From NCBI RefSeq assembly GCF_009600605.1, contig NZ_VWNA01000001.1, positions 3,706,501-3,770,500 of the forward strand: DNA of 64,000 nucleotides, given 5' to 3'. The notes under the pieces were generated by a model. The model was not told the DNA's origin, did no database searches, and saw nothing but the letters and a program-made list of their open reading frames with translations. The DNA is from Segnochrobactrum spirostomi (lineage in GTDB: Bacteria; Pseudomonadota; Alphaproteobacteria; Rhizobiales; Segnochrobactraceae). Numbering within the stretch: the first letter of the stretch is position 1; each line of letters begins with the position of its first letter. Shown one piece after another: positions 1 to 64,000 of the stretch. The position numbers and the translations under genes were made by a program.

Positions 1-52
1 CCGCGCCATCGACGCGGCCTTCGCCGCCGCCTCCCGCGTCGCCGCCGAGTAA
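1..52 (+). CDS. C-terminal tail of an upstream gene, probably preT (partial)
   Basis: An open frame enters from the left edge (first complete codon at base 2) and ends at the TAA at 50-52. It encodes an Ala-rich tail ending AAFAAASRVAAE. The next gene is preA. In this pathway the NADH- and FAD-binding subunit PreT usually lies directly upstream of preA, so this is most likely the end of preT. That identification rests on context alone, because too little sequence is visible to recognise a domain. Confidence 0.45.
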   Translation, partial: RAIDAAFAAASRVAAE

Positions 53-105
53 GCCGCGGACTAACGCCGCACGTCTTTTGCCGACTTCATCCTCAGGAGG
101 ATGTC

Positions 106-1416
106 ATGGCCGATCTCTCCGTCGATTTCTGCGGCATCAAGGCGCCGAACCCGTTCTGGCTCGCCTCCGCGCCGCCGACCGACAAGGAATACAACGTCGA
201 GCGCGCCTTCCGGGCGGGCTGGGGCGGCGTCGTGTGGAAGACGCTGGGCGAGGAAGGGCCGCCGGTCGTCAACGTCTCCGGTCCGCGCTACGGCGCGCTG
301 CACGGCCCCGACCGGCGCGTCATGGGCTTCAACAACATCGAGCTCATCACCGACCGGCCGCTCGAGGTGAACCTCGCCGAGATCAAGGCGGTGAAGAGCC
401 GGTGGAAGGATCGCGCGGTCGTCGTCTCGCTGATGGTCCCGTGCGAGGAGGAGGCGTGGAAGAAGATCCTGCCGCGCGTCGAGGAGACCGGCTGCGACGG
501 CATCGAGCTCAACTTCGGCTGCCCCCACGGCATGTCGGAGCGCGGCATGGGCTCGGCGGTCGGGCAGGTGCCCGAATATGTCGAGATGGTCGCGCGCTGG
601 TGCAAGCAGAACACCCGCATGCCGGTGATCGTGAAGCTGACGCCGAACATCACCGACGTCCGTCGCCCCGCAGAAGCCGCGCGGCGCGGCGGCGCCGATG
701 CCGTCTCGCTCATCAACACCATCAACTCGATCATGGGCGTCGATCTCGACGCCATGGCGCCCAGTCCGCACACCGACGGCAAGGCGACCCACGGCGGCTA
801 TTGCGGCGCCGCGGTGAAGCCGATCGCACTGCACATGGTCGCCGACATCGCCCGCTCTCCGGCGACCCACGGCATGCCACTCTCGGGGATCGGCGGCGTC
901 GAGACCTGGCGCGATGCGGCCGAATTCATGGCGCTCGGCTGCGGCACCGTGCAGGTGTGCACCGCCGCGATGGTCTACGGTTTCGGCATCGTGCGGGAAA
1001 TGATCACCGGCCTCGAAGCCTGGATGGACGAAAAGGGCTATGAGCGGTTGTCCGATTTCGTCGGCCGCGCGGTGCCGAACGTCACCGACTGGCAGCACCT
1101 CAACCTGAACTATGCGGTGAAGGCGCGCATCGACCAGGATCTCTGCATCAAGTGCGGGCGCTGCCACATCGCCTGTGAGGATACGTCCCACCAAGCGATC
1201 TTCGCCACCAAGGACGGGATGCGGCACTTCGAGGTCAACGACGCGGAGTGCGTCGGCTGCAATCTCTGCGTCAACGTCTGCCCGATCGAGGACTGCATCA
1301 CGATGGTGCCGCTGATGAACGAGCTCGACGCCCGCACCGGCCGCTATGTCGACGGCTCCGTGCTGCCCTGGACCGCCCACCCGAACAACCCGGCGGTCCG
1401 CCAAGCGGCGGAGTGA
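106..1416 (+). CDS. preA: NAD-dependent dihydropyrimidine dehydrogenase subunit PreA
   Basis: The 436-residue protein reduces uracil or thymine to the 5,6-dihydro form, with PreT supplying electrons from NADH. It is the first step of reductive pyrimidine breakdown in the cytoplasm. Residues 1 to about 320 form the dihydroorotate-dehydrogenase-like FMN barrel, with the typical segment ELNFGCPHGMSERGMG near residue 145. The C-terminus carries two ferredoxin-type 4Fe-4S motifs: CIKCGRCHIAC from about residue 347 and CVGCNLCVNVCPIEDC from about 383. The start is set by AGGAGG at 95-100, six bases before the ATG. The preceding gene ends 53 bases upstream, so co-transcription with preT is likely. 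The rest of the pathway (hydA and an amidase) lies downstream, beyond the importer genes. Confidence 0.95.
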   Translation: MADLSVDFCGIKAPNPFWLASAPPTDKEYNVERAFRAGWGGVVWKTLGEEGPPVVNVSGPRYGALHGPDRRVMGFNNIELITDRPLEVNLAEIKAVKSRWKDRAVVVSLMVPCEEEAWKKILPRVEETGCDGIELNFGCPHGMSERGMGSAVGQVPEYVEMVARWCKQNTRMPVIVKLTPNITDVRRPAEAARRGGADAVSLINTINSIMGVDLDAMAPSPHTDGKATHGGYCGAAVKPIALHMVADIARSPATHGMPLSGIGGVETWRDAAEFMALGCGTVQVCTAAMVYGFGIVREMITGLEAWMDEKGYERLSDFVGRAVPNVTDWQHLNLNYAVKARIDQDLCIKCGRCHIACEDTSHQAIFATKDGMRHFEVNDAECVGCNLCVNVCPIEDCITMVPLMNELDARTGRYVDGSVLPWTAHPNNPAVRQAAE

Positions 1417-1437
1417 GTCGGGGTAAGCTGGGAAAGG

Positions 1438-1564
1438 CCCCTCATCCGGCCCTACCGGGCCACCTTCTCCCCGGCGGGGAGAAGGAGCGGAGAGGTTGGT
1501 GATCGTAAGGAAGGCGAGGCGCTTCGGCTCCCTCTCCCCGCCGGGGAGAGGGCTGGGGTGAGGG
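1438..1564. repeat. 127-bp palindromic intergenic repeat, copy A1
   Basis: This copy lies just after preA and has a direct repeat at 1999-2125. By eye the two differ at about 9 of 127 positions. Each copy holds two internal inverted repeats, one built on CTTCTCCCC/GGGGAGAAG and one on CCCTCTCCCC/GGGGAGAGGG, so its transcript would fold strongly. Together the two copies frame the first DUF559 gene. Palindromic repeats of this look are common between genes in Rhizobiales. Its hairpins could also limit read-through from preA. Confidence 0.85.
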
Positions 1565-1615
1565 GAATGGCACCGGGCTTTCAGGATCCGAGACCACTCG
1601 GCACGCGGGGGCGCC

Positions 1616-1978
1616 ATGGTGGAGGGAGAGGAGAAGAGAGCGGCGACGGTTCAACGGGCGCGGAGCCTGCGCGTGAGCATGACGGCGCCCGAGCAGCGCT
1701 TGTGGGCTCATCTGCGGGATCGGCGCTTGGGCGGGTACAAGTTCGTTCGGCAGATGCCGATCGGTCGCTACGTCGCGGACTTCGCATGCCGGGAGCGGAG
1801 GCTGATCGTCGAGGTCGACGGATGGCAGCATGCGGAGAGCCGGGGCGATCGCGTCCGGGACGAGGCGTTGCGTGTGCAAGGTTACCGCGTGCTGCGGTTC
1901 TGGAACGACGAGGTTTCGCGCGAGATGGAGAACGTCTTGGAGACGATCCTCGCCGCGTTGGAGGGGCGGTTGGATTGA
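1616..1978 (+). CDS. DUF559 domain protein (Vsr-like endonuclease fold), copy 1
   Basis: The protein has 120 residues. After a basic N-terminus it shows the DUF559 pattern: TAPEQRLWAHLRD from about residue 22, then F-R-Q-x-P-I-G-x-Y-V-A-D-F, then LIVEVDGWQH around residue 64, and a closing GYRVLRFWNDEV. DUF559 resembles the very-short-patch-repair endonuclease fold, and the Asp of ADF and the Glu-Val-Asp triad are the likely metal ligands. The cellular role of the family is not established. The gene sits between two direct copies of a 127-bp palindromic repeat and interrupts the pyrimidine locus. A second DUF559 gene with its own flanking repeats lies at 7258-7728. Family assignment is firm; function is unknown. 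Confidence 0.85.
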   Translation: MVEGEEKRAATVQRARSLRVSMTAPEQRLWAHLRDRRLGGYKFVRQMPIGRYVADFACRERRLIVEVDGWQHAESRGDRVRDEALRVQGYRVLRFWNDEVSREMENVLETILAALEGRLD

Positions 1979-1998
1979 GGGGGGCGATGATGTGCCGG

Positions 1999-2125
1999 CC
2001 CCTCATCCGGCCCTACCGGGCCACCTTTTCCCCGGCGGGGAGAAGGAGCGGAGAGGTTGGTGACCGCAAGGAAGACGAGACGCTCCGACTCCCTCTCCCC
2101 GCTGGGGAGAGGGCGGGGGTGAGGG
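1999..2125. repeat. 127-bp palindromic intergenic repeat, copy A2
   Basis: This is the direct repeat of 1438-1564, offset by 561 bases, with about 93% identity by eye. It begins 20 bases after the DUF559 stop codon and ends about 45 bases before the 3' end of rutR. As in copy A1, the inverted repeats around CCCCGGCGGGG and CCCCGCTGGGG would form hairpins. Those could terminate transcription of the convergent DUF559 and rutR genes. Confidence 0.85.
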
Positions 2126-2170
2126 CCCTTCGAGACTAAGAACCTTGAGGATACGAGCGATTTCGGGGAC

Positions 2171-2905
2171 TCAACGCGGGACGATGCCGCGGAGCAGGAT
2201 GGCGAGGAGAGCGTCGTGGGAGCGGCGGTAGAAGGCGTCGTCGGACAAGTCGCGGCCGGTGAGGGCGCGGATCTGGAAGGCGAAGTCGGCATAATGCTGG
2301 GTCGTCGCCCAGATCGAGAAGATCAGATGGAGCGGCTCGATCGGGGCGAGGCGGCCCTCGGCGATCCAGCGTTCGATCGTCTTCGTCTTGGCGTCGACCA
2401 GGGCCTTCAAGGGGCCGCTCAGCATGGCGCCGAGATGGGGGGCGCCTTGCAGGATCTCGAGCGCGAACAGTCGCGAGGCCGCCGGATAGAGCCGCGAGGC
2501 CTCGAGCTTGCGGGCGACATAATCCGTGATCGCCTCGATCGGATCGCGGGCATCGTCCATCTCGCCGAGCGGGACCAGCCAGCGCTCCAGCGTGGTTTCG
2601 AGGACCGCCGTATAGAGCAGGTCCTTGGTGCGGAAATAATAGAGCAGGTTCGGCTTCGACATGCCGGCCGCGGCCGCGATGTCGTCGATGCGGGCGCCGT
2701 GGAGGCCGAGGGTCGAGAAGGCCTCGGTCGCCGCTTCGAGGATGCGCTCGACATTCGCCTCGCCGACCCGCGTCTTGGCCCGGAAGGGGCCCGAGGCGTC
2801 CCGCGTCGCCGCCCCGTCCGTCTTGGCACGCCCCGGCCGCTTGCGGGCGGCGGGCGTTTCTGGCGCAATCGGGCGGAAGTCGTCCGGGGTCGGTTCGCGG
2901 TTCAT
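2171..2905 (-). CDS. rutR: TetR-family pyrimidine regulator RutR
   Basis: The 244-residue regulator is expected to sense uracil or thymine and control pyrimidine-use genes. The TetR helix-turn-helix lies near residues 72-92 (RIDDIAAAAGMSKPNLLYYF). The rest matches the RutR/YcdC-type C-terminal ligand domain, including LYPAASRLFALEILQGAPHL. A 45-residue Lys/Arg/Pro-rich N-terminal tail precedes the usual start of the domain. I chose the ATG at 2903-2905 rather than upstream in-frame codons because the upstream codons would run through the operator at 2926-2941. The gene is divergent from the pyrimidine ABC importer. The operator match and the pathway genes on both sides support the name RutR over a generic TetR call. 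Confidence 0.88.
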   Translation of the reverse strand: MNREPTPDDFRPIAPETPAARKRPGRAKTDGAATRDASGPFRAKTRVGEANVERILEAATEAFSTLGLHGARIDDIAAAAGMSKPNLLYYFRTKDLLYTAVLETTLERWLVPLGEMDDARDPIEAITDYVARKLEASRLYPAASRLFALEILQGAPHLGAMLSGPLKALVDAKTKTIERWIAEGRLAPIEPLHLIFSIWATTQHYADFAFQIRALTGRDLSDDAFYRRSHDALLAILLRGIVPR

Positions 2906-2925
2906 GGACGGATGTTGCCTGTATT

Positions 2926-2941
2926 TTGTCCAACCGGTCAA
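2926..2941. promoter_or_regulatory. Candidate RutR operator
   Basis: The sequence TTGTCCAACCGGTCAA matches the E. coli RutR consensus TTGACCA-NN-TGGTCAA at 12 of its 14 defined positions. The site is 21 bases upstream of the rutR start codon, between rutR and the divergent importer operon. Repression of rutR by its own product is the simplest reading. Control of the importer, whose first ATG is about 210 bases away, is possible but less direct. Confidence 0.75.
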
Positions 2942-3153
2942 ATGAACGGGCACGCGATCGACCGGAATGCGGAGGTGTCGTCGTCACCGCGACCCGATTC
3001 CGGGCCGCTTGTCCACCGCCTTCGCGCAGCCGGACCCGGCTGCGGCGCGTTGCGGTTGCGACCTTCGGCGAAGAACGCGCATCGTGGCACGACGCTTGCG
3101 ATGAAACGGGGCGGCACGGCCCGAACGGAACGGCCGAGCGCGGGAGAGCGTGA

Positions 3154-3993
3154 ATGGCGTTGAGCGAAGCGACCAGCGAAGCTGCGGCGACGGCGGCCGT
3201 CCCTCGGCCGGACCGGCGGTCGGTCATCAGCATCGCTGGCCTCGATCTCACCTTTGAGACCGCTGACGGGCCGGTCTATGCGTTGTCGAACGTCGATCTC
3301 GACGTCCGCGAGGGCGAATTCGTCTCCTTCATCGGCCCGTCGGGCTGCGGGAAGACGACGCTCCTGCGGGCGATCGCCGACCTCGAGCAGCCGACCGCGG
3401 GCACGCTCCTCGTCAACGGGCTCTCCGCCCACGAGGCGCGGCTGCGCCGGCAATATGGCTACGTCTTTCAGGCGCCGGCGCTCTATCCCTGGCGCACGAT
3501 CGAGAAGAACGTGATGCTGCCGCTCGAGATCATGGGGCTTTCCCTGGCCGAGCGACGCGAACGGGCGAGGAAGCAGCTCTCTCTCGTCAACCTGACCGGC
3601 TTCGAGCGCAAATTCCCCTGGCAGCTCTCCGGCGGCATGCAGCAGCGCGCCTCGATTGCGCGCGCGCTGTCGTTCGACCCGGCGCTCCTCCTCATGGACG
3701 AGCCGTTCGGCGCCCTCGACGAGATCGTGCGGGACCATCTCAACGAGGAACTCCTCAAGCTCTGGGCGGCGACCAGCAAGACGGTGGTGTTCGTCACCCA
3801 TTCGATCCAGGAGGCGGTCTTCCTCTCGACCAAGATCGTGGTGATGTCGCCCCGGCCGGGCCGGATCATCGACGTGATCCCCTGCGATCTGCCGGCCGAG
3901 CGCACCCTCGACATCCGCGAGACGCCGGACTTCCTCAAGATCGCGCACCGCGTGCGCGAAGGCTTGCGCGCGGGGCATGCTTATGGCGACTGA
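3154..3993 (+). CDS. ABC transporter ATP-binding protein (NitT/TauT type), pyrimidine locus
   Basis: The 279-residue ATPase powers a cytoplasmic-membrane importer. It shows Walker A GPSGCGKTT near residue 61, the signature LSGGMQQR near residue 156, and Walker B LLLMDEPFGALD just after. The family is the nitrate/sulfonate/taurine group, which also serves thiamine-precursor and pyrimidine-like uptake systems. It starts an operon with two permeases and a periplasmic binding protein. Its 3' end overlaps the next gene by about 17 bases. Sitting between rutR and hydA, the importer probably carries a pyrimidine, a dihydropyrimidine or a hydantoin. The substrate is inferred from context only. Confidence 0.9.
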   Translation: MALSEATSEAAATAAVPRPDRRSVISIAGLDLTFETADGPVYALSNVDLDVREGEFVSFIGPSGCGKTTLLRAIADLEQPTAGTLLVNGLSAHEARLRRQYGYVFQAPALYPWRTIEKNVMLPLEIMGLSLAERRERARKQLSLVNLTGFERKFPWQLSGGMQQRASIARALSFDPALLLMDEPFGALDEIVRDHLNEELLKLWAATSKTVVFVTHSIQEAVFLSTKIVVMSPRPGRIIDVIPCDLPAERTLDIRETPDFLKIAHRVREGLRAGHAYGD

Positions 3994-4930
3994 CGCGCTC
4001 GGCCGGCACGAGGGACGGCAGCAGACCGCGGCGCGGCCGCGGCGCGGGCTGTGGACCCGCCTGATGTCCGGGACCGCCGGCCCGGTGATCGCGATCCTGA
4101 TCGTGATCGTCGCCGTCTGGTATCTCGCGGCGATCGCCCTCAACGCCCCGACCGCCCGCGACGCCTTCGCCCGCGCCGATGCCGCCTACGGTCCGCTCGA
4201 CCTCGTGACGGCCACGTGGTCGCAGGAACGGCCGCTGCTGCCGGCGCCGCACCAGATCGCCGGGGAGCTCCAGAAATCGGTGTTTGGCCTGTCGCCGACC
4301 TCCAAGCGGTCGCTGGTCTATCACGGCTGGGTCACGCTCTCGGCCGCCCTGCTCGGGTTCGGCTTCGGGACGGTGATCGGCATCGTGCTCGCGGTCCTCA
4401 TCGTCCACGTGAAGACGCTCGAAAAGAGCCTGATGCCGTGGATCATTTCCTCCCAGATGGTGCCGATCCTCGCCGTCGCCCCGATCGTCATCGTCGTGCT
4501 CGGCTCGATCGGCATCCGCGGCACCGTGCCGAAGTCCTTGATCTCGACCTATCTGTGCTTCTTCCCCGTCGCCATCGGCATGGTGAAGGGGCTCAATTCG
4601 CCGGACGTGCTCGCCCGCGATCTGATGCGCACCTATTCGGCGACCCAAGCGCAGACCTTCTTCAAGCTTCGCCTGCCGGCCTCGGTGCCGTTCCTGTTCG
4701 CGAGCCTCAAGGTCGCGGCGGCGATCTCGCTGATCGGCGCCATCGTCGCCGAGCTGCCGACCGGCGCCCAGGCGGGCCTCGGCGCGCGGCTCCTCGCCGG
4801 CTCCTATTATGGACAGACCGTGCAGATCTGGGCGGCGCTCATCGCGGCAGCCGTGGTCGCCGCCGGCCTCGTTCTGGTGATCGGGCTCGTCGAGAGGGCG
4901 GTCGGGCGGCTGATGGGGGCGCGACCGTGA
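3977..4930 (+). CDS. ABC transporter permease 1, pyrimidine locus
   Basis: The 317-residue inner-membrane permease is of the BPD_transp_1 type. An N-terminal membrane helix around residues 35-53 is followed by a periplasmic-looking stretch to about residue 105. The core helices come next, with an EAA-like loop at DLMRTYSATQAQTFFKLRLP that docks the ATPase. Two in-frame ATGs exist at 3977 and 3983, and both overlap the end of the ATPase gene. The stop codon overlaps the GTG of the second permease (GTGA), which indicates translational coupling. The extra N-terminal domain makes it longer than the usual 250-280 residues. Confidence 0.88.
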   Translation: MLMATDALGRHEGRQQTAARPRRGLWTRLMSGTAGPVIAILIVIVAVWYLAAIALNAPTARDAFARADAAYGPLDLVTATWSQERPLLPAPHQIAGELQKSVFGLSPTSKRSLVYHGWVTLSAALLGFGFGTVIGIVLAVLIVHVKTLEKSLMPWIISSQMVPILAVAPIVIVVLGSIGIRGTVPKSLISTYLCFFPVAIGMVKGLNSPDVLARDLMRTYSATQAQTFFKLRLPASVPFLFASLKVAAAISLIGAIVAELPTGAQAGLGARLLAGSYYGQTVQIWAALIAAAVVAAGLVLVIGLVERAVGRLMGARP

Positions 4931-6123
4931 GCACCATGACCCGCCCCGTCACCGGCGTCGCGTCCGCCACCGCGTCCGCGGGGAAGGGGAGCCGACGGCG
5001 CTTCGGCCTCGGCCGCCTCGCGCTCGCCTGCGCCGCCCTGCTGGCGCTCATCTCTCTGGTGCTGCCGGCGGGGATCGGGCGCGGGCCGCTCGCGGTCGCG
5101 TTCTGGCCCTCCGTCGTCGTCTTCGCCGCCGCGGTCGTGCTTGGCCGTCTCGCCTTGCGCGGCCGGCGCTCGCCGGGGCTCGTCGGGGCTGGCCTGATCG
5201 CGGCGCTCGCGCTCGCCGCCACCAATCTCTGGATCCTCAAGGCCGCCGCGCTCGAAGGCATCGCCGGTCCGGGCTTCTGGGCGCTCGTGCTCGCCGCCTG
5301 GCTCGGCGCCTCGGCGATGGTCGCCGACCTGACGCATGTCGCGCTGCGCTCGGCCGTCGCCCGCCGCGCCGCGGCGCTCGCCGTGCCGCTCCTGTTCGGC
5401 CTCTACCTGTTCTTCCTGTGGGAGGTGATCGTCCGCGGCTTCGGCGTCCCCTCGGTGCTGATGCCGGCGCCGAGCGCGATCGCGCTGCGCTTCGGCGGGG
5501 CGCTGCCGACGCTGTGGCAGGACTTCGTCCAGACCTTCGTGCGCGGCGTCCTCTCCGGCTACATCATCGGCAACGGCGCGGGCTTCCTCGTCGCCATCGT
5601 CGCCGACCGTGTGCCCTTCCTGCGCCGCGGGCTCCTGCCGCTCGGCAACTTCGTCGCCGCGCTCCCGATCATCGGCATCGCGCCGATCATGGTGATGTGG
5701 TTCGGCTTCGACTGGCCGTCGAAGGCGGCCGTCGTGGTCGTCGTCACCTTCTTCCCGATGCTGGTCAACACGGTCGCCGGCCTCGCCGCCGCCGGACCGC
5801 TCGAGCGCGACCTGATGCGCTCCTACGCGGCGAGCTACGGCCAGACGCTCCTCAAGCTGCGGCTGCCGGCAGCCTTGCCCTTCATCTTCAACGCGCTGAA
5901 GATCAATTCCACCCTCGCGCTGATCGGCGCGATCGTGGCGGAATTCTTCGGCACCCCGATCGTAGGCATGGGCTTCCGCATCTCGGTCGAGGCGGGGCGC
6001 ATGGCGCTCGACATGGTGTGGGCGGAGATCGCGCTCGCGGCCATCGCCGGCACCGCCTTCTACGGCATCCTCGCGCTCATCGAGCGGGCGGCCACCTTCT
6101 GGCACCCGTCGTTTCGTTCGTGA
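4927..6123 (+). CDS. ABC transporter permease 2, pyrimidine locus, with extended N-terminus
   Basis: The protein has 398 residues if translation starts at the GTG at 4927, which overlaps the previous stop; an ATG at 4936 is also in frame. The C-terminal half is a standard BPD_transp_1 permease with the EAA-like loop DLMRSYAASYGQTLLKLRLP. The first 150 residues or so add about four hydrophobic segments that most permeases of this family lack. With permease 1 it would form a heterodimeric channel. Both EAA loops are nearly identical, so the two genes probably arose by duplication. Confidence 0.88.
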   Translation: MSTMTRPVTGVASATASAGKGSRRRFGLGRLALACAALLALISLVLPAGIGRGPLAVAFWPSVVVFAAAVVLGRLALRGRRSPGLVGAGLIAALALAATNLWILKAAALEGIAGPGFWALVLAAWLGASAMVADLTHVALRSAVARRAAALAVPLLFGLYLFFLWEVIVRGFGVPSVLMPAPSAIALRFGGALPTLWQDFVQTFVRGVLSGYIIGNGAGFLVAIVADRVPFLRRGLLPLGNFVAALPIIGIAPIMVMWFGFDWPSKAAVVVVVTFFPMLVNTVAGLAAAGPLERDLMRSYAASYGQTLLKLRLPAALPFIFNALKINSTLALIGAIVAEFFGTPIVGMGFRISVEAGRMALDMVWAEIALAAIAGTAFYGILALIERAATFWHPSFRS

Positions 6124-6133
6124 CGTCTTTCAA

Positions 6134-6149
6134 GCCGCGCTCAAGCGGC
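6134..6149 (+). other. Intercistronic hairpin before the binding-protein gene
   Basis: GCCGC and GCGGC arms enclose a six-base loop between the permease 2 stop and the binding-protein start. The stem is short and no T-run follows. An RNA-stabilising element that favours the binding-protein message is possible. The evidence is weak. Confidence 0.3.
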
Positions 6150-6172
6150 GTCAAACCGGAGGCTGGAACCCT

Positions 6173-7162
6173 ATGAACCTCAAGCATCTCCTCGCCGCGG
6201 GCGTCGCCCTCGGTCTGATGTCGGGCGCGGCGCAGGCGGCCGACCCGGTGACCCTGCAGCTCAAGTGGGTGACCCAGGCGCAGTTCGCCGGTTACTACGT
6301 CGCCAAGGAGAAGGGCTACTACAAGGACGCCGATCTCGACGTCACCATCAACCCGGGCGGACCGGACGTGGCGCCGGAGCAGGTCATCGCCGGCGGCGGC
6401 GCCGACGTGATCGTCGATTGGATGCCGGCCGCGCTCGCCGCCCGCGAGAAGGGCGTGCCGCTCGTCAACGTCTCGCAGCCGTTCAAGAAGTCCGGCCTCG
6501 AACTGACCTGCCGCGCCGACACCGGCATCAAGACGCCGACCGACTTCAAGGGCAAGACGCTGGGCGTCTGGTTCTCGGGCAACGAATATCCGTTCCTCTC
6601 CTGGATGTCGAAGCTCGGCTACAAGACCGACGGCGGCCCGGACGGCGTCACCGTCATCAAGCAGGGCTTCAACGTCGATCCGCTGATCCAGAAGCAGGCG
6701 GCGTGCATCTCGACGATGACCTACAACGAATATTGGCAGGTCATCGACGCCGGCTACACGCCCGAGCAACTCGTCGTGTTCAAGTACGAGGACGAGGGCG
6801 TCGCGACCCTCGAAGACGGCCTCTACGTGATGCAGGACAAGCTGAAGGATCCGGCCTTCGTCGCCAAGATGGCGAAGTTCGTTGCGGCCTCGATGAAGGG
6901 CTGGGACTATGCCCGCGAGCATCCCGACGAGGCGGCCTCGATCGTGCTCGAGAACGACACCACGGGCGCCCAGACCGAGAAGCACCAGAAGCGCATGATG
7001 GCCGAGGTGGCGAAGCTCCTCGACGACAAGGCGAACGGCAAGCTCGACGTCGCCGACTACGAGCGCACCGTGAAGGTCCTGACCTCGGGCGGCTCCGACC
7101 CGGTCATCACCAAGGCGCCGGAAGGGGCCTACTCGTTCGCGCTCTACGACGCGATGAAGTGA
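6173..7162 (+). CDS. NMT1/THI5-like ABC substrate-binding protein, pyrimidine locus
   Basis: The 329-residue periplasmic binding protein has a typical signal peptide ending near residue 22 (SGAAQAADP). The mature part begins with the motif LKWVTQAQFAGYYVAKEKGYY, as in the NMT1/THI5-like family that includes thiamine-pyrimidine binders such as ThiY. It is the last gene of the four-gene importer. A good Shine-Dalgarno (CCGGAGG) precedes the ATG. Together with hydA and the amidase downstream it points to uptake of a pyrimidine-like ring compound. The ligand cannot be read from the sequence. Confidence 0.88.
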   Translation: MNLKHLLAAGVALGLMSGAAQAADPVTLQLKWVTQAQFAGYYVAKEKGYYKDADLDVTINPGGPDVAPEQVIAGGGADVIVDWMPAALAAREKGVPLVNVSQPFKKSGLELTCRADTGIKTPTDFKGKTLGVWFSGNEYPFLSWMSKLGYKTDGGPDGVTVIKQGFNVDPLIQKQAACISTMTYNEYWQVIDAGYTPEQLVVFKYEDEGVATLEDGLYVMQDKLKDPAFVAKMAKFVAASMKGWDYAREHPDEAASIVLENDTTGAQTEKHQKRMMAEVAKLLDDKANGKLDVADYERTVKVLTSGGSDPVITKAPEGAYSFALYDAMK

Positions 7163-7178
7163 GCCGTCGTCCTCAGTC

Positions 7179-7238
7179 CTTGACCCTCCCCTGCCAGGGG
7201 GAGGGTCGACGGCCGAAGGCCGGCGGGGTGGGGTAAGC
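7179..7238. repeat. Palindromic repeat B1, inverted relative to B2
   Basis: The element contains GACCCTCCCC and GGGGAGGGTC around a short loop, then a GC-rich arm with GGCCGAAGGCC. Its reverse complement matches 7669-7732 over most of its length. With B2 it frames the second DUF559 gene as an inverted pair. It also follows the importer operon, where its hairpin could terminate transcription. Confidence 0.75.
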
Positions 7239-7257
7239 CCGGAACGAGGTCGGAGCC

Positions 7258-7728
7258 ATGGCCGGGTCAGACCCGCTCAGCCGCTTCAGACGCGATACCG
7301 CTCGGAAGCTCCGCCATGACGAGACCGAGGCGGAGCGGACGCTGTGGCGTGCACTCTCGAAGGTCCCGCTCGTGGGGTCGCATTTCCGGCGTCAGGTGGT
7401 CATCGGGCCCTTCATCGCGGATCTTGCCTGCTTGGCCGCGAAGCTTGTGATCGAAGTCGATGGAAGCCACCACAACGATGCCGATCAGGCGGACAAGGAC
7501 GAAAGACGGACGAAATGGCTGGAAAGCCAAGGCTTCCGTGTCCTCCGCTTCCATAACCGTGAGGTCATGCTGGAGACGCCAGCGGTCCTCGAAACGATCT
7601 ACTCCGCGCTCTATGGCGGTCCGCATGGCGAAGCGGCCCGCTTGAAACATCAGAGGCGCTCGAGCGCCGGCCTAACCCCACCCCGCCGCCCCGAGGGCGG
7701 CGACCCTCCCCCTGACAGGGGAGGGTGA
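7258..7728 (+). CDS. DUF559 domain protein (Vsr-like endonuclease fold), copy 2
   Basis: The protein has 156 residues. The family core spans about residues 10-125: TEAERTLWRAL, then F-R-R-Q-V-V-I-G-P-F-I-A-D-L, LVIEVDGSHH, and a final GFRVLRFHNREV. The same putative metal ligands are present as in the copy at 1616-1978 (Asp of IADL, Glu and Asp of VIEVDG). Its last 20 or so codons (SSAGLTPPRRPEGGD onward) are read from inside the flanking repeat B2, so the C-terminal tail is repeat-derived. The gene separates the importer from hydA. Its role is unknown. Confidence 0.82.
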   Translation: MAGSDPLSRFRRDTARKLRHDETEAERTLWRALSKVPLVGSHFRRQVVIGPFIADLACLAAKLVIEVDGSHHNDADQADKDERRTKWLESQGFRVLRFHNREVMLETPAVLETIYSALYGGPHGEAARLKHQRRSSAGLTPPRRPEGGDPPPDRGG

Positions 7729-7732
7729 AGGG
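7669..7732. repeat. Palindromic repeat B2, inverted relative to B1
   Basis: This element is close to the reverse complement of 7179-7238, sharing the ACCCCACCCCGCC arm and the GACCCTCCCC / GGGGAGGGT hairpin. It overlaps the last codons of the DUF559 gene and ends about 70 bases before the hydA start. Confidence 0.75.
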
Positions 7733-7800
7733 GGGCGCGCTGTTCCCCTTCGCTCGTGGCGCGATGGCGCAAAAACGATCGGAATAAGGAGTACCATCCC

Positions 7801-9255
7801 ATGAGCATCCTCATCCGCGGCGGCACCGTGGTGAATCACGATTGGTCGCGCCGGGCCGACGTCCTCGTCGAGGGCGGGTCGATCGTCGCCGTCGGGGCGA
7901 ACCTCGAGGCGCCGGCCGGGGCCGAGGTGATCGACGCCGGCGGTGCCTACGTCATGCCCGGCGGCATCGATCCGCACACCCATCTCGACTTCATGTTCAT
8001 GGGCAACGTGTCGGCCGACGATTTCGAGTGGGGCACCAAGGGCGCGCTCTCCGGCGGCACCACGATGGTCATCGATTTCTGCGTGCCCGGACCCGGCCAG
8101 TCGATGCTCGCCGCCTATCAGGATTGGCGCCGCAAGGCCGAGAACGCCGCCTCCGACTACGGCTTCCACATGGCCGTGACCTGGTGGGACAAGCAGGTCT
8201 ACGACGAGATGGAGACCGTCGTCCGCACCTACGGCATCAACACCTTCAAGCACTTCCTCGCCTACAAGGGCGCCTTGATGGTGAACGACGACGAGCTGTT
8301 CCACTCGTTCTCGCGCTGCGCCGCGATCGGCGCGATGCCGCTCGTCCATGCCGAGAACGGCGACGTCGTGTTCCGCCTCCAGCAGCATTATCTGGAGACC
8401 GGCGTGACCGGCCCCGAGGGCCACGCTTATTCGCGCCCACCCGAGGTCGAGGGCGAGGCGACCAACCGCGCCATCATGATCGCCGATATGGCCGGCGTGC
8501 CGCTCTATGTGGTCCACACTTCCTGCCAGCCGGCCCACGAAGCGATCGCCCGCGCCCGCGCCGCCGGCAAGCGGGTCTACGGCGAGCCCTTGATCCAGCA
8601 CCTCGTGCTCGATGCCGGGGAATATCTCAACAAGGACTGGGATTATGCGGCGCGGCGGGTGATGTCGCCGCCGTTCCGGCCGAGGGAGCACCAGGCGAGC
8701 CTGTGGGCCGGGCTGCAATCCGGCTCGCTCCAGGTGGTCGCGACCGACCATTGCGCCTTCACCACCGAGCAGAAGCGCATGGGGCTCACCGACTTCACCA
8801 AGATCCCGAACGGCACGGGCGGGCTCGAGGACCGCATGCCGGTTTTGTGGACGGCGGGCGTCAATACCGGGCGGCTGACGCGCGAGGAGTTCGTCGCCGC
8901 GACCTCGGCGAACATCGCCCGAATCCTCAACGTATATCCCAAGAAGGGCGCCATCGCGCCGGGCTCGGACGCCGACATCGTGATCTGGGACCCCGAGGCG
9001 ACCAAGCGCATCTCGGCCAAGGATCAGGTCAGCCGCATCGATTACAACGTCTTCGAGGGCTACGAGGTGAAGGGACTGCCGGCAATCGTGCTGTCGCGCG
9101 GCAAGGTGGTGTGGATCGACAAGGATCTGCGCGCCGAGGCCGGCGACGGGCAATATGTGCCGCGCGATCCCTATCCGGCGGTCCACATCGCCAACGCTAA
9201 GTGGCGCGAGCTCAATATTCCCCGTAAGGTAGAGCGTGCCGATGTGACACCTTAG
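7801..9255 (+). CDS. hydA: Dihydropyrimidinase (D-hydantoinase)
   Basis: The 484-residue cyclic amidase opens dihydrouracil or dihydrothymine to the N-carbamoyl-beta-amino acid. It is step two of the pathway begun by PreAT. It is a zinc amidohydrolase: the metal-binding HTHLD is near residue 59, the Lys likely to be carboxylated is in FKHFLAYKG near residue 150, and further ligands lie in HAEN near 182 and in HTSC. I start at the ATG at 7801 because AAGGAG (7786-7791) is well spaced, whereas the longer frame has no such signal. The last dozen codons (NIPRKVERADVTP) run into unusually AT-rich DNA. The native C-terminus may therefore have been altered by the insertion that follows. Confidence 0.95.
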   Translation: MSILIRGGTVVNHDWSRRADVLVEGGSIVAVGANLEAPAGAEVIDAGGAYVMPGGIDPHTHLDFMFMGNVSADDFEWGTKGALSGGTTMVIDFCVPGPGQSMLAAYQDWRRKAENAASDYGFHMAVTWWDKQVYDEMETVVRTYGINTFKHFLAYKGALMVNDDELFHSFSRCAAIGAMPLVHAENGDVVFRLQQHYLETGVTGPEGHAYSRPPEVEGEATNRAIMIADMAGVPLYVVHTSCQPAHEAIARARAAGKRVYGEPLIQHLVLDAGEYLNKDWDYAARRVMSPPFRPREHQASLWAGLQSGSLQVVATDHCAFTTEQKRMGLTDFTKIPNGTGGLEDRMPVLWTAGVNTGRLTREEFVAATSANIARILNVYPKKGAIAPGSDADIVIWDPEATKRISAKDQVSRIDYNVFEGYEVKGLPAIVLSRGKVVWIDKDLRAEAGDGQYVPRDPYPAVHIANAKWRELNIPRKVERADVTP

Positions 9256-9272
9256 GTATAGGGGATGGCTTA

Positions 9273-9494
9273 ATGCTGCGTGGCTGGATTATAGAAGCGT
9301 TAGTTGCCCTTGGCGGCTCGGGTACAGTAGTCGATGTGGCGAGGCACATATGGGAAAATCACGAGACAGAACTGCGTGCTTCAGGCGACCTTTTTTATAA
9401 GTGGCAGTATGAAATGCGATGGGTCGGGAGGAGTTTAGTTGAGGATAAGATTATTATAAAGCAGTCGAGGCCTCGCTTGTGGATCCTGAGGTAA
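9273..9494 (+). CDS. Small hypothetical protein, winged-helix-like, in a low-GC insert
   Basis: The frame encodes 73 residues and is not a gene I recognise. The pattern of hydrophobics (ALVALGGSGTVVDVARHIWE, then a Trp-Gln-Tyr-Glu-x-Arg-Trp helix, then SLVEDKIIIK and RLWILR) looks like a small winged helix of the sort found at the N-terminus of Mrr-type restriction proteins. That likeness is an impression only. The gene and its surroundings (about 9210-9506) are much richer in A and T than the rest of the window. It lies between two genes of one pathway, reading in their direction, with only 12 bases to the next start. It may be a remnant of a transferred element. Confidence 0.55.
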   Translation: MLRGWIIEALVALGGSGTVVDVARHIWENHETELRASGDLFYKWQYEMRWVGRSLVEDKIIIKQSRPRLWILR

Positions 9495-9506
9495 TAGGAG
9501 TTTAGA

Positions 9507-10745
9507 GTGCAGAACCTTCAGATCAACCCGCAGCGCCTGTGGGACATGCTGATGGAAACCGCCGCCTTCGGCGGCACGCCGAAGGGAGGCGTCTGCCGGC
9601 TGACGCTCACCGACCTCGACGCCAAGGTGCGCGATTGGTTCAAGGCCGAGTGCGAGAAGGTCGGCTGCACGGTGCGGATCGACGAGGTCGGCAACATGTT
9701 CGCCCTGCGGCCGGGCCGCCGGAATGACTTGCCGCCGATCGCGATGGGAAGCCACCTCGACACCCAGCCGACGGGCGGCAAGTTCGACGGCATCCTCGGC
9801 GTGCTCGGCGGGCTCGAGGTTTTGAAGACGCTCCACGATCTCGGCTACGAGACCAACGCGCCGGTCATGCTGGTCAACTGGACCAACGAGGAGGGCTCGC
9901 GCTTCGCCCCGGCGATGCTCGGCTCCGGCGTGTTCGCCGGCGTGTTCGACCGCGCCTATGCCGACAGCCGCGAGGACCGCAACGGCGTGAGCTTCAAGGA
10001 CGCCATCGAGGCGATCGGCTATCGCGGCGAGGTGCCGGCCGGGGCCGTCGAGCTCGGCGCGATGTTCGAGCTCCACATCGAGCAGGGGCCGATCCTCGAG
10101 GCGGAGGGCAAGACGGTCGGCATCGTCAAGGGCGTGCAGGGCATGCGCTGGTACGAGGCGACGGTGATCGGCAAGGAGGCCCACACGGGCTCGACCCCGA
10201 TGAACCTGCGCCGCGATGCCCTCGTCGGCACCGCGAAGCTGATCGAGGCGGTCAATGCCGTCGCGCTGGCCCATCCGGGGGCGGTCGGCACCGTGGGGCT
10301 CATCGAATCGAAGCCGAATTCGCGCAACGTGATCCCGGGCGAGGTGTTCTTCACCATCGATTTCCGCCATCCCGAGGCGCCGGTGCTCGACGTGCTCGAG
10401 GCGGATTTCGCCGCGGCGGTGGCGAAGATTGCCGAGGCGACCGGGCTCGAGATCACGTGGAAGCGGATCTGGGATTCGCCGCCGGTGGCGTTCCACCCCG
10501 ATCTCATCGAGGCGGTGCGGGAGGGCGCAGCCGTCGCCGGTCTGCCGGCCCGCGAGATCGTCTCGGGTCCGGGCCACGATGCGGCCTATATCGCCCGGGT
10601 CTGCCCGACGACGATGATCTTCGTGCCTTCCAAGGACGGCATCAGCCACAACGAGGCGGAATCGACGACCTTCGACGAATGCGGGGCCGGCGCGCAGGTG
10701 CTGCTGAACGCCGTGCTGACCTACGACCGCCGGTTCGCTGCCTGA
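9507..10745 (+). CDS. Zn-dependent N-carbamoyl amidase (beta-ureidopropionase type, M20 family)
   Basis: The 412-residue enzyme is expected to cleave N-carbamoyl-beta-alanine to beta-alanine, CO2 and ammonia, the last step of reductive pyrimidine breakdown. It shows the M20 metal-site motifs GSHLDTQPTGGKFDG near residue 80, NWTNEEGSRFAP near 128 and HIEQGPILE near 190. A final conserved block reads SGPGHDAAYIA. The start is a GTG at 9507 preceded by AGGAG at 9496-9500. Bacterial members are also called hydantoin-utilisation or L-carbamoylase enzymes. The beta-ureidopropionase role is inferred from its neighbours preA and hydA. Confidence 0.9.
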   Translation: MQNLQINPQRLWDMLMETAAFGGTPKGGVCRLTLTDLDAKVRDWFKAECEKVGCTVRIDEVGNMFALRPGRRNDLPPIAMGSHLDTQPTGGKFDGILGVLGGLEVLKTLHDLGYETNAPVMLVNWTNEEGSRFAPAMLGSGVFAGVFDRAYADSREDRNGVSFKDAIEAIGYRGEVPAGAVELGAMFELHIEQGPILEAEGKTVGIVKGVQGMRWYEATVIGKEAHTGSTPMNLRRDALVGTAKLIEAVNAVALAHPGAVGTVGLIESKPNSRNVIPGEVFFTIDFRHPEAPVLDVLEADFAAAVAKIAEATGLEITWKRIWDSPPVAFHPDLIEAVREGAAVAGLPAREIVSGPGHDAAYIARVCPTTMIFVPSKDGISHNEAESTTFDECGAGAQVLLNAVLTYDRRFAA

Positions 10746-10772
10746 TCGCGGGCCGCGGCGTGGCCGGATCGT

Positions 10773-11132
10773 TTAGGGGCAGCCCACCATATTGTTGGGC
10801 ATCTTCACGCTCGGCGCGCAGGGCTTGATGGGCTTCAGCGGCGCCGGGGCAGGCTGCTGCTGGGGCGCCGGCGGCTTGTAGCCGGGCGTACCGGGGGAGG
10901 GCGGCTGCGGGGCGCCCGAGCGCGGGGATTTCGGCGTCACGCCGTAGCCCGGCGAGGGCGGCGGACCGCCATAGGTCGGGGCCGGCGACGAATAAGGCTG
11001 CACGACGAGCGGGTTGATCTGCACTTGCGCCGCGGCCGGGGTCGCCGCCGCGGCGAGCATCGCGGCGAGAGCCGAGACGCGGATGATGCGTCTCGGGCCT
11101 GCGGCCGCGCTGCGCGGGATCAGGGAATGCAA
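10773..11132 (-). CDS. Exported proline-rich protein of unknown function
   Basis: The 119-residue protein begins with a signal peptide (hydrophobic stretch VSALAAMLAAAATPAAAQ, residues 19-36). The mature chain is more than one quarter proline, with blocks such as PPPSPGYGVTPKSPRSGAPQ and PAPQQQPAPAPLKP. The end holds two cysteines (KPCAPSV and MVGCP) that could pair. The start is an unusual TTG at 11130-11132, supported by a perfect AAGGAGG four bases upstream. It overlaps the end of the phosphatase gene by 13 bases, so the two are translationally coupled. No function can be assigned; a periplasmic or envelope spacer is plausible. Confidence 0.7.
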   Translation of the reverse strand: MHSLIPRSAAAGPRRIIRVSALAAMLAAAATPAAAQVQINPLVVQPYSSPAPTYGGPPPSPGYGVTPKSPRSGAPQPPSPGTPGYKPPAPQQQPAPAPLKPIKPCAPSVKMPNNMVGCP

Positions 11133-11860
11133 TGCGCCTCCTTCGGCAGGCCCTCCGGCGTGTCCCAGTCGTTTTCGGGCAGGCCGGCGAATTTACCCGT
11201 ATAAACTTGCTTCACGGCCCGGAACGACGTCGCCTTCCCGGTCGTCTGGTCGAAGTCCACCACCCAGAAATAATCATAGTTCGTCTCGGGCCAAGTGGTG
11301 GGAACGTCCTTAAAGGCGTCGAGGCCGAGCAACTGGCGCAGCGTGACCTTTTCGCCGGGAAATTCGTGCTCCAGCGCAGCGTCCGCGATGTGGCGATGTT
11401 CCCACATCAGGACGAGGGTTTTGCCGTTCCATTGCGGGTCGGAAAAGATCTGCGCCACGGCTTCGCGATTGTGCCGGTTGAGCTGGGCGTCCTCGCTGTA
11501 CGGGCCTGTCTTCGGCGAGAACGGGAGGACCGAATAGGCGATCACCGGCTGACCCAAGGCATTGGCGAGCGGAACCGCGAATTCCAGGGTATGCAGCGTG
11601 ATGACGAACACCGCTGCCGGCGTCTGACCATCTAGGATCGCGCGGCTTCGCGGCGACGACAGCGCCTGCGGACCGAGATATTGGTTCGCGATGGCGTGGG
11701 AGCGCAGGGCGCCTACCTTGCAGAGTTTGAAGGTGGTCTGCTTCTCCCCGTGGCGTACGATCACGATGCGCTTCGGCGCCGCGCTCGCCGGGGCGGCGAC
11801 ACCGCTGACGAGAATGGCGGCGGCTAGGGAAAAAGCGGACAACAGACGGTCGAGACGCAT
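11120..11860 (-). CDS. Exported histidine phosphatase family protein
   Basis: The protein has 246 residues with a signal peptide ending near residue 27 (GVAAPASAAP). The histidine phosphatase catalytic motif VIVRHGEKQ follows at about residues 32-40. A further conserved block with His (MWEHRHIADAAL) around residue 156 likely carries the second catalytic histidine. Family members remove phosphate from varied substrates, and secreted ones are often phytase- or acid-phosphatase-like. The substrate here is unknown. It forms a two-gene unit with the downstream proline-rich protein. Confidence 0.8.
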   Translation of the reverse strand: MRLDRLLSAFSLAAAILVSGVAAPASAAPKRIVIVRHGEKQTTFKLCKVGALRSHAIANQYLGPQALSSPRSRAILDGQTPAAVFVITLHTLEFAVPLANALGQPVIAYSVLPFSPKTGPYSEDAQLNRHNREAVAQIFSDPQWNGKTLVLMWEHRHIADAALEHEFPGEKVTLRQLLGLDAFKDVPTTWPETNYDYFWVVDFDQTTGKATSFRAVKQVYTGKFAGLPENDWDTPEGLPKEAHCIP

Positions 11861-12065
11861 ACGGAACCCCCATTCCGATCAGTGCGTGCGGCGTGACTTC
11901 CCTTCGAAAAGCCTCACCCCGGCACGCGCTCCAGCAGGATTGCCACAAGACCTTCCGCTCGCGCGCAAGGGCCAGGGCCACTTTTGGTGAAAGGAGAAGG
12001 CTCATCGCCGTCTCCTCGCGTCCAAATTGTACCTGCCGTACTCTGACAAATGGCGGGTCGTATTC

Positions 12066-12113
12066 GGGCGCGAACTTCACAACGACTGTGATCTAGTTTG
12101 GAAATTCGCGCCC
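12066..12113. terminator. Large inverted repeat, possible terminator beyond ialB
   Basis: Arms GGGCGCGAACTTC (12066-12078) and GAAATTCGCGCCC (12101-12113) pair at 12 of 13 positions around a 22-base loop. The element lies about 40 bases downstream of the ialB stop. It is also upstream of the phosphatase gene, so a regulatory site for that gene is an alternative. No clear T-run follows on either strand. Confidence 0.4.
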
Positions 12114-12150
12114 CGTCAACGGAAGCCGGATTCAGCTTTTGTCTTCGGGA

Positions 12151-12735
12151 TTATTTCGACAGCGCGGCGGTGCGGTTGAGCGCGGCGCCGAAGCCCTTGA
12201 GCGAGAGCGTGAAGGTAACCGGCTTGCTCGTGTCCGCGGCGACGGCGTTCAACTTCAACTGCTTGCCCTTGCGCAGATTGGCGATGGTCGCGGCGTCGAA
12301 GTTGATCTGGACGATGCAGCCGACCGGCAGGCAGGTCTGGAACGGCAGCGCCGCGCCCGGAGCGGCATCGTCGATCTGGAGCGTCACGCCGCTTGCGAGC
12401 GCGAGCCCGAACGGCATGGCGAGTACGCCGCGGGCGGCATCTTGGCTCGTCGTGGACAACTCGGCGGCAAGCACGCGCTGCTGGTTCTGCTGATTGACCT
12501 GAGTCTGGGAGAACACGCACCGCTTTTGCCCATCGGGCTCGATGCACATCACGTTCCAGTCGTCGTAGCTCTCCTGGAGTGACGAAGCGCCGCCCGGAAG
12601 GCTGCTCGGTGCGTCTGCCTTCTTGGCCGCGGTTGTGTTGGAAGTCTGGGCCGCGGCGGGCTGAGCCTGCGCGACGAGAAGGGCACCGACGACGGCGCTG
12701 GCGGCGAGCAGCATGTTCGGACGAAGCATGGACAT
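12151..12735 (-). CDS. Invasion-associated locus B (IalB) family protein
   Basis: The 194-residue exported protein has a signal peptide ending near residue 29 (QPAAAQTS) and a low-complexity linker to about residue 50. The IalB-type domain follows, with DDWNVMCI, a CVFSQTQVNQQNQQRVL stretch, then LPVGCIVQINFD and a closing FSLKGF-like repeat. IalB was first linked to erythrocyte invasion in Bartonella, but the family is widespread in free-living Rhizobiales and its biochemical role is not settled. I start at the ATG at 12735 because GAGGAA precedes it on the minus strand. The longer frame upstream has no signal-peptide logic. Confidence 0.85.
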   Translation of the reverse strand: MSMLRPNMLLAASAVVGALLVAQAQPAAAQTSNTTAAKKADAPSSLPGGASSLQESYDDWNVMCIEPDGQKRCVFSQTQVNQQNQQRVLAAELSTTSQDAARGVLAMPFGLALASGVTLQIDDAAPGAALPFQTCLPVGCIVQINFDAATIANLRKGKQLKLNAVAADTSKPVTFTLSLKGFGAALNRTAALSK

Positions 12736-13094
12736 ATCGATCGGTTCCTCATGCGGATCCCGCCCCAAACGGCGATCCGCGGCTGGATGGTTCCGGAGCG
12801 TATGCCTTTTGGGCGAGGGCTCGGCGTCGAGGGGCCGAACGGTGTCGCTTGAAGATCGCACGCCCGAGGAGACGGCTTCACGAAGGCCACCCGTTCGGGC
12901 GCCCCGCTGCTGCTCATACAAAAAGCGCGGGCCCGTTCCAATGCTTATCCACGGGGCCGTGCAACCGGGCCGATGCAATGCACGGTCACGCGGCACCCGC
13001 GAGGCCCTACCCCCGCGCGGGGCTTGTCCACGTCCCGCCGATCCTCTACGGAGACCCATCCACCGTCGCCGAAGCCGGTGCAAAGGAGTGTGCG
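12736..13094. other. 359-base gap between divergent ialB and rfbC
   Basis: This gap must hold the promoters of ialB (leftward) and of the rfb operon (rightward). I see no convincing -35/-10 pair, RNA gene or short coding frame. Open frames cross it on both strands, but they are extensions of the flanking genes in GC-rich DNA. Confidence 0.5.
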
Positions 13095-13663
13095 ATGGAC
13101 GTGCGTACGTTCGCGATTCCGGACCTGAAGCTCGTCATTCCGAAGCGGCACGGGGATGCACGCGGCTTCTTTGTCGAGCTTTGGACGGACCGCCGCTTCC
13201 GCGAACAGGTGGCCGATATCGGGTTCGTGCAGGACAATCTGTCCCGGTCGGCGGAGACGGGGACCATTCGCGGCCTGCATTTCCAGAAGGCGCCCCATGC
13301 CCAGGGCAAGCTGGTGCAGTGCCTTCGCGGTGCGGTTCTCGACGTGGTCGTGGATATCCGTATCGGCTCGCCCACCTATCGCCAGCACGTCGCGGTGCGG
13401 CTCGATGCGGCAGAGGGGCCCAGCTTTGGGTGCCGCCGGGCTTCCTGCACGGGTTCTGCACGCTGGAACCCGATTGCGAGGTCGCCTACAAGGTGACGGA
13501 CTATTACAGTCCGGCGGACGACGGCGCGGTGATCTGGTCGGACCCCGACCTCGGCATCGATTGGCCCGTCGAGCCGGGCAAGGCGGTGGTGTCGGACAAG
13601 GACGGCCGCGCGCCGCGGCTCGCCGAGCTGCCGCCGATCTTCCACTACGAGGCTCGCGCCTGA
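13095..13663 (+). pseudogene. rfbC: dTDP-4-dehydrorhamnose 3,5-epimerase, frameshifted
   Basis: This is the third enzyme of dTDP-L-rhamnose synthesis. Frame 1 from the ATG at 13095 (AAGGAG at 13083-13088) gives a normal N-terminus with GFVQDNLSRS and GTIRGLHFQ up to LDAAEG. It then loses sense after the run GGGG at 13415-13418. The next frame continues exactly where the family expects it, with QLWVPPGFLHGFCTLEP and [19 protein letters not shown], to a stop at 13663. Adding one base at the G-run restores a 189-residue protein, the normal size. As it stands, translation would end near 13496 without the active-site half. Sequencing error, phase variation and true inactivation all remain open. 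Confidence 0.88.
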
Positions 13664-13676
13664 GCGGACATTTCTG

Positions 13677-14738
13677 ATGCGCATCATCGTCACCGGCGGA
13701 GCCGGATTCATCGGATCGGCGCTCTGCCGTCATCTCGCGCGCGAGACCGAGGCCGAGATCGTCAATGTCGACAAGCTCACCTACGCGGGCAATCTCGCGT
13801 CGCTGACCGAGATCGGCAACCATCCGCGCTACCGCTTCGTGAAGGAGGACATCTGCGATTACGGCGCGATGGCTTCCCTGATCGAGGAGGTGAAGCCGGA
13901 CGGGATCATGCATCTCGCCGCCGAGAGCCACGTCGATCGCTCCATCGCCGGCTCGAAGGCGTTCGTCGAGACCAACGTGCTCGGCACCCATGCGCTTCTC
14001 GAGGGTGCGCGGCGCTATTGGTCGGGGCTGTCCGGTCCGGCGAAGGAGAATTTCCGCTTCCTCCACGTCTCGACCGACGAGGTCTACGGTTCGCTCGGCC
14101 CCGACGGTCTCTTCACCGAGACGACGCCCTACGATCCGTCCTCGCCTTATTCCGCCTCGAAGGCGGCTTCAGACCATCTCGCGATCGCCTGGCAGCGCAC
14201 CTACGGCCTGCCGGTCGTGGTCTCGAACTGCTCGAACAATTACGGGCCTTATCACTTCCCCGAGAAGCTGATCCCGCTCGTCATCCTCAACGCGCTCGAC
14301 GGCAAGCCGCTGCCCGTCTACGGCGACGGCAGCAATGTCCGCGACTGGCTCTATGTCGAGGACCACGCCCGCGCCTTGCATCTGATCCTGTCGAAGGGAC
14401 GGCCCGGCGAGACCTACAATGTCGGCGGGCGCAACGAGCGCTCCAACATCGAGGTGGTGCGCACCATCTGCGCCACCCTCGATCGGCTGCGGCCGACCGG
14501 CGCGCCGCACGACCGGCTCATCACCTTCGTCACCGACCGTCCGGGCCACGATCACCGCTACGCGATCGATGCGACGAAGCTCGAGACCGAGCTCGGCTGG
14601 CGGGCGCGGGAGACCTTTGAGACCGGCTTGGCGCGGACCGTGCGCTGGTATCTCGACAACGAATGGTGGTGGCGGCCCTTGCGGGACGGTGTCTATGGCG
14701 GCGAGCGCCTCGGCCTCGTCGGCACGGCGCGCGGATGA
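13677..14738 (+). CDS. rfbB: dTDP-glucose 4,6-dehydratase
   Basis: The 353-residue NAD-dependent enzyme converts dTDP-glucose to dTDP-4-keto-6-deoxyglucose, step two of the dTDP-rhamnose pathway. It is an extended SDR with the Rossmann motif [14 protein letters not shown] at residue 8. It has the catalytic stretch [12 protein letters not shown] and a [10 protein letters not shown] block carrying Tyr-x-x-x-Lys. The family mark [14 protein letters not shown] is also present. It follows rfbC by 13 bases and its stop overlaps the rfbD start (ATGA), so rfbC-B-D-A is one operon. Confidence 0.95.
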
Positions 14739-15661
14739 GCCCGATGCGGATCGTCGTCACAGGTCGCGAAGGGCAGGTGGCGCAGGCGCTTGCCGCGGCA
14801 GCGCCGGACGAGGTCGTGCTCGTCGGCCGTCCCGACCTCGACCTCGAACGGCCTGAGACCATCGCCGCGGTGATCGCCGCGGCCCGGCCCGATGTGGTCG
14901 TGAGCGCGGCGGCCTATACGGCGGTCGATCAGGCCGAGAGCGACCGCGAAAGCGCCTTTGCCGTGAATGAGACGGGCGCAGGGGCGGTCGCCGCCGCCGC
15001 CCGCGCGCTCGGCGTGCCGGTCGTGCACGTCTCCACGGATTACGTCTTTCCCGGCACCCAGGCCGAACCTTACCGGGAGAGCGATGCCGTCGGGCCGGTG
15101 TCGGTCTACGGCCTTTCGAAGGAAGCGGGGGAGCGGGCCGTCGCCGCCGCGAACCCGGACCATGCGATCCTACGCACGGCCTGGGTCTATGCCCCCTACG
15201 GCAAGAATTTCGTCCGCACCATGCTGCGCCTCGCCGAGACACGGGATGCGGTGCGCGTGGTCGCCGATCAGGAGGGGGCGCCGAGCTATGCGCCGGACCT
15301 CGCCACGGCGATCCTGGCGGTCGCCCGCAATCTGGTCGCGCGGCCGGATGAGCCCGCCTTGCGCGGCATCTTCCACATGACGAACGCCGGCGAGACGACG
15401 TGGGCGGGCTTCGCCGAGGCGATCTTCGCCGGCTCGGCCGCGCGCGGTGGCCCGAAGGCCGCCGTCGAGCCCATCCCGACCAGCGACTATCCGACACCGG
15501 CACGCCGCCCGGCGCAGTCCCGCCTCGATTGTTCGAAGCTCGCCGCCGCCCATGGCGTCGTGCTGCCGGACTGGCGCGATGCGCTGTCGCGCTGCCTCGA
15601 CCGGCTCCTCCCCGCCGCGGCGGCCGAGGCGCCTAAGACCTCTCGGGAGACCCGTTCATGA
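14735..15661 (+). CDS. rfbD: dTDP-4-dehydrorhamnose reductase
   Basis: The 308-residue reductase makes dTDP-L-rhamnose, the final pathway step. The N-terminus has [12 protein letters not shown], the nucleotide-binding loop of the family. [15 protein letters not shown] follows near residue 105, then the active-site Tyr-Gly-x-x-Lys in [12 protein letters not shown]. The ATG at 14735 overlaps the rfbB stop; a second ATG at 14744 (MRIVVTG) is equally good for the protein. Its stop overlaps the rfbA ATG. Confidence 0.93.
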
Positions 15662-16530
15662 AGGGCATCATCCTCGCCGGCGGCAGCGGCACACGGCTCC
15701 ACCCGCTGACGCTCGTGACCTCCAAGCAGTTGATGCCGGTCTACGACAAGCCGATGATCTATTATCCGCTGAGCGTTCTGATGCTCGCGGGGATCAAAGA
15801 GATCCTGATCATCTCGACGCCGCGCGACCTGCCGCAATTCCGCAATCTACTCGGCGACGGCAGCCACTGGGGCGTCGAATTCACCTATGCCGAGCAGCCC
15901 AAGCCCGAGGGTCTCGCCCAAGCCTACATCATCGGCGCGGACTTCGTGGGCAGGGAAGCGTCGGCGCTGATCCTCGGCGACAACATCTTCTACGGCCACG
16001 GTCTGCCCGAGCTCTTGGAGCCCGCGGCGGCGCGCCCGCATGGCGCGACGGTGTTCGCTTATTACGTGGACGATCCCGAGCGCTACGGCGTGGTCGAGTT
16101 CGATGCGGCCGGCAAGGCGCTGTCGATCGAAGAGAAGCCGGCGAAGCCGCGGTCCAACTATGCCGTGACCGGCCTTTATTTCTACGACAAGGACGTCGTC
16201 GACATCGCGGCGAACCTGAAGCCGTCGCCCCGCGGCGAACTCGAGATCACCGACGTGAACCGCGTCTATCTCGAGCGCGGCGATCTCGCGGTGGAGCGCA
16301 TGGGCCGCGGCTATGCTTGGCTCGACACCGGCACCCACGACAGCCTCACCGATGCCGCAACCTTCGTGCGCACGCTCGAGAAGCGGCAGGGCCTCAAGAT
16401 CGCCTGCCCCGAAGAGATCGCCTACAATCTCGGGCTCATCGGCCACGACCAGTTCGTCAAGCTTGCCGAGGACCTCGGCAAGAGCGAGTACGGCAAATAT
16501 CTGATGCGCATCGCCCGCGAGCGGCGATGA
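15658..16530 (+). CDS. rfbA: Glucose-1-phosphate thymidylyltransferase
   Basis: The 290-residue enzyme joins glucose-1-phosphate and dTTP to dTDP-glucose, the entry step to dTDP-rhamnose. Its N-terminus [16 protein letters not shown] is the nucleotidyltransferase signature, and [18 protein letters not shown] follows at once. [11 protein letters not shown] near residue 105 and the C-terminal block [11 protein letters not shown] are also typical. It ends the rfb operon and converges with a glycosyltransferase gene 36 bases away. Confidence 0.95.
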
Positions 16531-16566
16531 GGCCGTCGTTCCGGCCGGCCTCAGGAGCCGTTCCGC

Positions 16567-18459
16567 TCAGGACCGCTCGTCCGTGCGGTCCCGCCCTCGC
16601 GGCGGCCACGCCAGCGAGAAGTCTTCTCGCTCCAGCGTGAGGTTCGGATTGTAGGCCGGATCGTTGGCGAGCAGTGCGCCCCAGCGGCGCTGCATATAGG
16701 CGAACTCCGCGCGGAACCGTGTGAGCTTCACCGGATCGTCCTCGAGACCTCGGGTCGCCGACTCGTGATGATAGAGCTCGGCATAGGGCGTCCAGACGTT
16801 GCGGTAGCCGCGCTCGCGCAGCCGCAGGCAGAAATCGACATCGTTGTAAGCGATCTTGAGGTTCGTCTCGTCGAGCCCGCCGACCGCTTCGTAGAGCTCT
16901 TTGCGAACGACGAGGCAGGCGGCTGTCACGGCGCTGAGGGCTTGGCGGAGCACCGCGCGGCCGAGATAGCCCCTGTCGCCGCGCCGGAGGAAACGGAACG
17001 CGTGCCCGGCGACCCCGCCGATGCCGAGAACGATGCCGCCGTGCTGCAACCGGTCGTCGGGATACCATAGGGCGGCGCCGACCGCGCCCGTCTCTGGCCG
17101 CACCGCGAGCGAGACCATCTCGTCGAGCCAATCGGGTGAGATTACCTCGATGTCGTTGTTGACGAGCGCGAGGACGCTGCCGCGTGCCAGTCGGGCCGCC
17201 GCGTTGTTGAGGGCGGCGTAATCGAACGGTCGTTCGTCGCGGACGACGCGCACCCGCGGATCGGTCTCCATCTGCCGGAGATAGTTCAGCGTTTCAGGAT
17301 CGTCCGAGCCGTTGTCGACAACGAGGATCTCGAACGCGGGATAGGTCGTCTTCTCGAGGATCGAGGCGAGGCAGCGGGTGAGGAGGGCGAGCCCGTTCCG
17401 CGTCGGGATGAGGATCGTCACGAGGGGCGGGGGGACGGGTAGGGAGTAGCGGATGCGGGTACCGCCCTGCGCATCCGCGGCGGCGTCGGCCGCCGCGCCG
17501 GTCCGCGTGAGATGTTCGCGCAGCGCTGCCAGGGCGAGATCCGTGTCCTGGGGGATTGGCGGGCCGAGGCGGTGGTAGAGCACCTCGGCGACGTGGACGA
17601 TCGCCGCGCTTGGCAGACCTTCCAGGAAGCGGAGCGTGAGATCGAACCCATGTGCCCCCTCGAAGGCGGGCCGGAAGCCGCCGAGCGAGCGAACCCGGGA
17701 CAGGGCATAGGCTGCGACCTGGCCGAGGCCGCCGCGGGCGAGAAAGAACTCCGGATTCCAGTCCGGCTTGAAGGCGGGAGCGGTGCGGCGCCCGTCTGGG
17801 CCGAGGACGTCCTCATCGGAATAGAGAAGGGCCGCTTCGCGGTTGCCGACCGCGCTGCGGGCGAGCGCGAGAAGGGCGTCCGGGGCGAGGAGATCACCGG
17901 GATCGAGCGCGATCAGCCAATCGCCGCCGAGCCGCGTGAGTGCACGGTTCAAGGCATCGCCGATGCGCGGCGTCGCGCCGTCGAGGACGGTGATGCGCGG
18001 GTCCGCGGCCACGTCGGCCTCGTTGGCGGCCTCCCCAACCCAGGCGACCACGAGCTGCCAATGGGGATAGGTCTGATCGCGCACGGCGCGAAGGCTCGCC
18101 TCGAAGGCCGGGGCGCGGTCGTCGCTACACCAGAGGACGACGGCGAAGCGCGGCGGCTCGGCCCACGCCGCGATCTCTCTCGATGCGGCCTCCGGCGTGG
18201 TCGGGTGCTCGTAGAGCCCGAGCCAAGTGGTGTAATCGTCCTTGAACACCGCCCACCCATCGGGCGTGACGACCATGGCGCGGGCGAGGGCCTCGGTGCG
18301 CCGGATGAGGGCCGCGACGCCCTCGCGCCGCAGGATGCGGGCCACTTTGGCAGCGGACCGCACCAGGCCGCCTTCGTGGCGGACCATGCCCGGAAGCCGC
18401 CGAAGGGTCTTGCCGCCTTGCGTCAGCTTGGTGCGGATGCGTCGGCAGAGGCGGTTCAA
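16567..18459 (-). CDS. Two-domain family 2 glycosyltransferase
   Basis: The protein has up to 630 residues. The first GT2-like domain spans about residues 100-300 and includes LLYSDEDVLGPDGRR, the usual SDED metal motif of such proteins. A second, better-conserved GT2 domain begins at VTILIPTRNGLALLTRCL near residue 345 and includes ILVVDNGSDD and ALVNNDIEV. Proteins with this tandem plan often transfer rhamnose or related sugars to O-antigen or glycan chains; the donor here is not known. It is likely cytoplasmic and membrane-associated. The frame opens with a TTG at 18459 without a clear Shine-Dalgarno, so the start is uncertain (an ATG at 18387 is in frame). It lies next to rfbA and the HAD-UbiA gene. 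Confidence 0.85.
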   Translation of the reverse strand: MNRLCRRIRTKLTQGGKTLRRLPGMVRHEGGLVRSAAKVARILRREGVAALIRRTEALARAMVVTPDGWAVFKDDYTTWLGLYEHPTTPEAASREIAAWAEPPRFAVVLWCSDDRAPAFEASLRAVRDQTYPHWQLVVAWVGEAANEADVAADPRITVLDGATPRIGDALNRALTRLGGDWLIALDPGDLLAPDALLALARSAVGNREAALLYSDEDVLGPDGRRTAPAFKPDWNPEFFLARGGLGQVAAYALSRVRSLGGFRPAFEGAHGFDLTLRFLEGLPSAAIVHVAEVLYHRLGPPIPQDTDLALAALREHLTRTGAAADAAADAQGGTRIRYSLPVPPPLVTILIPTRNGLALLTRCLASILEKTTYPAFEILVVDNGSDDPETLNYLRQMETDPRVRVVRDERPFDYAALNNAAARLARGSVLALVNNDIEVISPDWLDEMVSLAVRPETGAVGAALWYPDDRLQHGGIVLGIGGVAGHAFRFLRRGDRGYLGRAVLRQALSAVTAACLVVRKELYEAVGGLDETNLKIAYNDVDFCLRLRERGYRNVWTPYAELYHHESATRGLEDDPVKLTRFRAEFAYMQRRWGALLANDPAYNPNLTLEREDFSLAWPPRGRDRTDERS

Positions 18460-18553
18460 GACGGCAGGCTCCGGTTTGCCAAGCGGTGCCGGCCACGGGT
18501 GGGCGTGCCGACCGGAACCGGATGGCTCGTCATCTCCCCTCGGCGGGCTCGGA

Positions 18554-20011
18554 TCAAGCCGAAAAGACGACGACGGCGATGCCCGCAGCCGCCGTGAGCA
18601 GGCTCACCTTGTCGGTGGTGGCGAAGACGACGGGGTCTTCGTGCATCTGGCCGCGATTGCAGAGGATCAGGATGCGGCTGATCCAATAAAGCACGATCGG
18701 GCAGAGCAGCCACAGCCGGTTCGGATGCTCGTAGAGCGCCCGGACCTCGGGGCTGTTCAGATAGAGTGCCACCACCGCGACCGCGCCATATCCCGCCGCG
18801 ACGCCGAGCGGCAGCATCACCCGCAGATCCTCGAAATGATAACCGCGGCCGGGCGGCGGCTCCTTGCCTGCCTTCTGCCGGTCGATCAATTCCGAGCAGC
18901 GTTTCACCGCGGCGAGGCTCAAGAACAGGAACAGCGAGAACATCATCAGCCACGGCGACCACGCCATGGAGAGCGCCGCCACACCGCCGAAGACGCGGAT
19001 CGTGTAGAGCCCGGCGAGGGTGATGACGTCGACCAGCACGCGCCGTTTCAGGATCAGCGAATAGACGATGGTCGAGGCATAATAGAGCGCCAGGATCACC
19101 GCGAAGCGCGGCGGCAGCAGCAGTGCGGTCAGGAAGGCGGCTGCGGCGAGGGCCGGCACCATGGCGACCCCGTGGAGCACCGGAACGTCGCCGGCCGCGA
19201 ACGGGCGGCGGCTCTTGGTGCGGTGTTCGCGGTCGGCCGGCAGATCGAGCAGGTCGTTCAGGATATAGGCGCTCGAGGCCGCGAGGCTGAAGCAGACGAA
19301 GGCGAGCAGGGCTGCGAGAACGTCTTCGAGCGTGAAGCGATGGCTTGCCAGGAGGGGGAGAAAGACGAGGACGTTCTTCGCCCATTGATGGACGCGCAGC
19401 GCCTTCACGTAGCGCCGGAGCTGGGTGCGTGGCCGCGCCAGCACCTCGGCGTCGGGAAGGGCGCGCAGCACGCGGGATTCGAAGGCCGAGGTCTCGGCGA
19501 CGACGATCGCCCGGCGCGCCTTGCGCCAGACCGGGATATCGACGTCTTGATTGCCGACATAATCGAAGCCGCCGGCGCCGAAGGCCGCTTCCAGGGCCGC
19601 CGCCTTGCGGTCGCCTTCGAGGTTGGTCGCGGCGTCCGTCGCAAAGACGCCGGCGAGCGGACCGATCGCGTCGGCGATCGCCTGAACCCACCGGCGTTCC
19701 GAGGCGGAGGCGAGGAACACCGGGCGGCCTTGCGCCTTGGCCTCGGCGATCAGTTCGACCACCTCGTGGCGGAGCGGGATGGTGTGGCCGTTGACCTCGA
19801 TCCGATCGGCGAGGGCGGTCTTGAGGTGGGCCTTGCCGTTCGAGAGCCAGAGCGGCAGGCGGTGGACCTGCAACGGGTGCTTGGCGACGAACTGGAGCGC
19901 CGATTCGTAGAGAAGATCGGTCTTGATGAGCGTTCCGTCGACATCGATGACGAGTGGAACGGGATCAGCGTCAGCGTTCAGTGCGTCGGGCGACAGGGCG
20001 ATGGACGTCAT
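18554..20011 (-). CDS. HAD phosphatase-UbiA fusion, polyprenyl-phosphate phosphoribosyltransferase-like
   Basis: This 485-residue protein joins two enzymes. Residues 1 to about 200 are a HAD-type hydrolase with the nucleophile motif IDVDGTLIKTD (Asp23, Asp25) and a GNQDVDIPVW block. The rest is a UbiA-family membrane transferase with about eight helices and the metal motif NDLLDLPADREHRTKSRRP near residue 251. That motif is of the decaprenyl-phosphate phosphoribosyltransferase kind (mycobacterial Rv3806c) rather than the quinone kind. A fusion would make polyprenyl-phospho-5-phosphoribose and remove its 5-phosphate in one polypeptide. The start at 20011 overlaps the GtrA stop (TAATG). The substrate is inferred from the motif and from DprE homologues at 55.8-58 kb. 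Confidence 0.82.
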   Translation of the reverse strand: MTSIALSPDALNADADPVPLVIDVDGTLIKTDLLYESALQFVAKHPLQVHRLPLWLSNGKAHLKTALADRIEVNGHTIPLRHEVVELIAEAKAQGRPVFLASASERRWVQAIADAIGPLAGVFATDAATNLEGDRKAAALEAAFGAGGFDYVGNQDVDIPVWRKARRAIVVAETSAFESRVLRALPDAEVLARPRTQLRRYVKALRVHQWAKNVLVFLPLLASHRFTLEDVLAALLAFVCFSLAASSAYILNDLLDLPADREHRTKSRRPFAAGDVPVLHGVAMVPALAAAAFLTALLLPPRFAVILALYYASTIVYSLILKRRVLVDVITLAGLYTIRVFGGVAALSMAWSPWLMMFSLFLFLSLAAVKRCSELIDRQKAGKEPPPGRGYHFEDLRVMLPLGVAAGYGAVAVVALYLNSPEVRALYEHPNRLWLLCPIVLYWISRILILCNRGQMHEDPVVFATTDKVSLLTAAAGIAVVVFSA

Positions 20012-20442
20012 TACAGGGCGCCCTTCACGCGATCGACTTCCGCCGGCTTGCTGCCGAACGAGAAGTGCTTGTGGGCGTAGTAGCTCGTCAGAACGGGGCT
20101 TGCGACGCCGATGACGTGGGCGATCGTCTCCGCGTGCCAAGTGAAGCCGAGGTAAGGGAACACATAGAGCGCAAGTCCGATGCTGACGAGCCAGACCTGG
20201 GCGAAGGCGACGGCATTGACGAGGGCAAAGCGACCGAACTCGCCGCCGACATGGCGTCCGGACGCGTCGAACACGAAGCGTCGGGCGAGCAGGAAGGCCG
20301 TCGTCATCCCGAACAGGTAGGCGACCGCCACCGCGGCCTCGTAATTCATGACCTGCGACAGCAGGATGCGCGACAGGACGTTCACGCCGGCCGCCAACCC
20401 GCCCGTCACGAGGAAGATCAGAAGGCGTTTTCCGTCATTCAT
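20011..20442 (-). CDS. GtrA-family membrane protein
   Basis: The 143-residue protein has four predicted membrane helices and the GtrA pattern (FLVTGGLAAGVNVLSRILLS at the start, then ARRFVFDASGR and YYAHKHFSFG). GtrA proteins are thought to help move lipid-linked sugars across the cytoplasmic membrane. The mycobacterial member Rv3789 is encoded beside dprE1/dprE2. Here the gene is coupled to the HAD-UbiA fusion on one side and overlaps the FAD oxidoreductase by four bases on the other. A role in handling a polyprenyl-phosphate sugar is likely by context. Confidence 0.85.
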   Translation of the reverse strand: MNDGKRLLIFLVTGGLAAGVNVLSRILLSQVMNYEAAVAVAYLFGMTTAFLLARRFVFDASGRHVGGEFGRFALVNAVAFAQVWLVSIGLALYVFPYLGFTWHAETIAHVIGVASPVLTSYYAHKHFSFGSKPAEVDRVKGAL

Positions 20443-21725
20443 GCCACAAGCGCTCTCTTCGCCATGATGCGTCCGAGCCGAACGCTTTCCGCGATGCCGC
20501 GGTCTTCCGGATAATAGAAGCAGGTATCGGCGATCTGGAGGCCGGCGATCGGCGTCTCGACCGGCGGGATCTTCGCCGCGAACCCGGGTTCGCAGACGGG
20601 CTGGGCGTAGCGGAGCCGGCCGACATGGGTGGCGAGGATATCCGCCTGCGTCAAAGCCGGATTGAGCCGTCGGATATAGGTGAACGCCTCGTCGATCAGG
20701 GCCTGATCGCTCCAGCCGAACTTCGGATGCGTTGTCGGCATATAATAGGGCACGTAGACGACGGTCTCCTGCGTCGGGCGCAGGTTTGAAAATTCGATGA
20801 TGCCGGGGATCTCGATCCCTGGATCCGAGATGTTGACCCAGAAGTGCGGGGTCACCGAGCGCTTCAGCTTGAACAGCAGGCAGCAGACGCCGACATTCTT
20901 GATGGCATCGTATTGCGCCCTGGAGCGCGCCGGCAGGTCTGGCACGAGATCGGAGACGAACGGCGTCGGCACCGTCGAGATTACCGCGTCGGCCGGCACG
21001 AAGCCGGACGGGGTTTCCACGCCCGTCACCCGGCCCTCGGCAACCACCACCCGGTTGGCCGGGCTTCCGACGCGCACCGCGCCGCCTTTCGTTTCGATCG
21101 CGCGAACGAGCGCATCGACGAGTGTCTGCGAGCCGCCGTCGATGTAGCCGAGCTCCTCCTGGAACAACGACCGGCGCGAGCGGCCCACGCGCTTGATGCG
21201 GGTCCACACCCAGGCGGCAGAGATATCGTCCGCATATTCGTAGAATTTGAGCCGGAACAGCGGTTCCCACAGACGCTTATAGACGTCGCGCCCGCACCAG
21301 CGTGTGATCCAGTCCTTCGCGGAGGTCTTTTCGAGCGCATCCCAGCGCTCGCGTCGGGTCGAGACGAAGGCGAGGAGGCCGTAGCGTAGCTTTCCGAGGA
21401 AATCGAGTTCGGAAAAGCGCAGGAGCGAGAGGGGATCGCCCCACGGATGCAGGGCGTTGCCGATGAAATAACCCATCGACGTCGGGGTCCACCGCATGCT
21501 GGCGCCGAGGCCGAGCTCTTCCAGCAGATCGAAGGTCGGCTGATCGGCCTTGCAGACGAAATGATAGAAGCGCTCGATCGACAGCCCGTCGAAATCGAAG
21601 TGCGCGGCCATTCCGCCCGCGACGGGGCCGGCCTCGAGGACGACGACCTCATGCCCGCCTTTGACCGCTTCGTAGCTGGCTGCAAGGCCCATGGCTCCGG
21701 CGCCGATGACGACGACACGCCCCAT
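20439..21725 (-). CDS. NAD(P)/FAD-dependent oxidoreductase (amine-oxidase-like)
   Basis: The 428-residue flavoprotein opens with VVVIGAGAMGLAASYEA, the dinucleotide-binding motif. EAGPVAGGMAAHFDFDG follows, as in protoporphyrinogen-oxidase- and UDP-galactopyranose-mutase-like proteins. A mid-region WVWTRIKRVGRSRRSLFQEE and the closing ADTCFYYPEDRGIAESV belong to a group commonly found in glycan gene clusters. The chemical reaction is not known. It is the first gene of the unit FAD oxidoreductase - GtrA - HAD-UbiA, with tight overlaps, which argues for a role in the same lipid-linked sugar pathway. Confidence 0.8.
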   Translation of the reverse strand: MGRVVVIGAGAMGLAASYEAVKGGHEVVVLEAGPVAGGMAAHFDFDGLSIERFYHFVCKADQPTFDLLEELGLGASMRWTPTSMGYFIGNALHPWGDPLSLLRFSELDFLGKLRYGLLAFVSTRRERWDALEKTSAKDWITRWCGRDVYKRLWEPLFRLKFYEYADDISAAWVWTRIKRVGRSRRSLFQEELGYIDGGSQTLVDALVRAIETKGGAVRVGSPANRVVVAEGRVTGVETPSGFVPADAVISTVPTPFVSDLVPDLPARSRAQYDAIKNVGVCCLLFKLKRSVTPHFWVNISDPGIEIPGIIEFSNLRPTQETVVYVPYYMPTTHPKFGWSDQALIDEAFTYIRRLNPALTQADILATHVGRLRYAQPVCEPGFAAKIPPVETPIAGLQIADTCFYYPEDRGIAESVRLGRIMAKRALVA

Positions 21726-21826
21726 TCCCGATCCCCGTGCACCAAATCACGGCGTCAACTGAGCCGTGCCGCCCCCGCCTCGCCGTCTAGCACTGTTCCG
21801 GCCTTCGGCAAACCCTCACAAAGGCT

Positions 21827-22474
21827 TCAAACCGTGAAGGTTCCGTGACTGGCCTGCGCGGCGAGAAGATCGATCGCCATGGCGAGTTTCTCGTCGATGA
21901 TCGCCAGATATTCGGTCCAGTCCTCGAGGGTGGCGACATCGGTGCGGCCGTCGCTGATCCCACGCAGACCGACGAGCGGGATACCAAAGAGCTGTGCGGC
22001 CCGCAGGACGGCGAAGCTCTCCATATCGACCATGTCGGCCGTGATGGAATCGTAGGCCGCGCCGGACACGACGGACGCGCCCGTCGCGAGGCTCGCCGCC
22101 GCCACGCCCTCGATGCGGTGGGGCAGCACGACGGTCGCCGGAAGGCCGAGGAAGGGCGTCACGCCCTTCTCGAAGCCGAACGCGGAGGCATCCATGTCGC
22201 GGTAGCTTATGCTCGCTGCCTGATAAATCCCGCAGTGGTCGAGATTGCGCGAGCCCGCCGAGCCGAGTGAGCAGACGAGGTGGGGCCGACGTCCGGTGTG
22301 AGCGAGCGTGCCGAGCGCGGCGGTCGTGACGGTCGCCGCCTCCACCGGGCCGACACCGCAGACGAGCGGATCGATCCGGGCGCGCAGATGGGCGCCATAT
22401 TCCTGTTCCGTCGCCATGACGAAGAGGACGTCGAGACCTCCGATCGAGGTCACGTGGCGGCTGTAATCGCGCAT
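21827..22474 (-). CDS. 5'-methylthioadenosine/S-adenosylhomocysteine nucleosidase-like protein
   Basis: The 215-residue protein is of the purine nucleoside phosphorylase/nucleosidase fold. It shows FVMATEQEYGAHL at the start, LVCGVGPVEAATVT, the conserved DMESFAVLRAAQLFGIP, and LRGISDGR, whose Asp is the expected catalytic acid. MTA/SAH nucleosidases recycle by-products of methylation and polyamine synthesis in the cytoplasm. I start at the ATG at 22474; a TTG seven codons further upstream is also in frame. It stands alone, about 130 bases from the polyol operon. The hopanoid phosphorylase HpnG is a related alternative, but no hopanoid genes are near. Confidence 0.78.
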   Translation of the reverse strand: MRDYSRHVTSIGGLDVLFVMATEQEYGAHLRARIDPLVCGVGPVEAATVTTAALGTLAHTGRRPHLVCSLGSAGSRNLDHCGIYQAASISYRDMDASAFGFEKGVTPFLGLPATVVLPHRIEGVAAASLATGASVVSGAAYDSITADMVDMESFAVLRAAQLFGIPLVGLRGISDGRTDVATLEDWTEYLAIIDEKLAMAIDLLAAQASHGTFTV

Positions 22475-22549
22475 CTTGAAGCTTCCCGGCGGCAAGTCGC
22501 GGCCGGAACGGCCGGCCCGGCTCGATCCTACGGGTCGACGCGCTTAAGG

Positions 22550-22600
22550 GAACCCCCGCTCCGTACGGGCGGGCAAATCGGCTGTGGTCGGCGGGGGTTT
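22550..22600 (-). terminator. Possible terminator of the polyol operon
   Basis: GAACCCCCGC and GCGGGGGTTT lie about 31 bases apart, just downstream of the last gene of the polyol operon on the minus strand. A nine-base GC-rich stem with a long loop could form. No strong T-run follows, so this is a weak call. Confidence 0.3.
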
Positions 22601-22606
22601 AACGCC

Positions 22607-23332
22607 TCAATCGGTCATGAAGCCGCCGTCGACCGGCATCGCGACCCCATTCACCATCGAGGCCCCGTCGGAGAGGAGGTAAAGGACGACGTCGGCGATC
22701 TCCTCCGGCGCCGCGAAATGGCCGAGCGGAATGCGCGATAGCATGCCGGCGGATTTCGCCGGATCGCTCCACGCTTTCACCGCCATCGGCGTCAGCGTCA
22801 CCGTCGGATTGACGGCGTTGACGCGGATGCCCTGGCGGCCGAGCTCATTGGCCATCACCCGGGTCATCGCATCGAGGGCGCCCTTCGAGGCGCAATAAGC
22901 GGCGTGGTCGGCAAAGCCGATGAACGAGGCTACGGACGAAACATTAACGATGGCGCCGGGAAGACCGCGCGCGATGCGCTCGCGGGCATATTCCTGGGCG
23001 AGGACCATCGGTGCGCGCACATTGACGGCATAGAGGAAATCGAAGGTCTCCTCGGTCACGTCGACGAAAGCATCGAGCGCGGTCGTGCCGGCATTGTTGA
23101 CGAGATAATCGACGGGCAGGGCGTCGCGTGCCGCCTTGCGGGTTGCGGCCGCGTCGGACAGATCCACCACGATCGACCGGCAGCCGATCTCCGCCTCGAG
23201 GCTTTCGAGATCGCCGGCGGTGCGGGTCACGGCGACGACGGAGGCGCCGCGTGCCGCCGCCGCCTTCGCGATCGCCCGGCCGATGCCTTTGCCGGCGCCG
23301 GTCACGAGCACGGTCTTGCCGCTGAGGTCCAT
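22607..23332 (-). CDS. SDR oxidoreductase, L-xylulose/carbonyl reductase-like
   Basis: The 241-residue classical SDR has TGAGKGIGRAIA near residue 11, the NNAG motif, and YCASKGALDAM with the catalytic Tyr-x-x-x-Lys near residue 152. Its compact N-terminus and DLSD block after the first domain resemble dicarbonyl/L-xylulose reductases. It ends the polyol operon, so interconversion of a keto-sugar and a polyol with NAD(P)H is the likely job. The exact substrate is not visible. It is 11 bases from the upstream SDR gene. Confidence 0.82.
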   Translation of the reverse strand: MDLSGKTVLVTGAGKGIGRAIAKAAAARGASVVAVTRTAGDLESLEAEIGCRSIVVDLSDAAATRKAARDALPVDYLVNNAGTTALDAFVDVTEETFDFLYAVNVRAPMVLAQEYARERIARGLPGAIVNVSSVASFIGFADHAAYCASKGALDAMTRVMANELGRQGIRVNAVNPTVTLTPMAVKAWSDPAKSAGMLSRIPLGHFAAPEEIADVVLYLLSDGASMVNGVAMPVDGGFMTD

Positions 23333-23343
23333 GAACGCTCTCC

Positions 23344-24117
23344 CTACCAGCAGGTGAAGCCGCCATCGGCGACGACCACGGCGCCCGTCATCAGGCTCGC
23401 GGCATCGGAGGCGAGGAAATGCACGACGGAGGCGATCTCGTCGGGCTGGCCGAGGCGGCCCATCGGAGTGTCGCGCAGCCACACGTCGAGCATGCCCGGC
23501 GTGTTCTTGGCGTAGATCGTGAGGGGCGTCTCGATATAGGTCGGCGCCACCGCATTGACGCGCACGCCGCGACCCGCCCATTCGGCGGCGAGCGAGCGGG
23601 TGAGATGGTGCACCGCCGCCTTCGAGGCGTTGTAATGGGTCTGCATCTGCGGGCGGTTGACGATGAGGCCCGAGATCGAACCGATGTTCACGATCGCGCC
23701 GCGGCCCGCCGCCAGCATGTGCCGGCCGAAAGCACGATTGCACCAGAAGACGCCGTTGTAGTTGACGCCGTTGACGCGCAGCCAGTCCTCGTCCGAGGTG
23801 TCCTCGGCGCCCGCTCCCGCGCCGCCGATCCCCGCATTGGCGACCAGGATGTCGATCCGGCCGTGCCGTTCGGCAAGGGCGTCGGCGGCCGCGGTCACGG
23901 CCTTCGAGTCGGTCACGTCGAGCCCGATCGCCTCAGCCGCATAGCCCTTCGCGGTGAGAGCGGCCTGGCCGTCTTCCGCGGCCTCGGGATTGACATCGGC
24001 GATCACGATATGGGCACCGGCTTCGCCGAGCGCTTCGGCGCAGGCCAGCCCGATGCCGCGGCCCCCGCCCGTCACGACGGCAATCCGGCCGTCGAGCCTG
24101 AGCTTGTCGAGATACAT
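23344..24117 (-). CDS. SDR oxidoreductase, galactitol/polyol 2-dehydrogenase-like
   Basis: The 257-residue SDR has TGGGRGIGLACA near residue 16, NAGIGG, and HYNASKAAVHHLTRSLAAEW with catalytic Tyr and Lys near residue 160. It resembles the galactitol dehydrogenase of Rhodobacter in its unusual NRAFGRHM and SGLIVNRPQ stretches and its C-terminal ADGGFTCW. It probably oxidises a polyol to a ketose with NAD. It lies between the ATPase of the polyol importer and a second SDR, all on the same strand. Confidence 0.85.
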   Translation of the reverse strand: MYLDKLRLDGRIAVVTGGGRGIGLACAEALGEAGAHIVIADVNPEAAEDGQAALTAKGYAAEAIGLDVTDSKAVTAAADALAERHGRIDILVANAGIGGAGAGAEDTSDEDWLRVNGVNYNGVFWCNRAFGRHMLAAGRGAIVNIGSISGLIVNRPQMQTHYNASKAAVHHLTRSLAAEWAGRGVRVNAVAPTYIETPLTIYAKNTPGMLDVWLRDTPMGRLGQPDEIASVVHFLASDAASLMTGAVVVADGGFTCW

Positions 24118-24159
24118 GGGATTTTATCCTCCCGTCCGCATGGGCTGATTGTGGTCGCG

Positions 24160-25224
24160 TCAGAGCCGCCGGCCGCTCGCCTTGTCGAAGAGATGGGTCG
24201 TCGCCGGATCGGGGCGGATGCCGAGCGTCGAGCCCGGTGGCACGGCGATGCGCTCGCGAAATACGCCGACGATGTCGGTCTGGCCGAGCTTCATGAACAC
24301 CTGCGTCTCCGAGCCGGTCGGCTCCAACACCGATACGGTGGCGCCGATCCCGTCCGGATCGAGCGCGAGGTGTTCGGGGCGGATGCCATAGACGACGGCT
24401 TGACCGTCGCGGGCTTCCGCGGGCGCGCCGGCCAAGGGCAGGCGCAGGCCGTCCTCGGTGACGAAGTGCGCGCCGCCCTCGAGCGAGAGCCGGCCATCGA
24501 TGAAGTTCATCGCCGGCGAGCCGATGAAGCCTGCGACGAACAGGTTCGCCGGCTGATCGTAGAGGTCGAGCGGGGCGCCGATCTGCTCGACGATGCCGTC
24601 GTGCATCACGACGATCTTGTCGGCCATCGTCATCGCTTCGATCTGGTCGTGGGTGACGTAGATCGTCGTCGTCTTGAGCCGCTGGTGCAGTTCCTTGATC
24701 TCGACCCGCATCTGCACCCGGAGCTTGGCGTCGAGGTTCGAGAGCGGCTCATCGAACAGGAAGACCTGCGGATCGCGCACGATGGCGCGGCCCATGGCGA
24801 CACGCTGGCGCTGGCCGCCGGAGAGCTGGCGCGGATAGCGGTCGAGCAGCTTGTCGAGTGCCAGGATGGAGGCGGCGCGCTTCACCTTCGCCTCGATCTC
24901 GGGCTTCGGCGTGCCCTTGAGGCGGAGCGAGAAGCTCATATTGTCCGCGACGTTCATATGCGGATAGAGCGCGTAGTTCTGGAACACCATGGCGATGTCC
25001 CGCTCCTTCGGCGGCTTGTCGTTGACGACTTTGCCGCCGATCGCGACCGTGCCCGAGGAGATCTCCTCGAGGCCTGCGATCATGCGAAGAAGCGTCGACT
25101 TCCCGCATCCCGACGGGCCGACCAGGATGACGAACTCGCCGTCCGCGATGTCGAACGAGACGCCGTGGATAACCTCGACCGAGGCGTAGCGCTTCTTGAC
25201 GTCCTTGATGGTGACGGGGGCCAT
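24160..25224 (-). CDS. ugpC: ABC transporter ATP-binding protein, UgpC/MalK type
   Basis: The 354-residue ATPase belongs to the sugar-import CUT1 family. Walker A GPSGCGKST is near residue 37, the signature LSGGQRQRVAMGRA near 134, and Walker B FLFDEPLSNLDAKLR follows. The switch His is in YVTHDQIEAM. The C-terminal third is the regulatory TOBE-like domain with IRPEHLALDPDG. It serves the two permeases and the binding protein upstream in the same operon. The name ugpC is generic for the family and does not mean glycerol-3-phosphate; the operon suggests a polyol. Confidence 0.9.
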   Translation of the reverse strand: MAPVTIKDVKKRYASVEVIHGVSFDIADGEFVILVGPSGCGKSTLLRMIAGLEEISSGTVAIGGKVVNDKPPKERDIAMVFQNYALYPHMNVADNMSFSLRLKGTPKPEIEAKVKRAASILALDKLLDRYPRQLSGGQRQRVAMGRAIVRDPQVFLFDEPLSNLDAKLRVQMRVEIKELHQRLKTTTIYVTHDQIEAMTMADKIVVMHDGIVEQIGAPLDLYDQPANLFVAGFIGSPAMNFIDGRLSLEGGAHFVTEDGLRLPLAGAPAEARDGQAVVYGIRPEHLALDPDGIGATVSVLEPTGSETQVFMKLGQTDIVGVFRERIAVPPGSTLGIRPDPATTHLFDKASGRRL

Positions 25225-25234
25225 GGCGCTCTCT

Positions 25235-26272
25235 TTAATCCGGCATCGCGATCTGGACCTTCACCTCGCCGCGCGGCGCGGCGGCGGCGAAATCGAAGGC
25301 TTCGATGCTGTCGGCGAAGGGGAAGGTGCGGGTGATCAGCGGCGCGACATCGATCGCGCCGCTCGCGAGCATCGCCACGCAGCGGGGAAAGACGTGGGCA
25401 TACCGGAACACGTGTTCGACGCGCGCCTCCTTGATCTGGCCGGCGGCGACGTCGTAGCGGATCGGCTCCAGCGGAATGCCGACATAGACCACGACGCCGC
25501 CGGGGCAGAGCGTTGCGAACACGTCCGCGGCGGCCTTGGCGTTGCCGGAACATTCGAGGACGATATCCGCGCCCCAGCCGTCCGTCTCCGCCATCACCGC
25601 CTCGGCCAGGGACCGTTCTCCCACGTTGACGGGCGTGACGGCGCCGAGCTTGGCGGCGATGGCGAGCTTGGCGTCGTCGATGTCCGAGACGATCACCCGC
25701 GCGCAGCCCGCGGCGAGCGCCGCGAGCACGGTGACGAGGCCGATCGGGCCGGCGCCGATGACGACCGCGACGTCTCCCGGCTTCACCCGCGCCTTGGTAA
25801 CGGCGTGGACGCCGACGGCGAGCGGCTCGACCATGGCCGCGGCCGCGAAGGAGACATTGTCCGGGAGCTTGAAGGTGAAGTCGGCCGGATGGACGACCGA
25901 GGGGCGCAGCACGCCGTGGATGGGCGGCGTCGCCCAGAAGCGGACGGCGGGATCGAGATTGTAGAGCCCGAGGCGGGTGGCGCGACCGGCCGGATCGGGC
26001 AGGCCGGGTTCCATGCAGACGCGGTCGCCGATGCGAAATTCCCGCACGTCGGCCCCGACCTCGGTGACGATTCCGGCCGCCTCGTGGCCGAGGATCATCG
26101 GCGCACGGACGACGAACGGTCCGATGCCGCCGTGGGTGTAATAATGGACGTCGCTACCGCAGATGCCGACCACTTTCGGCGCGATCCGCACGTCGCGGGG
26201 CCCGAGCGTCTCCTCGATCGGAAAATCGCGGAGTGCCAGACGGCCTTTCTCTTCGAGTACGAGAGCTTGCAT
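25235..26272 (-). CDS. NAD-dependent xylitol/sorbitol dehydrogenase (MDR family)
   Basis: The enzyme has 345 residues from the ATG at 26272 (a GTG two codons upstream is possible). It is a medium-chain dehydrogenase with the catalytic zinc sites [10 protein letters not shown] near residue 38 and GHEAAG near 63. The Rossmann loop is [15 protein letters not shown]. The region where many relatives carry four structural-zinc cysteines reads [19 protein letters not shown], as in rhizobial xylitol dehydrogenases, so only the catalytic zinc is expected. It would oxidise the imported polyol to a ketose. It lies 10 bases from the ATPase gene. Confidence 0.87.
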
Positions 26273-26284
26273 GAGCACGCAATC

Positions 26285-26512
26285 CTAGCCCCGGGCGACG
26301 ATGAACGCGCCGAGGATGACGGACAGAACGGTTCCGACGGTGAGCGGGATGCTCGCCTCGAGAAACCGCATCCAGAGGAGGTTAATCGCCACGAAGACGA
26401 TGACGGCGATGAAGACGCGATCGAAGGCGTTGGTGTGGATCGGCAGGAAGCCCTGACGCGCTGGGCGCGGCTGCGGGAGATCGAGCGGCTCGGTTTCGAC
26501 GGGATCGGACAT
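26285..26512 (-). CDS. Small two-helix membrane protein in the polyol importer operon
   Basis: The protein has 75 residues. A Pro-rich cytoplasmic N-terminus is followed by two hydrophobic segments, about residues 32-47 (VFIAVIVFVAINLLWM) and 54-73. Small membrane proteins of this kind occur in several polyol ABC operons of alphaproteobacteria, but I know of no defined function. It sits between the second permease (6 bases) and the dehydrogenase (12 bases), so it is clearly part of the operon. It may be an accessory subunit of the importer. Confidence 0.7.
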   Translation of the reverse strand: MSDPVETEPLDLPQPRPARQGFLPIHTNAFDRVFIAVIVFVAINLLWMRFLEASIPLTVGTVLSVILGAFIVARG

Positions 26513-26517
26513 CGGCC

Positions 26518-27354
26518 TCACTCCTTGACCGCGCCGAAGGTGAGGCCGGCGACGATGTGGCGCTGCACGAGGCCGAGGACGAGGAGTGCGGGCACGAGCG
26601 TGAGCATCGCGGTCGCCGCCATCTGCCCCCAATTGGTGCCGGTCACCGTGACGAACTCCGCGAGGCCCGTGGTGATGGTGCGGGCGTGGACCGAGGTCAG
26701 CGTCGCGGCAAAGAGATATTCGTTCCAGGCGAACACCCACGTCAGGATCCCGGTGACGGCGATGCCGGGCTTGGCGAGCGGGATGATGACCTTGGTGAGC
26801 ACCTGCCAAGTGTTGGCGCCGTCCACATAAGCCGCCTCGTCGAGCTCGCGCGGGATGCCGTCGATGATGCTGCGCAGGGTCCAGATCGCAAAGGGCAGGT
26901 TGAACACGCAATAGAGCAGGATCAGCCCGATGCGCGTGTCGAACATCTTCCACTCGCCGATGGTGAAGACCTGCGTGTAGAGCAGGAACAACGGCAGCAG
27001 GAAGACCGCCGGCGGCGCCATCCGGTTGGTGATGGTCCAGAAGAAGATGTTCTCCTTGCCCGCGAGCTTGTAGCGCGACAGGGCGTAGGTCGCGAGCACG
27101 GCGAGAATGGTGACGAGCAGCGCATTGGAGGTCGCGACGATGATCGAGTTCAGCATGTAGCGCTGAAACGCCGGATCGCTCATCACGTTGAGATAATTGT
27201 CCTTGAAGAACCCCTTCGGAATGAGGCTCGGGCTGCCGAACAGCTCGACGCGGCTCTTCGCGGAGACCGAGAACATCCAATAGATCGGCGCGAGCGTGAC
27301 GAAGCTCGAGAGGATCCAGAAGGCGATCGAGAGCAGGGGGCGCTTGCGATGCAT
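26518..27354 (-). CDS. Carbohydrate/polyol ABC transporter permease 2 (MalG-like)
   Basis: The 278-residue permease has about six membrane helices. It carries the EAA loop typical of CUT1 importers, [20 protein letters not shown] near residue 180, which contacts the ATPase. The ATG at 27354 overlaps the stop of permease 1 by one base (TGATG). It pairs with the permease upstream and uses the UgpC-type ATPase of the same operon. Confidence 0.9.
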
Positions 27355-28235
27355 CACTCGGGCCTCCGCAGATCGCGGCGTGCGACCAGAGCCGCATAGA
27401 GCAGCCAGCACATCACGACGGTCAGATAGAGGGTGAGGAGCGACATCGCCGATCCGTAGCCGTAATCGGTCTTGGGAAAGACGACGCGCCAGATGTAGAG
27501 GCCGATATAGCGGGTGGCGGAGGCCGGGCCGCCGCCGGTGAGCATCCACACCTCGTCGACCGTGCGCAGGGCGTCCATCAGGCGAATGAACACCGTGGCG
27601 AGGATGGCCGGCTTCAGAAGCGGCAGCGTGATGTGCCAGAACATCTGGAAGCGGTTGGCGCCGTCGATCTGCGCCTGCTCGAACGGCTCCTTGGGCATGG
27701 CCGACAGCGCTGCGAGGAGCGTCAGCGTGACGAGCGGCGTCCAGTGCCAGATGTCCATCACCACCGTCGCGGCGAAGGCCTGGCTCGGATAGCGACCGAT
27801 GTTGAACTCATAGCCGAACCAGCGGTCGAGATAGTAGGGCAGCGGTCCGAGCCCCGGCACCGTGAGGAGCCGCCATGTTGCGCCGACCGCAATCGGCGCG
27901 ACGACGAGCGGCAGGGTGTGCAGGGTGCGAAAGAAGCCCTTGCCCGGAAAGTCCCGCATGAAGAACTGGGCGAGGAAATAGCCGAGAACCACCTCGCCGA
28001 CGACGGCGAAGACGGCGAACTTCAGCGTCAGCCACAACGACCGTAGGAACGGCTCGTCGAACACCAGACGGCGGAAATTCTCGGCCCAGACGAAGTGCAT
28101 CGTGGGGTCGGCGGCGAACGAATTCCATTGGGTGAAGCCGATCACCAGCACGTAGAGGAAGGGCACGACGCCGAAGACGAACAGAACGAAGAATGTCGGC
28201 GTGAGGAACAACCAGCCGACCGAAGATGAGCGCAT
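27354..28235 (-). CDS. Carbohydrate/polyol ABC transporter permease 1 (MalF-like)
   Basis: The 293-residue inner-membrane permease has its first helix near residues 10-30 ([20 protein letters not shown]). Its EAA-type loop is [21 protein letters not shown] prefer the ATG at 28235 because GGGAG lies seven bases upstream of it. The ATG at 28250 has no Shine-Dalgarno and abuts a 17-base tandem duplication. It is separated from the binding-protein gene by a strong hairpin. Confidence 0.9.
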
Positions 28236-28250
28236 GAGGCTCGCTCCCAT

Positions 28251-28284
28251 GACATGGCGTCGTCGAAGACATGGCGTCGTCGAA
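28251..28284. repeat. Perfect 17-base tandem duplication
   Basis: The unit GACATGGCGTCGTCGAA occurs twice without a gap, directly upstream (minus strand) of the permease 1 start region. Each unit carries an ATG on the minus strand in a frame other than the permease. It looks like a recent slippage or duplication event and may disturb translation initiation. Confidence 0.85.
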
Positions 28285-28363
28285 CGGGACCGTGCGGATC
28301 GCGGAGAAGAGGGCGGGCGCGCCAGGGCCGGCCTCGGTCTTTCCTACGCATCCGGCGGGGTGA

Positions 28364-28388
28364 TGCCGCGGCCTGTGCGGCCGCGGCA
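28364..28388 (-). terminator. Strong stem-loop between binding protein and permease genes
   Basis: TGCCGCGGCC (28364-28373) and GGCCGCGGCA (28379-28388) form a perfect 10-base stem with a five-base loop. It lies about 20 bases downstream of the binding-protein stop, in transcription order. In sugar ABC operons such a structure often protects the upstream message or partly terminates transcription, which gives excess binding protein. No T-run follows, so partial attenuation or 3' protection fits better than full termination. Confidence 0.6.
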
Positions 28389-28406
28389 CCCGATCTCAGG
28401 CGAGGC

Positions 28407-29837
28407 TCACTTCTGGTAGCCCAGGGTCTTGAGCTCGGCGTCGACCGCCGCGGCGGCCTTGTCGAGCGCCTCGTCCGGCGGCAATTCGCCGGTGATGGCC
28501 TGATAGATGAACGGGGCCATCGCCTCACGCGCCTGGTTGTGGAACGGGTAGGGCGGCGCGCCGCGGAACAGCTTTCCCTGCTCCTTCATCAGCGTGTAGT
28601 AGCCGTCCACCTTCTTGTCCTGGGCGATGATCTTCGGATCGTCGTAGGTCGCCGTATGGGTGATGCGGCTGCCGGCGAGCGCCCAATCGGCCTGCACTTC
28701 GTCCTGCCCGATATATTCGAGGAAGAGGAGGGCGGCGGACTTGTTCTTCGACGAGTGCGGAATGCCGAAGGCGCCACCGTCATAATAGCCGATGTAGCCG
28801 ACGCCGGACTCCGCTTCTTCCATCACGCCGGGCTCGACCGGCGGAAGGGCGACGCCGACCTTGCCGACGACCGTCGACTTCTCCGGGTTGGTGGCGATCC
28901 ACGCGGCGTTCTCGCCATAGACGAGACCCTGCGCGGCGCGGCCGGCGGCGAACGTCGCGGCGACCTCGTCCCAGGTGCTCGAGGTCGATTCCGGCGGCGC
29001 ATATTTCAGATTGCCGATCCACCACGCGAGCGCCTTCTTGGCGGTGTCGCTGTTCATCTTGCCGCCCTTGTCGACCGAGGCGACGTAGGTCTTGGGATCG
29101 ATGCCCCAATTGTAGACGCCGTAGGTCGGCAGCACGCTCTCGACGAACTCGTAGACGGAGGCGGGGTGGCCCGACGCCGCCTGCACCGTGGTGCCCCACA
29201 ATTGCAGGTCGTTCTGCTTGCCGTATTCCGTGAAGAATTCGGCGATCTGGGTGTAGTCGGCGTGGTTCTTCGCCGGCGCGAGATCCTTGCCGTATTTGGC
29301 CTTATAGGCGGCCTGAACCTTCGGGTCGTCGAACAGGTCCTTGCGATAGAGGTAGACCTTGATGAAGGCCTCCATCGGCACGCCGTAGAGGTCGCCGTTG
29401 GCGCCCTTGAAATTGTCGATGAAGGTCGTGAAGTGCGTGGTGTCGAAGGTCGGCGCCTTCAGCGAGGGATTCTTGTCCATGTACTCCGTCAGATCGACCA
29501 GGAATTTCCGGGCGAGATAGGAGTAGATGATGTCCTGCTCGATATAGACGAAGTCATAGATGCCGGTGTTGGCCTCCATGTCCTTGATCGCCTTGTCGTA
29601 CATCTGGTCCCAGGAGGTCCCCTCGAACTCGACCTTGATGCCGGTCGCCTTGCTGAAGGCGGGGGCGAGCACGTCCTTCACATAATTGGACGGCGGCGTG
29701 CTCTCCGAGATGCCGCGGATGGTGACGCCCTGCAGATCCTTCGACGCGTCCGACCAGAAGTCCGCGAACGCGGGCGCCGTGCCGGCGAGCAGCGTCGCGG
29801 TAAAGGCGGCCGCGACCCAGGTTCTCATATGCTTCAT
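28407..29837 (-). CDS. Extracellular solute-binding protein of the polyol importer
   Basis: The 476-residue periplasmic protein has a signal peptide ending near residue 25 (GTAPAFADF) and the bacterial extracellular solute-binding (family 1) fold. Segments such as [20 protein letters not shown] and [17 protein letters not shown] resemble polyol and sugar binders of the CUT1 family. AGGAG precedes the start. It is the first gene of the operon binding protein - two permeases - small membrane protein - dehydrogenase - ATPase - two SDRs. The ligand is most likely a polyol, judged from the three dehydrogenases. Confidence 0.9.
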
Positions 29838-30344
29838 CGTCTTCTCCTCCCCGATGGCCGCTCTCGTAGGATGCGGCTCTCATGCCTTCCGGTTCCGGGC
29901 TTCATGGTCAGCGCCCGGTGGTCCGGTCTCCCCGTCGTCGCCGGGTCTTCCCCCGGCCACTCGTCTCTCCTTCATTGGGCGCAGCCGGCGCTCCATGGTC
30001 GCCCGCCACCCGCTCACGCGAGACATCGCCCCCGTCTTCGGAGCTCGAGCCGCTCCTCGTGCCGCGCGGGCGACAAAATCCCGACCTCACCGCCGCGGCT
30101 CGCGGACCCGGTGTGGTTTCCTCATCGTCGATCTCAGAATAGTGGTGCCCGTCGACGGGCATTCGCGAGATGGACCGTCATCGTCTCCATCCGCCGGCGC
30201 CCCCGCGATCGGCTCGGCCAGGGCCGATCGGTCGGGATGACGTTCGAATACGCTAGCGGCGTTTCCCCTATGCAGCCACGCCTACTTTTTTGTGCGTCGG
30301 TACTTTTTTGCGAGGCCGTCTCGTCGTTGATCGGCCTCGCTCCG
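29838..30344. other. 507-base gap between the polyol operon and the araC-type gene
   Basis: The gap lies upstream of the binding-protein gene, so it should hold the operon promoter and sites for the AraC regulator. I see no reliable -35/-10 pair. At 30283-30292 and 30301-30310 the sequence TACTTTTTTG occurs twice with an 18-base period. Right after it, CGAGGCCG (30311-30318) pairs with CGGCCTCG (30332-30339). The T-tracts precede the hairpin on the plus strand, so it is not a standard terminator for either direction. Confidence 0.5.
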
Positions 30345-31268
30345 TCATGCGCCGGCGCGCAGGTCTCCCGCGAGGGGCGGTACGGTCGTCGCCACCATCC
30401 GCGTGCGGCGGCGATAGGACGAGGGTGTCTGCTCGCAGAACTTCGCAAATTGCCGATTGAAGTTCGCGATGTTGTTGAAGCCCACCTCGAAACAGATGTC
30501 GGTGATCGGCTGATCCGTCTCCATGAGGCGTGTGCAGGCGGAATAGACGCGGGTTCGATTGACGAACTTCGCGAAGGTGTGGCCGGTCTGCTTCTTGAAC
30601 CAGCGGGAGAAGGCGGTCGGTTCCATGCCGCAAAGCGCCGCGACGTCGGCGAGGCGGATCTCGGAGACGTAATTCTCGCGGATATAATCGAGCGCCGTCT
30701 CGATGCGCTCCTCGAGCTGCGAGCGGGCCGGTGTCGGCAGCCGGCGCGACAGGCTGCGACGCTCCGAGGGGCGCGCGGCGAGCAGGGTCAACAGATCGAG
30801 AAAGAGGACGAGCCGGCTCGCGCCGTAGGCCTCGCCGATCTGACGCAGCAAGACGGCGCCCTCCCGCGCGGTGCGGCCGGAAAAGACGAGCCCGTAGGCC
30901 GCCTCGTCGAACAGCGTGCTGATCTCCTCGAACTCGACGAAAGAGGCGCACAGGCGGTCGGCGAATTGCGGGGTGAACTGCACCAGCATATCGCGGTTGG
31001 GAACGACGACGCCCGGCGGCACGTCGCTCATCCAATTGTGCGGCACGTGCGGCCCGGTCAGCACGAGGCAACCCTCGCTGAACGGCTCGACGTGGTCGCC
31101 CACCATCATCGTGCCGCTTGAGGCCTGGATCAGGTGCAGCTCATATTCCGGATGATGATGCCATTTCGCTAAATGATGCGGGTAATCATGCACATTCCAG
31201 CGAAAGGACTCCGACGGACGATAGACGATTACCTCATGATCGGGCGCGAGTTTGCGCTCCATGCCCAT
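30345..31268 (-). CDS. AraC-family transcriptional regulator of the polyol operon
   Basis: The 307-residue regulator has an N-terminal cupin-like sensor domain with HHLAKWHHHPEYELHLI near residue 30. The C-terminal AraC domain spans about residues 190-300, with two helix-turn-helix units: EIRLADVAALCGMEPTAFSR and PITDICFEVGFNNIANFNRQF. I start at the ATG at 31268 because GGGGAGG sits four bases upstream; the 17 codons before it have no such support. It is divergent from nothing but reads toward the polyol operon on the same strand. It likely activates that operon in response to a polyol. Confidence 0.87.
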   Translation of the reverse strand: MGMERKLAPDHEVIVYRPSESFRWNVHDYPHHLAKWHHHPEYELHLIQASSGTMMVGDHVEPFSEGCLVLTGPHVPHNWMSDVPPGVVVPNRDMLVQFTPQFADRLCASFVEFEEISTLFDEAAYGLVFSGRTAREGAVLLRQIGEAYGASRLVLFLDLLTLLAARPSERRSLSRRLPTPARSQLEERIETALDYIRENYVSEIRLADVAALCGMEPTAFSRWFKKQTGHTFAKFVNRTRVYSACTRLMETDQPITDICFEVGFNNIANFNRQFAKFCEQTPSSYRRRTRMVATTVPPLAGDLRAGA

Positions 31269-31380
31269 GTAGACCTCCCCGTTCTTCGAGAGCCGCTCTT
31301 CGGCAGCTTCTTCACGCACGTCGTCTTCACGCGCGTCATCCTGGGGCCGGCGGAACGGGCGCTCCCGTCGTTGCCGGCTA

Positions 31381-31401
31381 GATCATGCTAGTTGCATGAT
31401 C
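31381..31401. promoter_or_regulatory. Perfect inverted repeat, operator-like
   Basis: GATCATGC-TAGTT-GCATGATC is a perfect 8+8 palindrome with a five-base spacer, about 115 bases upstream of the araC-type start. The size suits a dimeric helix-turn-helix protein. Which regulator binds is not known. Confidence 0.5.
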
Positions 31402-31575
31402 ACATTTGACACCGTGCGGCTCCAGCGAACCGACCGTCACCTATCCGTGAACGCGGTTTCCTCCTCGGGGCTCGCGCTGCCCTCGGCGCGACGGTTCCAG
31501 ATCGCTTCTGCTTCCAAATCGTATGTGCGACGGGACGCGCTTGCTATCCCGCTTTCCGGATCGACCTGTATTATT

Positions 31576-31603
31576 TTGACACCCGAGGTTGAGAAAGTAT
31601 CGC
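31576..31603 (+). promoter_or_regulatory. Candidate sigma-70 promoter for the threitol-type dehydrogenase
   Basis: TTGACA (31576-31581) is followed after 16 bases by TATCGC (31598-31603), about 117 bases before the dehydrogenase ATG. The -35 is perfect and the -10 weak. It is the only plausible pair I see in this gap. Confidence 0.35.
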
Positions 31604-31720
31604 TCCATCGGCAGGGCCACGATAGCGGCCCGGTCCTGCCTTGATAGCCTTCCTCCCGAAATGCCGACCGGACCCCGATCGTAAGGGTGCACCGGCCGAG
31701 AACAATAGCGGGAGGAACCC

Positions 31721-32815
31721 ATGCTCAAGAACATCGTCGACCTGCCCAAGACCATGGCGTCGGTCGTCTGCTACGGCCCGCGCGATTATCGGCTGGAAGA
31801 ATTGCCGGTTCCGACGGTCGGTCCCGGGGAGGTCCTCCTCAAGGTCAAGTCGGCCGGCATCTGCGCCAGCGACCTCAAGTGCTATCTCGGGGCGCCGCTG
31901 TTCTGGGGCGACGCGACGCGCAAGGGCTATTGCGAGCCGCCGATCACGCCGGGACACGAATTCGTCGGCGAGGTGGTCGCGCTCGGCGACGGGGCGGGCG
32001 AGAAATACAAGCTCGAAATCGGTGATCTCGCCGTCTCCGAACAGATCGTGCCGTGCTGGAATTGCCGCTTCTGTCAGACCGGCAAATATTGGATGTGCCA
32101 GCGCCACGACATCTACGGCTTCCGTCAGGCGACGCCGGGCGCGATGGCGGAGTTCATGTGCCTTCCGGCGGGCGCCCTGAACCACAAGGTGCCGGCGACC
32201 ATGCCGGCCCATCATGCGGTCTTCATCGAGCCGCTCGCCTGCTCGATCCACGCCGTGCAGCGCGGCAACATCGAGTTTCAGGACGTGGTCGTGATCGCCG
32301 GCGCCGGACCGCTCGGCCTCGGCATGTTCGCCGCCGCGCGGATGAAGCAGCCCGCCCTCCTGATCGCCATCGACCTCAACGACCAGCGGCTCGAGATGGC
32401 CAAGCGCTGCGGCGCCGATATCGGCCTGAACCCGACCCAGGTGGACGTCGTCTCGGAGGTGAAACGCCTCACCGGCGGCTACGGCTGCGACGTCTATATC
32501 GAGGCGAGCGGCCATCCCCAGGCGGTGGTCGACGGCCTGGCGATGATCCGCAAGCTCGGCACCTTCGTCGAGTTCTCGGTGATGCGCGAGCCGGTCACGG
32601 TCGACTGGACCATCATCGGCGACACCAAGGAACTCGACATCCACGGCGCGCACCTGAGCCCGCACACCTATCCGGTCGCGATCCGTATGCTGGAGCAGGG
32701 ACTTCTGCCGATCGACGAGATCGTCACCCACCGCCTGCCGCTCGCCGACTTCCAGGCCGGCATCGACCTCGTCGCCGCCGGCACGGCCTCGATCAAGGTG
32801 ACGCTGGAGCCATGA
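31721..32815 (+). CDS. Zn-dependent erythritol/L-threitol dehydrogenase-like protein
   Basis: The 364-residue MDR-family enzyme has the catalytic zinc motifs GICASDLKCY near residue 45 and GHEFVGE near 79. A full set of structural-zinc cysteines lies in CWNCRFCQTGKYWMC near residue 111, and the Rossmann loop is VIAGAGPLGLGMFAA. It resembles proteins annotated as erythritol/L-threitol dehydrogenases. GGGAGGAA precedes the ATG. It stands alone, divergent from the araC-type gene and ended by a strong hairpin. It may extend the polyol range of the neighbouring operon. The exact C4 polyol specificity is an inference. Confidence 0.8.
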   Translation: MLKNIVDLPKTMASVVCYGPRDYRLEELPVPTVGPGEVLLKVKSAGICASDLKCYLGAPLFWGDATRKGYCEPPITPGHEFVGEVVALGDGAGEKYKLEIGDLAVSEQIVPCWNCRFCQTGKYWMCQRHDIYGFRQATPGAMAEFMCLPAGALNHKVPATMPAHHAVFIEPLACSIHAVQRGNIEFQDVVVIAGAGPLGLGMFAAARMKQPALLIAIDLNDQRLEMAKRCGADIGLNPTQVDVVSEVKRLTGGYGCDVYIEASGHPQAVVDGLAMIRKLGTFVEFSVMREPVTVDWTIIGDTKELDIHGAHLSPHTYPVAIRMLEQGLLPIDEIVTHRLPLADFQAGIDLVAAGTASIKVTLEP

Positions 32816-32818
32816 GCG

Positions 32819-32855
32819 GGCCGTCGGCGGGGCAGGGCGAGCCCCGCCGACGGCC
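32819..32855. terminator. Bidirectional hairpin between convergent genes
   Basis: GGCCGTCGGCGGGGC (32819-32833) and GCCCCGCCGACGGCC (32841-32855) form a perfect 15-base stem with a seven-base loop. It starts right after the dehydrogenase stop and ends 9 bases before the 3' end of the convergent gene. Such a stem can stop transcription from both sides even though no T-run is present. Confidence 0.7.
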
Positions 32856-32863
32856 TTCGATCC

Positions 32864-33604
32864 TCACAGACCCATCGCCTTGAGCTCTTGGAGCGGGGGG
32901 ATGGTGTCGAACATGTGCGGGTCGAGGCGGTCCCACAGGATGTTGCAGGTCGGCTTGTGGGGAAGGGCGATCTCGATAGTGCGCGTCGGCGTGAAGACGA
33001 CGTCGGCGACGGTGTCGAACACGTCCGGATAGAGAATCTCCTCGAGCACCTGGCAATCGTGGACGACGGCGGCGACCGGGGTATCGGCCTGCACCCGCCC
33101 GAGGGCGTGGAGCATGCCCCATTCGGCATCGAAGAAGCCGTGGCCCTTGCCGAAGCGGACGCCCTCGTGGTTGATCGCGCCCGTGCCGGTGACGAGGAAA
33201 TCGACCGGCTTCATCTGCCGGATGTCGGCGAGATCGACCGGGCGGCCCATCCGCTCCATGCCGTCGAGCGTCGAGGCGAACAGCCGCATCTCCGGGGCGA
33301 TCCGCGCCGGATCGAGCACCCAGAAGCCGCGCTTGATCGAATAGGTGGTCATCAGCACCGTCTTGCCGTCGTCGAGCGCCTGCTTGCGCAGCCGCTCGAC
33401 GCAATTGTCAGGGGCGATGAAGATCGTTTCGGCGTTGCGGTAATGGGGGTGGGCGGTCAGGCGGGCGATCGCGGCCTCGCCACCGTCGAAGTCGGCGATG
33501 AAGGAGCCGAAATCGAAGTGGAAGCGGCTGTCCGGCACCGCGACCTTCAGAAGCTCCGCCCAGACGCGCTCGCGCACCGAACTCTTGTGGTCCATCGTCT
33601 TCAT
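32864..33604 (-). CDS. 5-formyltetrahydrofolate cyclo-ligase-like protein (COG0212), paralog 1
   Basis: The 246-residue protein is related to 5-formyl-THF cyclo-ligase but of the larger, divergent COG0212 type. Conserved blocks are DSRFHFDFGSFIADFDG near residue 26, GVRFGKGHGFFDAEWGM near 150, and VFTPTRTIEIA near 205. In the literature this divergent group has been linked to thiamine metabolism rather than to folate. Two ATGs (33604, 33595) are possible. It lies 32 bases downstream of the rpiR-type gene on the same strand. A paralog with the same blocks is the first gene of the divergent transporter operon at 34682. The reaction is unknown. Confidence 0.82.
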   Translation of the reverse strand: MKTMDHKSSVRERVWAELLKVAVPDSRFHFDFGSFIADFDGGEAAIARLTAHPHYRNAETIFIAPDNCVERLRKQALDDGKTVLMTTYSIKRGFWVLDPARIAPEMRLFASTLDGMERMGRPVDLADIRQMKPVDFLVTGTGAINHEGVRFGKGHGFFDAEWGMLHALGRVQADTPVAAVVHDCQVLEEILYPDVFDTVADVVFTPTRTIEIALPHKPTCNILWDRLDPHMFDTIPPLQELKAMGL

Positions 33605-33636
33605 TCCTCGGGGTCGTCTTGAAGAGGGGCGGGGCC

Positions 33637-34476
33637 TCAATCGAGGTCGTCGAGTTCTTCGTGGATCTCGGCGATGAGGTCCGCGCGCTGTTGGGCCGGC
33701 CGTCCGAGCCGGGCGGCGGCGGTCATCGCGAGTAGCTTCAGGGCGCTCGTCATGGTGGTGAAGGCGCTGCCCCCGGTGCCGTGGCAGGCGATCGCGACCT
33801 GCGCCCACCGGCGAACCCACAGAGCGCCGGCGAGATCGGTGATGGCGACAACCTGGATGCGCGTCGTGCGGGCATGATCGAGGATGGCGCCGAGCACCTT
33901 GGGGCGCCGGTCCGCCATGAAGACGAGCAACGTGTCGCGGGGGCCGGTCATCGCGAGCACCTCGCCCCATCCGCCGGGGTCGGCCGCGAGTTGGTGGACA
34001 TTCGGCCGCATCCGCGAGAAATGGGTGCGCGCGAGCCGCGCCAGCCCCTCTTCGGCACCGAGCCCGAGCGTCCATAATTTGGGGGCGTCGGCCACCAGTT
34101 CGGCCGCGGCGGTGAGGCGGTCGGAGCGGAGATCCTCGAAGGTGCGCGTCAGCGCCGCGATCTCGGCCTGAATGTGCGCGCCGATGGAGCGGGCGCCGAG
34201 CGGTACGATTTCGGCGGACGGCAGCGCCTGGAACGGCGCGGTGCGGTTGCGCTCCTCCCGGGCCTGCTGGCGCACCTCGTTGAAGTCGGCATAGCCGAGA
34301 CTGCGGAACAGCCGGGCGGCTGTCGCCTTGGAGACGCCGGCGAGGTCGGCCATCTCCGTCGCCGAATAGGTGAGGATATCGGCGTGATGTTCGAGCAGGA
34401 GGGCGGCGAGCTTGCGCTCGCTCGGCGAGAGGTCCTCGAACCGTTCCTGAATCCTGAGCGATAGACGCGTCGACAT
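33637..34476 (-). CDS. RpiR/MurR-family transcriptional regulator
   Basis: The 279-residue regulator has an N-terminal helix-turn-helix domain (LSPSERKLAALLLEHHADIL, then YSATEMADLAGVSKATAARL, residues 16-60). A SIS sugar-phosphate-binding domain spans roughly residues 120-240. RpiR proteins answer to phosphorylated sugars or related metabolites. It is followed by cyclo-ligase-like paralog 1 and is divergent from paralog 2 and the ABC importer. Palindromes with TGAAAC half-sites lie just upstream of its start, so it probably regulates itself and both sides of this island. Confidence 0.87.
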   Translation of the reverse strand: MSTRLSLRIQERFEDLSPSERKLAALLLEHHADILTYSATEMADLAGVSKATAARLFRSLGYADFNEVRQQAREERNRTAPFQALPSAEIVPLGARSIGAHIQAEIAALTRTFEDLRSDRLTAAAELVADAPKLWTLGLGAEEGLARLARTHFSRMRPNVHQLAADPGGWGEVLAMTGPRDTLLVFMADRRPKVLGAILDHARTTRIQVVAITDLAGALWVRRWAQVAIACHGTGGSAFTTMTSALKLLAMTAAARLGRPAQQRADLIAEIHEELDDLD

Positions 34477-34487
34477 CCGGCCATCTC

Positions 34488-34503
34488 TGAAACGATCGTT
34501 TCA
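34488..34503. promoter_or_regulatory. Palindrome TGAAACGATCGTTTCA, candidate RpiR operator
   Basis: This is a perfect 16-base palindrome, 12 bases upstream of the rpiR-type ATG. Its half-site TGAAAC recurs three more times within 150 bases. TGAAA...TTTCA patterns are common for RpiR-family sites. The position suits autorepression. Confidence 0.6.
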
Positions 34504-34587
34504 ATATGCCGTCGCTCGATCGCGTCGTCCAGTCGGGAGGTGCGCTCAAAAATCAGGCAATCCGGCCTTTATTTTGATCGTGACAAC

Positions 34588-34638
34588 TGTTTCAAGGTGC
34601 TGAAACATGCGCTTCGAGACAGGGCTCCACCTGAAACA
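34588..34638. promoter_or_regulatory. TGTTTCA-N6-TGAAACA plus a further TGAAACA half-site
   Basis: TGTTTCA (34588-34594) and TGAAACA (34601-34607) form an inverted repeat with a six-base spacer. Another TGAAACA is at 34632-34638, 44 bases before the first transporter-operon gene. They share the half-site of the palindrome at 34488-34503 and suggest that the same RpiR protein controls the divergent operon. Confidence 0.55.
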
Positions 34639-34681
34639 AGCGTACCAATCGGCCGCCGTGGCGCGGCCGGAGATGGGTTGA

Positions 34682-35452
34682 ATGTCCGGATCGCGGATCG
34701 TCAGGCAGAGGATATGGTCTCGGTTGGCGGCGGTGGCACGCCCCGACAGCCGATTCCATTTCGACTTCGCCCATGTCATCCCGGATTTCGAAGGGTCGGA
34801 GGCTGCCGTCGCGCGGTTGTTCGCGGCCGTGGATCCCGCGCGGATCCGGCGCGCCTTCGTCACGCCCGATCCGAGCCTCGTCGGTGTCCGCCGGGCGCTT
34901 CTCGATGCCGGCGTGCCGATCCTGGTCGCGACCTACGATCTGCACCGCGGCTTCGTGCTGCTCGATCCGGCGACGATCGCGCCGGATCTGCGCCTCTATG
35001 CCTCCTGGCTCGACGGGCTCGAACATTTCGGCCGCCCGCTCGATCTCGCCGGCATCGCCGCCCTCGGCCGCCTCGATCTGATGGTGACCGGTGCCGCCGC
35101 CGTGTCGCTCGACGGCGTGCGCTTCGGCAAGGGGCACGAATATTTCGATCTCGAATGGGGCCTCTTTTCCGAGCTCGGTCTCGCCGACGAGGAGACCCGT
35201 CTCGCAGCGCTCGTCCATGACGTCCAGGTCGTCGACGAGCGCTTCAACCCCGAGCCGTCGGACATCCTGGTCGATCTCGTGGCGACGCCGACGCGCGTGC
35301 TCGATGTCGGGCGCCGCGGCCGCCGTCCGCGCGGCATCGATTGGGACCGCGTCGATCCCCGCCATGTCGAGACCATCCCGCCGCTCGCTGAACTCGCCCG
35401 TCTTCGCGGCATGACCGCGCTGTCGCCCACCCCTCAATCGACCGCCCGCTAG
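34682..35452 (+). CDS. 5-formyltetrahydrofolate cyclo-ligase-like protein (COG0212), paralog 2
   Basis: The 256-residue protein shares with the gene at 32864-33604 the blocks DSRFHFDFAHVIPDFEG, GRPLDLAGIAALGRLDLMVT, GVRFGKGHEYFDLEWGL and ATPTRVLDV, plus an Arg-rich insert near the end (RRGRRPRGIDWDRVDP). The two are clearly homologous but not near-identical, so the duplication is old or the copies were acquired separately. It is the first gene of the importer operon, 13 bases before the binding-protein gene. That location suggests it works on the imported compound. Confidence 0.82.
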   Translation: MSGSRIVRQRIWSRLAAVARPDSRFHFDFAHVIPDFEGSEAAVARLFAAVDPARIRRAFVTPDPSLVGVRRALLDAGVPILVATYDLHRGFVLLDPATIAPDLRLYASWLDGLEHFGRPLDLAGIAALGRLDLMVTGAAAVSLDGVRFGKGHEYFDLEWGLFSELGLADEETRLAALVHDVQVVDERFNPEPSDILVDLVATPTRVLDVGRRGRRPRGIDWDRVDPRHVETIPPLAELARLRGMTALSPTPQSTAR

Positions 35453-35465
35453 AGGAGACCCTTTC

Positions 35466-36437
35466 ATGCCGTTCGCGCTCGACCGTCGCCGCTTTCTCGC
35501 CCTGTCGGCCGGCACGCTTGCCGCCGGCGCCTTCGTGCGGCCGGCCTTCGCCGGCTCCAAGCTCTCGATGCAGGCGTCCTGGATCAACGACGCCGAATTC
35601 ACGGGTTACGTCGTCGCCGAGACCAAGGGCTACTACACCGCCGAGGGCATCGACCTCGATTATCTGTCCGGCGGCCCGGACGTGATCCCGGAAGGTGCGC
35701 TCGTCGCCGGCAAGGCCGATCTGGCGCTGACGACGCCGGATACCACCGTCCAGGCGATCGTCGATCAGGGTGCGCCTTTCAAGATCATCGGCGCCCAATA
35801 TCAGAAGAATCCGCTCGGCGTCGTCTCGCTCGCCTCCAAGCCGATCCTGGCGCCGAAGGACCTCGTCGGCAAAACCCTCGCGGTGCCGCCGGTCAACGTG
35901 GTCTCGGTCGAGGCCATGCTGAAGATCAACAACATCGACCCGAAGGATGTGAAGATCGTCCCCTATGAGTACGATCCGACCCCGCTTCTGAAGGGTGAGA
36001 TCGACGCCTCGGTCGATTTCGTCACCAACGTGCCCTACACCATCAAGATGCAGGGCGCCGAGGCGGTCTCCTTCCTGCTCTACGATTACGGCTTCACCAT
36101 CTTCAACGACACCGTGGTGGTGACCGAGGAGACGCTGAAGACCAAGCGCAAGGAACTCGTCGGCTGGTTGCGCGCGTCGCGCAAGGGCTGGGTCGAGAAC
36201 CTCAAGGATCCGGCTGTCTATCCGCCGCTCTTCAAGGACACCTTCTACAAGGGCAACGGCCGCACCATCGCCAACGAGATCTACTTCAACACGGCCCAGA
36301 AGCCCTTGATCGAGAGCCCGGCCGGCCTGTTCTCGATGACCGAGGAGGCGATCGCCAAGAACATCGAGGCGCTGTCGCGGGTCGGCATCAAGGCGAAGCG
36401 CGAGATGTTCGACACCACCCTCCTGGCGGAGGTCTGA
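35466..36437 (+). CDS. NMT1/THI5-like ABC substrate-binding protein, Tat-type leader
   Basis: The 323-residue periplasmic binding protein has an N-terminus DRRRFLALSAGTLAAGAF of the twin-arginine kind, cleaved near residue 30. The mature part follows the NMT1/THI5-like plan (ASWINDAEFTGYVVAETKGYY, then GGPDVIPEGALVAGKADLAL). It is similar in style to the binding protein at 6173-7162 but uses a Tat leader instead of a Sec leader. GAGGAG precedes the start. Its partners are the ATPase and fused permease that follow. The ligand could be a thiamine- or folate-like heterocycle given the COG0212 neighbours; this is an inference. Confidence 0.87.
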   Translation: MPFALDRRRFLALSAGTLAAGAFVRPAFAGSKLSMQASWINDAEFTGYVVAETKGYYTAEGIDLDYLSGGPDVIPEGALVAGKADLALTTPDTTVQAIVDQGAPFKIIGAQYQKNPLGVVSLASKPILAPKDLVGKTLAVPPVNVVSVEAMLKINNIDPKDVKIVPYEYDPTPLLKGEIDASVDFVTNVPYTIKMQGAEAVSFLLYDYGFTIFNDTVVVTEETLKTKRKELVGWLRASRKGWVENLKDPAVYPPLFKDTFYKGNGRTIANEIYFNTAQKPLIESPAGLFSMTEEAIAKNIEALSRVGIKAKREMFDTTLLAEV

Positions 36438-36443
36438 GCCGCG

Positions 36444-37226
36444 ATGGGGGAGGCGCTCGATCTCGTCCTCGGCGACGTCGAAAAGAGCTTCACGGTCGGT
36501 GGACGTGCGTTCCAGGCGCTCGGCGGGGTCTCGCTCGCATGCCCTCCGCGCTCGTTCACGGCGCTGATCGGGCCCTCCGGCTGCGGCAAGTCGACCATCC
36601 TGCGGCTCGCGCTCGGCCTCGAGACGGCCGATCGCGGCCGCGTGGCGATCGGCGGCCGGCCGGTCGCGGAGGCCGTGAAGGCGGGTCACACCGGGGTCGC
36701 CTTTCAGGATTCCGCGCTGCTGCCGTGGCGTTCGGTGACCGACAACATCGCGCTGCCGCTCGACGTGCTCGGCCGGCCGCGCGGGCCGCACCTCGGCCGC
36801 ATCGGCGAACTCATCGATCTGGTCGGCCTCGGCGGGTTCGCTGCGGCGCGGCCGAGCGAACTCTCCGGCGGCATGCGTCAGCGCGTCGCCATCGCCCGCG
36901 CGCTCGTCACCGAGCCGTCGCTGCTTCTCCTCGACGAGCCGTTCGGTGCGCTCGACCAGATCCTGCGGCGGCAGATGAACCTCGAATTGCAGCGCATCTG
37001 GCTGGCCTCGCGGGCGACCACTCTGCTCGTCACCCACGGCATCGACGAGGCCGTGTTTCTGGCCGACCGCGTCGTCGTCATGGCGAGCCGGCCGGGCCGG
37101 ATCGCGGCGACGTTCGACGTTCCCTTCGAGCGGCCGCGCCGCCCCGAGCTCCTCACCGATCCGCGCTTCCACGCCCTCGAGGATGCGATCGGCGAACGGC
37201 TTTATGCCGGCATGGAGCCCGCATGA
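36444..37226 (+). CDS. ABC transporter ATP-binding protein (NitT/TauT type)
   Basis: The 260-residue ATPase has Walker A GPSGCGKST near residue 43, signature LSGGMRQRVAIARA near 140, and Walker B LLLLDEPFGALD shortly after. It lies 6 bases after the binding-protein gene, and its stop overlaps the permease ATG (ATGA). It drives the importer of the RpiR-controlled island. Confidence 0.92.
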   Translation: MGEALDLVLGDVEKSFTVGGRAFQALGGVSLACPPRSFTALIGPSGCGKSTILRLALGLETADRGRVAIGGRPVAEAVKAGHTGVAFQDSALLPWRSVTDNIALPLDVLGRPRGPHLGRIGELIDLVGLGGFAAARPSELSGGMRQRVAIARALVTEPSLLLLDEPFGALDQILRRQMNLELQRIWLASRATTLLVTHGIDEAVFLADRVVVMASRPGRIAATFDVPFERPRRPELLTDPRFHALEDAIGERLYAGMEPA

Positions 37227-38815
37227 GGCCGGTGCGCATCGGGTGGGTGCGCCTGAGACCGGCGCGCTGGAAGCCGTCGTTGTCGCTCACGCTCGAAGTC
37301 GCGGCCGCGCTCGCGATCTGGGAGCTCGCCGGCCGCATGAAGTGGATCGCGGACGGCGCCTTGCCGGCGCCCTCGGCCATCCTCGTCCGGCTCTGGATCG
37401 ATTGGGCCGATTATCCGCCCCATCTCGCCGCGACGCTGACGACCGCCGCCGTCGGCTTCCTGATCGGCAACGCCATCGGCATCGTGTGCGGCACGCTGTT
37501 CGCCTTCAGTCCGGTCGCCGAGCGGCTCTTTCGCGGCGTCAACGTCGCGATCTTCGCCCTGCCGGCGATCGCGATCGTCCCGGTTCTCGTGCTGACGCTG
37601 CCCTCTGACGGCGCGCGCATCGTGCTCGCTGCCCTCGGGTGCTATTTCACCACCATGACGGCGACCATGGTCGGCCTCGCCTCGGCGGATCCCCGCGGCA
37701 TCGACGTGGTCCGCGGCTGGGGCGGGGGCAGGGCGGCGGTGTTCCGCTATGTCCGCCTTCCGGCCGCGGTGCCGGCGATCCTGTCGGGCCTTCAGGTCGG
37801 TGCGCCGAACGCGCTCCTCGGCTCGATCCTCGCTGAATTCGGTGGCGGCGGTCGTTGGGGCCTCGGCGCCTATCTGATCGGCTCGCTCGGCCGCGCCGAG
37901 CCCGACCGGCTCTGGGGTATCGGCCTCGTGGCGACGGCGTGCGCCGCGGTGGGCTACGCCGCCTTCGGTCTTCTCGGGCGAGCCCTCACCGGCTCGGTGC
38001 GCGCCGCCACCCTTCCGACCGGAACCGCGGCGCTGCCGGCACCCGCGCTCGGGCGCAGCGGGCGGCTCGCCCTCGCGGCCGGGGCGGTCCTGATGCCCTT
38101 CGCGCTGTGGTGGGGTGCGGTCGCCGCCTCCGGGCTGCCGGCCATGCTGGTGAAGTCGCCCCTCGACGTCTTCGCTTACCTTACCGCCGGGCCGCGGGCG
38201 GAGGGCGTGCGCGAGCGCCTGATCGGCGCGCTCGCCGAGACGCTGCCGCCGAGCCTCGCCGGCGTCGCGCTCGGCGTCGTCGCCGCGCTTCTCCTCGCCG
38301 TGCTCGCCGAGGCGGCGCCGCGCCTCGCGCGCCTGATGATGCCGCTGTCACTGTTCACCCAGGCGATGCCGCTCGTCGCGCTGACCCCGATCCTGGTGCT
38401 CGTCTTCGGGCGCGGCACGGCGGTGATGCTCGCCGTCACCGTGTCCGTGACCTTCTTCCCGGCTTATGTGCTCTTGGCGCAGGGGCTCGCGGCGGTGCCC
38501 CAGGGCGCGCGCGATCTCGGCCGTGCTTACGGCGCGTCGCGCTGGCGCGAACTCCGCCTGATCGCCCTGCCGGCGGCGGTGCCGCATCTCTTCGCGGCGA
38601 TCCGGCTTGCCGCGCCGCGGGCGATCCTCGGCGTGATGATCGCCGAATGGCTCGCCACCGGCACCGGTCTCGGCAACCTCCTCAATCGCGCCCGCGGTAT
38701 GCTCGACTACGGCATGATCTGGAGCGTCGCCGTCCTCTCCGTCCTCGTCTCCGTCGCCCTCTACGAACTCGTCTCGGCTGCCGAGGGCGCGGTCATGCGG
38801 CGGCGGGGCGGGTGA
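37223..38815 (+). CDS. Fused double ABC permease (two BPD_transp_1 domains)
   Basis: The 530-residue protein contains two complete permease halves. The first spans about residues 20-255 and the second about 280-525. Each has its own ATPase-docking loop (DVVRGWGGGRAAVFRYVRLP and DLGRAYGASRWRELRLIALP). Most importers of this family use two copies of one short permease. Here the pore would form from one polypeptide, with asymmetry fixed by the fusion. An Ala/Thr/Pro-rich linker near residues 258-275 joins the halves. The ATG at 37223 overlaps the ATPase stop. Confidence 0.88.
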   Translation: MRPVRIGWVRLRPARWKPSLSLTLEVAAALAIWELAGRMKWIADGALPAPSAILVRLWIDWADYPPHLAATLTTAAVGFLIGNAIGIVCGTLFAFSPVAERLFRGVNVAIFALPAIAIVPVLVLTLPSDGARIVLAALGCYFTTMTATMVGLASADPRGIDVVRGWGGGRAAVFRYVRLPAAVPAILSGLQVGAPNALLGSILAEFGGGGRWGLGAYLIGSLGRAEPDRLWGIGLVATACAAVGYAAFGLLGRALTGSVRAATLPTGTAALPAPALGRSGRLALAAGAVLMPFALWWGAVAASGLPAMLVKSPLDVFAYLTAGPRAEGVRERLIGALAETLPPSLAGVALGVVAALLLAVLAEAAPRLARLMMPLSLFTQAMPLVALTPILVLVFGRGTAVMLAVTVSVTFFPAYVLLAQGLAAVPQGARDLGRAYGASRWRELRLIALPAAVPHLFAAIRLAAPRAILGVMIAEWLATGTGLGNLLNRARGMLDYGMIWSVAVLSVLVSVALYELVSAAEGAVMRRRGG

Positions 38816-38830
38816 GGGGGCACCGGCACA

Positions 38831-39391
38831 TCAAGGCTTGGGCAGGGCGATGTGGCCCACCTCATAGGTCTGCGTCGCTTCGGTCGCGACGGGCACCGTT
38901 TCCCATAGAGTGAAATGTAGCATGCGCCATTGCGTCGGGTCGAAGCCGGCGAGGGATGCGAGCGCGCCGTTCCTCATGGCGGATCGGCCCTCCGCAATCG
39001 CCGTATCGCGACACGCGGCGAGATCGGAATAGGGCGCGATCACCGCGATCGTACGCGCTGCATATCGCGCGGCCCGCAGGTCGGCGGCGCGTTCGGCGGC
39101 CCAAACCAGCCAAGTCTGCACCGACGGCCAGCCGAAATCCCGCGTCAGCGCGGCAAAGCCCGGGCTCGACAGAAAGCTGTCGATCCCGTCTGGCTCGTCC
39201 CAGAGATAAAAAGGCGCATAGAGATTCTCGGTGCTGGCGAGGTCCGCACTGTGCTTGCGCGCAGAAAGATACGTTTTGAAGAGAAGGTGCGGGAATCCGT
39301 CCAGCAACGGCCCCTTCTCGCGGATGCGGCGGTCGATGATCGTCATGTCGTAGTCGGCGGGCAGGGTGAAGCTGTATTGCATCGCGATCAT
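38831..39391 (-). CDS. DUF4865 family protein
   Basis: The 186-residue protein begins MQYSFTLPADYDM and contains NLYAPFYLWDEPDGIDSFL, which fits DUF4865. The fold is probably a ferredoxin-like (monooxygenase-type) barrel. No enzyme activity is known to me. It is the third gene of a tightly overlapped unit tautomerase-cupin-DUF4865 (ATGA junctions), divergent from a LysR gene. That grouping suggests a role in breakdown or detoxification of a small carbonyl or aromatic compound. Confidence 0.78.
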   Translation of the reverse strand: MIAMQYSFTLPADYDMTIIDRRIREKGPLLDGFPHLLFKTYLSARKHSADLASTENLYAPFYLWDEPDGIDSFLSSPGFAALTRDFGWPSVQTWLVWAAERAADLRAARYAARTIAVIAPYSDLAACRDTAIAEGRSAMRNGALASLAGFDPTQWRMLHFTLWETVPVATEATQTYEVGHIALPKP

Positions 39392-39822
39392 CGAGCGCGC
39401 TCCTCTGCGATGTCGGGTCCGAACCAGTGCACGGCCGTTCCATTCATGACGGGCTGGACGCTGAGATAGCCGAAGGGACAGCCAGGGGCGGCGCCGTGCC
39501 GATGGCGCTCACCGGGGGCGAACCAGACGGCATCCCCGGCGCGCACTTCGATGGGCTCATCGCCCTCGCGCTCGACGATGCCCACTCCGTCGAGGACGAA
39601 GAGAAGTTGGCCCCGAGGGTGGCTGTGCCAATAAGTCATCACTCCGGGCTCTACGAAGGCGCGTATCGCCGTCATCTCGCCTTCGACACGGCTTTCGAGC
39701 AGCGACTGAACGAGAAACGGGCCGCTGGAGATGCCGTCAGGGGCCGAGCCCACCCCATCGCCGGCACGACGGACTGTCATGGCCGCCGGGCAAGCCGGTC
39801 GCAGATGCGAGCGAGCGCTCAT
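39388..39822 (-). CDS. Cupin domain protein
   Basis: The 144-residue single-domain cupin has the first motif around GVMTYWHSHPRGQLLFVLDG (residues 57-76). The second is AGDAVWFAPGERHRHGA (about 92-108), giving the metal-binding His, His and His set. Small cupins act as dioxygenases, isomerases or binding proteins; the substrate is not known. It overlaps both neighbours by four bases. Confidence 0.82.
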   Translation of the reverse strand: MSARSHLRPACPAAMTVRRAGDGVGSAPDGISSGPFLVQSLLESRVEGEMTAIRAFVEPGVMTYWHSHPRGQLLFVLDGVGIVEREGDEPIEVRAGDAVWFAPGERHRHGAAPGCPFGYLSVQPVMNGTAVHWFGPDIAEERAR

Positions 39823-40220
39823 CGATTGCGCTCCGCATCGCTCGCAGCGGCCGAAAGGCCCGACCCGAAGGACCAGTCCTCGAACGCCGCGTTGATGATG
39901 ACGACCATGACGTCCTCCGGTCGGATGCCGGGAGACCCAGCCAGGTTTTTGACGAGCCGCTCATAAAAGAGCGCCTTCGTTTCGCGGGATCGCGTCTTCC
40001 CGGTCGTAATCTCGAACAGGATATAATCGTCGGAGCGCGGGCCGCCGCGGTATGTCCGGTCGAAGATGAGTTCTTCGGCGTCGTGTTGGTGGAACGCAAC
40101 GAAGCGGTCCCTCTCCGGAACCTCGAAACAATCGACCAGAGCGCGATCGAGACCGTCGCTGATCGCGGAGAGATAATCGGCGGATTTTCCCGCCCTCAGG
40201 GATATTCGGGTGAAAGGCAC
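39819..40220 (-). CDS. Tautomerase family protein
   Basis: The 133-residue protein belongs to the 4-oxalocrotonate tautomerase superfamily, with SDYILFEITTGKTRS and a closing VMVVIINAAFEDWSFG. I start at the GTG at 40220, three codons inside the longer frame. This gives Met-Pro-Phe and so places the catalytic Pro as residue 1 after Met removal, as the family demands. GGAG lies eight bases upstream. It is the first gene of the operon with the cupin and DUF4865 genes. Confidence 0.85.
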   Translation of the reverse strand: MPFTRISLRAGKSADYLSAISDGLDRALVDCFEVPERDRFVAFHQHDAEELIFDRTYRGGPRSDDYILFEITTGKTRSRETKALFYERLVKNLAGSPGIRPEDVMVVIINAAFEDWSFGSGLSAAASDAERNR

Positions 40221-40274
40221 GGGGAGCACTCCAGAGAGGCCGTTGACAGGCGCACTATGGAAGAGGCCAAATAT

Positions 40275-40318
40275 CCGGAAAATCGAATTGTTCAGGATGA
40301 TATGTTCGGATTTTCAGG
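40275..40318. promoter_or_regulatory. Inverted repeat, candidate LysR-regulator site
   Basis: CCGGAAAATC (40275-40284) and GATTTTCAGG (40309-40318) are inverted copies with one mismatch in ten. They lie in the divergent promoter region between the tautomerase operon and the lysR gene, ending 9 bases before the lysR ATG. The position suits binding by the adjacent LysR protein. Confidence 0.5.
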
Positions 40319-40327
40319 ACTAAGGCG

Positions 40328-41230
40328 ATGCGCGTGACGAATCTCGACATGGACGCCGTGCGCAGCTTCGTGGCCGGAATTGACGCCGGCTCATTTGCAC
40401 GCGCCGCCGATCGGCTCGGCCGTTCGACCTCCGCGGTGAGTGCCCAGCTCAAGAAATTGGAGGAGCAGACCGGAACGGAGCTCGTGCGCCGGTCGGGGCG
40501 TGGCCTTGCTTTGACCGATGGAGGAGAGCTCTTTCTCTCCTATGCGCGGCGATTGCTGAGCCTCAACGACGAGGCGATCGGCGCGGTGCGCAGCCCCGAA
40601 CTCGAAGGCTGGATCCGTCTCGGCATTCAGGAGGATTTCGGCGAGACGCTGCTCCCGCGCGTGCTCGGCCGCTTCGCCCGTGCGCACCCCCGGGTGCGCG
40701 TCGAAGGCCGGATCGCGCGCAACGGCGAGCTGAAGGAGAAGATCGGCTCGGGGCAGCTCGATCTCGCGCTCGCCTGGGATGACGGCTCAGCCGCGCCGGG
40801 GCAACGGATCGCCGCGCTGCCGCTCTGCTGGCTCACGGCGGCGGAACAAGAGCCGGCCTGGCAGGCCGGCCGCGACGAGCCGTTGCCGCTTGCCGCGCTG
40901 GAGGCGCCGTGCCTCCTGCGCACCATTGCCTGCACCCATCTCGATCGGCAGGGTATTGCTTGGCGCATCGCCTTCGTAAGCCCGAGCCTCGGCGGACTGT
41001 GGGCGGCGACAGCAGCGGGCCTCGGGATCGCGCTCCGCACCCCGCTCGGCCGGCCGCCGACCGTTCGCGTTCTCGACCCGGCCGCGCACGGTCTGCCGTC
41101 GCTTCCGTCACTGGGGCTTTGCCTTCTTCGATCGGGCGCGTCCGAAAATCGGATCGCCGACCATCTCGACGCGATCCTCCGGCAGGCGCTCCAAGATATG
41201 CTGCCCGCGGAATGGTCTCGGTCGTCCTGA
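40328..41230 (+). CDS. LysR-family transcriptional regulator
   Basis: The 300-residue regulator has the LysR helix-turn-helix at about residues 8-65 (DAVRSFVAGIDAGSFARAAD, then RSTSAVSAQLKKLEEQTG). A periplasmic-binding-like effector domain starts near residue 92. It is divergent from the tautomerase-cupin-DUF4865 operon, the normal layout for a LysR protein and its target. The inducer is unknown. Confidence 0.88.
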   Translation: MRVTNLDMDAVRSFVAGIDAGSFARAADRLGRSTSAVSAQLKKLEEQTGTELVRRSGRGLALTDGGELFLSYARRLLSLNDEAIGAVRSPELEGWIRLGIQEDFGETLLPRVLGRFARAHPRVRVEGRIARNGELKEKIGSGQLDLALAWDDGSAAPGQRIAALPLCWLTAAEQEPAWQAGRDEPLPLAALEAPCLLRTIACTHLDRQGIAWRIAFVSPSLGGLWAATAAGLGIALRTPLGRPPTVRVLDPAAHGLPSLPSLGLCLLRSGASENRIADHLDAILRQALQDMLPAEWSRSS

Positions 41231-41244
41231 TCTGGTCTCACAGA

Positions 41245-41277
41245 GATCAAAGCCGGCGAAGCGAGCCGGCTACGATC
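41245..41277. terminator. Hairpin between lysR and the convergent tRNA gene
   Basis: AGCCGGC (41251-41257) and GCCGGCT (41265-41271) form a perfect stem with loop GAAGCGA. GATC at 41245-41248 pairs with GATC at 41274-41277 outside a small internal loop. It follows lysR by 15 bases and lies just past the 3' end of the tRNA, so it may stop both transcripts. Confidence 0.45.
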
Positions 41278-41299
41278 GATAACGAATATCGATTTAAAA

Positions 41300-41376
41300 T
41301 GGCGCGCCCGAAGAGATTCGAACTCCTGACCCCCAGATTCGTAGTCTGGTGCTCTATCCAGCTGAGCTACGGGCGC
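41300..41376 (-). tRNA. tRNA-Arg (anticodon ACG)
   Basis: On the minus strand the sequence folds as a full cloverleaf. The acceptor GCGCCCG pairs with CGGGCGC, followed by G and an encoded CCA. The D arm is GCTC-AGCTGGATA-GAGC. The anticodon stem-loop is CCAGA-CTACGAA-TCTGG with anticodon ACG, and the T loop is TTCGAAT. A TTTT follows the CCA. Confidence 0.97.
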
Positions 41377-41635
41377 TTGCCTAGCGGGGCGGGATCGGCC
41401 GCCGGCGCGTTGGCATCCTAGTAGCCGCAACGTCTGCGCATTTCAAGGCCCAAAGCGCGGCCGCGGCGGGCTGTGGACAAGCCCCTCCCGTTGGCGCCAT
41501 CTTGCGGCCGGCCGCTTCGACCCGCCGCGTGGCCCCTCCATAGGGGCCCGCCACCCGGCGTGCCGCAGCAGCGCCCGAACCCCATCAGCCGCCGCGAGGC
41601 CTCTGGCCCGCCGGCGCCCCGCCCGAGGAATTTCC

Positions 41636-42391
41636 ATGCCGTCGTCCCGTCGCGTTGCGCTCGTCACCGGTTGCGGCAGTCCGACCGGAATCGGATGGGC
41701 GAGCGCCCGGGCGCTCGGCCGGGCGGGCGCGGTCGTCCACATCGCGGCGACCTCGGATCGCATCTTCGCGCGGGCGGCGGAGCTCGAGGCCGAGGGCATC
41801 GCGGCGACCGGGCACATCGCCGACCTGACCGATCCGGTCGCGGTCGCCGCGCTCGCTGGCGCGGTCGGGCCGGTCGACATCCTCGTCAACAATGCCGGCA
41901 TGGCGAGCCTCGGCACGCTCGACGAAACCGGGCCGCTCGAGACCTTTTCGGACACCCTCTGGCGCACTGTGATCGACCGCAACCTGACGACCACCTTCAA
42001 CGTCATCCGCGCGGTCGTACCGGGCATGAAGGCCCGCGGCTATGGGCGCATCGTCAACGTCTCGTCGACGACCGGCGCCGTCGCCGGCGTCGCCAACGAC
42101 AGCGCCTATGCGGCGGCGAAGGCCGGAATGCTCGGGCTGTCGCGGTCGCTCTGCCTGGAGGTCGCCGGGCTCGGCATCACCGTCAATTGCGTGGCGCCCG
42201 GCTGGATCGCCACCGGCTCGCAGACGCCGGCCGAGGCGGCGGCGGGCGCGGCGACGCCGGTCGGCCGCTCGGGGCGGCCGGAGGAGGTCGCCGATTGCAT
42301 CGCCTGGCTCGCCTCCGAAGGGGCGTCCTACATCACCGGCCAGCTCGTCGTCGTCGACGGCGGCAACTCGATCGTGGAGGATCGCCGATGA
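41636..42391 (+). CDS. SDR family oxidoreductase
   Basis: The 251-residue classical SDR has TGCGSPTGIGWASARALG near residue 10, a slightly expanded Gly motif. It also shows VDILVNNAGMASLG near residue 80 and the catalytic AYAAAKAGMLGLSRSL near 157. The C-terminal YITGQLVVVDGGNS is typical. The substrate is unknown. Its stop overlaps the start of a second SDR gene, so the two probably work on one compound. Confidence 0.85.
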   Translation: MPSSRRVALVTGCGSPTGIGWASARALGRAGAVVHIAATSDRIFARAAELEAEGIAATGHIADLTDPVAVAALAGAVGPVDILVNNAGMASLGTLDETGPLETFSDTLWRTVIDRNLTTTFNVIRAVVPGMKARGYGRIVNVSSTTGAVAGVANDSAYAAAKAGMLGLSRSLCLEVAGLGITVNCVAPGWIATGSQTPAEAAAGAATPVGRSGRPEEVADCIAWLASEGASYITGQLVVVDGGNSIVEDRR

Positions 42392-43155
42392 GTGGAACCG
42401 AGCGGGTCGTTCTCGTCACCGGCGCGGCGGGCGGCATCGGCGCCGCGACCGCGCGCCGCTTCGCCGCGACGGGCTGGCGGGTCGTGCTCACCGACCGCGA
42501 CGCCGCGCGGCTCGCCGAGATCGCCGCGGCGCTCGGTGATGCGCCGTTCCGCGTCGCCGACCTCGCCGATGCGGAGGCTGCGCGGGCGCTGCCCGATTGG
42601 GCAGCGGAGACGGCGGGCCGTCTCGATGCGGTCGTCAACGCCGCCGGGATCTGGGTCGAGGGGCCGGCCGAGGCGGCGAGCGCGGCGGAGTTCGACACCG
42701 TGTTCGCCGTCAACGTGCGGGCGGTGTGCCTCTTGAGCGGGGCGGCGATCCCACACCTCAAGCGGACCGAGGGCGTCATCGTCAATCTGTCGAGCGATGC
42801 CGGCGTGCAGGGCAACAGCGGCGCGGCGCTCTATTGCGCCTCGAAGGGGGCGGTGTCGCTCTATACTAAGGCGCTGGCGCTCGAGCTCGCGCCGTTCGGC
42901 GTCCGCGTCAACGCGGTCTGTCCGGGCGACGTCGACACGCCGATGATGGCCTATCAAGCGCGCCGCTATGGCGGCGGCGACGAGGCCGGCTACATCGCCC
43001 GCGTTCTCGCCGGCTATCCCCAAGGCCCGGAGCGCGCGCGCCTCATCCGCGCCGAGGAGGTCGCCGCCTTTATCCGCTACCTCGCCGAGCCCGACGCCGC
43101 GCCCATCACCGGCGCGCTTTTGTCGATCGATTTCGGCTATTCGGCGGGGAAGTGA
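42388..43155 (+). CDS. SDR family oxidoreductase
   Basis: The 255-residue classical SDR has TGAAGGIGAATARRF near residue 11, VVNAAGIW, and YCASKGAVSLYTKALALEL near residue 152. VCPGDVDTPMM follows, then a short insert before the C-terminus (ITGALLSIDFGYSAG). The ATG overlaps the upstream SDR stop. With its partner it forms a two-gene operon ended by the hairpin at 43209-43235. The natural substrate is unknown. Confidence 0.85.
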   Translation: MSGTERVVLVTGAAGGIGAATARRFAATGWRVVLTDRDAARLAEIAAALGDAPFRVADLADAEAARALPDWAAETAGRLDAVVNAAGIWVEGPAEAASAAEFDTVFAVNVRAVCLLSGAAIPHLKRTEGVIVNLSSDAGVQGNSGAALYCASKGAVSLYTKALALELAPFGVRVNAVCPGDVDTPMMAYQARRYGGGDEAGYIARVLAGYPQGPERARLIRAEEVAAFIRYLAEPDAAPITGALLSIDFGYSAGK

Positions 43156-43208
43156 GGGACCTTCGCGACACGGAACCTCGACGCTTGGAGAGGGGTAGGA
43201 TCATGATG

Positions 43209-43235
43209 GCCGCGGCGTCCGGTGGACGCCTCGGC
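43209..43235 (+). terminator. Terminator-like hairpin after the SDR pair
   Basis: GCCG-c-GGCGTCC, loop GGT, GGACGCC-t-CGGC gives an 11-base stem with one mismatch, followed by the T-rich stretch CGTTTCGCTTTATT. It lies 54 bases after the second SDR stop. It also argues that the next gene does not start inside it at 43222. Confidence 0.6.
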
Positions 43236-43311
43236 CGTTTCGCTTTATTCGGGCCGCGACGCGCCGCCGTGGGTGAAGATCAGTGGGCGGCGATCAGCGG
43301 AGAGCGTGCCG

Positions 43312-44568
43312 ATGGCGCCCGAGACGGCGAACGGGGTGATCTGGGCGGTGGCGGCCGGCGCGACGGCGGGGGTGATCGTGCGGCCCTTCCGCCTGCCGGA
43401 AGCGATCTGGGCGGTCGCCGGCGCTGCGCTCCTGATCGCGCTCGGCCTCATGCCCCTCAGCGACGCCGCCGCGGCGGTGGGGCGCGGGCTCGACGTCTAT
43501 CTCTTCCTCATCGGCATGATGCTGATGTCGGAGACGGCGCGGCGCGAAGGGCTGTTCGACTGGGTCGCCGCGGCCGCCGTGAACCACGCCAAGGGTTCGT
43601 CCAAGCGGCTCTTCCTGCTCGTCTATCTCGTCGGCGTGGTGGTCACGACCTTCCTCTCGAACGACGCCACCGCGGTCGTCATGACACCGGCGGTGTTCGC
43701 GGCGGCGCGCAAGGCCGAGGCCGATCCGCTGCCCTTCCTGTTCATCTGCGCATTCATCGCCAACGCGGCGAGCTTCGTGCTGCCGATCTCGAACCCGGCC
43801 AATCTCGTGCTTTATGGCGGTCACATGCCGCCGCTCGGGCCCTGGCTCGCGAGCTTCGCGCTGCCCTCGCTCGCCGCCATCGTCGCGACCTATGTCGCCC
43901 TGCGCTTCGTCGAAGGGCGCCGGCTTGCCGCCACCTGCGCGCCCGCGGTGCCGCAGCCGACGCTGTCGGCGGGCGGCTGGACCGCGCTCGGCGGTATCGT
44001 GGTGACGGCGCTCGCGCTCCTCGTCGTCTCGGCGCTCGACGCGCCGCTCGGGGCGCCGACCTGCGTGCTCGGCGTCGCGACCACGCTCGCGGTGACGGCC
44101 TTTCGCCGCCGCTCGCCCTGGCCGGTCGTCAAGGACGTGTCGTGGGCGGTGCTGCCGCTCGTCGCCGGGCTGTTCATCCTGGTCGAGGCGGTCGGGCGGA
44201 CCGGGCTCATCGAGGCACTGGCGGCGACGCTCTCCGTGCACGCCGCGGCCGCGCCGACCCTCACGGCGGCCGTCTCGGGCGGGCTCGTCGGCATCGTCTC
44301 GAACCTGATGAACAACCTGCCGGCGGGCCTCATCGCCTCGACCACGATCGCCGCCGCGAACCCGCCGCAGAGCGTCGTCGACGCCATGCTGATCGGCGTC
44401 GATCTCGGGCCGAATCTCTCGATCACCGGCTCGCTCGCCACCATCCTGTGGCTCTCCGCGATCCGCCGCGAGGGCGAGCATGTCGGCTTCTGGCGCTTCC
44501 TCAAGGTCGGCGCGGTCGTGATGCCGCCCGCGCTGATCCTCGCGATCGCGGTCCGGCTGTTGATCTGA
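43312..44568 (+). CDS. ArsB/NhaD-type (ion transporter superfamily) membrane protein
   Basis: The 418-residue protein has 10-12 predicted helices. It carries ArsB-like features: FLIGMMLMSETARREGLFDW near residue 65, TFLSNDATAVVMTP near 110, ANAASFVLPISNPANLVLYG near 147 and SNLMNNLPAGL near 335. ArsB pumps arsenite, but relatives move other anions. There is no arsR, arsC or other arsenic gene near, so the substrate is open. I start at the ATG at 43312; the longer frame from 43222 begins inside a terminator hairpin and adds 30 hydrophilic residues. Confidence 0.8.
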   Translation: MAPETANGVIWAVAAGATAGVIVRPFRLPEAIWAVAGAALLIALGLMPLSDAAAAVGRGLDVYLFLIGMMLMSETARREGLFDWVAAAAVNHAKGSSKRLFLLVYLVGVVVTTFLSNDATAVVMTPAVFAAARKAEADPLPFLFICAFIANAASFVLPISNPANLVLYGGHMPPLGPWLASFALPSLAAIVATYVALRFVEGRRLAATCAPAVPQPTLSAGGWTALGGIVVTALALLVVSALDAPLGAPTCVLGVATTLAVTAFRRRSPWPVVKDVSWAVLPLVAGLFILVEAVGRTGLIEALAATLSVHAAAAPTLTAAVSGGLVGIVSNLMNNLPAGLIASTTIAAANPPQSVVDAMLIGVDLGPNLSITGSLATILWLSAIRREGEHVGFWRFLKVGAVVMPPALILAIAVRLLI

Positions 44569-44583
44569 CCGCTTAGGCCGCCT

Positions 44584-45483
44584 TCACTGGCTCGCGGTGT
44601 CCGGCAGGCTCGTCGAGAAGTGGGTGCCCTCGGTGTCGCCCGCGGCGACCGTGATCTCGCCGCCCGTCGGCTTGTAGTTGAACTGGATGGTCGGATCTTC
44701 CGACAGCGAGATCCCGCCCTCCATGGAGAAGACCAGCCGGTCGCCGTCCTTCACCACGATGTCGTTGACGAACCGGGCCGGGATGTAAAGCCGGGTGAGC
44801 TGGTTCATCTGGAGGCCCGAATAATTCGGGTGGCGGATCATCAATTGCGCCTTGGACATGCCCGGATCGGGCGCCGGCGCGCTGCTCTCGGCAACCGGCT
44901 TCAGGCGCATCTCGCCGAGATGGGCGAGCGCCGTGTCCTGGTCTTTCAGGGCGGGTGCCGAGCAGCCGCCGGAAGCCTTCACGAAGCGCTCCGTCATGTG
45001 CAGCTTGCCGTCGCTCGTCTCGGCGATGGCGCGGATGAAGGAATAGGCGTTCACCCGGAGCCGCGTCGACAGGAGGAGATCGCGGCGGTCGGGGCCGAAC
45101 GTGAAGGTCGCAGCGACGGGGGCGGGATTCTCGTCGACGATCAGCGTCAGCTTTTGGATCGTCAGCGGCGATCCCTCGGGCAGCTTCATCGTCACGGTGA
45201 TCGGCACGATCGCCGCGTCCTCGGCCCGCTTCGGGGCGACGAGGGTCATCGTGGAATCGTTGTCGGCGATCGGCTTGTCGCCGAACACGTCGGGCTTGAG
45301 CGAGTCCCACGTCGCCGTCGAGGGCGCGTCCTGGGCCGGCTCCGCGGCGGTGGTCGCTGCGGGCTGGGTGGCGGCCGCATCGGCGGCGAGGGCGCCCGCG
45401 AGGGGCATCGCCACAGCGAGCACGAAGGCGGCGACGGACGGAACTGAGACCGCTCGCACGGAGCGGGAACGGGCGCGGATCAT
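44584..45483 (-). CDS. Quinoprotein dehydrogenase-associated SoxYZ-like carrier protein
   Basis: The protein has 299 residues with a Sec signal peptide (VAAFVLAVAMPLAGALAA) and an Ala/Thr-rich linker to about residue 55. A SoxY-like domain follows, ending in the carrier-cysteine motif KASGGCSAP near residue 167. A SoxZ-like domain from about 200 on has LMIRHPNYSGLQMNQLT. Fused SoxYZ proteins with the cysteine in GGCSAP belong to the group found with PQQ dehydrogenases, not with sulfur oxidation. It is divergent from the metallohydrolase and CXXXCW genes of the same module, at a 218-base promoter gap. Confidence 0.87.
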   Translation of the reverse strand: MIRARSRSVRAVSVPSVAAFVLAVAMPLAGALAADAAATQPAATTAAEPAQDAPSTATWDSLKPDVFGDKPIADNDSTMTLVAPKRAEDAAIVPITVTMKLPEGSPLTIQKLTLIVDENPAPVAATFTFGPDRRDLLLSTRLRVNAYSFIRAIAETSDGKLHMTERFVKASGGCSAPALKDQDTALAHLGEMRLKPVAESSAPAPDPGMSKAQLMIRHPNYSGLQMNQLTRLYIPARFVNDIVVKDGDRLVFSMEGGISLSEDPTIQFNYKPTGGEITVAAGDTEGTHFSTSLPDTASQ

Positions 45484-45605
45484 GACGGGCCTCGGCGTTT
45501 CCGGGAGCGCCGGTCGGCATCACGGCCGCGGACCCGGAAGATAGCGGCGATCCGGGCCGGTCGGTCGCGTGGTGCGCGCCGCCGCTCTCTGTTATCTCTT
45601 GGGGA

Positions 45606-45624
45606 GCGATCATACGCTGATCGC
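45606..45624. promoter_or_regulatory. Inverted repeat in the quinoprotein-module promoter gap
   Basis: GCGATCA-TACGC-TGATCGC is a perfect 7+7 palindrome in the middle of the gap between the divergent soxYZ-like and metallohydrolase genes. A dimeric regulator could control both directions from it. The regulator is unknown. Confidence 0.45.
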
Positions 45625-45701
45625 CGCGAAATGACAGCGGCGGGACGGAGACGGCGCACCCCGCCGCCCCGAGAACCCGCCCGACGAGGGAGGCGGGTCC
45701 T

Positions 45702-46724
45702 GTGTGCGGACCTTGGTGCGAGGGACGGGCGTTTGCCGGCGGCGGAAGCGCGCCCGGCTTGAACCGGCGGAGCGTGCTCGGTGCGGTGGCGGCCGGGGCC
45801 GCGGCGTTCGCATTGCGGCCGTTCGTGGCGGTCGCCGCGGAGGATGCGGTGGCCGGCGATGCGATCGCGCCGCTCCCCGTGCAGGAGGTGGCGCCGGGCC
45901 TCTTCGTCTATCAGGCGCCCTATGAACTCGCCGACGCCCGCAACGAGGGCGCCGTCGCCAATGTCGGGTTCATCATCGGCCGCGAGGCGGTCGCGGTGTT
46001 CGACACCGGCAATTCGCGTCTCGCCGGGCGCCGTCTGCGCGCCGCCGTGCGGGACAAGACGCCGCTGCCGATCCGCTTCGTGATCTTCACTCACATGCAC
46101 CCCGACCACGTGCTCGGGGCCGCGGCGTTCGCCGAGGACAAGCCGGAGATCGTCGCCTCGACGAAGCTGCCGCGGGCGCTTGCGGCGCGCGCCGAAACCT
46201 ATCTCGAGGCCGGGGCGCGGGCGATCGGACCCGCCTTTGGGGGCACCGTGGCGGTCGAGCCGACCCGCGTCGTCGACGGCAGCGACGCCATCGATCTCGG
46301 CGGGCGCCGGCTGACGCTCACGACCTATCCGACCGCCCACACCGACAACGACCTCAGCCTGTTTGACACCGAGACGGGGACGCTCGTCCTCGGCGATCTC
46401 CTTTTTCTCGGCCATGTGCCGTCGATCGACGGCAGCACGCTCGGCTGGCTCGCCGTGCTCGACACGATCGCCGCGCGGACCGACGTGCGCCGTGTCGTGC
46501 CCGGCCATGGTCCCGCCGTCGTCGATTTCCCCGCCGGGCTCGGCCCGGAGCGGACCTATCTCGAACGACTGGTGGCGGACGACCGCGCGCTCCTCAAGGC
46601 CGGCGGCGACATCGCCGAGGCGCCGGAGCGCGCCGGCGTCTCCGAGCGCGGGAAATGGGCCCTGTTCGACGAGTTCAACCCGCGCAACGCCATCACCACC
46701 TTCCACGAGCTCGAATGGGAATGA
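45702..46724 (+). CDS. Quinoprotein relay system zinc metallohydrolase
   Basis: The protein has 340 residues from a GTG at 45702 (a TTG at 45759 is a shorter option). It starts with a Tat-type leader LNRRSVLGAVAAGAAAFAL. The metallo-beta-lactamase fold shows the zinc motif FTHMHPDHVLGAAAF near residue 128, the later TAHTDNDL His, GDLLFLGHVP and PGHGP. This subgroup of SoxH-like proteins goes with PQQ-dependent alcohol dehydrogenases and the SoxYZ-like carrier in methylotrophs and related bacteria. It is exported and presumably acts on the carrier-bound intermediate. The details are not established. Confidence 0.85.
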   Translation: MCGPWCEGRAFAGGGSAPGLNRRSVLGAVAAGAAAFALRPFVAVAAEDAVAGDAIAPLPVQEVAPGLFVYQAPYELADARNEGAVANVGFIIGREAVAVFDTGNSRLAGRRLRAAVRDKTPLPIRFVIFTHMHPDHVLGAAAFAEDKPEIVASTKLPRALAARAETYLEAGARAIGPAFGGTVAVEPTRVVDGSDAIDLGGRRLTLTTYPTAHTDNDLSLFDTETGTLVLGDLLFLGHVPSIDGSTLGWLAVLDTIAARTDVRRVVPGHGPAVVDFPAGLGPERTYLERLVADDRALLKAGGDIAEAPERAGVSERGKWALFDEFNPRNAITTFHELEWE

Positions 46725-46756
46725 GCGTCGTGCCCGCGTCTGAGGAGAACCGGCCG

Positions 46757-47347
46757 ATGAAGACCTGGAATTGGGGAAGCGCGGCGCGGCGCGGCGCCCG
46801 GGTGGCACTCGCTGCGCTCGCCCTGTGGGGCATGCTGGCCGTGGCCCCGAACGCGGCCCGAGCCGAGGCGTCGGTGCCGGAGCCCGCGGGCTACCGGATG
46901 GAGGATTATCGCGCGCCGACGCCGGCGACGCTTCAGGGCGCGACCATCGTCGACACGGCGACGGCCGAACGGCTCTGGCGGGCCAAGAGCGCGATCTTCC
47001 TCGACGTGCTGCCGCGGCCGGAGAAGCCGGCGAACCTGCCGGCCGGCACGATCTGGCGGGACAAGCCCCGGCCGCACATTCCGGGCAGCCTCTGGCTCGC
47101 CAACACCGGCTACGGTGCACTGAGCCCCGACATGGATGCCTATTTCCGCCGTGGCCTCGAGACGGCGACCGGCGGCGACAGGGCGAAGGCGATCGTGTTC
47201 TATTGCCTCAAGGATTGCTGGATGTCGTGGAACGCCGCCAAGCGCGCCCTGGCGGACGGCTATACGGACGTGCTCTGGTATCCCGAGGGCACCGACGGCT
47301 GGGCCGCGGCGAAGCTGCCGACCGAGCTCGCGACGCCGTTCAAGTAG
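46757..47347 (+). CDS. PQQ-dependent catabolism-associated CXXXCW-motif protein (rhodanese-like)
   Basis: The 196-residue exported protein has a signal peptide ending near residue 35 (APNAARAEAS). The domain is rhodanese-like with the diagnostic FYCLKDCWMSWNAAKRA near residue 154, and GYRMEDYRAPTPATLQGA near the start. AGGAG lies upstream of the ATG. It forms an operon with the metallohydrolase gene 32 bases upstream. Its 3' end overlaps the convergent cbbR by 8 bases. The family co-occurs with quinoprotein alcohol dehydrogenases; a role in sulfur relay or cysteine redox is proposed by fold only. Confidence 0.87.
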   Translation: MKTWNWGSAARRGARVALAALALWGMLAVAPNAARAEASVPEPAGYRMEDYRAPTPATLQGATIVDTATAERLWRAKSAIFLDVLPRPEKPANLPAGTIWRDKPRPHIPGSLWLANTGYGALSPDMDAYFRRGLETATGGDRAKAIVFYCLKDCWMSWNAAKRALADGYTDVLWYPEGTDGWAAAKLPTELATPFK

Positions 47348-48287
47348 GGCCGGGCGCCGCCCCACCGTCCAAGCTCAGCTTCGGCATGAAACGGCCGCCT
47401 TCGCGGGCGAGGAAGTCTTGGAGCGAGCGGGTCGCCGGCATCAGGCGCTTGTCGCGGTTGCGCACTGCGAGCCATTGCCGCACCACCGGCAGGCCGGCGA
47501 CGTCGAGCATCGCGAGCCGGCCGTCGGCGATCTCGGCGGCGACCGTGTGGGCGGAGATGAAGGCGAGCCCGAGGCCGGCCATCACCGCCTGCTTCACCGT
47601 CTCGTTGCTGCCGATCTCCATGGCGATGCGCGGGTGCGGCACCCCGGCCTCCTCGAACAGCCGCGTCATCAGCCCCCGCGTACCGGAGCCCACCTCGCGC
47701 ACCAGGAAAGCTTCGCCGGAGAGACGGGCCGGCGAGAGCGCGCGTTCGGCGGCGAGCGGGTGGTCGGGCGGGGCGATCATGATGTGGGGATGGTCGCCGA
47801 TCACCATCGTGTCGGCGTCGAGCTCGGCCGGCGGTCGCCCCATGATCGCGAGATCGAGCGCGAGGCCGCTCAAGCCGGCGATGATGTCGCTGCGGTTGCC
47901 GACCACGAGCTTGAGCTCGATGTCCGGATGGGTGCGCCGGAACGCGCCGAGGGCCATCGGAGCGTAATATTTCGCCGTCGAGACGACGCCCACGACGATC
48001 GAGCCGGCGTCGGGCCGCCGGATCGCGGCGAGCGCCCGGGCGCATTCGCCGAGGGTGTGCTCGATGCGCGCCGCCGCATCGAGCATCTCGCGGCCTGCCG
48101 CGGTCGGTTGCAGCCGCCCGCCGAGCCGCTCGAACAGGGGAAGGCCGATCTCCTCTTCGAGCTGCTTCATCTGCGCCGTCACCGCCGGCGGGCTCAGGCC
48201 GGCGCGGGCGCCGGCCGCGGCATAGGAGCCGGTTTCGTGCGCGAGGGCGACGAGGTGGAACTGCTTCAGGGTCCAGTGCGGCGCCAC
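47340..48287 (-). CDS. cbbR: LysR-type regulator CbbR
   Basis: The protein has about 315 residues and the usual CbbR N-terminus (APHWTLKQFHLVALAHETGS, then LSPPAVTAQMKQLEEEIG). The effector domain follows with GVVSTAKYYAPMALG near residue 95 and GSGTRGLMTRLFEEAG. CbbR activates the Calvin-cycle operon according to redox and metabolite state. It is divergent from cbbL, which fixes the identity. The start is uncertain: I give the GTG at 48287; a TTG at 48350 would extend the frame by 21 codons but leave only 29 bases to the cbbL ATG and swallow the operator region. Confidence 0.88.
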   Translation of the reverse strand: MAPHWTLKQFHLVALAHETGSYAAAGARAGLSPPAVTAQMKQLEEEIGLPLFERLGGRLQPTAAGREMLDAAARIEHTLGECARALAAIRRPDAGSIVVGVVSTAKYYAPMALGAFRRTHPDIELKLVVGNRSDIIAGLSGLALDLAIMGRPPAELDADTMVIGDHPHIMIAPPDHPLAAERALSPARLSGEAFLVREVGSGTRGLMTRLFEEAGVPHPRIAMEIGSNETVKQAVMAGLGLAFISAHTVAAEIADGRLAMLDVAGLPVVRQWLAVRNRDKRLMPATRSLQDFLAREGGRFMPKLSLDGGAAPGPT

Positions 48288-48297
48288 TTCCAAAATC

Positions 48298-49849
<1,552 letters not shown>

Positions 49850-49871
49850 GCCGACTTCTTCCGACAAGCCG

Positions 49872-49893
49872 GCGGCCGCTCACGCGCGGCCGC
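49872..49893 (+). other. Hairpin between cbbL and cbbS
   Basis: GCGGCCGC (49872-49879) and GCGGCCGC (49886-49893), each self-complementary, form an eight-base stem around TCACGC. The hairpin lies between the two subunit genes and could tune their relative message levels. No T-run follows. Confidence 0.5.
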
Positions 49894-49936
49894 GCCCCGG
49901 GGACCGCCCACGCGGCCACGCCGCGCCTCAGGAGCG

Positions 49937-50374
49937 ATGATGATGCGCCTCACTCAAGGGACCTTTTCCTTCCTGCCGGATTTGACGCCCCGGCAGATCA
50001 CAGCCCAGGTGCAATATTGCCTGGAGCAGGGCTGGGCGGTGTCGGTCGAGCACACCGACGACCCGCACCCGCGCAACACCTTCTGGGAGATGTGGGGGCC
50101 GCCGATGTTCGACCTGCGTGACGCCGCCGGCGTCGTCGGCGAGATCGACGCCTGCCGCGCCGCCAATCCCGACCGCTATGTGCGGGTCAACGCCTTCGAT
50201 TCCGAACGGGGCTGGGAGACGGTGCGGCTCTCGTTCATCGTTCAGCGGCCGAGCGTCGAGGCCCGCTTCCGCCTCGACCGCACCGAGGGCGCCGGGCGCA
50301 GCCAGCGCTACGCGCTCCGCACCGAGACGGGACGCGGCACCGCCACCACCCCGTCGCACCCCGCGCGCCATTGA
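49937..50374 (+). CDS. cbbS: RuBisCO small subunit
   Basis: The 145-residue protein completes the L8S8 enzyme. It begins [15 protein letters not shown] and has [35 protein letters not shown] and [20 protein letters not shown]. The C-terminus carries the red-type beta-hairpin extension (residues ~110-140). Three ATGs occur in a row at 49937, 49940 and 49943; the third has the best spacing from AGGAG at 49930-49934. It follows cbbL by 87 bases. Confidence 0.96.
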
Positions 50375-50445
50375 TCCGACGCGAGACGCAAACCCGACGC
50401 GAGAACCCGTCCGACGCCCGCGTGCCCAACTGCCGAGGTCCGGTC

Positions 50446-51456
50446 ATGTCCCACGCTGCCAGAGCCGAACCGCTTGATCCGTCCCGGTCCGCCGCCGAGG
50501 CGGGACGACGGCTGGACCTCGGCGCTCTCTTTCGCGAGAGCGACGTGCCCTCCTTTCTCGACGAGCTCGAGCGCGATCTCGTCGGGCTTGCGCCGGTGAA
50601 GCGGCGCATCCGCGAGATCGCCGCCCATCTGGTGGTGGGCCGCGCCCGGGAATCCGTCGGCCTCACCGCCGGGGCGCCGACCTTGCACATGACGTTCACC
50701 GGCAATCCGGGGACCGGCAAGACGACCGTCGCGCTCAGGATGGCGGCGATCCTGCACCGGCTCGGCTACGTCCGCCGCGGCCATCTCGTCTCGGTCACCC
50801 GGGACGATCTCGTCGGGCAATATATCGGCCATACGGCGCCGAAGACGAAGGAGATCCTCAAGAAGGCGATGGGCGGCGTGCTCTTCATCGATGAGGCCTA
50901 TTATCTCTACCGCCCCGAGAACGAGCGTGATTACGGCCAGGAAGCGATCGAGATCCTGCTTCAGGTGATGGAGAACCAGCGCGACGATCTCGTCGTCATC
51001 CTCGCCGGCTACAAGGATCGGATGGACCGCTTCTTCGAATCGAACCCGGGCTTTCGCTCGCGCATTGCCCACCACATCGATTTTCCAGATTATGACGACG
51101 CGGAGCTCATCACCATCGCCAAGCGGATGGCGGCGGACGCCGATTATGCCTTCAGCCCCGCGGCGGAGCGGGCGCTCGCCGATTATGTCGCGATGCGCCG
51201 GACCCAGGGCAACTTCGCGAACGCACGTTCGATCCGCAACGCCTTCGACCGCATGCGGCTGCGCCAGTCGCTGCGGTTGTTCGAGGCGGCCGGCCTGGTC
51301 GATCGTGAGCGCCTCGCCACCATCGACGAAGGCGACGTGCGGGCGAGCCGCGTCTTCTCGGGCGGCATCGACTTGAAGCGCGCGGGGGCGATCCGCGCCG
51401 ACACGGGACGCAGCGACGCAGGGGCGTCGGAACCGTCGACAGGCCCTGGAGCCTGA
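50446..51456 (+). CDS. cbbX: Red-type RuBisCO activase CbbX
   Basis: The 336-residue AAA+ ATPase pulls on the C-terminus of red-type RuBisCO to remove inhibitory sugar phosphates. It shows Walker [13 protein letters not shown] near residue 88, pore-loop residues around [15 protein letters not shown] near 124, Walker [15 protein letters not shown] near 145 and the sensor/arginine region [17 protein letters not shown]. The last 25 residues (Ala/Gly/Ser-rich) exceed the usual length. It follows cbbS by 71 bases. I start at the ATG at 50446 because the 25 codons before it lack the conserved pattern. Confidence 0.95.
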
Positions 51457-51637
51457 GCACGGTTCGTTGCACACTTCGGATGGGGAGTCCGGCGGAGCAA
51501 CGGGCCGGCGGCGGACATCGATCCGCTTCCGGCTCAACGACAACAACGGCTGACCGCATACGCGGTGGCCGATCCGCACAAGGAGGGAACGGCGCGCGGC
51601 CGACAGGCCGGGCGAACGTGCCCCCGGGAGGACAGAC

Positions 51638-52705
51638 ATGCGGGACCATCAGACCGGGAGTGCCGTCGGCGCTCCGCTCGGCGCCGTGCTCGAACACTGG
51701 GCGGGCGAAGACCCGAACCGCCGCGACGTCGCCGCGACGCTCGTCGCGCTCGAACGCGGGCTCGTCGCGTTGTCGGGCCGCATCGCGCGCGGTGCCCTCG
51801 ACGGGGACATGGGCGAGGTGCTGCATGCCGGCGAGGCGGGGGAGGGGCAGAAGAAGCTCGACGTCCTCGCCGACGAGTTCGTGATTTCCGCCTTGCGCGG
51901 CGGTCCGGTCGCGGCCGTCGCCTCGGAGGAGGACGATCTGCCCGTGCTGCTGGATGAGACGGCGCCGCTCCTCGTCGCGCTCGATCCGCTCGACGGCTCC
52001 TCCAACATCGACACCAACCTGTCGGTCGGCACCATCTTCTCGGTGCTGCCGCGGAGGCCGGGCGTTCACCCGGGAAGCGTCGAATCCTTCCTGCAAGCGG
52101 GCCGGGAGCAACTCGCGGCGGGCTATGCGATCTACGGCCCGCACACCGCGCTGCTGCTGACCGTCGGCGACGGCACGATGCACTTCGTCCTCGATCCGGT
52201 GTCGCAAGGCTTCCGGCTCGTCGAGGCGCGGGTCGAGATCGCGAACGGCGCCAGCGAGTTCGCCATCAACATGTCGAACTATCGGCACTGGGATGAGCCG
52301 GTCAGGCTCTACATCGACGATTGCCTGAGCGGCCGCGACGGTCCGCGCGAGCGCGACTTCAACATGCGCTGGCATGCGTCGCTGGTCGCCGAGGCGCACC
52401 GCATCATCCGGCGGGGAGGCGTCTATCTCTACCCGGCCGACAGCCGGAAGGGCTATGGCCGCGGCCGGCTGCGGCTCCTCTACGAGGCGTTCCCGATCGC
52501 CTTCCTGATGGAGCAGGCGGGCGGGCTCGCGACCGACGGCGTCGAGCCGATCGTCGAGCTCACCCCCAAGAGCCTGCACGAGCGCGTACCGCTCGTGTTC
52601 GGCTCGCGCGACAAGGTCGATACCGTCGCGCGCTACCATGTCGGGCCGAGCCGTCTCGCCGAGCGTTCGCCGCTGTTCGGACGACGCGGCCTGTTCCGGC
52701 CCTGA
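51638..52705 (+). CDS. cbbF: Fructose-1,6-bisphosphatase class I (Calvin cycle)
   Basis: The 355-residue enzyme removes the 1-phosphate of fructose-1,6-bisphosphate (and often of sedoheptulose-1,7-bisphosphate) to regenerate ribulose bisphosphate. Metal-binding motifs are ASEEDD near residue 98, [20 protein letters not shown] near 113, and the later [27 protein letters not shown] precedes the start. It lies 181 bases after cbbX and 75 bases before cbbP. Standard glycolysis/gluconeogenesis FBPases are related, but the operon assigns this copy to carbon fixation. Confidence 0.95.
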
Positions 52706-52780
52706 GAGGCGGCCGCCGCCGTGCCAAGCGCGATGCCGGCGGCCCATTCCAATCTCCCGATTTCGAGGCTGTTGCAGACC

Positions 52781-53656
52781 ATGTCCGCAAAACATCCCAT
52801 TATTGTCGTCACCGGGTCCTCGGGAGCCGGCACGACCTCGGTCAAGAGGACGTTCGAGCAGATCTTTCGCCGGGAAGGCGTCAAGGCGGCGTATGTGGAG
52901 GGCGATGCCTTCCACCGCTACGACCGCTTCGAGATGCGCGCCCGCATGGCGGAGGAGACCAAGAAGGGCAACAATCACTTCAGCCACTTCAGCCCGGACA
53001 CCAACCTTTTCCCGGAGTTGGAGGCGTTGTTCCGCGATTATGGCGAGACCGGCAGCGGCCGGGTTCGCCGCTATGTGCACGACGATGAGGAGGCGCAGCT
53101 CTACGGCGCCGATCCCGGCCGCTTCACCGGGTGGGAAGACATCGAGCCGGACACGGACCTGTTGTTCTACGAAGGGCTCCACGGCTGCGTCGTCGCCGAC
53201 GGCATCGACATGGCGCGCTATGCCGATCTCAAGATCGGCGTCGTTCCGGTCATCAATCTCGAATGGATCCAGAAGATCCATCGCGACCGCTCCACGCGCG
53301 GCTATTCGACGGAAGACGTGACCGAAACGATCCTGCGGCGGATGCCGGATTACGTCCGCTATATCTGCCCGCAATTCACCTTCACGGACATCAATTTCCA
53401 GCGGGTGCCGATGGTCGACACCTCGAATCCGTTCGTGGCGCGCTGGATTCCGACCCCGGACGAATCGATGGTGGTGATCCGCTTCCGCGACCCGCGCGGG
53501 ATCGATTTCCCCTATCTGCTCTCGATGGTCCACGACAGCTTCATGTCGCGGGCGAATTCCATCGTGATCCCGGGTGGCAAGCAGGACCTTGCGATGCAGC
53601 TCCTGCTCACCCCCCTCATCCTCAAGCTGATCGACCGCAAGCGCCGCGTCTCCTGA
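52781..53656 (+). CDS. cbbP: Phosphoribulokinase
   Basis: The 291-residue kinase makes ribulose-1,5-bisphosphate, the CO2 acceptor, from ribulose-5-phosphate and ATP. P-loop [19 protein letters not shown] is near residue 9, and [15 protein letters not shown] near 40. [20 protein letters not shown] and [10 protein letters not shown] mark the proteobacterial octameric class. I start at the ATG at 52781, giving the normal [10 protein letters not shown] terminus. The gene is in the middle of the operon. Confidence 0.96.
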
Positions 53657-53712
53657 CGCCGCGCCGGCCGACCGCCCTTTACGCAAAAAGAACCGATCGG
53701 AGGAGACGACGC

Positions 53713-54777
53713 ATGGCCCTCGTTTCGATGCGCCAGCTTCTGGACCACGCCGCGGAGCACCGCTATGGCCTGCCGGCGTTCAACGTGAATTCGATGGAGC
53801 AGATCAAGGCGATCATGGACGCCGCGGCGGCGACGCGCAGCCCGGTGATCCTGCAGGGCTCCGCCGGCGCCCGGCGCTATGCCGGCGAGGCGTTCCTGCG
53901 CCATCTGGTGGCGGCCGCGGTCGAGACCTATCCCGACATCCCGATCGTGATGCACCAGGACCACGGCGCCTCGCCGGCGGTGTGCATCAACGCCATCCGC
54001 TCCGGGTTCTCCTCGGTGATGATGGACGGCTCGCTGAAGGAAGACGGCAAGACGCCGGCCGACCACGATTACAACATCGCCGTGACGCGGAAGGTCGTCG
54101 AACTGGCCCATGCGGTCGGCGTCTCCGTCGAAGGGGAGCTCGGCTGCCTCGGCTCGCTCGAAACCGGGGCCGGCGACAAGGAGGACGGCCACGGCGCCGA
54201 GGGCAAGCTCGACCGCGACCAACTCCTCACCGACCCCAACGAGGCGGCCGAATTTGTCCAGGCGACCCAGTGCGACGCGCTCGCAATCGCCATCGGCACC
54301 TCCCACGGCGCCTACAAGTTCACCCGCCGCCCGACCGGCGACATCCTCGCGATCGATCGGATCAAGGAGATCCACGCCCGCGTTCCGAACACCCATCTCG
54401 TCATGCACGGCTCCTCGTCGGTGCCGCAGGATCTCCTCGAGGAGATCCGCGTCCACGGCGGCGAGATCCGCGAGACCTACGGGGTGCCGGTCGAGGAGAT
54501 CCAGGAAGGCATCCGCTACGGCGTGCGCAAGGTGAACATCGACACCGACATCCGCCTCGCCATGACGGCTGCGATCCGCCGCGTTGCCGCGCGCGACAAG
54601 TCCGAGTTCGACCCCCGGAAGTTCATGCAAGCGGCGATGGACGAAGCGAAGCGCGTCTGCATCTCGCGCTTCGAAGCGTTCGGCGCCGCGGGCCAGGCGG
54701 ATCGCATCCGCCCGATCGGCCTCGACCGCATGGCGAGCCGCTATGCGAGCGGAGAGTTGTCGCAGGTCGTCCACTGA
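53713..54777 (+). CDS. fba: Class II fructose-bisphosphate aldolase (CbbA type)
   Basis: The 354-residue zinc aldolase joins dihydroxyacetone phosphate with glyceraldehyde-3-phosphate or erythrose-4-phosphate in the Calvin cycle. The zinc site is [13 protein letters not shown] near residue 80. Other marks are [15 protein letters not shown] near 137, GTSHGAYKF near 195 and [10 protein letters not shown] near 275. AGGAG at 53700-53704 fits the ATG. The operon seems to end after it, because a strong terminator lies at 54866-54896. Confidence 0.95.
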
Positions 54778-54865
54778 TCCGGCTCCCGTCGGCGGGCTCC
54801 GGGCGGGGCACGACGCGGGACGGACGGAGGGGCGGTCTTGGTCGGGAAGCCACGCCCCTCTCGAG

Positions 54866-54896
54866 GGGCCGCCGGAGGCGATCCGGCGGCCCTTTT
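54866..54896 (+). terminator. Intrinsic terminator after fba
   Basis: GGGCCGCCGG (54866-54875) and CCGGCGGCCC (54883-54892) form a perfect 10-base stem with a seven-base loop, followed at once by TTTT. It lies 89 bases after the fba stop and 128 bases before rpe, so it should separate rpe from the main cbb transcript, or at least reduce read-through. Confidence 0.75.
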
Positions 54897-55023
54897 CGAA
54901 GCATGGCAGGCGAGGCTGCGCCGTGAGAGGGCCGCCGAACGCCGCTCCGACCGAACGAAACACACAGATGAGCGTGCTCCGACGTCGTCGAGACGCGGAC
55001 GCACACGAGCCAAGGAGGGGGCG

Positions 55024-55704
55024 ATGGCCCGTCAGCATCCGATCATCGCGCCGTCGATCCTGTCGGCGAACTTCGCCCGTCTCGGCGAAGAGGTCGCCGC
55101 GGTGCTCGCCGGCGGCGCCGAGTGGATCCATTTCGACGTGATGGACAACCACTATGTCCCGAACCTCACGATCGGTCCGCTGGTCCTGCAATCGCTGCGG
55201 CCGGAGACGCCGGCGCCGATCGACGTGCATCTGATGGTCAAGCCCGTCGATGCGCTGATCGAGGCGTTCGCCGCCGCCGGTGCCGACATCATCTCGTTCC
55301 ATCCGGAAGCGAGTGAGCATGTCGATCGCTCGATCCAGTTGATCCGCTCGAAGGGCGTGAAGGCGGGCCTCGTGCTCAATCCGGCGACGCCTCTCGCGGT
55401 GCTCGACCACACCTTGGACGCCCTCGATCTCGTCCTCGTCATGTCGGTCAATCCCGGTTTCGGCGGGCAGCCGTTCATCCCGGGCGCGTTCGACAAGCTG
55501 CGCCGCATCCGCCGCCTGATCGACGCGAGCGGCCGAGACATCCGCCTCGAGGTCGACGGCGGCGTGAAGCTCGACAATATCGGAGCGATCGCCGAGGCCG
55601 GGGCCGACACCTTCGTCGCCGGCAGCGCCATCTTCGGCGCCCCGGATTATGCGACGGCGATCCGCGCGATGCAGGCCCGGATCGGCGAGAGCGTCGCCGC
55701 GTGA
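55024..55704 (+). CDS. rpe: Ribulose-phosphate 3-epimerase
   Basis: The 226-residue TIM-barrel enzyme interconverts xylulose-5-phosphate and ribulose-5-phosphate. Catalytic blocks are [17 protein letters not shown] near residue 7, [17 protein letters not shown] near 37, DVHLMV near 68 and [17 protein letters not shown] near 140, all with the expected His and Asp ligands. An AAGGAGG precedes the ATG. It is the last Calvin-cycle gene here, after a terminator, and may have its own promoter. Confidence 0.96.
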
Positions 55705-55819
55705 GGCGTCCGCGCGCCGGTCGTTCGCAGACCCGAGCCCAAGCGGGTTGACAGCCCGGCCCCCGGCGGGCACGTCCTGAGATTGCGCCACCGACCGTGG
55801 CCGGCTCGGGACAGAACGA

Positions 55820-57193
55820 ATGACCGATATTCGGGATGCGTGGACGACGGAGGTCGCCTCGTGGGGCGGCGTCGCACGGCCACGTCATCTCGTGCTCCGT
55901 CCGGGCACGCGTGCAGAGGCGCGTGCGATCGTTGCCGACGATAGCCGTCTGCCGTTGCTCGCCCACGGCTGTGGCCGCTCCTATGGCGACGTCGCCCTGA
56001 ACCCAGAGGGGCGCCTCGTCCAGATGACGGGGCTCGACCGCTTCATCGCCTTCGACCGCGACACCGGCCTGCTCACCTGTGAGGCGGGCGTGCGGCTCGC
56101 CGATATTCTCGATGCGGTGTGCCGCCCGGAGCCCGACGGCGGCGGCTGGTTTCTGCCGGTTTCGCCGGGTACGCGCTTCGTCACCGTCGCCGGGGCCATC
56201 GCCAACGACGTCCATGGCAAGAACCATCACGGCTTCGGCACGTTCGGCCGGCACGTCGCGGCGATCGAGCTCGCCCGCAGCGACGGCAGCGTCGAGACCA
56301 TCACGCCCGAGAGCCATCCCGATCTGTTCGCCGCGACCATCGGCGGGCTCGGCCTCACCGGCCTCATCCTGAGCGCCACGATCCGGCTTCGCCGGGTCGC
56401 CGGCACGGCGCTCGAGGCGGAGGACATCCGCTTCGACGACCTCGACGCCTTCTTCGCCCTCGCCGACGGCTCGGAGGCTTGGGAATACACGGCCGCCTGG
56501 ATCGATTGCCTCGCGACGGGGACAGCGACCGGGCGCGGGATCTTCTCTCGGGCACGGCACGCGCCGGGCCGCGCCGCCGTACCGCCGGCTTTGCGTCCGC
56601 GCAAGGCGGTTCCGCTGACGCCGCCGGTCTCGCTCGTCGGCGGCCTCTCGCTCAAGGCGTTCAACGCCCTCTATTGGCGCAAGCTCGGCCTCCGCGAGCG
56701 TGTCCTCAAGACGGGGTCCTACGAGCCGGTCTTCTACCCGCTCGATGCCATCGGGTCGTGGAACCGTCTCTATGGCCCGAAGGGCTTCTACCAATTCCAG
56801 TGCGTGGTGCCGCCCGGTGCGGACGGCCGCGCGGCGATCGCCGAGATGCTGCGGGTGATCGCGCAGTCCGGCCAGGGCTCGATGCTCGCGGTCCTGAAGA
56901 CCTTCGGCGATTTGCCGTCGCCCGGTCTGCTCTCGTTTCCGAAGCCCGGCATCACCCTCGCCCTCGATTTCCCGAACCGGGGGCCGGAGACGCTGGCGCT
57001 GCTCGCCCGGCTCGAAGCGGTCACGATCGAGGCCGAGGGGCGGATCTATCCGGCCAAGGATTCGTGCATGAGCGCGGCGAGCTTCACGCGGGGGTACCCC
57101 GCCAAGGCCGACTTCCAGCGCTGGATCGATCCGGCCTTCTCGTCTGCCTTCGCGCGGCGGGTTGGCCTGATCGGCGAGGGGAGCCGCGCATGA
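55820..57193 (+). CDS. FAD-binding oxidoreductase, DprE1-like (polyprenylphosphoryl-ribose oxidase)
   Basis: The 457-residue flavoprotein of the VAO/PCMH family closely follows mycobacterial DprE1: HGCGRSYGDVALNPEG near residue 50, VSPGTRFVTVAGAIANDVHG and GKNHHGFGTFGRHV near 133, and the C-terminal IYPAKDS with the catalytic Lys at about residue 413. DprE1 oxidises polyprenyl-phospho-ribose to the 2-keto form. The position equal to mycobacterial Cys387 is Ala (residue 381, in GITLALDFP). The stop overlaps the start of the DprE2-like gene (ATGA). The lipid substrate is inferred from homology and from the HAD-UbiA and GtrA genes at 18.5-20.4 kb. Confidence 0.88.
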   Translation: MTDIRDAWTTEVASWGGVARPRHLVLRPGTRAEARAIVADDSRLPLLAHGCGRSYGDVALNPEGRLVQMTGLDRFIAFDRDTGLLTCEAGVRLADILDAVCRPEPDGGGWFLPVSPGTRFVTVAGAIANDVHGKNHHGFGTFGRHVAAIELARSDGSVETITPESHPDLFAATIGGLGLTGLILSATIRLRRVAGTALEAEDIRFDDLDAFFALADGSEAWEYTAAWIDCLATGTATGRGIFSRARHAPGRAAVPPALRPRKAVPLTPPVSLVGGLSLKAFNALYWRKLGLRERVLKTGSYEPVFYPLDAIGSWNRLYGPKGFYQFQCVVPPGADGRAAIAEMLRVIAQSGQGSMLAVLKTFGDLPSPGLLSFPKPGITLALDFPNRGPETLALLARLEAVTIEAEGRIYPAKDSCMSAASFTRGYPAKADFQRWIDPAFSSAFARRVGLIGEGSRA

Positions 57194-57963
57194 CGAAGGG
57201 ATATGGGGATATGCGGAACGGAACCATGCGGATCGCCCTGTTCGGCGCTAATTCCGGCATCGCGGTCGCGACGGCGCGGGCGTTCGCCAAGACCGGTGCC
57301 CGCTTCGTGCTGGTCGGCCGCCGGGCCGAGCCGCTCGAGGCGCTCGCCGCCGATCTGGTGGTGCGGGGGGCCAAGGAGGCGGCGGTGCACGTCGCCGACC
57401 TCGCCGATCTCGACGCGCTGCCAACTGTGGCCGCGGGGGCATGGGAGCGTCTCGGCGGGCTCGATCTCGCCCTCATCGCCCACGGCACCCTGCCGGACCA
57501 GACGCTGCTCGAGCGCGATGCCGTCGCCGCCCGGCAGGCGATCGAGATCAACTTCATCAGCCCGGCGCTGCTCGCCAATGCGCTTGCCCCGCTGTTCGAG
57601 GGCGGACGCAGCGGTACCATCGCCGTCGTGAGTTCCGTGGCGGGCGAACGTGGACGCCGCAGCAACTATGTCTACGGCGCCGCCAAGGGCGGGCTCATTC
57701 GTTTCCTCGAAGGTCTGCGCCATCGCCTCGCGGCATCCGGCGTCCAGGTTCTCGATATCCGGCCGGGCTTCGTCTCGACGGCGATGACGGCGCACCTGAA
57801 GCAGGGCGGGCCTTTGTGGGCGACGCCGGACCGCGTCGCCGACGACATCGTGCGGGCGGTCGAGAAACGGCGCGCCGTGCTCCACACGCCCTGGTTCTGG
57901 GCCATCATCATGGCGATCGTGACGGCGCTGCCTCGCCCGATCTTCCATCGCACCAAGTTCTGA
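57190..57963 (+). CDS. SDR, DprE2-like (polyprenylphosphoryl-2-keto-ribose reductase)
   Basis: The 257-residue SDR has FGANSGIAVATARAFAKTG near residue 18 (a variant Gly-rich loop as in DprE2), the LIAHGTLPDQ segment and NYVYGAAKGGLIRFLEGLR with catalytic Tyr and Lys near residue 160. A C-terminal PWFWAIIMAIVTALPRPIFH could sit on the membrane. DprE2 reduces the keto intermediate to polyprenyl-phospho-arabinose. It is translationally coupled to the DprE1-like gene, as in mycobacteria. ATGs at 57190 and 57211 are both possible starts. Confidence 0.87.
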   Translation: MTKGYGDMRNGTMRIALFGANSGIAVATARAFAKTGARFVLVGRRAEPLEALAADLVVRGAKEAAVHVADLADLDALPTVAAGAWERLGGLDLALIAHGTLPDQTLLERDAVAARQAIEINFISPALLANALAPLFEGGRSGTIAVVSSVAGERGRRSNYVYGAAKGGLIRFLEGLRHRLAASGVQVLDIRPGFVSTAMTAHLKQGGPLWATPDRVADDIVRAVEKRRAVLHTPWFWAIIMAIVTALPRPIFHRTKF

Positions 57964-58009
57964 CCGCCTCACGGTCCGGCCGTCCCCCGCCGCGCATGAA
58001 GAGATATCT

Positions 58010-58936
58010 ATGAAGATCGTCGTCACCGGCGCCGCCGGCCTCGTCGGACAGAACCTGCTGCCGCGCCTCAAGGCGCGGGGGCACACCGAGATCGTCGCGA
58101 TCGACAAGCATCCGGCGAACGTGCGGACCTTGCGGGACCTGCACCCGGACATCGAGGTGATCGAAGCCGATCTCGCGGTGCCGGGCCCCTGGGCGGAGGC
58201 CGTGAAGGGATGCGAGGCGCTCGTGATCGGCCACGCCCAGATCGGCGGACTCGACGGCAGCGAGTTCGAGCGCAACAACGTCAAGGCGACCGAAAATCTC
58301 CTCGCCGCCTTTCGCGGCGCGCCGCGGCCCTATGTGGTGCATATCAGTTCGTCGGTGGTGAACTCGGTCGCCGTCGATTGGTACACCGAGAGCAAGAAGG
58401 CGCAGGAGACGCTCGTCGTCGGTGCCGGCTTCGCCGATGTTGTGCTGCGCCCGACCCTGATGTTCGGCTGGTTCGACCGCAAGCATCTCGGCTGGCTCGC
58501 CCGCTTCATGAAGCGTAGCCCGATCTTTCCGATCCCGGGCGACGGCCGCTACATCCGCCAGCCGCTCTATGTGGGCGACTTCTGCAACATCATCGTCGCC
58601 TGCCTGGAGCAGCGCCTGACGGGCGCCTACAACATCAGCGGACAAGAGCGGATCGACTATATCGACCTCATCCGCCTGGTGAAGGAGGCGTCTCACGCCG
58701 ATGCGGCGATCGTGAAGATCCCATACAGCCTCTTCAGGGCGCTCTTGACGATCTATGCGCTCGTCGATCGCAATCCGCCGTTCACGACGAAGCAGCTCGC
58801 GGCCCTCGTGACGCCGGACATCTTCGAGGTGATCGATTGGCCGGCGATCTTCTCGGTGCGCTCGACGCCGCTGAAGGAGGCGTTCACCGAAACCTTCAAC
58901 GATCCCGTCTATTCGAAGGTGGTACTCGAATTTTGA
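58010..58936 (+). CDS. NAD(P)-dependent epimerase/dehydratase
   Basis: The 308-residue extended SDR has VTGAAGLVGQNLLPRL near residue 5 and the catalytic Tyr-x-x-x-Lys in DWYTESKKAQETLV near residue 126. RPTLMFGWFDRKHLGWL and the later QPLYVGDFCNIIVACLE are typical of sugar-nucleotide epimerases and of quinone-chaperone-like relatives. The substrate is not recognisable. It lies 46 bases after the DprE2-like gene on the same strand, so it may act on the same sugar, for example another step on the lipid-linked pentose. Confidence 0.82.
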   Translation: MKIVVTGAAGLVGQNLLPRLKARGHTEIVAIDKHPANVRTLRDLHPDIEVIEADLAVPGPWAEAVKGCEALVIGHAQIGGLDGSEFERNNVKATENLLAAFRGAPRPYVVHISSSVVNSVAVDWYTESKKAQETLVVGAGFADVVLRPTLMFGWFDRKHLGWLARFMKRSPIFPIPGDGRYIRQPLYVGDFCNIIVACLEQRLTGAYNISGQERIDYIDLIRLVKEASHADAAIVKIPYSLFRALLTIYALVDRNPPFTTKQLAALVTPDIFEVIDWPAIFSVRSTPLKEAFTETFNDPVYSKVVLEF

Positions 58937-58967
58937 CGCCGCCGGACCCTTCGTAAGGGGCGGTGTC
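58935..58967. terminator. Hairpin between convergent epimerase and rgpF-type genes
   Basis: GACGCCGCC and a CCTT/AAGG top pair with GGCGGTGTC around a small bulge and the loop CGT. It spans exactly the space between two convergent stop codons. It may serve both directions; no T-run is seen. Confidence 0.4.
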
Positions 58968-59948
58968 AGGCCTGGGGCTGCTTCGCGCCCCAGAGCTTCC
59001 GCCCGACGATTGCGAGCCCGGCGATGGCGAGCGAGGCGGGCGCGGCGATCCACCAATAGCCGTCCGTCTCCAGCCGGTAGAGCGTCTGGACGAGGCGCCG
59101 ATAGATGCGCGTCGGCCGGTTGAGCGGCGCGGCAGGCCGGCGGCCGGCCATACGGGCGAGGTGGGCCCGGATCAGGTCCGCCCATTCGGGGAAATCCGCG
59201 CGATCTCCCGCAGCGCGTCCTCCCGCATCTCCGGCCCCATCTTGTCGCGGAGGAGCTCGATCTTCACGAAGGGTAGCCCGTCGCGGGTCAGAAGCTCGCG
59301 CCACAGAAAGTGGGTCGGGTTGAAGGCGAGGCGGCGCACCATCGGGCTCTGCACCACGAGCGGGCGGTAGTGGAACCCCGCGGCGGCGAGCGACGCCGTG
59401 GCCGCGACCTCGCCGTTGCGGATGATGTCGCGCTTCGGCATCGCCGCGAAGTCCTGGCTCATCAGCCGCCGGAACGCGTCGGATCGATGCGCCCGCGGCT
59501 CGAACAGCAGGAACCAGCTCTGGAGGTGCGGGCTGATCTGGAGGCTCTCCACCAGGCCGTAGATGTCGGCCGGTGCCGCGGTCAACCGGCGGAGCATGGC
59601 GGCGAGGTCGCCGATCGGGCCGTAGACGCTGTCGTTGGCGAGGAGGAGCCGGCCGCGCACCGCTGCGCCGTAGCGGGCGAACGCCTCGGACCACGAGCCG
59701 AAATCAAGTCCGCCGTTCGAACGGGTGAGAACGTCGGCGCACAAAGGCGCGATCCGCGCGGCGTCGTCCGCGTGCAGTTCCCCCGCGGACACGAGCACGA
59801 CCGAGAAGCCGCACCCGGCGATCGCCCGAAGATAGAGCTCGACATAGGGATCGATGCGACCATCCGGGTCGTAATGGGCGAAGAAGCAGACGTCCGCCTG
59901 GAGCGGTACGTCGGACGGCGCACGGGCGGGGTTCGTCATCGTGGTCAT
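58966..59948 (-). pseudogene. RgpF-family (rhamnan synthesis F) protein 1, frameshifted
   Basis: From the ATG at 59948 the frame encodes an RgpF-type glycan protein with FFAHYDPDGRIDPYVELYL near residue 20, LTRSNGGLDFGSWSEAF near 70 and LLLANDSVYGPIGDL near 100. After EIAR, near 59197-59203 (a CGCGCG stretch), it goes out of frame and stops at 59172. The next frame carries on with DFPEWADLIRAHLARMAG, a linker and a C-terminal membrane helix (WWIAAPASLAIAGLAIVG) to the stop at 58966. Adding one base gives 327 residues, nearly the size of the repaired homologue at 61769-62754. RgpF proteins help build rhamnose-rich glycans. It lies 108 bases past the Wzt-like gene. Confidence 0.82.
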
Positions 59949-60055
59949 CGATTTCGCCGGCCGTCGTCTTGTCACCCGAATGTCGTCGGGTTCCAATTCC
60001 GCTGACTACGATGCGGACGGCAAGCGCTTTTTCTCAGGTCCGCCCGGAGGCGCGG

Positions 60056-60796
60056 TCACAGCCCCTTGCGGTACACCTCAAGGACGGCGTCGATCTCGCC
60101 CTCGCTGATGATCCGGCCTTCCTTGAGCAGGATCGCCCGGTTGCAGTAGCGCTGCAGGGTCGGCGCGCTATGGGAGGCGAGCACGAGGATGCCGGCATTC
60201 TCGATGAGCTCTTCAAGTCGTGTCGTCGCCTTGGCGCCGAAGGCTTCGTCGCCGACCGCCACCAATTCGTCCATCAGCAGGATCTCGGGCTGACGCAGCG
60301 TCGAGATGGCGAAGGCGAGGCGCAGCGTCATCCCGCTCGAATAGGTGCGCATCGGCAGATCGAGATAGGCCCCGAGGCCCGAAAATTCGGCGATCCCCTC
60401 GATGTGCTGGCGGGATTCCGCCATCGTCATGCCGATGAAGGCGCCGCGCAGGATGATGTTCTCGATGCCGGTCAGCTCCGGATCCATGCCCATCGTGATG
60501 TTGATGAGCGAGGAGACCTTCCCGTCGATTGTCGTGGAGCCCTCCGAAGGCTCGTAGGCGCCGGACAAGACGCGAAGCAGGGTCGATTTGCCGGCGCCAT
60601 TGTGGCCGATCAGGGCGAGGCGATCGCCGGGCTTGAGATCGAGCGTGACGCCCCGCAGCGCCTGGACGCGTGTCACGCCGTGGTCTTGTGACACCGCACC
60701 GCCGACCGAGCGCAGGATGCTCGATTTCAGCGAGCGCCCGCTCGAATTGTAGATCGGAAACTCGACGGAAACGTTCTTGAGGCTGATCGATGGCAT
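60056..60796 (-). CDS. wzt: Polysaccharide ABC exporter ATPase (Wzt/TagH-like)
   Basis: The 246-residue ATPase has Walker A IGHNGAGKSTLLRVLSGAY near residue 65, the signature TYSSGMTLRLAFAIST near 150 and Walker B ILLMDELVAVGD near 170. The FPIYNSSGRSLKSSIL start and the MDPELTGIENIILRG block are typical of O-antigen and teichoic-acid exporters. There is no C-terminal carbohydrate-binding extension, so chain-end recognition is not built into this protein. It lies 8 bases after the permease gene. Confidence 0.9.
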   Translation of the reverse strand: MPSISLKNVSVEFPIYNSSGRSLKSSILRSVGGAVSQDHGVTRVQALRGVTLDLKPGDRLALIGHNGAGKSTLLRVLSGAYEPSEGSTTIDGKVSSLINITMGMDPELTGIENIILRGAFIGMTMAESRQHIEGIAEFSGLGAYLDLPMRTYSSGMTLRLAFAISTLRQPEILLMDELVAVGDEAFGAKATTRLEELIENAGILVLASHSAPTLQRYCNRAILLKEGRIISEGEIDAVLEVYRKGL

Positions 60797-60804
60797 GATT
60801 GATC

Positions 60805-61614
60805 TCACAGCCAATAGACGATGCGAGACCGGAACCGGGCGAACAGCGGCGCGGTCACGATGAAGAGGAGCGCTGTCCAGCCGAGCGCCATCCAATAGGC
60901 GGTGGCTTCCGGCACTTCACCTCGGATCGGCGCGCCCACCAGCTTGAGGAAGCTCGCGAACGGATTGGCGTCCACGAGAATGGCGCGGTGCCCGGTCATC
61001 TGATCGGACTTCCACATGATCGGCGTCAGGAAGAAAGCGATCTGCATGCCGTTCTGAATGATCTGCGGCAGGTCGCGGAAGCGGGTGCAGAGCACCCCAC
61101 ACCACACCGACGCGAGGAACCCCGCGATCAAGAGCAGCACCAGACCGGGAATGGCGAGCAGGATCGTCGGGCTCGGCACCACGCCGAAGATGAGGAAGAC
61201 GAGCGGGATGATGACGATGTTGTGGGCGAAGGCGATCAGGTTGCGCACGATCAGGCGCATTACGAAGGTCGATTTCGGCAGGGCTTCCTGCGTCAGATAG
61301 GTCGTCGCCTGGGTGAACACCGTTCCGGAATCCATGATGATTCCCTGGATCAGCGTCCACACGATGTAATTCACCGCGAGGTAGGGGATATAATCGTGAA
61401 CCGGCTGCTGGAACAGGAACGAATAGACGATACCGATGCCGCCGACGAAGACGGCCATGCTGAGCGTGATCCAGAACTGGCCGAAGCGCGAACGCTTGTA
61501 GCGGGCGCGGATGTCGTTGATGCCGAGAAGGTACCAGATTTCCCAGCGCGACACGCCATCTCGGATGTCACGGACGGCGTTGCGCCAGTCGGTGGAGGAC
61601 GGCCAGAGGGACAT
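60805..61614 (-). CDS. wzm: Polysaccharide ABC exporter permease (Wzm-like)
   Basis: The 269-residue membrane protein of the ABC-2 family has six predicted helices. Its amphipathic N-terminus WEIWYLLGINDIRARYKRS leads into the first helix, and RNLIAFAHNIVIIPLVFL lies near residue 110. It exports a lipid-linked glycan with the Wzt-like ATPase. I start at the ATG at 61614 because GGGAGAG precedes it; the 22 codons upstream are not family-like. It is the first gene of the exporter pair. Confidence 0.9.
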   Translation of the reverse strand: MSLWPSSTDWRNAVRDIRDGVSRWEIWYLLGINDIRARYKRSRFGQFWITLSMAVFVGGIGIVYSFLFQQPVHDYIPYLAVNYIVWTLIQGIIMDSGTVFTQATTYLTQEALPKSTFVMRLIVRNLIAFAHNIVIIPLVFLIFGVVPSPTILLAIPGLVLLLIAGFLASVWCGVLCTRFRDLPQIIQNGMQIAFFLTPIMWKSDQMTGHRAILVDANPFASFLKLVGAPIRGEVPEATAYWMALGWTALLFIVTAPLFARFRSRIVYWL

Positions 61615-61768
61615 ACGCTCTCCCGGAAGGGAACTATAAAACTCAAAAAAGCCGCCGCACGCGCACCGGGCGGAGAGCAAGGCACGACGCCCTAGAGCCC
61701 GAGTCGGTCCACAAGATGGCGTGAACGTGAGCCTACGCCCGGCTGTCTAACGAAGCGCCGGAAAACCG

Positions 61769-62754
61769 TCAACGCGGCGAACCCACGTCGGGTACGGGGT
61801 CGGGGAACGCGACCGCCCGCCGCAGCGCTTCGACGCTGGCGATCTTCTGGTGGTTCGACGCCGAAGCCGTCTCCGCCGGGATCGTCTTGATGCCGCGGAA
61901 TCCGGCGCACGCGGCGGCGACGAGCACGGAGCGTTCGAGGGCATGGGCGAGCGTCCCGTCGATCTGCCCCGCCTCCGGCTGGAAATCCTCGAGGCGGAGA
62001 TGGAGGTCGAGGATCGGCTGGAGGGCGGCCGGTCGTGCCCAGAACATCGAGCCCGAGGGAAAGTCGAGCGGCGTCTTCGGATCGAGGGCGAGGCCGATCC
62101 GCGCGAACGCGTCTCGTGCGATCGCGAAATTGCCGTCCCATCGGGGCGCCCGGGCACCGAGCCCGGTGCGGGCCGGGTAGACGATGCCGACATCAGGCGC
62201 CGCTTCGAAGATGGCGAGGGCGCTGGCGGCCGTCGCCGGCGATCCGACGAGCGCGCTCATGAGGGCCCGCCGCCATTCGTCGCCGCCCCGCGAATGCAGC
62301 GACTTCTTCGTATGGAGGAAGAGCACCCGGTCGAGATGGGGATAGATGTCGGCGAAGGCGACATATTTCGGCGCGATGTCGCGCCCCCGGTTCGGTACCA
62401 GACGCAGATCGACGGGCGTCCGGCCCGGATGGGCGGCGAGGATGTGCTCAATCTCGGCCTGCTTCTCGGTCGTGTCGGTGGATAGGAAGAGGCGGTGGCG
62501 GAGCGGGATCGCGTCGGTGAGGGCGAGGATCTCCGGCAGCACGTCCGGATAGAAGACGTGGCAGACGACGCCGATGCGCCGCTCGGCCGGCGGCGGGGGA
62601 CGGCATAGCCGAACGGCACGACGAGCGCGCGCTCCGGCGCGAGCCGCCGGTCGGCGAGGCGTTGGCGCAGTTCGCCCTTCAGCGTCCAGCCGAGCACGCG
62701 CAGGGCGCTGCCGGCGACCCGCCGCAGCGTCGGCGCGAAACGTCCGCCGTCCAT
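61769..62754 (-). pseudogene. RgpF-family (rhamnan synthesis F) protein 2, frameshifted
   Basis: The first frame starts at the ATG at 62754 (MDGGRFAPTLRRVAG) and reads well to VVPFGYAVP. There, at a run of five G (62595-62599, five C on the coding strand), it leaves frame. The next frame continues with ERRIGVVCHVFYPDVLPEIL, then VPNRGRDIAPKYVAFADIY and VLFLHTKKSLHSRGGDEWR, the hallmarks of RgpF, to a stop at 61769. One extra C would give 328 residues. Read alone, the downstream frame can start only at an internal codon near 62542 and lacks the N-terminal third. It flanks the Wzm/Wzt exporter on the other side from RgpF protein 1. Confidence 0.85.
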
Positions 62755-62985
62755 GCCCGTCTCCCTCACCACTTGCGTTCCGACAGACGCGCAGGCGGCC
62801 GGCCTCCGGTCAAGTGCGGGGCCTAAGCCGGGCTCAGCGCCGAATGCGGATACGCGGCCACTCACCGCTTTGCCTGAGCGAGGTTGCGCCCGCGGCCCCG
62901 GCCTGCGATGGAGCACGGGGCGCGCGGCCATCGACGCGGCGGCGCGCCGTTTCTCCGTGGCCCCCGTCGCGCCGAGCGCCCGCGC

Positions 62986-63828
62986 ATGAACATCACCCTT
63001 GCCGTGACCGTCTATCGGTCGCCGTCCCCCGTTCTCGCCGCGCTGCTCGACAGTGTGACGGTCGCGGCGATGCGTCTCGAGGCGGAGCGCCCCGGGTCGC
63101 GCCTGATGCTGGTCATCGTCGACAACAGCGACGGGGGCACCGACCGGACGCGCCTCGCCGCGCTCGTCGCCGAGCGGCCGACGCTCACGGCGAGGTTGAT
63201 CTCGGGGCAGGGCAATGTCGGCTTCGGCCGGGCGAACAACCTCGCGCTGCTTCCGTCCGACGACGACATCCTGATCGTCGGCAATCCCGATCTCGTCCTC
63301 GCCCCCGATTCGCTCGTGCGCCTCCTCGACGTGTTCGAGGCGGAGCCCACCGCCGGCCTGGTGACGCCAGGGTTCGTCGAGCACGGCCGGCTCACCCATC
63401 TCTGCAAGCGCTATCCGTCTTTCGTGGTCCTGTTCGGGCGCGGCTTCCTGCCGGCCCGGCTGCGCCGTCCGCTCGCCGCCCTGATCGACCGCTACACGAT
63501 GGCGGACCGTCCGGCCGACCGGCCGTTCTGGGACCCGCCCATCGTCACCGGCGCGTTCATGGCGTTCCGCGGGCAGGTGTTCCGCTCGATCGGGGGCTTC
63601 GACGAGCGCTTCTTCCTCTATTTCGAGGATTTCGACCTGAGCCTCCGGGTGGCCGCGGTCTCGCGCCTCTATTATGCGCCTTCGGTTCGGATGGAGCATG
63701 CCGGGGGCAACACCGCGCGGCGCGGCCTCAAGCTGATCCGCTTCTTCGCAGCCTCGGCGGCGCGGTTCTGGGGAAAGCACGGCTTTCGTCTCGTCGCGGT
63801 TCGCGATCGCCCGCCGCGCGCCTCCTGA
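62986..63828 (+). CDS. Family 2 glycosyltransferase (rhamnosyltransferase-like)
   Basis: The 280-residue GT2 enzyme begins NITLAVTVYRSPSPVLAAL. It has LVIVDNSDGG near residue 42, GNVGFGRANNLAL near 78 and VGNPDLVLAPDSL in place of a standard DxD. The acceptor-side block is FMAFRGQVFRSIGGFDERF, then FLYFEDFDLSLRV near residue 210. Enzymes of this shape often transfer rhamnose. I start at the ATG at 62986, where homology begins. It is divergent from RgpF protein 2 and completes the glycan cluster. Confidence 0.88.
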   Translation: MNITLAVTVYRSPSPVLAALLDSVTVAAMRLEAERPGSRLMLVIVDNSDGGTDRTRLAALVAERPTLTARLISGQGNVGFGRANNLALLPSDDDILIVGNPDLVLAPDSLVRLLDVFEAEPTAGLVTPGFVEHGRLTHLCKRYPSFVVLFGRGFLPARLRRPLAALIDRYTMADRPADRPFWDPPIVTGAFMAFRGQVFRSIGGFDERFFLYFEDFDLSLRVAAVSRLYYAPSVRMEHAGGNTARRGLKLIRFFAASAARFWGKHGFRLVAVRDRPPRAS

Positions 63829-64000
63829 CCAACGGCCGTGCCGCTCCCGCAGCATCTCGCGGCTGGACTTGCGGCGCGAGACGCGTCACTGAGGGAAATC
63901 GGGTGCGGAGGCCGGTCGCGGCCGCCGCCTCCACCGCCCGCACCGCACCGGCGACGGGCCCAACCGAGCTGATCGTCCGAAGGGTATGCCCGCTTTCCTC
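63829..64000. other. Right edge of the window, no gene seen
   Basis: The last 172 bases carry no convincing start of a gene on either strand. The only frame is a short antisense one without protein-like features. Confidence 0.4.

Follow-up and report, generated by a model that had tools for sequence, protein, structure and literature searches.

The second of the two DUF559 genes in Segnochrobactrum spirostomi raises the question of whether a small nuclease gene, the repeats that frame it and a protein tail encoded in one of these repeats belong to a single unit and, if so, what kind of unit this is. The window, i.e. the whole stretch of 64,000 nucleotides analyzed here (contig NZ_VWNA01000001.1, positions 3,706,501 to 3,770,500), contains both DUF559 genes that a genome-wide search found in the 5.4 Mb genome (4 contigs), and both proteins score over the curated PF04480 cut-off (122.4 and 136.7 bits vs 20.6). 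The original prediction that the second gene is framed by an inverted repeat pair holds (Table 1): the two B arms are 65 nt long, 85% complementary and 424 nt apart, and they form the longest inverted repeat among those listed by a repeat search of window positions 1-16000. The ORF that they frame starts with ATG and encodes 156 aa, the DUF559 domain occupies residues 12-118 (~7291-7611), and the tail extends into the right arm, in which the TGA stop codon (7726-7728) lies as had been noted. The unit is preceded by a gene for an NMT1/THI5-like protein and followed by genes for an amidohydrolase (dihydropyrimidinase/hydantoinase-like) and a peptidase of the M20 family. The two DUF559 genes were also correctly said to be accompanied by different repeat families; the first gene has direct 129-nt copies and the second inverted 65-nt arms.

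Table 1. Features of the two DUF559 units, in window positions
Feature	Position	Strand	Basis
Upstream A copy at the first DUF559 gene, 129 nt, made up of two opposed arms	1436-1564	+	direct-repeat search, 78 genome matches
First DUF559 gene, A-type unit	1616-1978	+	ORF, PF04480 E 3.4e-40
Downstream A copy, 93% identical, direct orientation	1997-2125	+	direct-repeat search, 78 genome matches
Left B arm, inverted copy	7178-7242	-	inverted-repeat search, sequence, dispersed family
Left B arm, outer palindrome	7182-7207		
Left B arm, inner hairpin	7210-7223		
Left B arm, G-rich head facing the gene	7225-7234		
Second DUF559 gene, nuclease	7258-7728	+	ORF, PF04480 E 1e-35, Vsr/EDxHD-type fold model with pLDDT 87
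Right B arm, holds the stop codon	7667-7731	+	inverted-repeat search, sequence, dispersed family
Right B arm, C-rich head facing the gene	7676-7685		
Right B arm, inner hairpin	7685-7701		
Right B arm, outer palindrome	7703-7726		

Both repeats are dispersed in the genome. The 68 matches of the right B arm, all of which were used, fall into 37 clusters, and the 78 matches of the A repeat fall into 39 clusters when three self-overlapping matches are omitted (75/78 used). Among the 39 A clusters, 29 consist of a simple inverted doublet with a gap of 34-76 nt and 6 are singles; the B clusters comprise 23 inverted doublets (one with the gene inside), 3 alternating arrays and 11 singles. An exact copy of the repeat-DUF559-repeat unit, for which the original prediction proposed to search, is absent elsewhere in the genome: with two DUF559 genes in total, the part that is repeated is the palindromic arm, mostly in the form of gene-less inverted doublets. 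The arms of both families are built alike, from a C-rich head that reads CCCCTCATCC in A and CCCCACCCC in B, an inner hairpin, and an outer palindrome whose stem is of the CTCC/GGAG type, and both families fit the layout of REPINs, in which two inverted REP-like arms with a short spacer are the repeated unit. All of the A doublets scored (19/19) pair one alpha with one beta inner hairpin, in the two strand orders 10 and 9 times, which gives the A doublet the look of a single element whose ends differ; in the B family, no such mixed-arm rule was found by length class, and 14/17 pairs fall within one class. One pair of B doublets (L018/L019) matches over 299 nt at 82%, and since this likeness extends into the flanks it is no proof of doublet movement. 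On contig C1, A and B repeats also adjoin each other as mixed clusters (near 18461-18615, 2855407-2855597 and 3656702-3657031).

The pairing of gene and repeats is not a coincidence, as the original prediction had argued. In S. spirostomi the upstream flank matches the downstream flank with 193 and 73 bits at the two genes, and a match of at least 40 bits was found in 0/223 shifted windows. In a first set of loci drawn from relatives, class-wide genomes and plasmid records, a CTCC/GGAG palindrome (stem of at least 7, within 300 bp) accompanies 107/120 testable DUF559 genes, lying upstream at 91, downstream at 85 and on both sides at 69, and is missing at 13/120; the controls gave 2 upstream, 3 downstream and none on both sides in 223 shifted windows and 0/30 at smpB genes of the same class. 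Similarly, the upstream and downstream flanks align with at least 30 bits at 79/114 DUF559 loci compared with 4/223 shifted windows and 0/30 smpB genes. The palindrome definition was set after the first loci had been viewed, and L093-L182 as well as a second set of loci were fetched later. Of these, L123-L182 (60 loci) were picked in order of E-value, passing over genomes already represented by loci and four matches near contig ends; L083-L087 (weak DUF559 matches or contig ends) and L115 (no flank) were left out of the counts, and L149, L161, L163 and L167 were kept although a stop codon lies inside the match. The polarity of the arms is fixed in that the heads of the palindromes face the gene, with 67 pointing inward and 11 outward for the nearest upstream palindrome (6 both, 7 none) and 55 inward and 14 outward for the nearest downstream palindrome (9 both, 7 none). 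A protein tail encoded in the repeat is frequent among DUF559 loci, yet not the rule: the stop codon lies in, or at most 8 nt from, the downstream palindrome at 21/82 scorable loci. Three of the PLSDB plasmid records, CP090106.1 (L284), NZ_OL790696.1 (L240) and NZ_CP141089.1 (L241), look chromosomal by their size (3.7 to 4.9 Mb) and gene content.

The second set consists of 80 loci from named genomes that were chosen by protein similarity alone; 77 are testable, three are common to the first set and one pair is near-identical (L330, L357). A palindrome or a flank match was found at 68/77 of these loci, or at 65/74 without the three shared ones, and in the shifted windows at 5/139 (palindrome) and 3/139 (flank match). 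The signal is present at 32/34 alphaproteobacterial loci and at 36/43 others, the latter drawn from records that include Planctomycetota, Chloroflexi, Omnitrophota, Desulfobacterales and Gastranaerophilales; among the loci of this set that lack a signal are both Haemophilus rows, two of the three Pseudomonas rows and one Variovorax row. At four loci in metagenome-assembled genomes of Desulfobacterales, Rhodocyclaceae, Bacteroidetes and Deltaproteobacteria (L306, L319, L321, L337), the DUF559 gene is flanked by CCCCCC...GGGGGG repeats that have no CTCC core, and these are perhaps a third arm type.

A core type of the palindrome (TCTCC or CCTCC) was assignable in 100/121 rows. On the nuclease tree, which is poorly resolved (66/118 inner branches open), core type changes 14 times compared with a shuffled mean of 33.6, and 0/500 shuffles gave a number as low. 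The nearest nuclease from another host family has the same core type in 84% of cases vs 49.5% by permutation. In the 11 host families with both types, 31/34 loci agree with their outside nuclease neighbor compared with 53% after swapping of labels inside the host family (p 2e-4), and this agreement within families indicates that palindrome type tracks the lineage of the enzyme rather than the host. S. spirostomi itself carries both core types, the A unit being of the T type and the B unit of the C type. The abundance of palindromes also varies with the enzyme. In the 387 alphaproteobacterial genomes searched for DUF559, 126 of which contain it, matches to the pattern CCTCYCCCN{1,10}GGGRGAGG were counted as well, and at least 5 matches were found in 80/95 genomes with a strong DUF559 match (E <=1e-20), 4/31 with weak matches only and 20/261 with none. 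This excess persists inside families (27/31 mixed families; permutation p 5e-5, the minimum obtainable from 20,000 shuffles), and a reversed control pattern is close to zero in nearly all genomes with one clear exception (G105, 65 matches). The counterexamples are 7/95 strong-DUF559 genomes with zero matches and DUF559-free genomes rich in matches, among them G080, G430 and G253 with 47, 45 and 28, respectively.

A second nuclease provides the best argument for specific pairing. In one relative (G008), a small GIY-YIG gene (L220:3085-3372; PF01541 E 1.9e-14) occupies the site in front of the hydantoinase gene, beside an inverted pair of CGTC...CCA palindromes. With this GIY-YIG protein as query, matches were found in 46/144 genomes, and at 30 such loci (L254-L283) CGTC palindromes lie on either side of the gene at 20, on both sides at 8, and the CTCC type is present at 4; by the same motif test, which was written after the GIY-YIG loci had been viewed, CGTC palindromes are present at 3/120 DUF559 loci, 2/30 smpB genes and 5/60 GIY-YIG windows shifted by 900 bp. 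The flanks of the GIY-YIG genes cross-match at 21/30 loci; these include a long direct duplication (L280) and two loci that lack such a palindrome (L266 and L273). In total, DUF559 with CTCC and GIY-YIG with CGTC palindromes constitute a double dissociation.

Combining these observations with what is known of RAYTs, we consider it fairly probable that the DUF559 gene forms, together with its arms, a unit analogous to a REPtron, in which a dedicated endonuclease is kept together with the palindromes on which it would act. In this model, (i) DUF559 would recognize its cognate arm by the C-rich head, the inner hairpin and the CTCC/GGAG palindrome, probably when the arm is folded as a hairpin or cruciform, (ii) DUF559 would nick this arm and in that way bring about the copying of gene-less inverted doublets, and (iii) the gene-less doublets would behave as REPIN-like miniature elements and be the form that spreads. 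DUF559 would then play the part toward CTCC palindromes that RAYT/TnpA-REP, an HUH enzyme unrelated to it, plays toward GTAG REPs. Recognition, nicking and copying, as well as the direction of cause, are what we infer. The unit has the design of RAYT and REPIN: the RAYT/TnpA-REP REPtron likewise is described as a small nuclease gene flanked by family-specific palindromes, with dispersed inverted doublets and co-variation of palindromes and enzyme (PMC3116915, PMC3733652, PMC8266576), REPINs are defined by inverted REP doublets together with a linked RAYT (PMC3116915) and TnpA-REP enzymes are reported to co-evolve with their REPs (PMC8266576). Enzyme and palindromes differ. RAYT is an HUH enzyme (PF01797), whereas the DUF559 unit has a Vsr/EDxHD-type fold, C-rich heads and CTCC stems, and inspection by eye of the A and B doublets aligned from S. 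spirostomi showed no GTAG tag at the stem foot. Moreover, a profile search of the S. spirostomi genome for Y1_Tnp (PF01797) gave 0 matches, and an enzyme of the IS200/RAYT type is therefore not at hand there.

The predicted structure of the second DUF559 protein bears on what else such an enzyme could be doing. The AlphaFold model (pLDDT 87.2, pTM 0.79, 21 sequences; low confidence for residues 121-136) places the protein in the PD-(D/E)XK/Vsr-EDxHD fold. The nearest solved structure is NGO0050 of Neisseria gonorrhoeae (3hrl, titled as putative endonuclease-like; Z 14.1, 40% identity), followed by I-Bth0305I (3r3p, Z 12.2 over 94 residues), two Vsr structures (1cw0, Z 10.5; 1vsr, 9.8) and, more weakly, TnsA (Z 7.6). 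E26, D55, E66, D68 and H72 are among the residues that are invariant in 21 relatives, and we take these acidic and histidine residues to be the putative active site. YcjD, the Escherichia coli DUF559 protein, has served as a PD-(D/E)XK seed, and the resulting profile is reported to detect Vsr (PMC1189080). PADLOC gave weak matches only, the best to DpdF (E 1.4e-4), and we therefore claim no defense system. Matches to the B protein are present in 2/50,697 phage records and at 2 loci in IMG/VR. A search of window positions 1-10000 against Rfam gave no family over the gathering score, and three sub-threshold matches were taken as chance.

The chief rival to the REPtron-like reading, and one that we regard as unlikely, is that DUF559 is a free-standing homing endonuclease that cuts a palindromic doublet and is copied into its spacer, the palindromes themselves being spread by something else; a doublet with a spacer of ~50 nt would then be an empty site and a gene-bearing doublet an occupied one. 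The geometry would fit homing, the gene sitting between inward-facing arms where gene-less doublets have a short spacer (34-76 nt in A compared with the 424 nt here). The fold adjoins that of the catalytic domain of I-Bth0305I, PADLOC returned a weak match to a homing endonuclease (E 1.8e-4) and one DUF559 gene has been labeled an EDxHD homing endonuclease (PMC9403480); the DUF559 proteins studied here differ from I-Bth0305I in that they are stand-alone domains tied to dispersed palindromes. Homing leaves the palindrome richness of DUF559 genomes unexplained unless the enzyme spreads the palindromes too, and the presence of only two genes among 76 clusters in S. spirostomi speaks against it.

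Alternatively, DUF559 may be a Vsr-like mismatch or damage nuclease that is kept by the host, and the palindromes may be terminators, attenuators or regulatory hairpins that suit such a gene. Vsr is known for nicking at T:G mismatches and for its partner cytosine methylase, and the likeness in fold (Z 10.5) is in line with a repair function. VsrA of Caulobacter, which contains DUF559, is reported to cause an SOS response in cells without the cytosine methylase ScmA, and a role in repair has been proposed for it (PMC12907096); compared with Vsr and VsrA, the DUF559 genes analyzed here are distinguished by the flanking palindromes. Also consistent with a host function is that ycjD is found at one locus in thousands of E. 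coli genomes. All the same, we hold this explanation to be improbable, given that terminators would not be matched in type to the lineage of the nuclease, would not be dispersed as inverted doublets of the same arm and would not switch to CGTC palindromes at GIY-YIG genes.

The ycjD locus deserves a description of its own. The gene (b1289 in MG1655) lies between sapF and fabI, and most of this stretch is present in 3333/5426 genomes. By eye, the gene ends in CACCCTCTCCCTGA and is followed by a palindromic repeat whose head is GGGTGAGGGG; the repeat was read by eye only, and the automated palindrome test found none at this locus. In one record (L249:2120-2345), the end of ycjD is a CACCCTCTCCC repeat that is followed by the dispersed palindromic repeat. 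The repeat after ycjD may be boxC, a name that the literature searched does not confirm, and no repeat is annotated at this place in the MG1655 record. For a 201-bp piece containing the repeat downstream of ycjD, the median number of places per genome is 15. Among 60 E. coli records sampled, one of which is a plasmid, there are 13-25 such places (median 19) where the 201-bp stretch is covered (n=37) and 2-17 (median 5) in the chromosomes where it is not (n=22); because phylogroup is a confounder and coverage of the 201 bp rather than strain-level ycjD status was scored, these counts are not a main argument. We also considered E. coli as an empty-site test and rejected it: strains free of ycjD instead carry eef efflux genes between sapF and fabI (see also PMC12817139), and the sapF-fabI interval is therefore more than a plain site of insertion.

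In a genome of the same family without DUF559 (G001), the NMT1 and hydantoinase genes are ~89 nt apart vs 638 nt in S. spirostomi, and this orthologous place without the gene, together with the recurrence of the association in many bacteria, upholds the claim that gene and repeats belong together. A second genome of the family (G002) has a DUF559 gene at the same place with doublets of its own, and the protein is 55% identical to the B protein over the aligned part (59% in a second comparison). In G023, G030 and a Shinella plasmid record, the hydantoinase gene again follows DUF559 directly, but the gene that precedes DUF559 is a different one. In total, DUF559 was found upstream of the hydantoinase gene at 4/25 loci fetched in relatives. 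The B protein groups with that of G002 (95) and the G023 protein with that of G030 (93); the fact that these groups lie apart on the nuclease tree suggests that DUF559 may have arrived at this site repeatedly and not by one old insertion. The Shinella locus partly matches the case of a DUF559 gene in place without repeats, which the original prediction had named as contrary evidence: a doublet is present upstream, and on the downstream side none was found. Elements of this kind recur in front of hydantoinase genes (window 7162-7801, L214, L228, L234, L244, L220), with DUF559 in five genomes or records and GIY-YIG in another.

A classical insertion sequence, a reading close to that of the original prediction, would have the arms as its terminal inverted repeats and DUF559 alone as a cut-and-paste transposase that generates target duplications. 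Inverted arms at both ends and the place without the gene in G001 are as this reading would have it; it is nevertheless very improbable, with two copies of the gene vs ~76 clusters and a first unit that is framed by direct copies. The single insertion difference that was aligned, a doublet present in Sinorhizobium meliloti Ak57 and missing in Sinorhizobium sp. C101 with flanks 94-96% identical, has unclean borders, and a target duplication, for which the original prediction proposed to look, is not visible there. The palindrome pattern had zero matches in positions 1-100000 of pSymB of S. meliloti 1021. Finally, that the genes are passengers, small mobile genes gathering in repeat-rich intergenic sites with the pairing as a by-product, is suggested by the occupation of the hydantoinase front by DUF559 in relatives and by the GIY-YIG gene in G008, and is already disfavored to the point of being scarcely credible by the double dissociation and by the co-variation of palindrome type with the nuclease.

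Returning to the REPtron-like reading, the presence of two unrelated folds each beside its own palindromes allows a more general proposal. RAYT and REPIN may be only one case within an entire class of bacterial elements in which a nuclease is paired with palindromes, with at least DUF559 (CTCC) and GIY-YIG (CGTC) each having taken up and spread their own class of palindrome across several phyla; we put this forward tentatively, its chances being a little short of even. Short palindromic repeats are among the commonest repeats of bacterial genomes, and the agent that spreads the RAYT-less classes is a standing question, which has been stated for CGTC repeats (PMC3733652). CGTC REPs are described in passages of Di Nocera et al. 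2013 (PMC3733652) as predominant in alphaproteobacteria and as having no dedicated transposase; they likewise occur as palindromes and dimers in genomes, and they differ from the repeats of S. spirostomi in sequence class and in being paired, in our data, with GIY-YIG and not with DUF559. If the proposal is true, CGTC REPs and CTCC palindromes each gain a dedicated enzyme, and two uncharacterized small nucleases become concrete candidates with the prediction that the enzyme matches the type of the arm. Our data suggest DUF559 as the hitherto missing partner by which one very common type of bacterial repeat is spread, and in this way a family of 'unknown function' that is present in E. coli K-12 as ycjD gains a testable role. 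Among the papers listed in searches of the open-access literature, none reports a link of DUF559, YcjD or GIY-YIG genes with REP-like repeats, an absence there that is not proof. A GIY-YIG gene of this kind is present in S. spirostomi too (C1:313496-313762), with an array of B repeats ~3 kb away (316536-316905).
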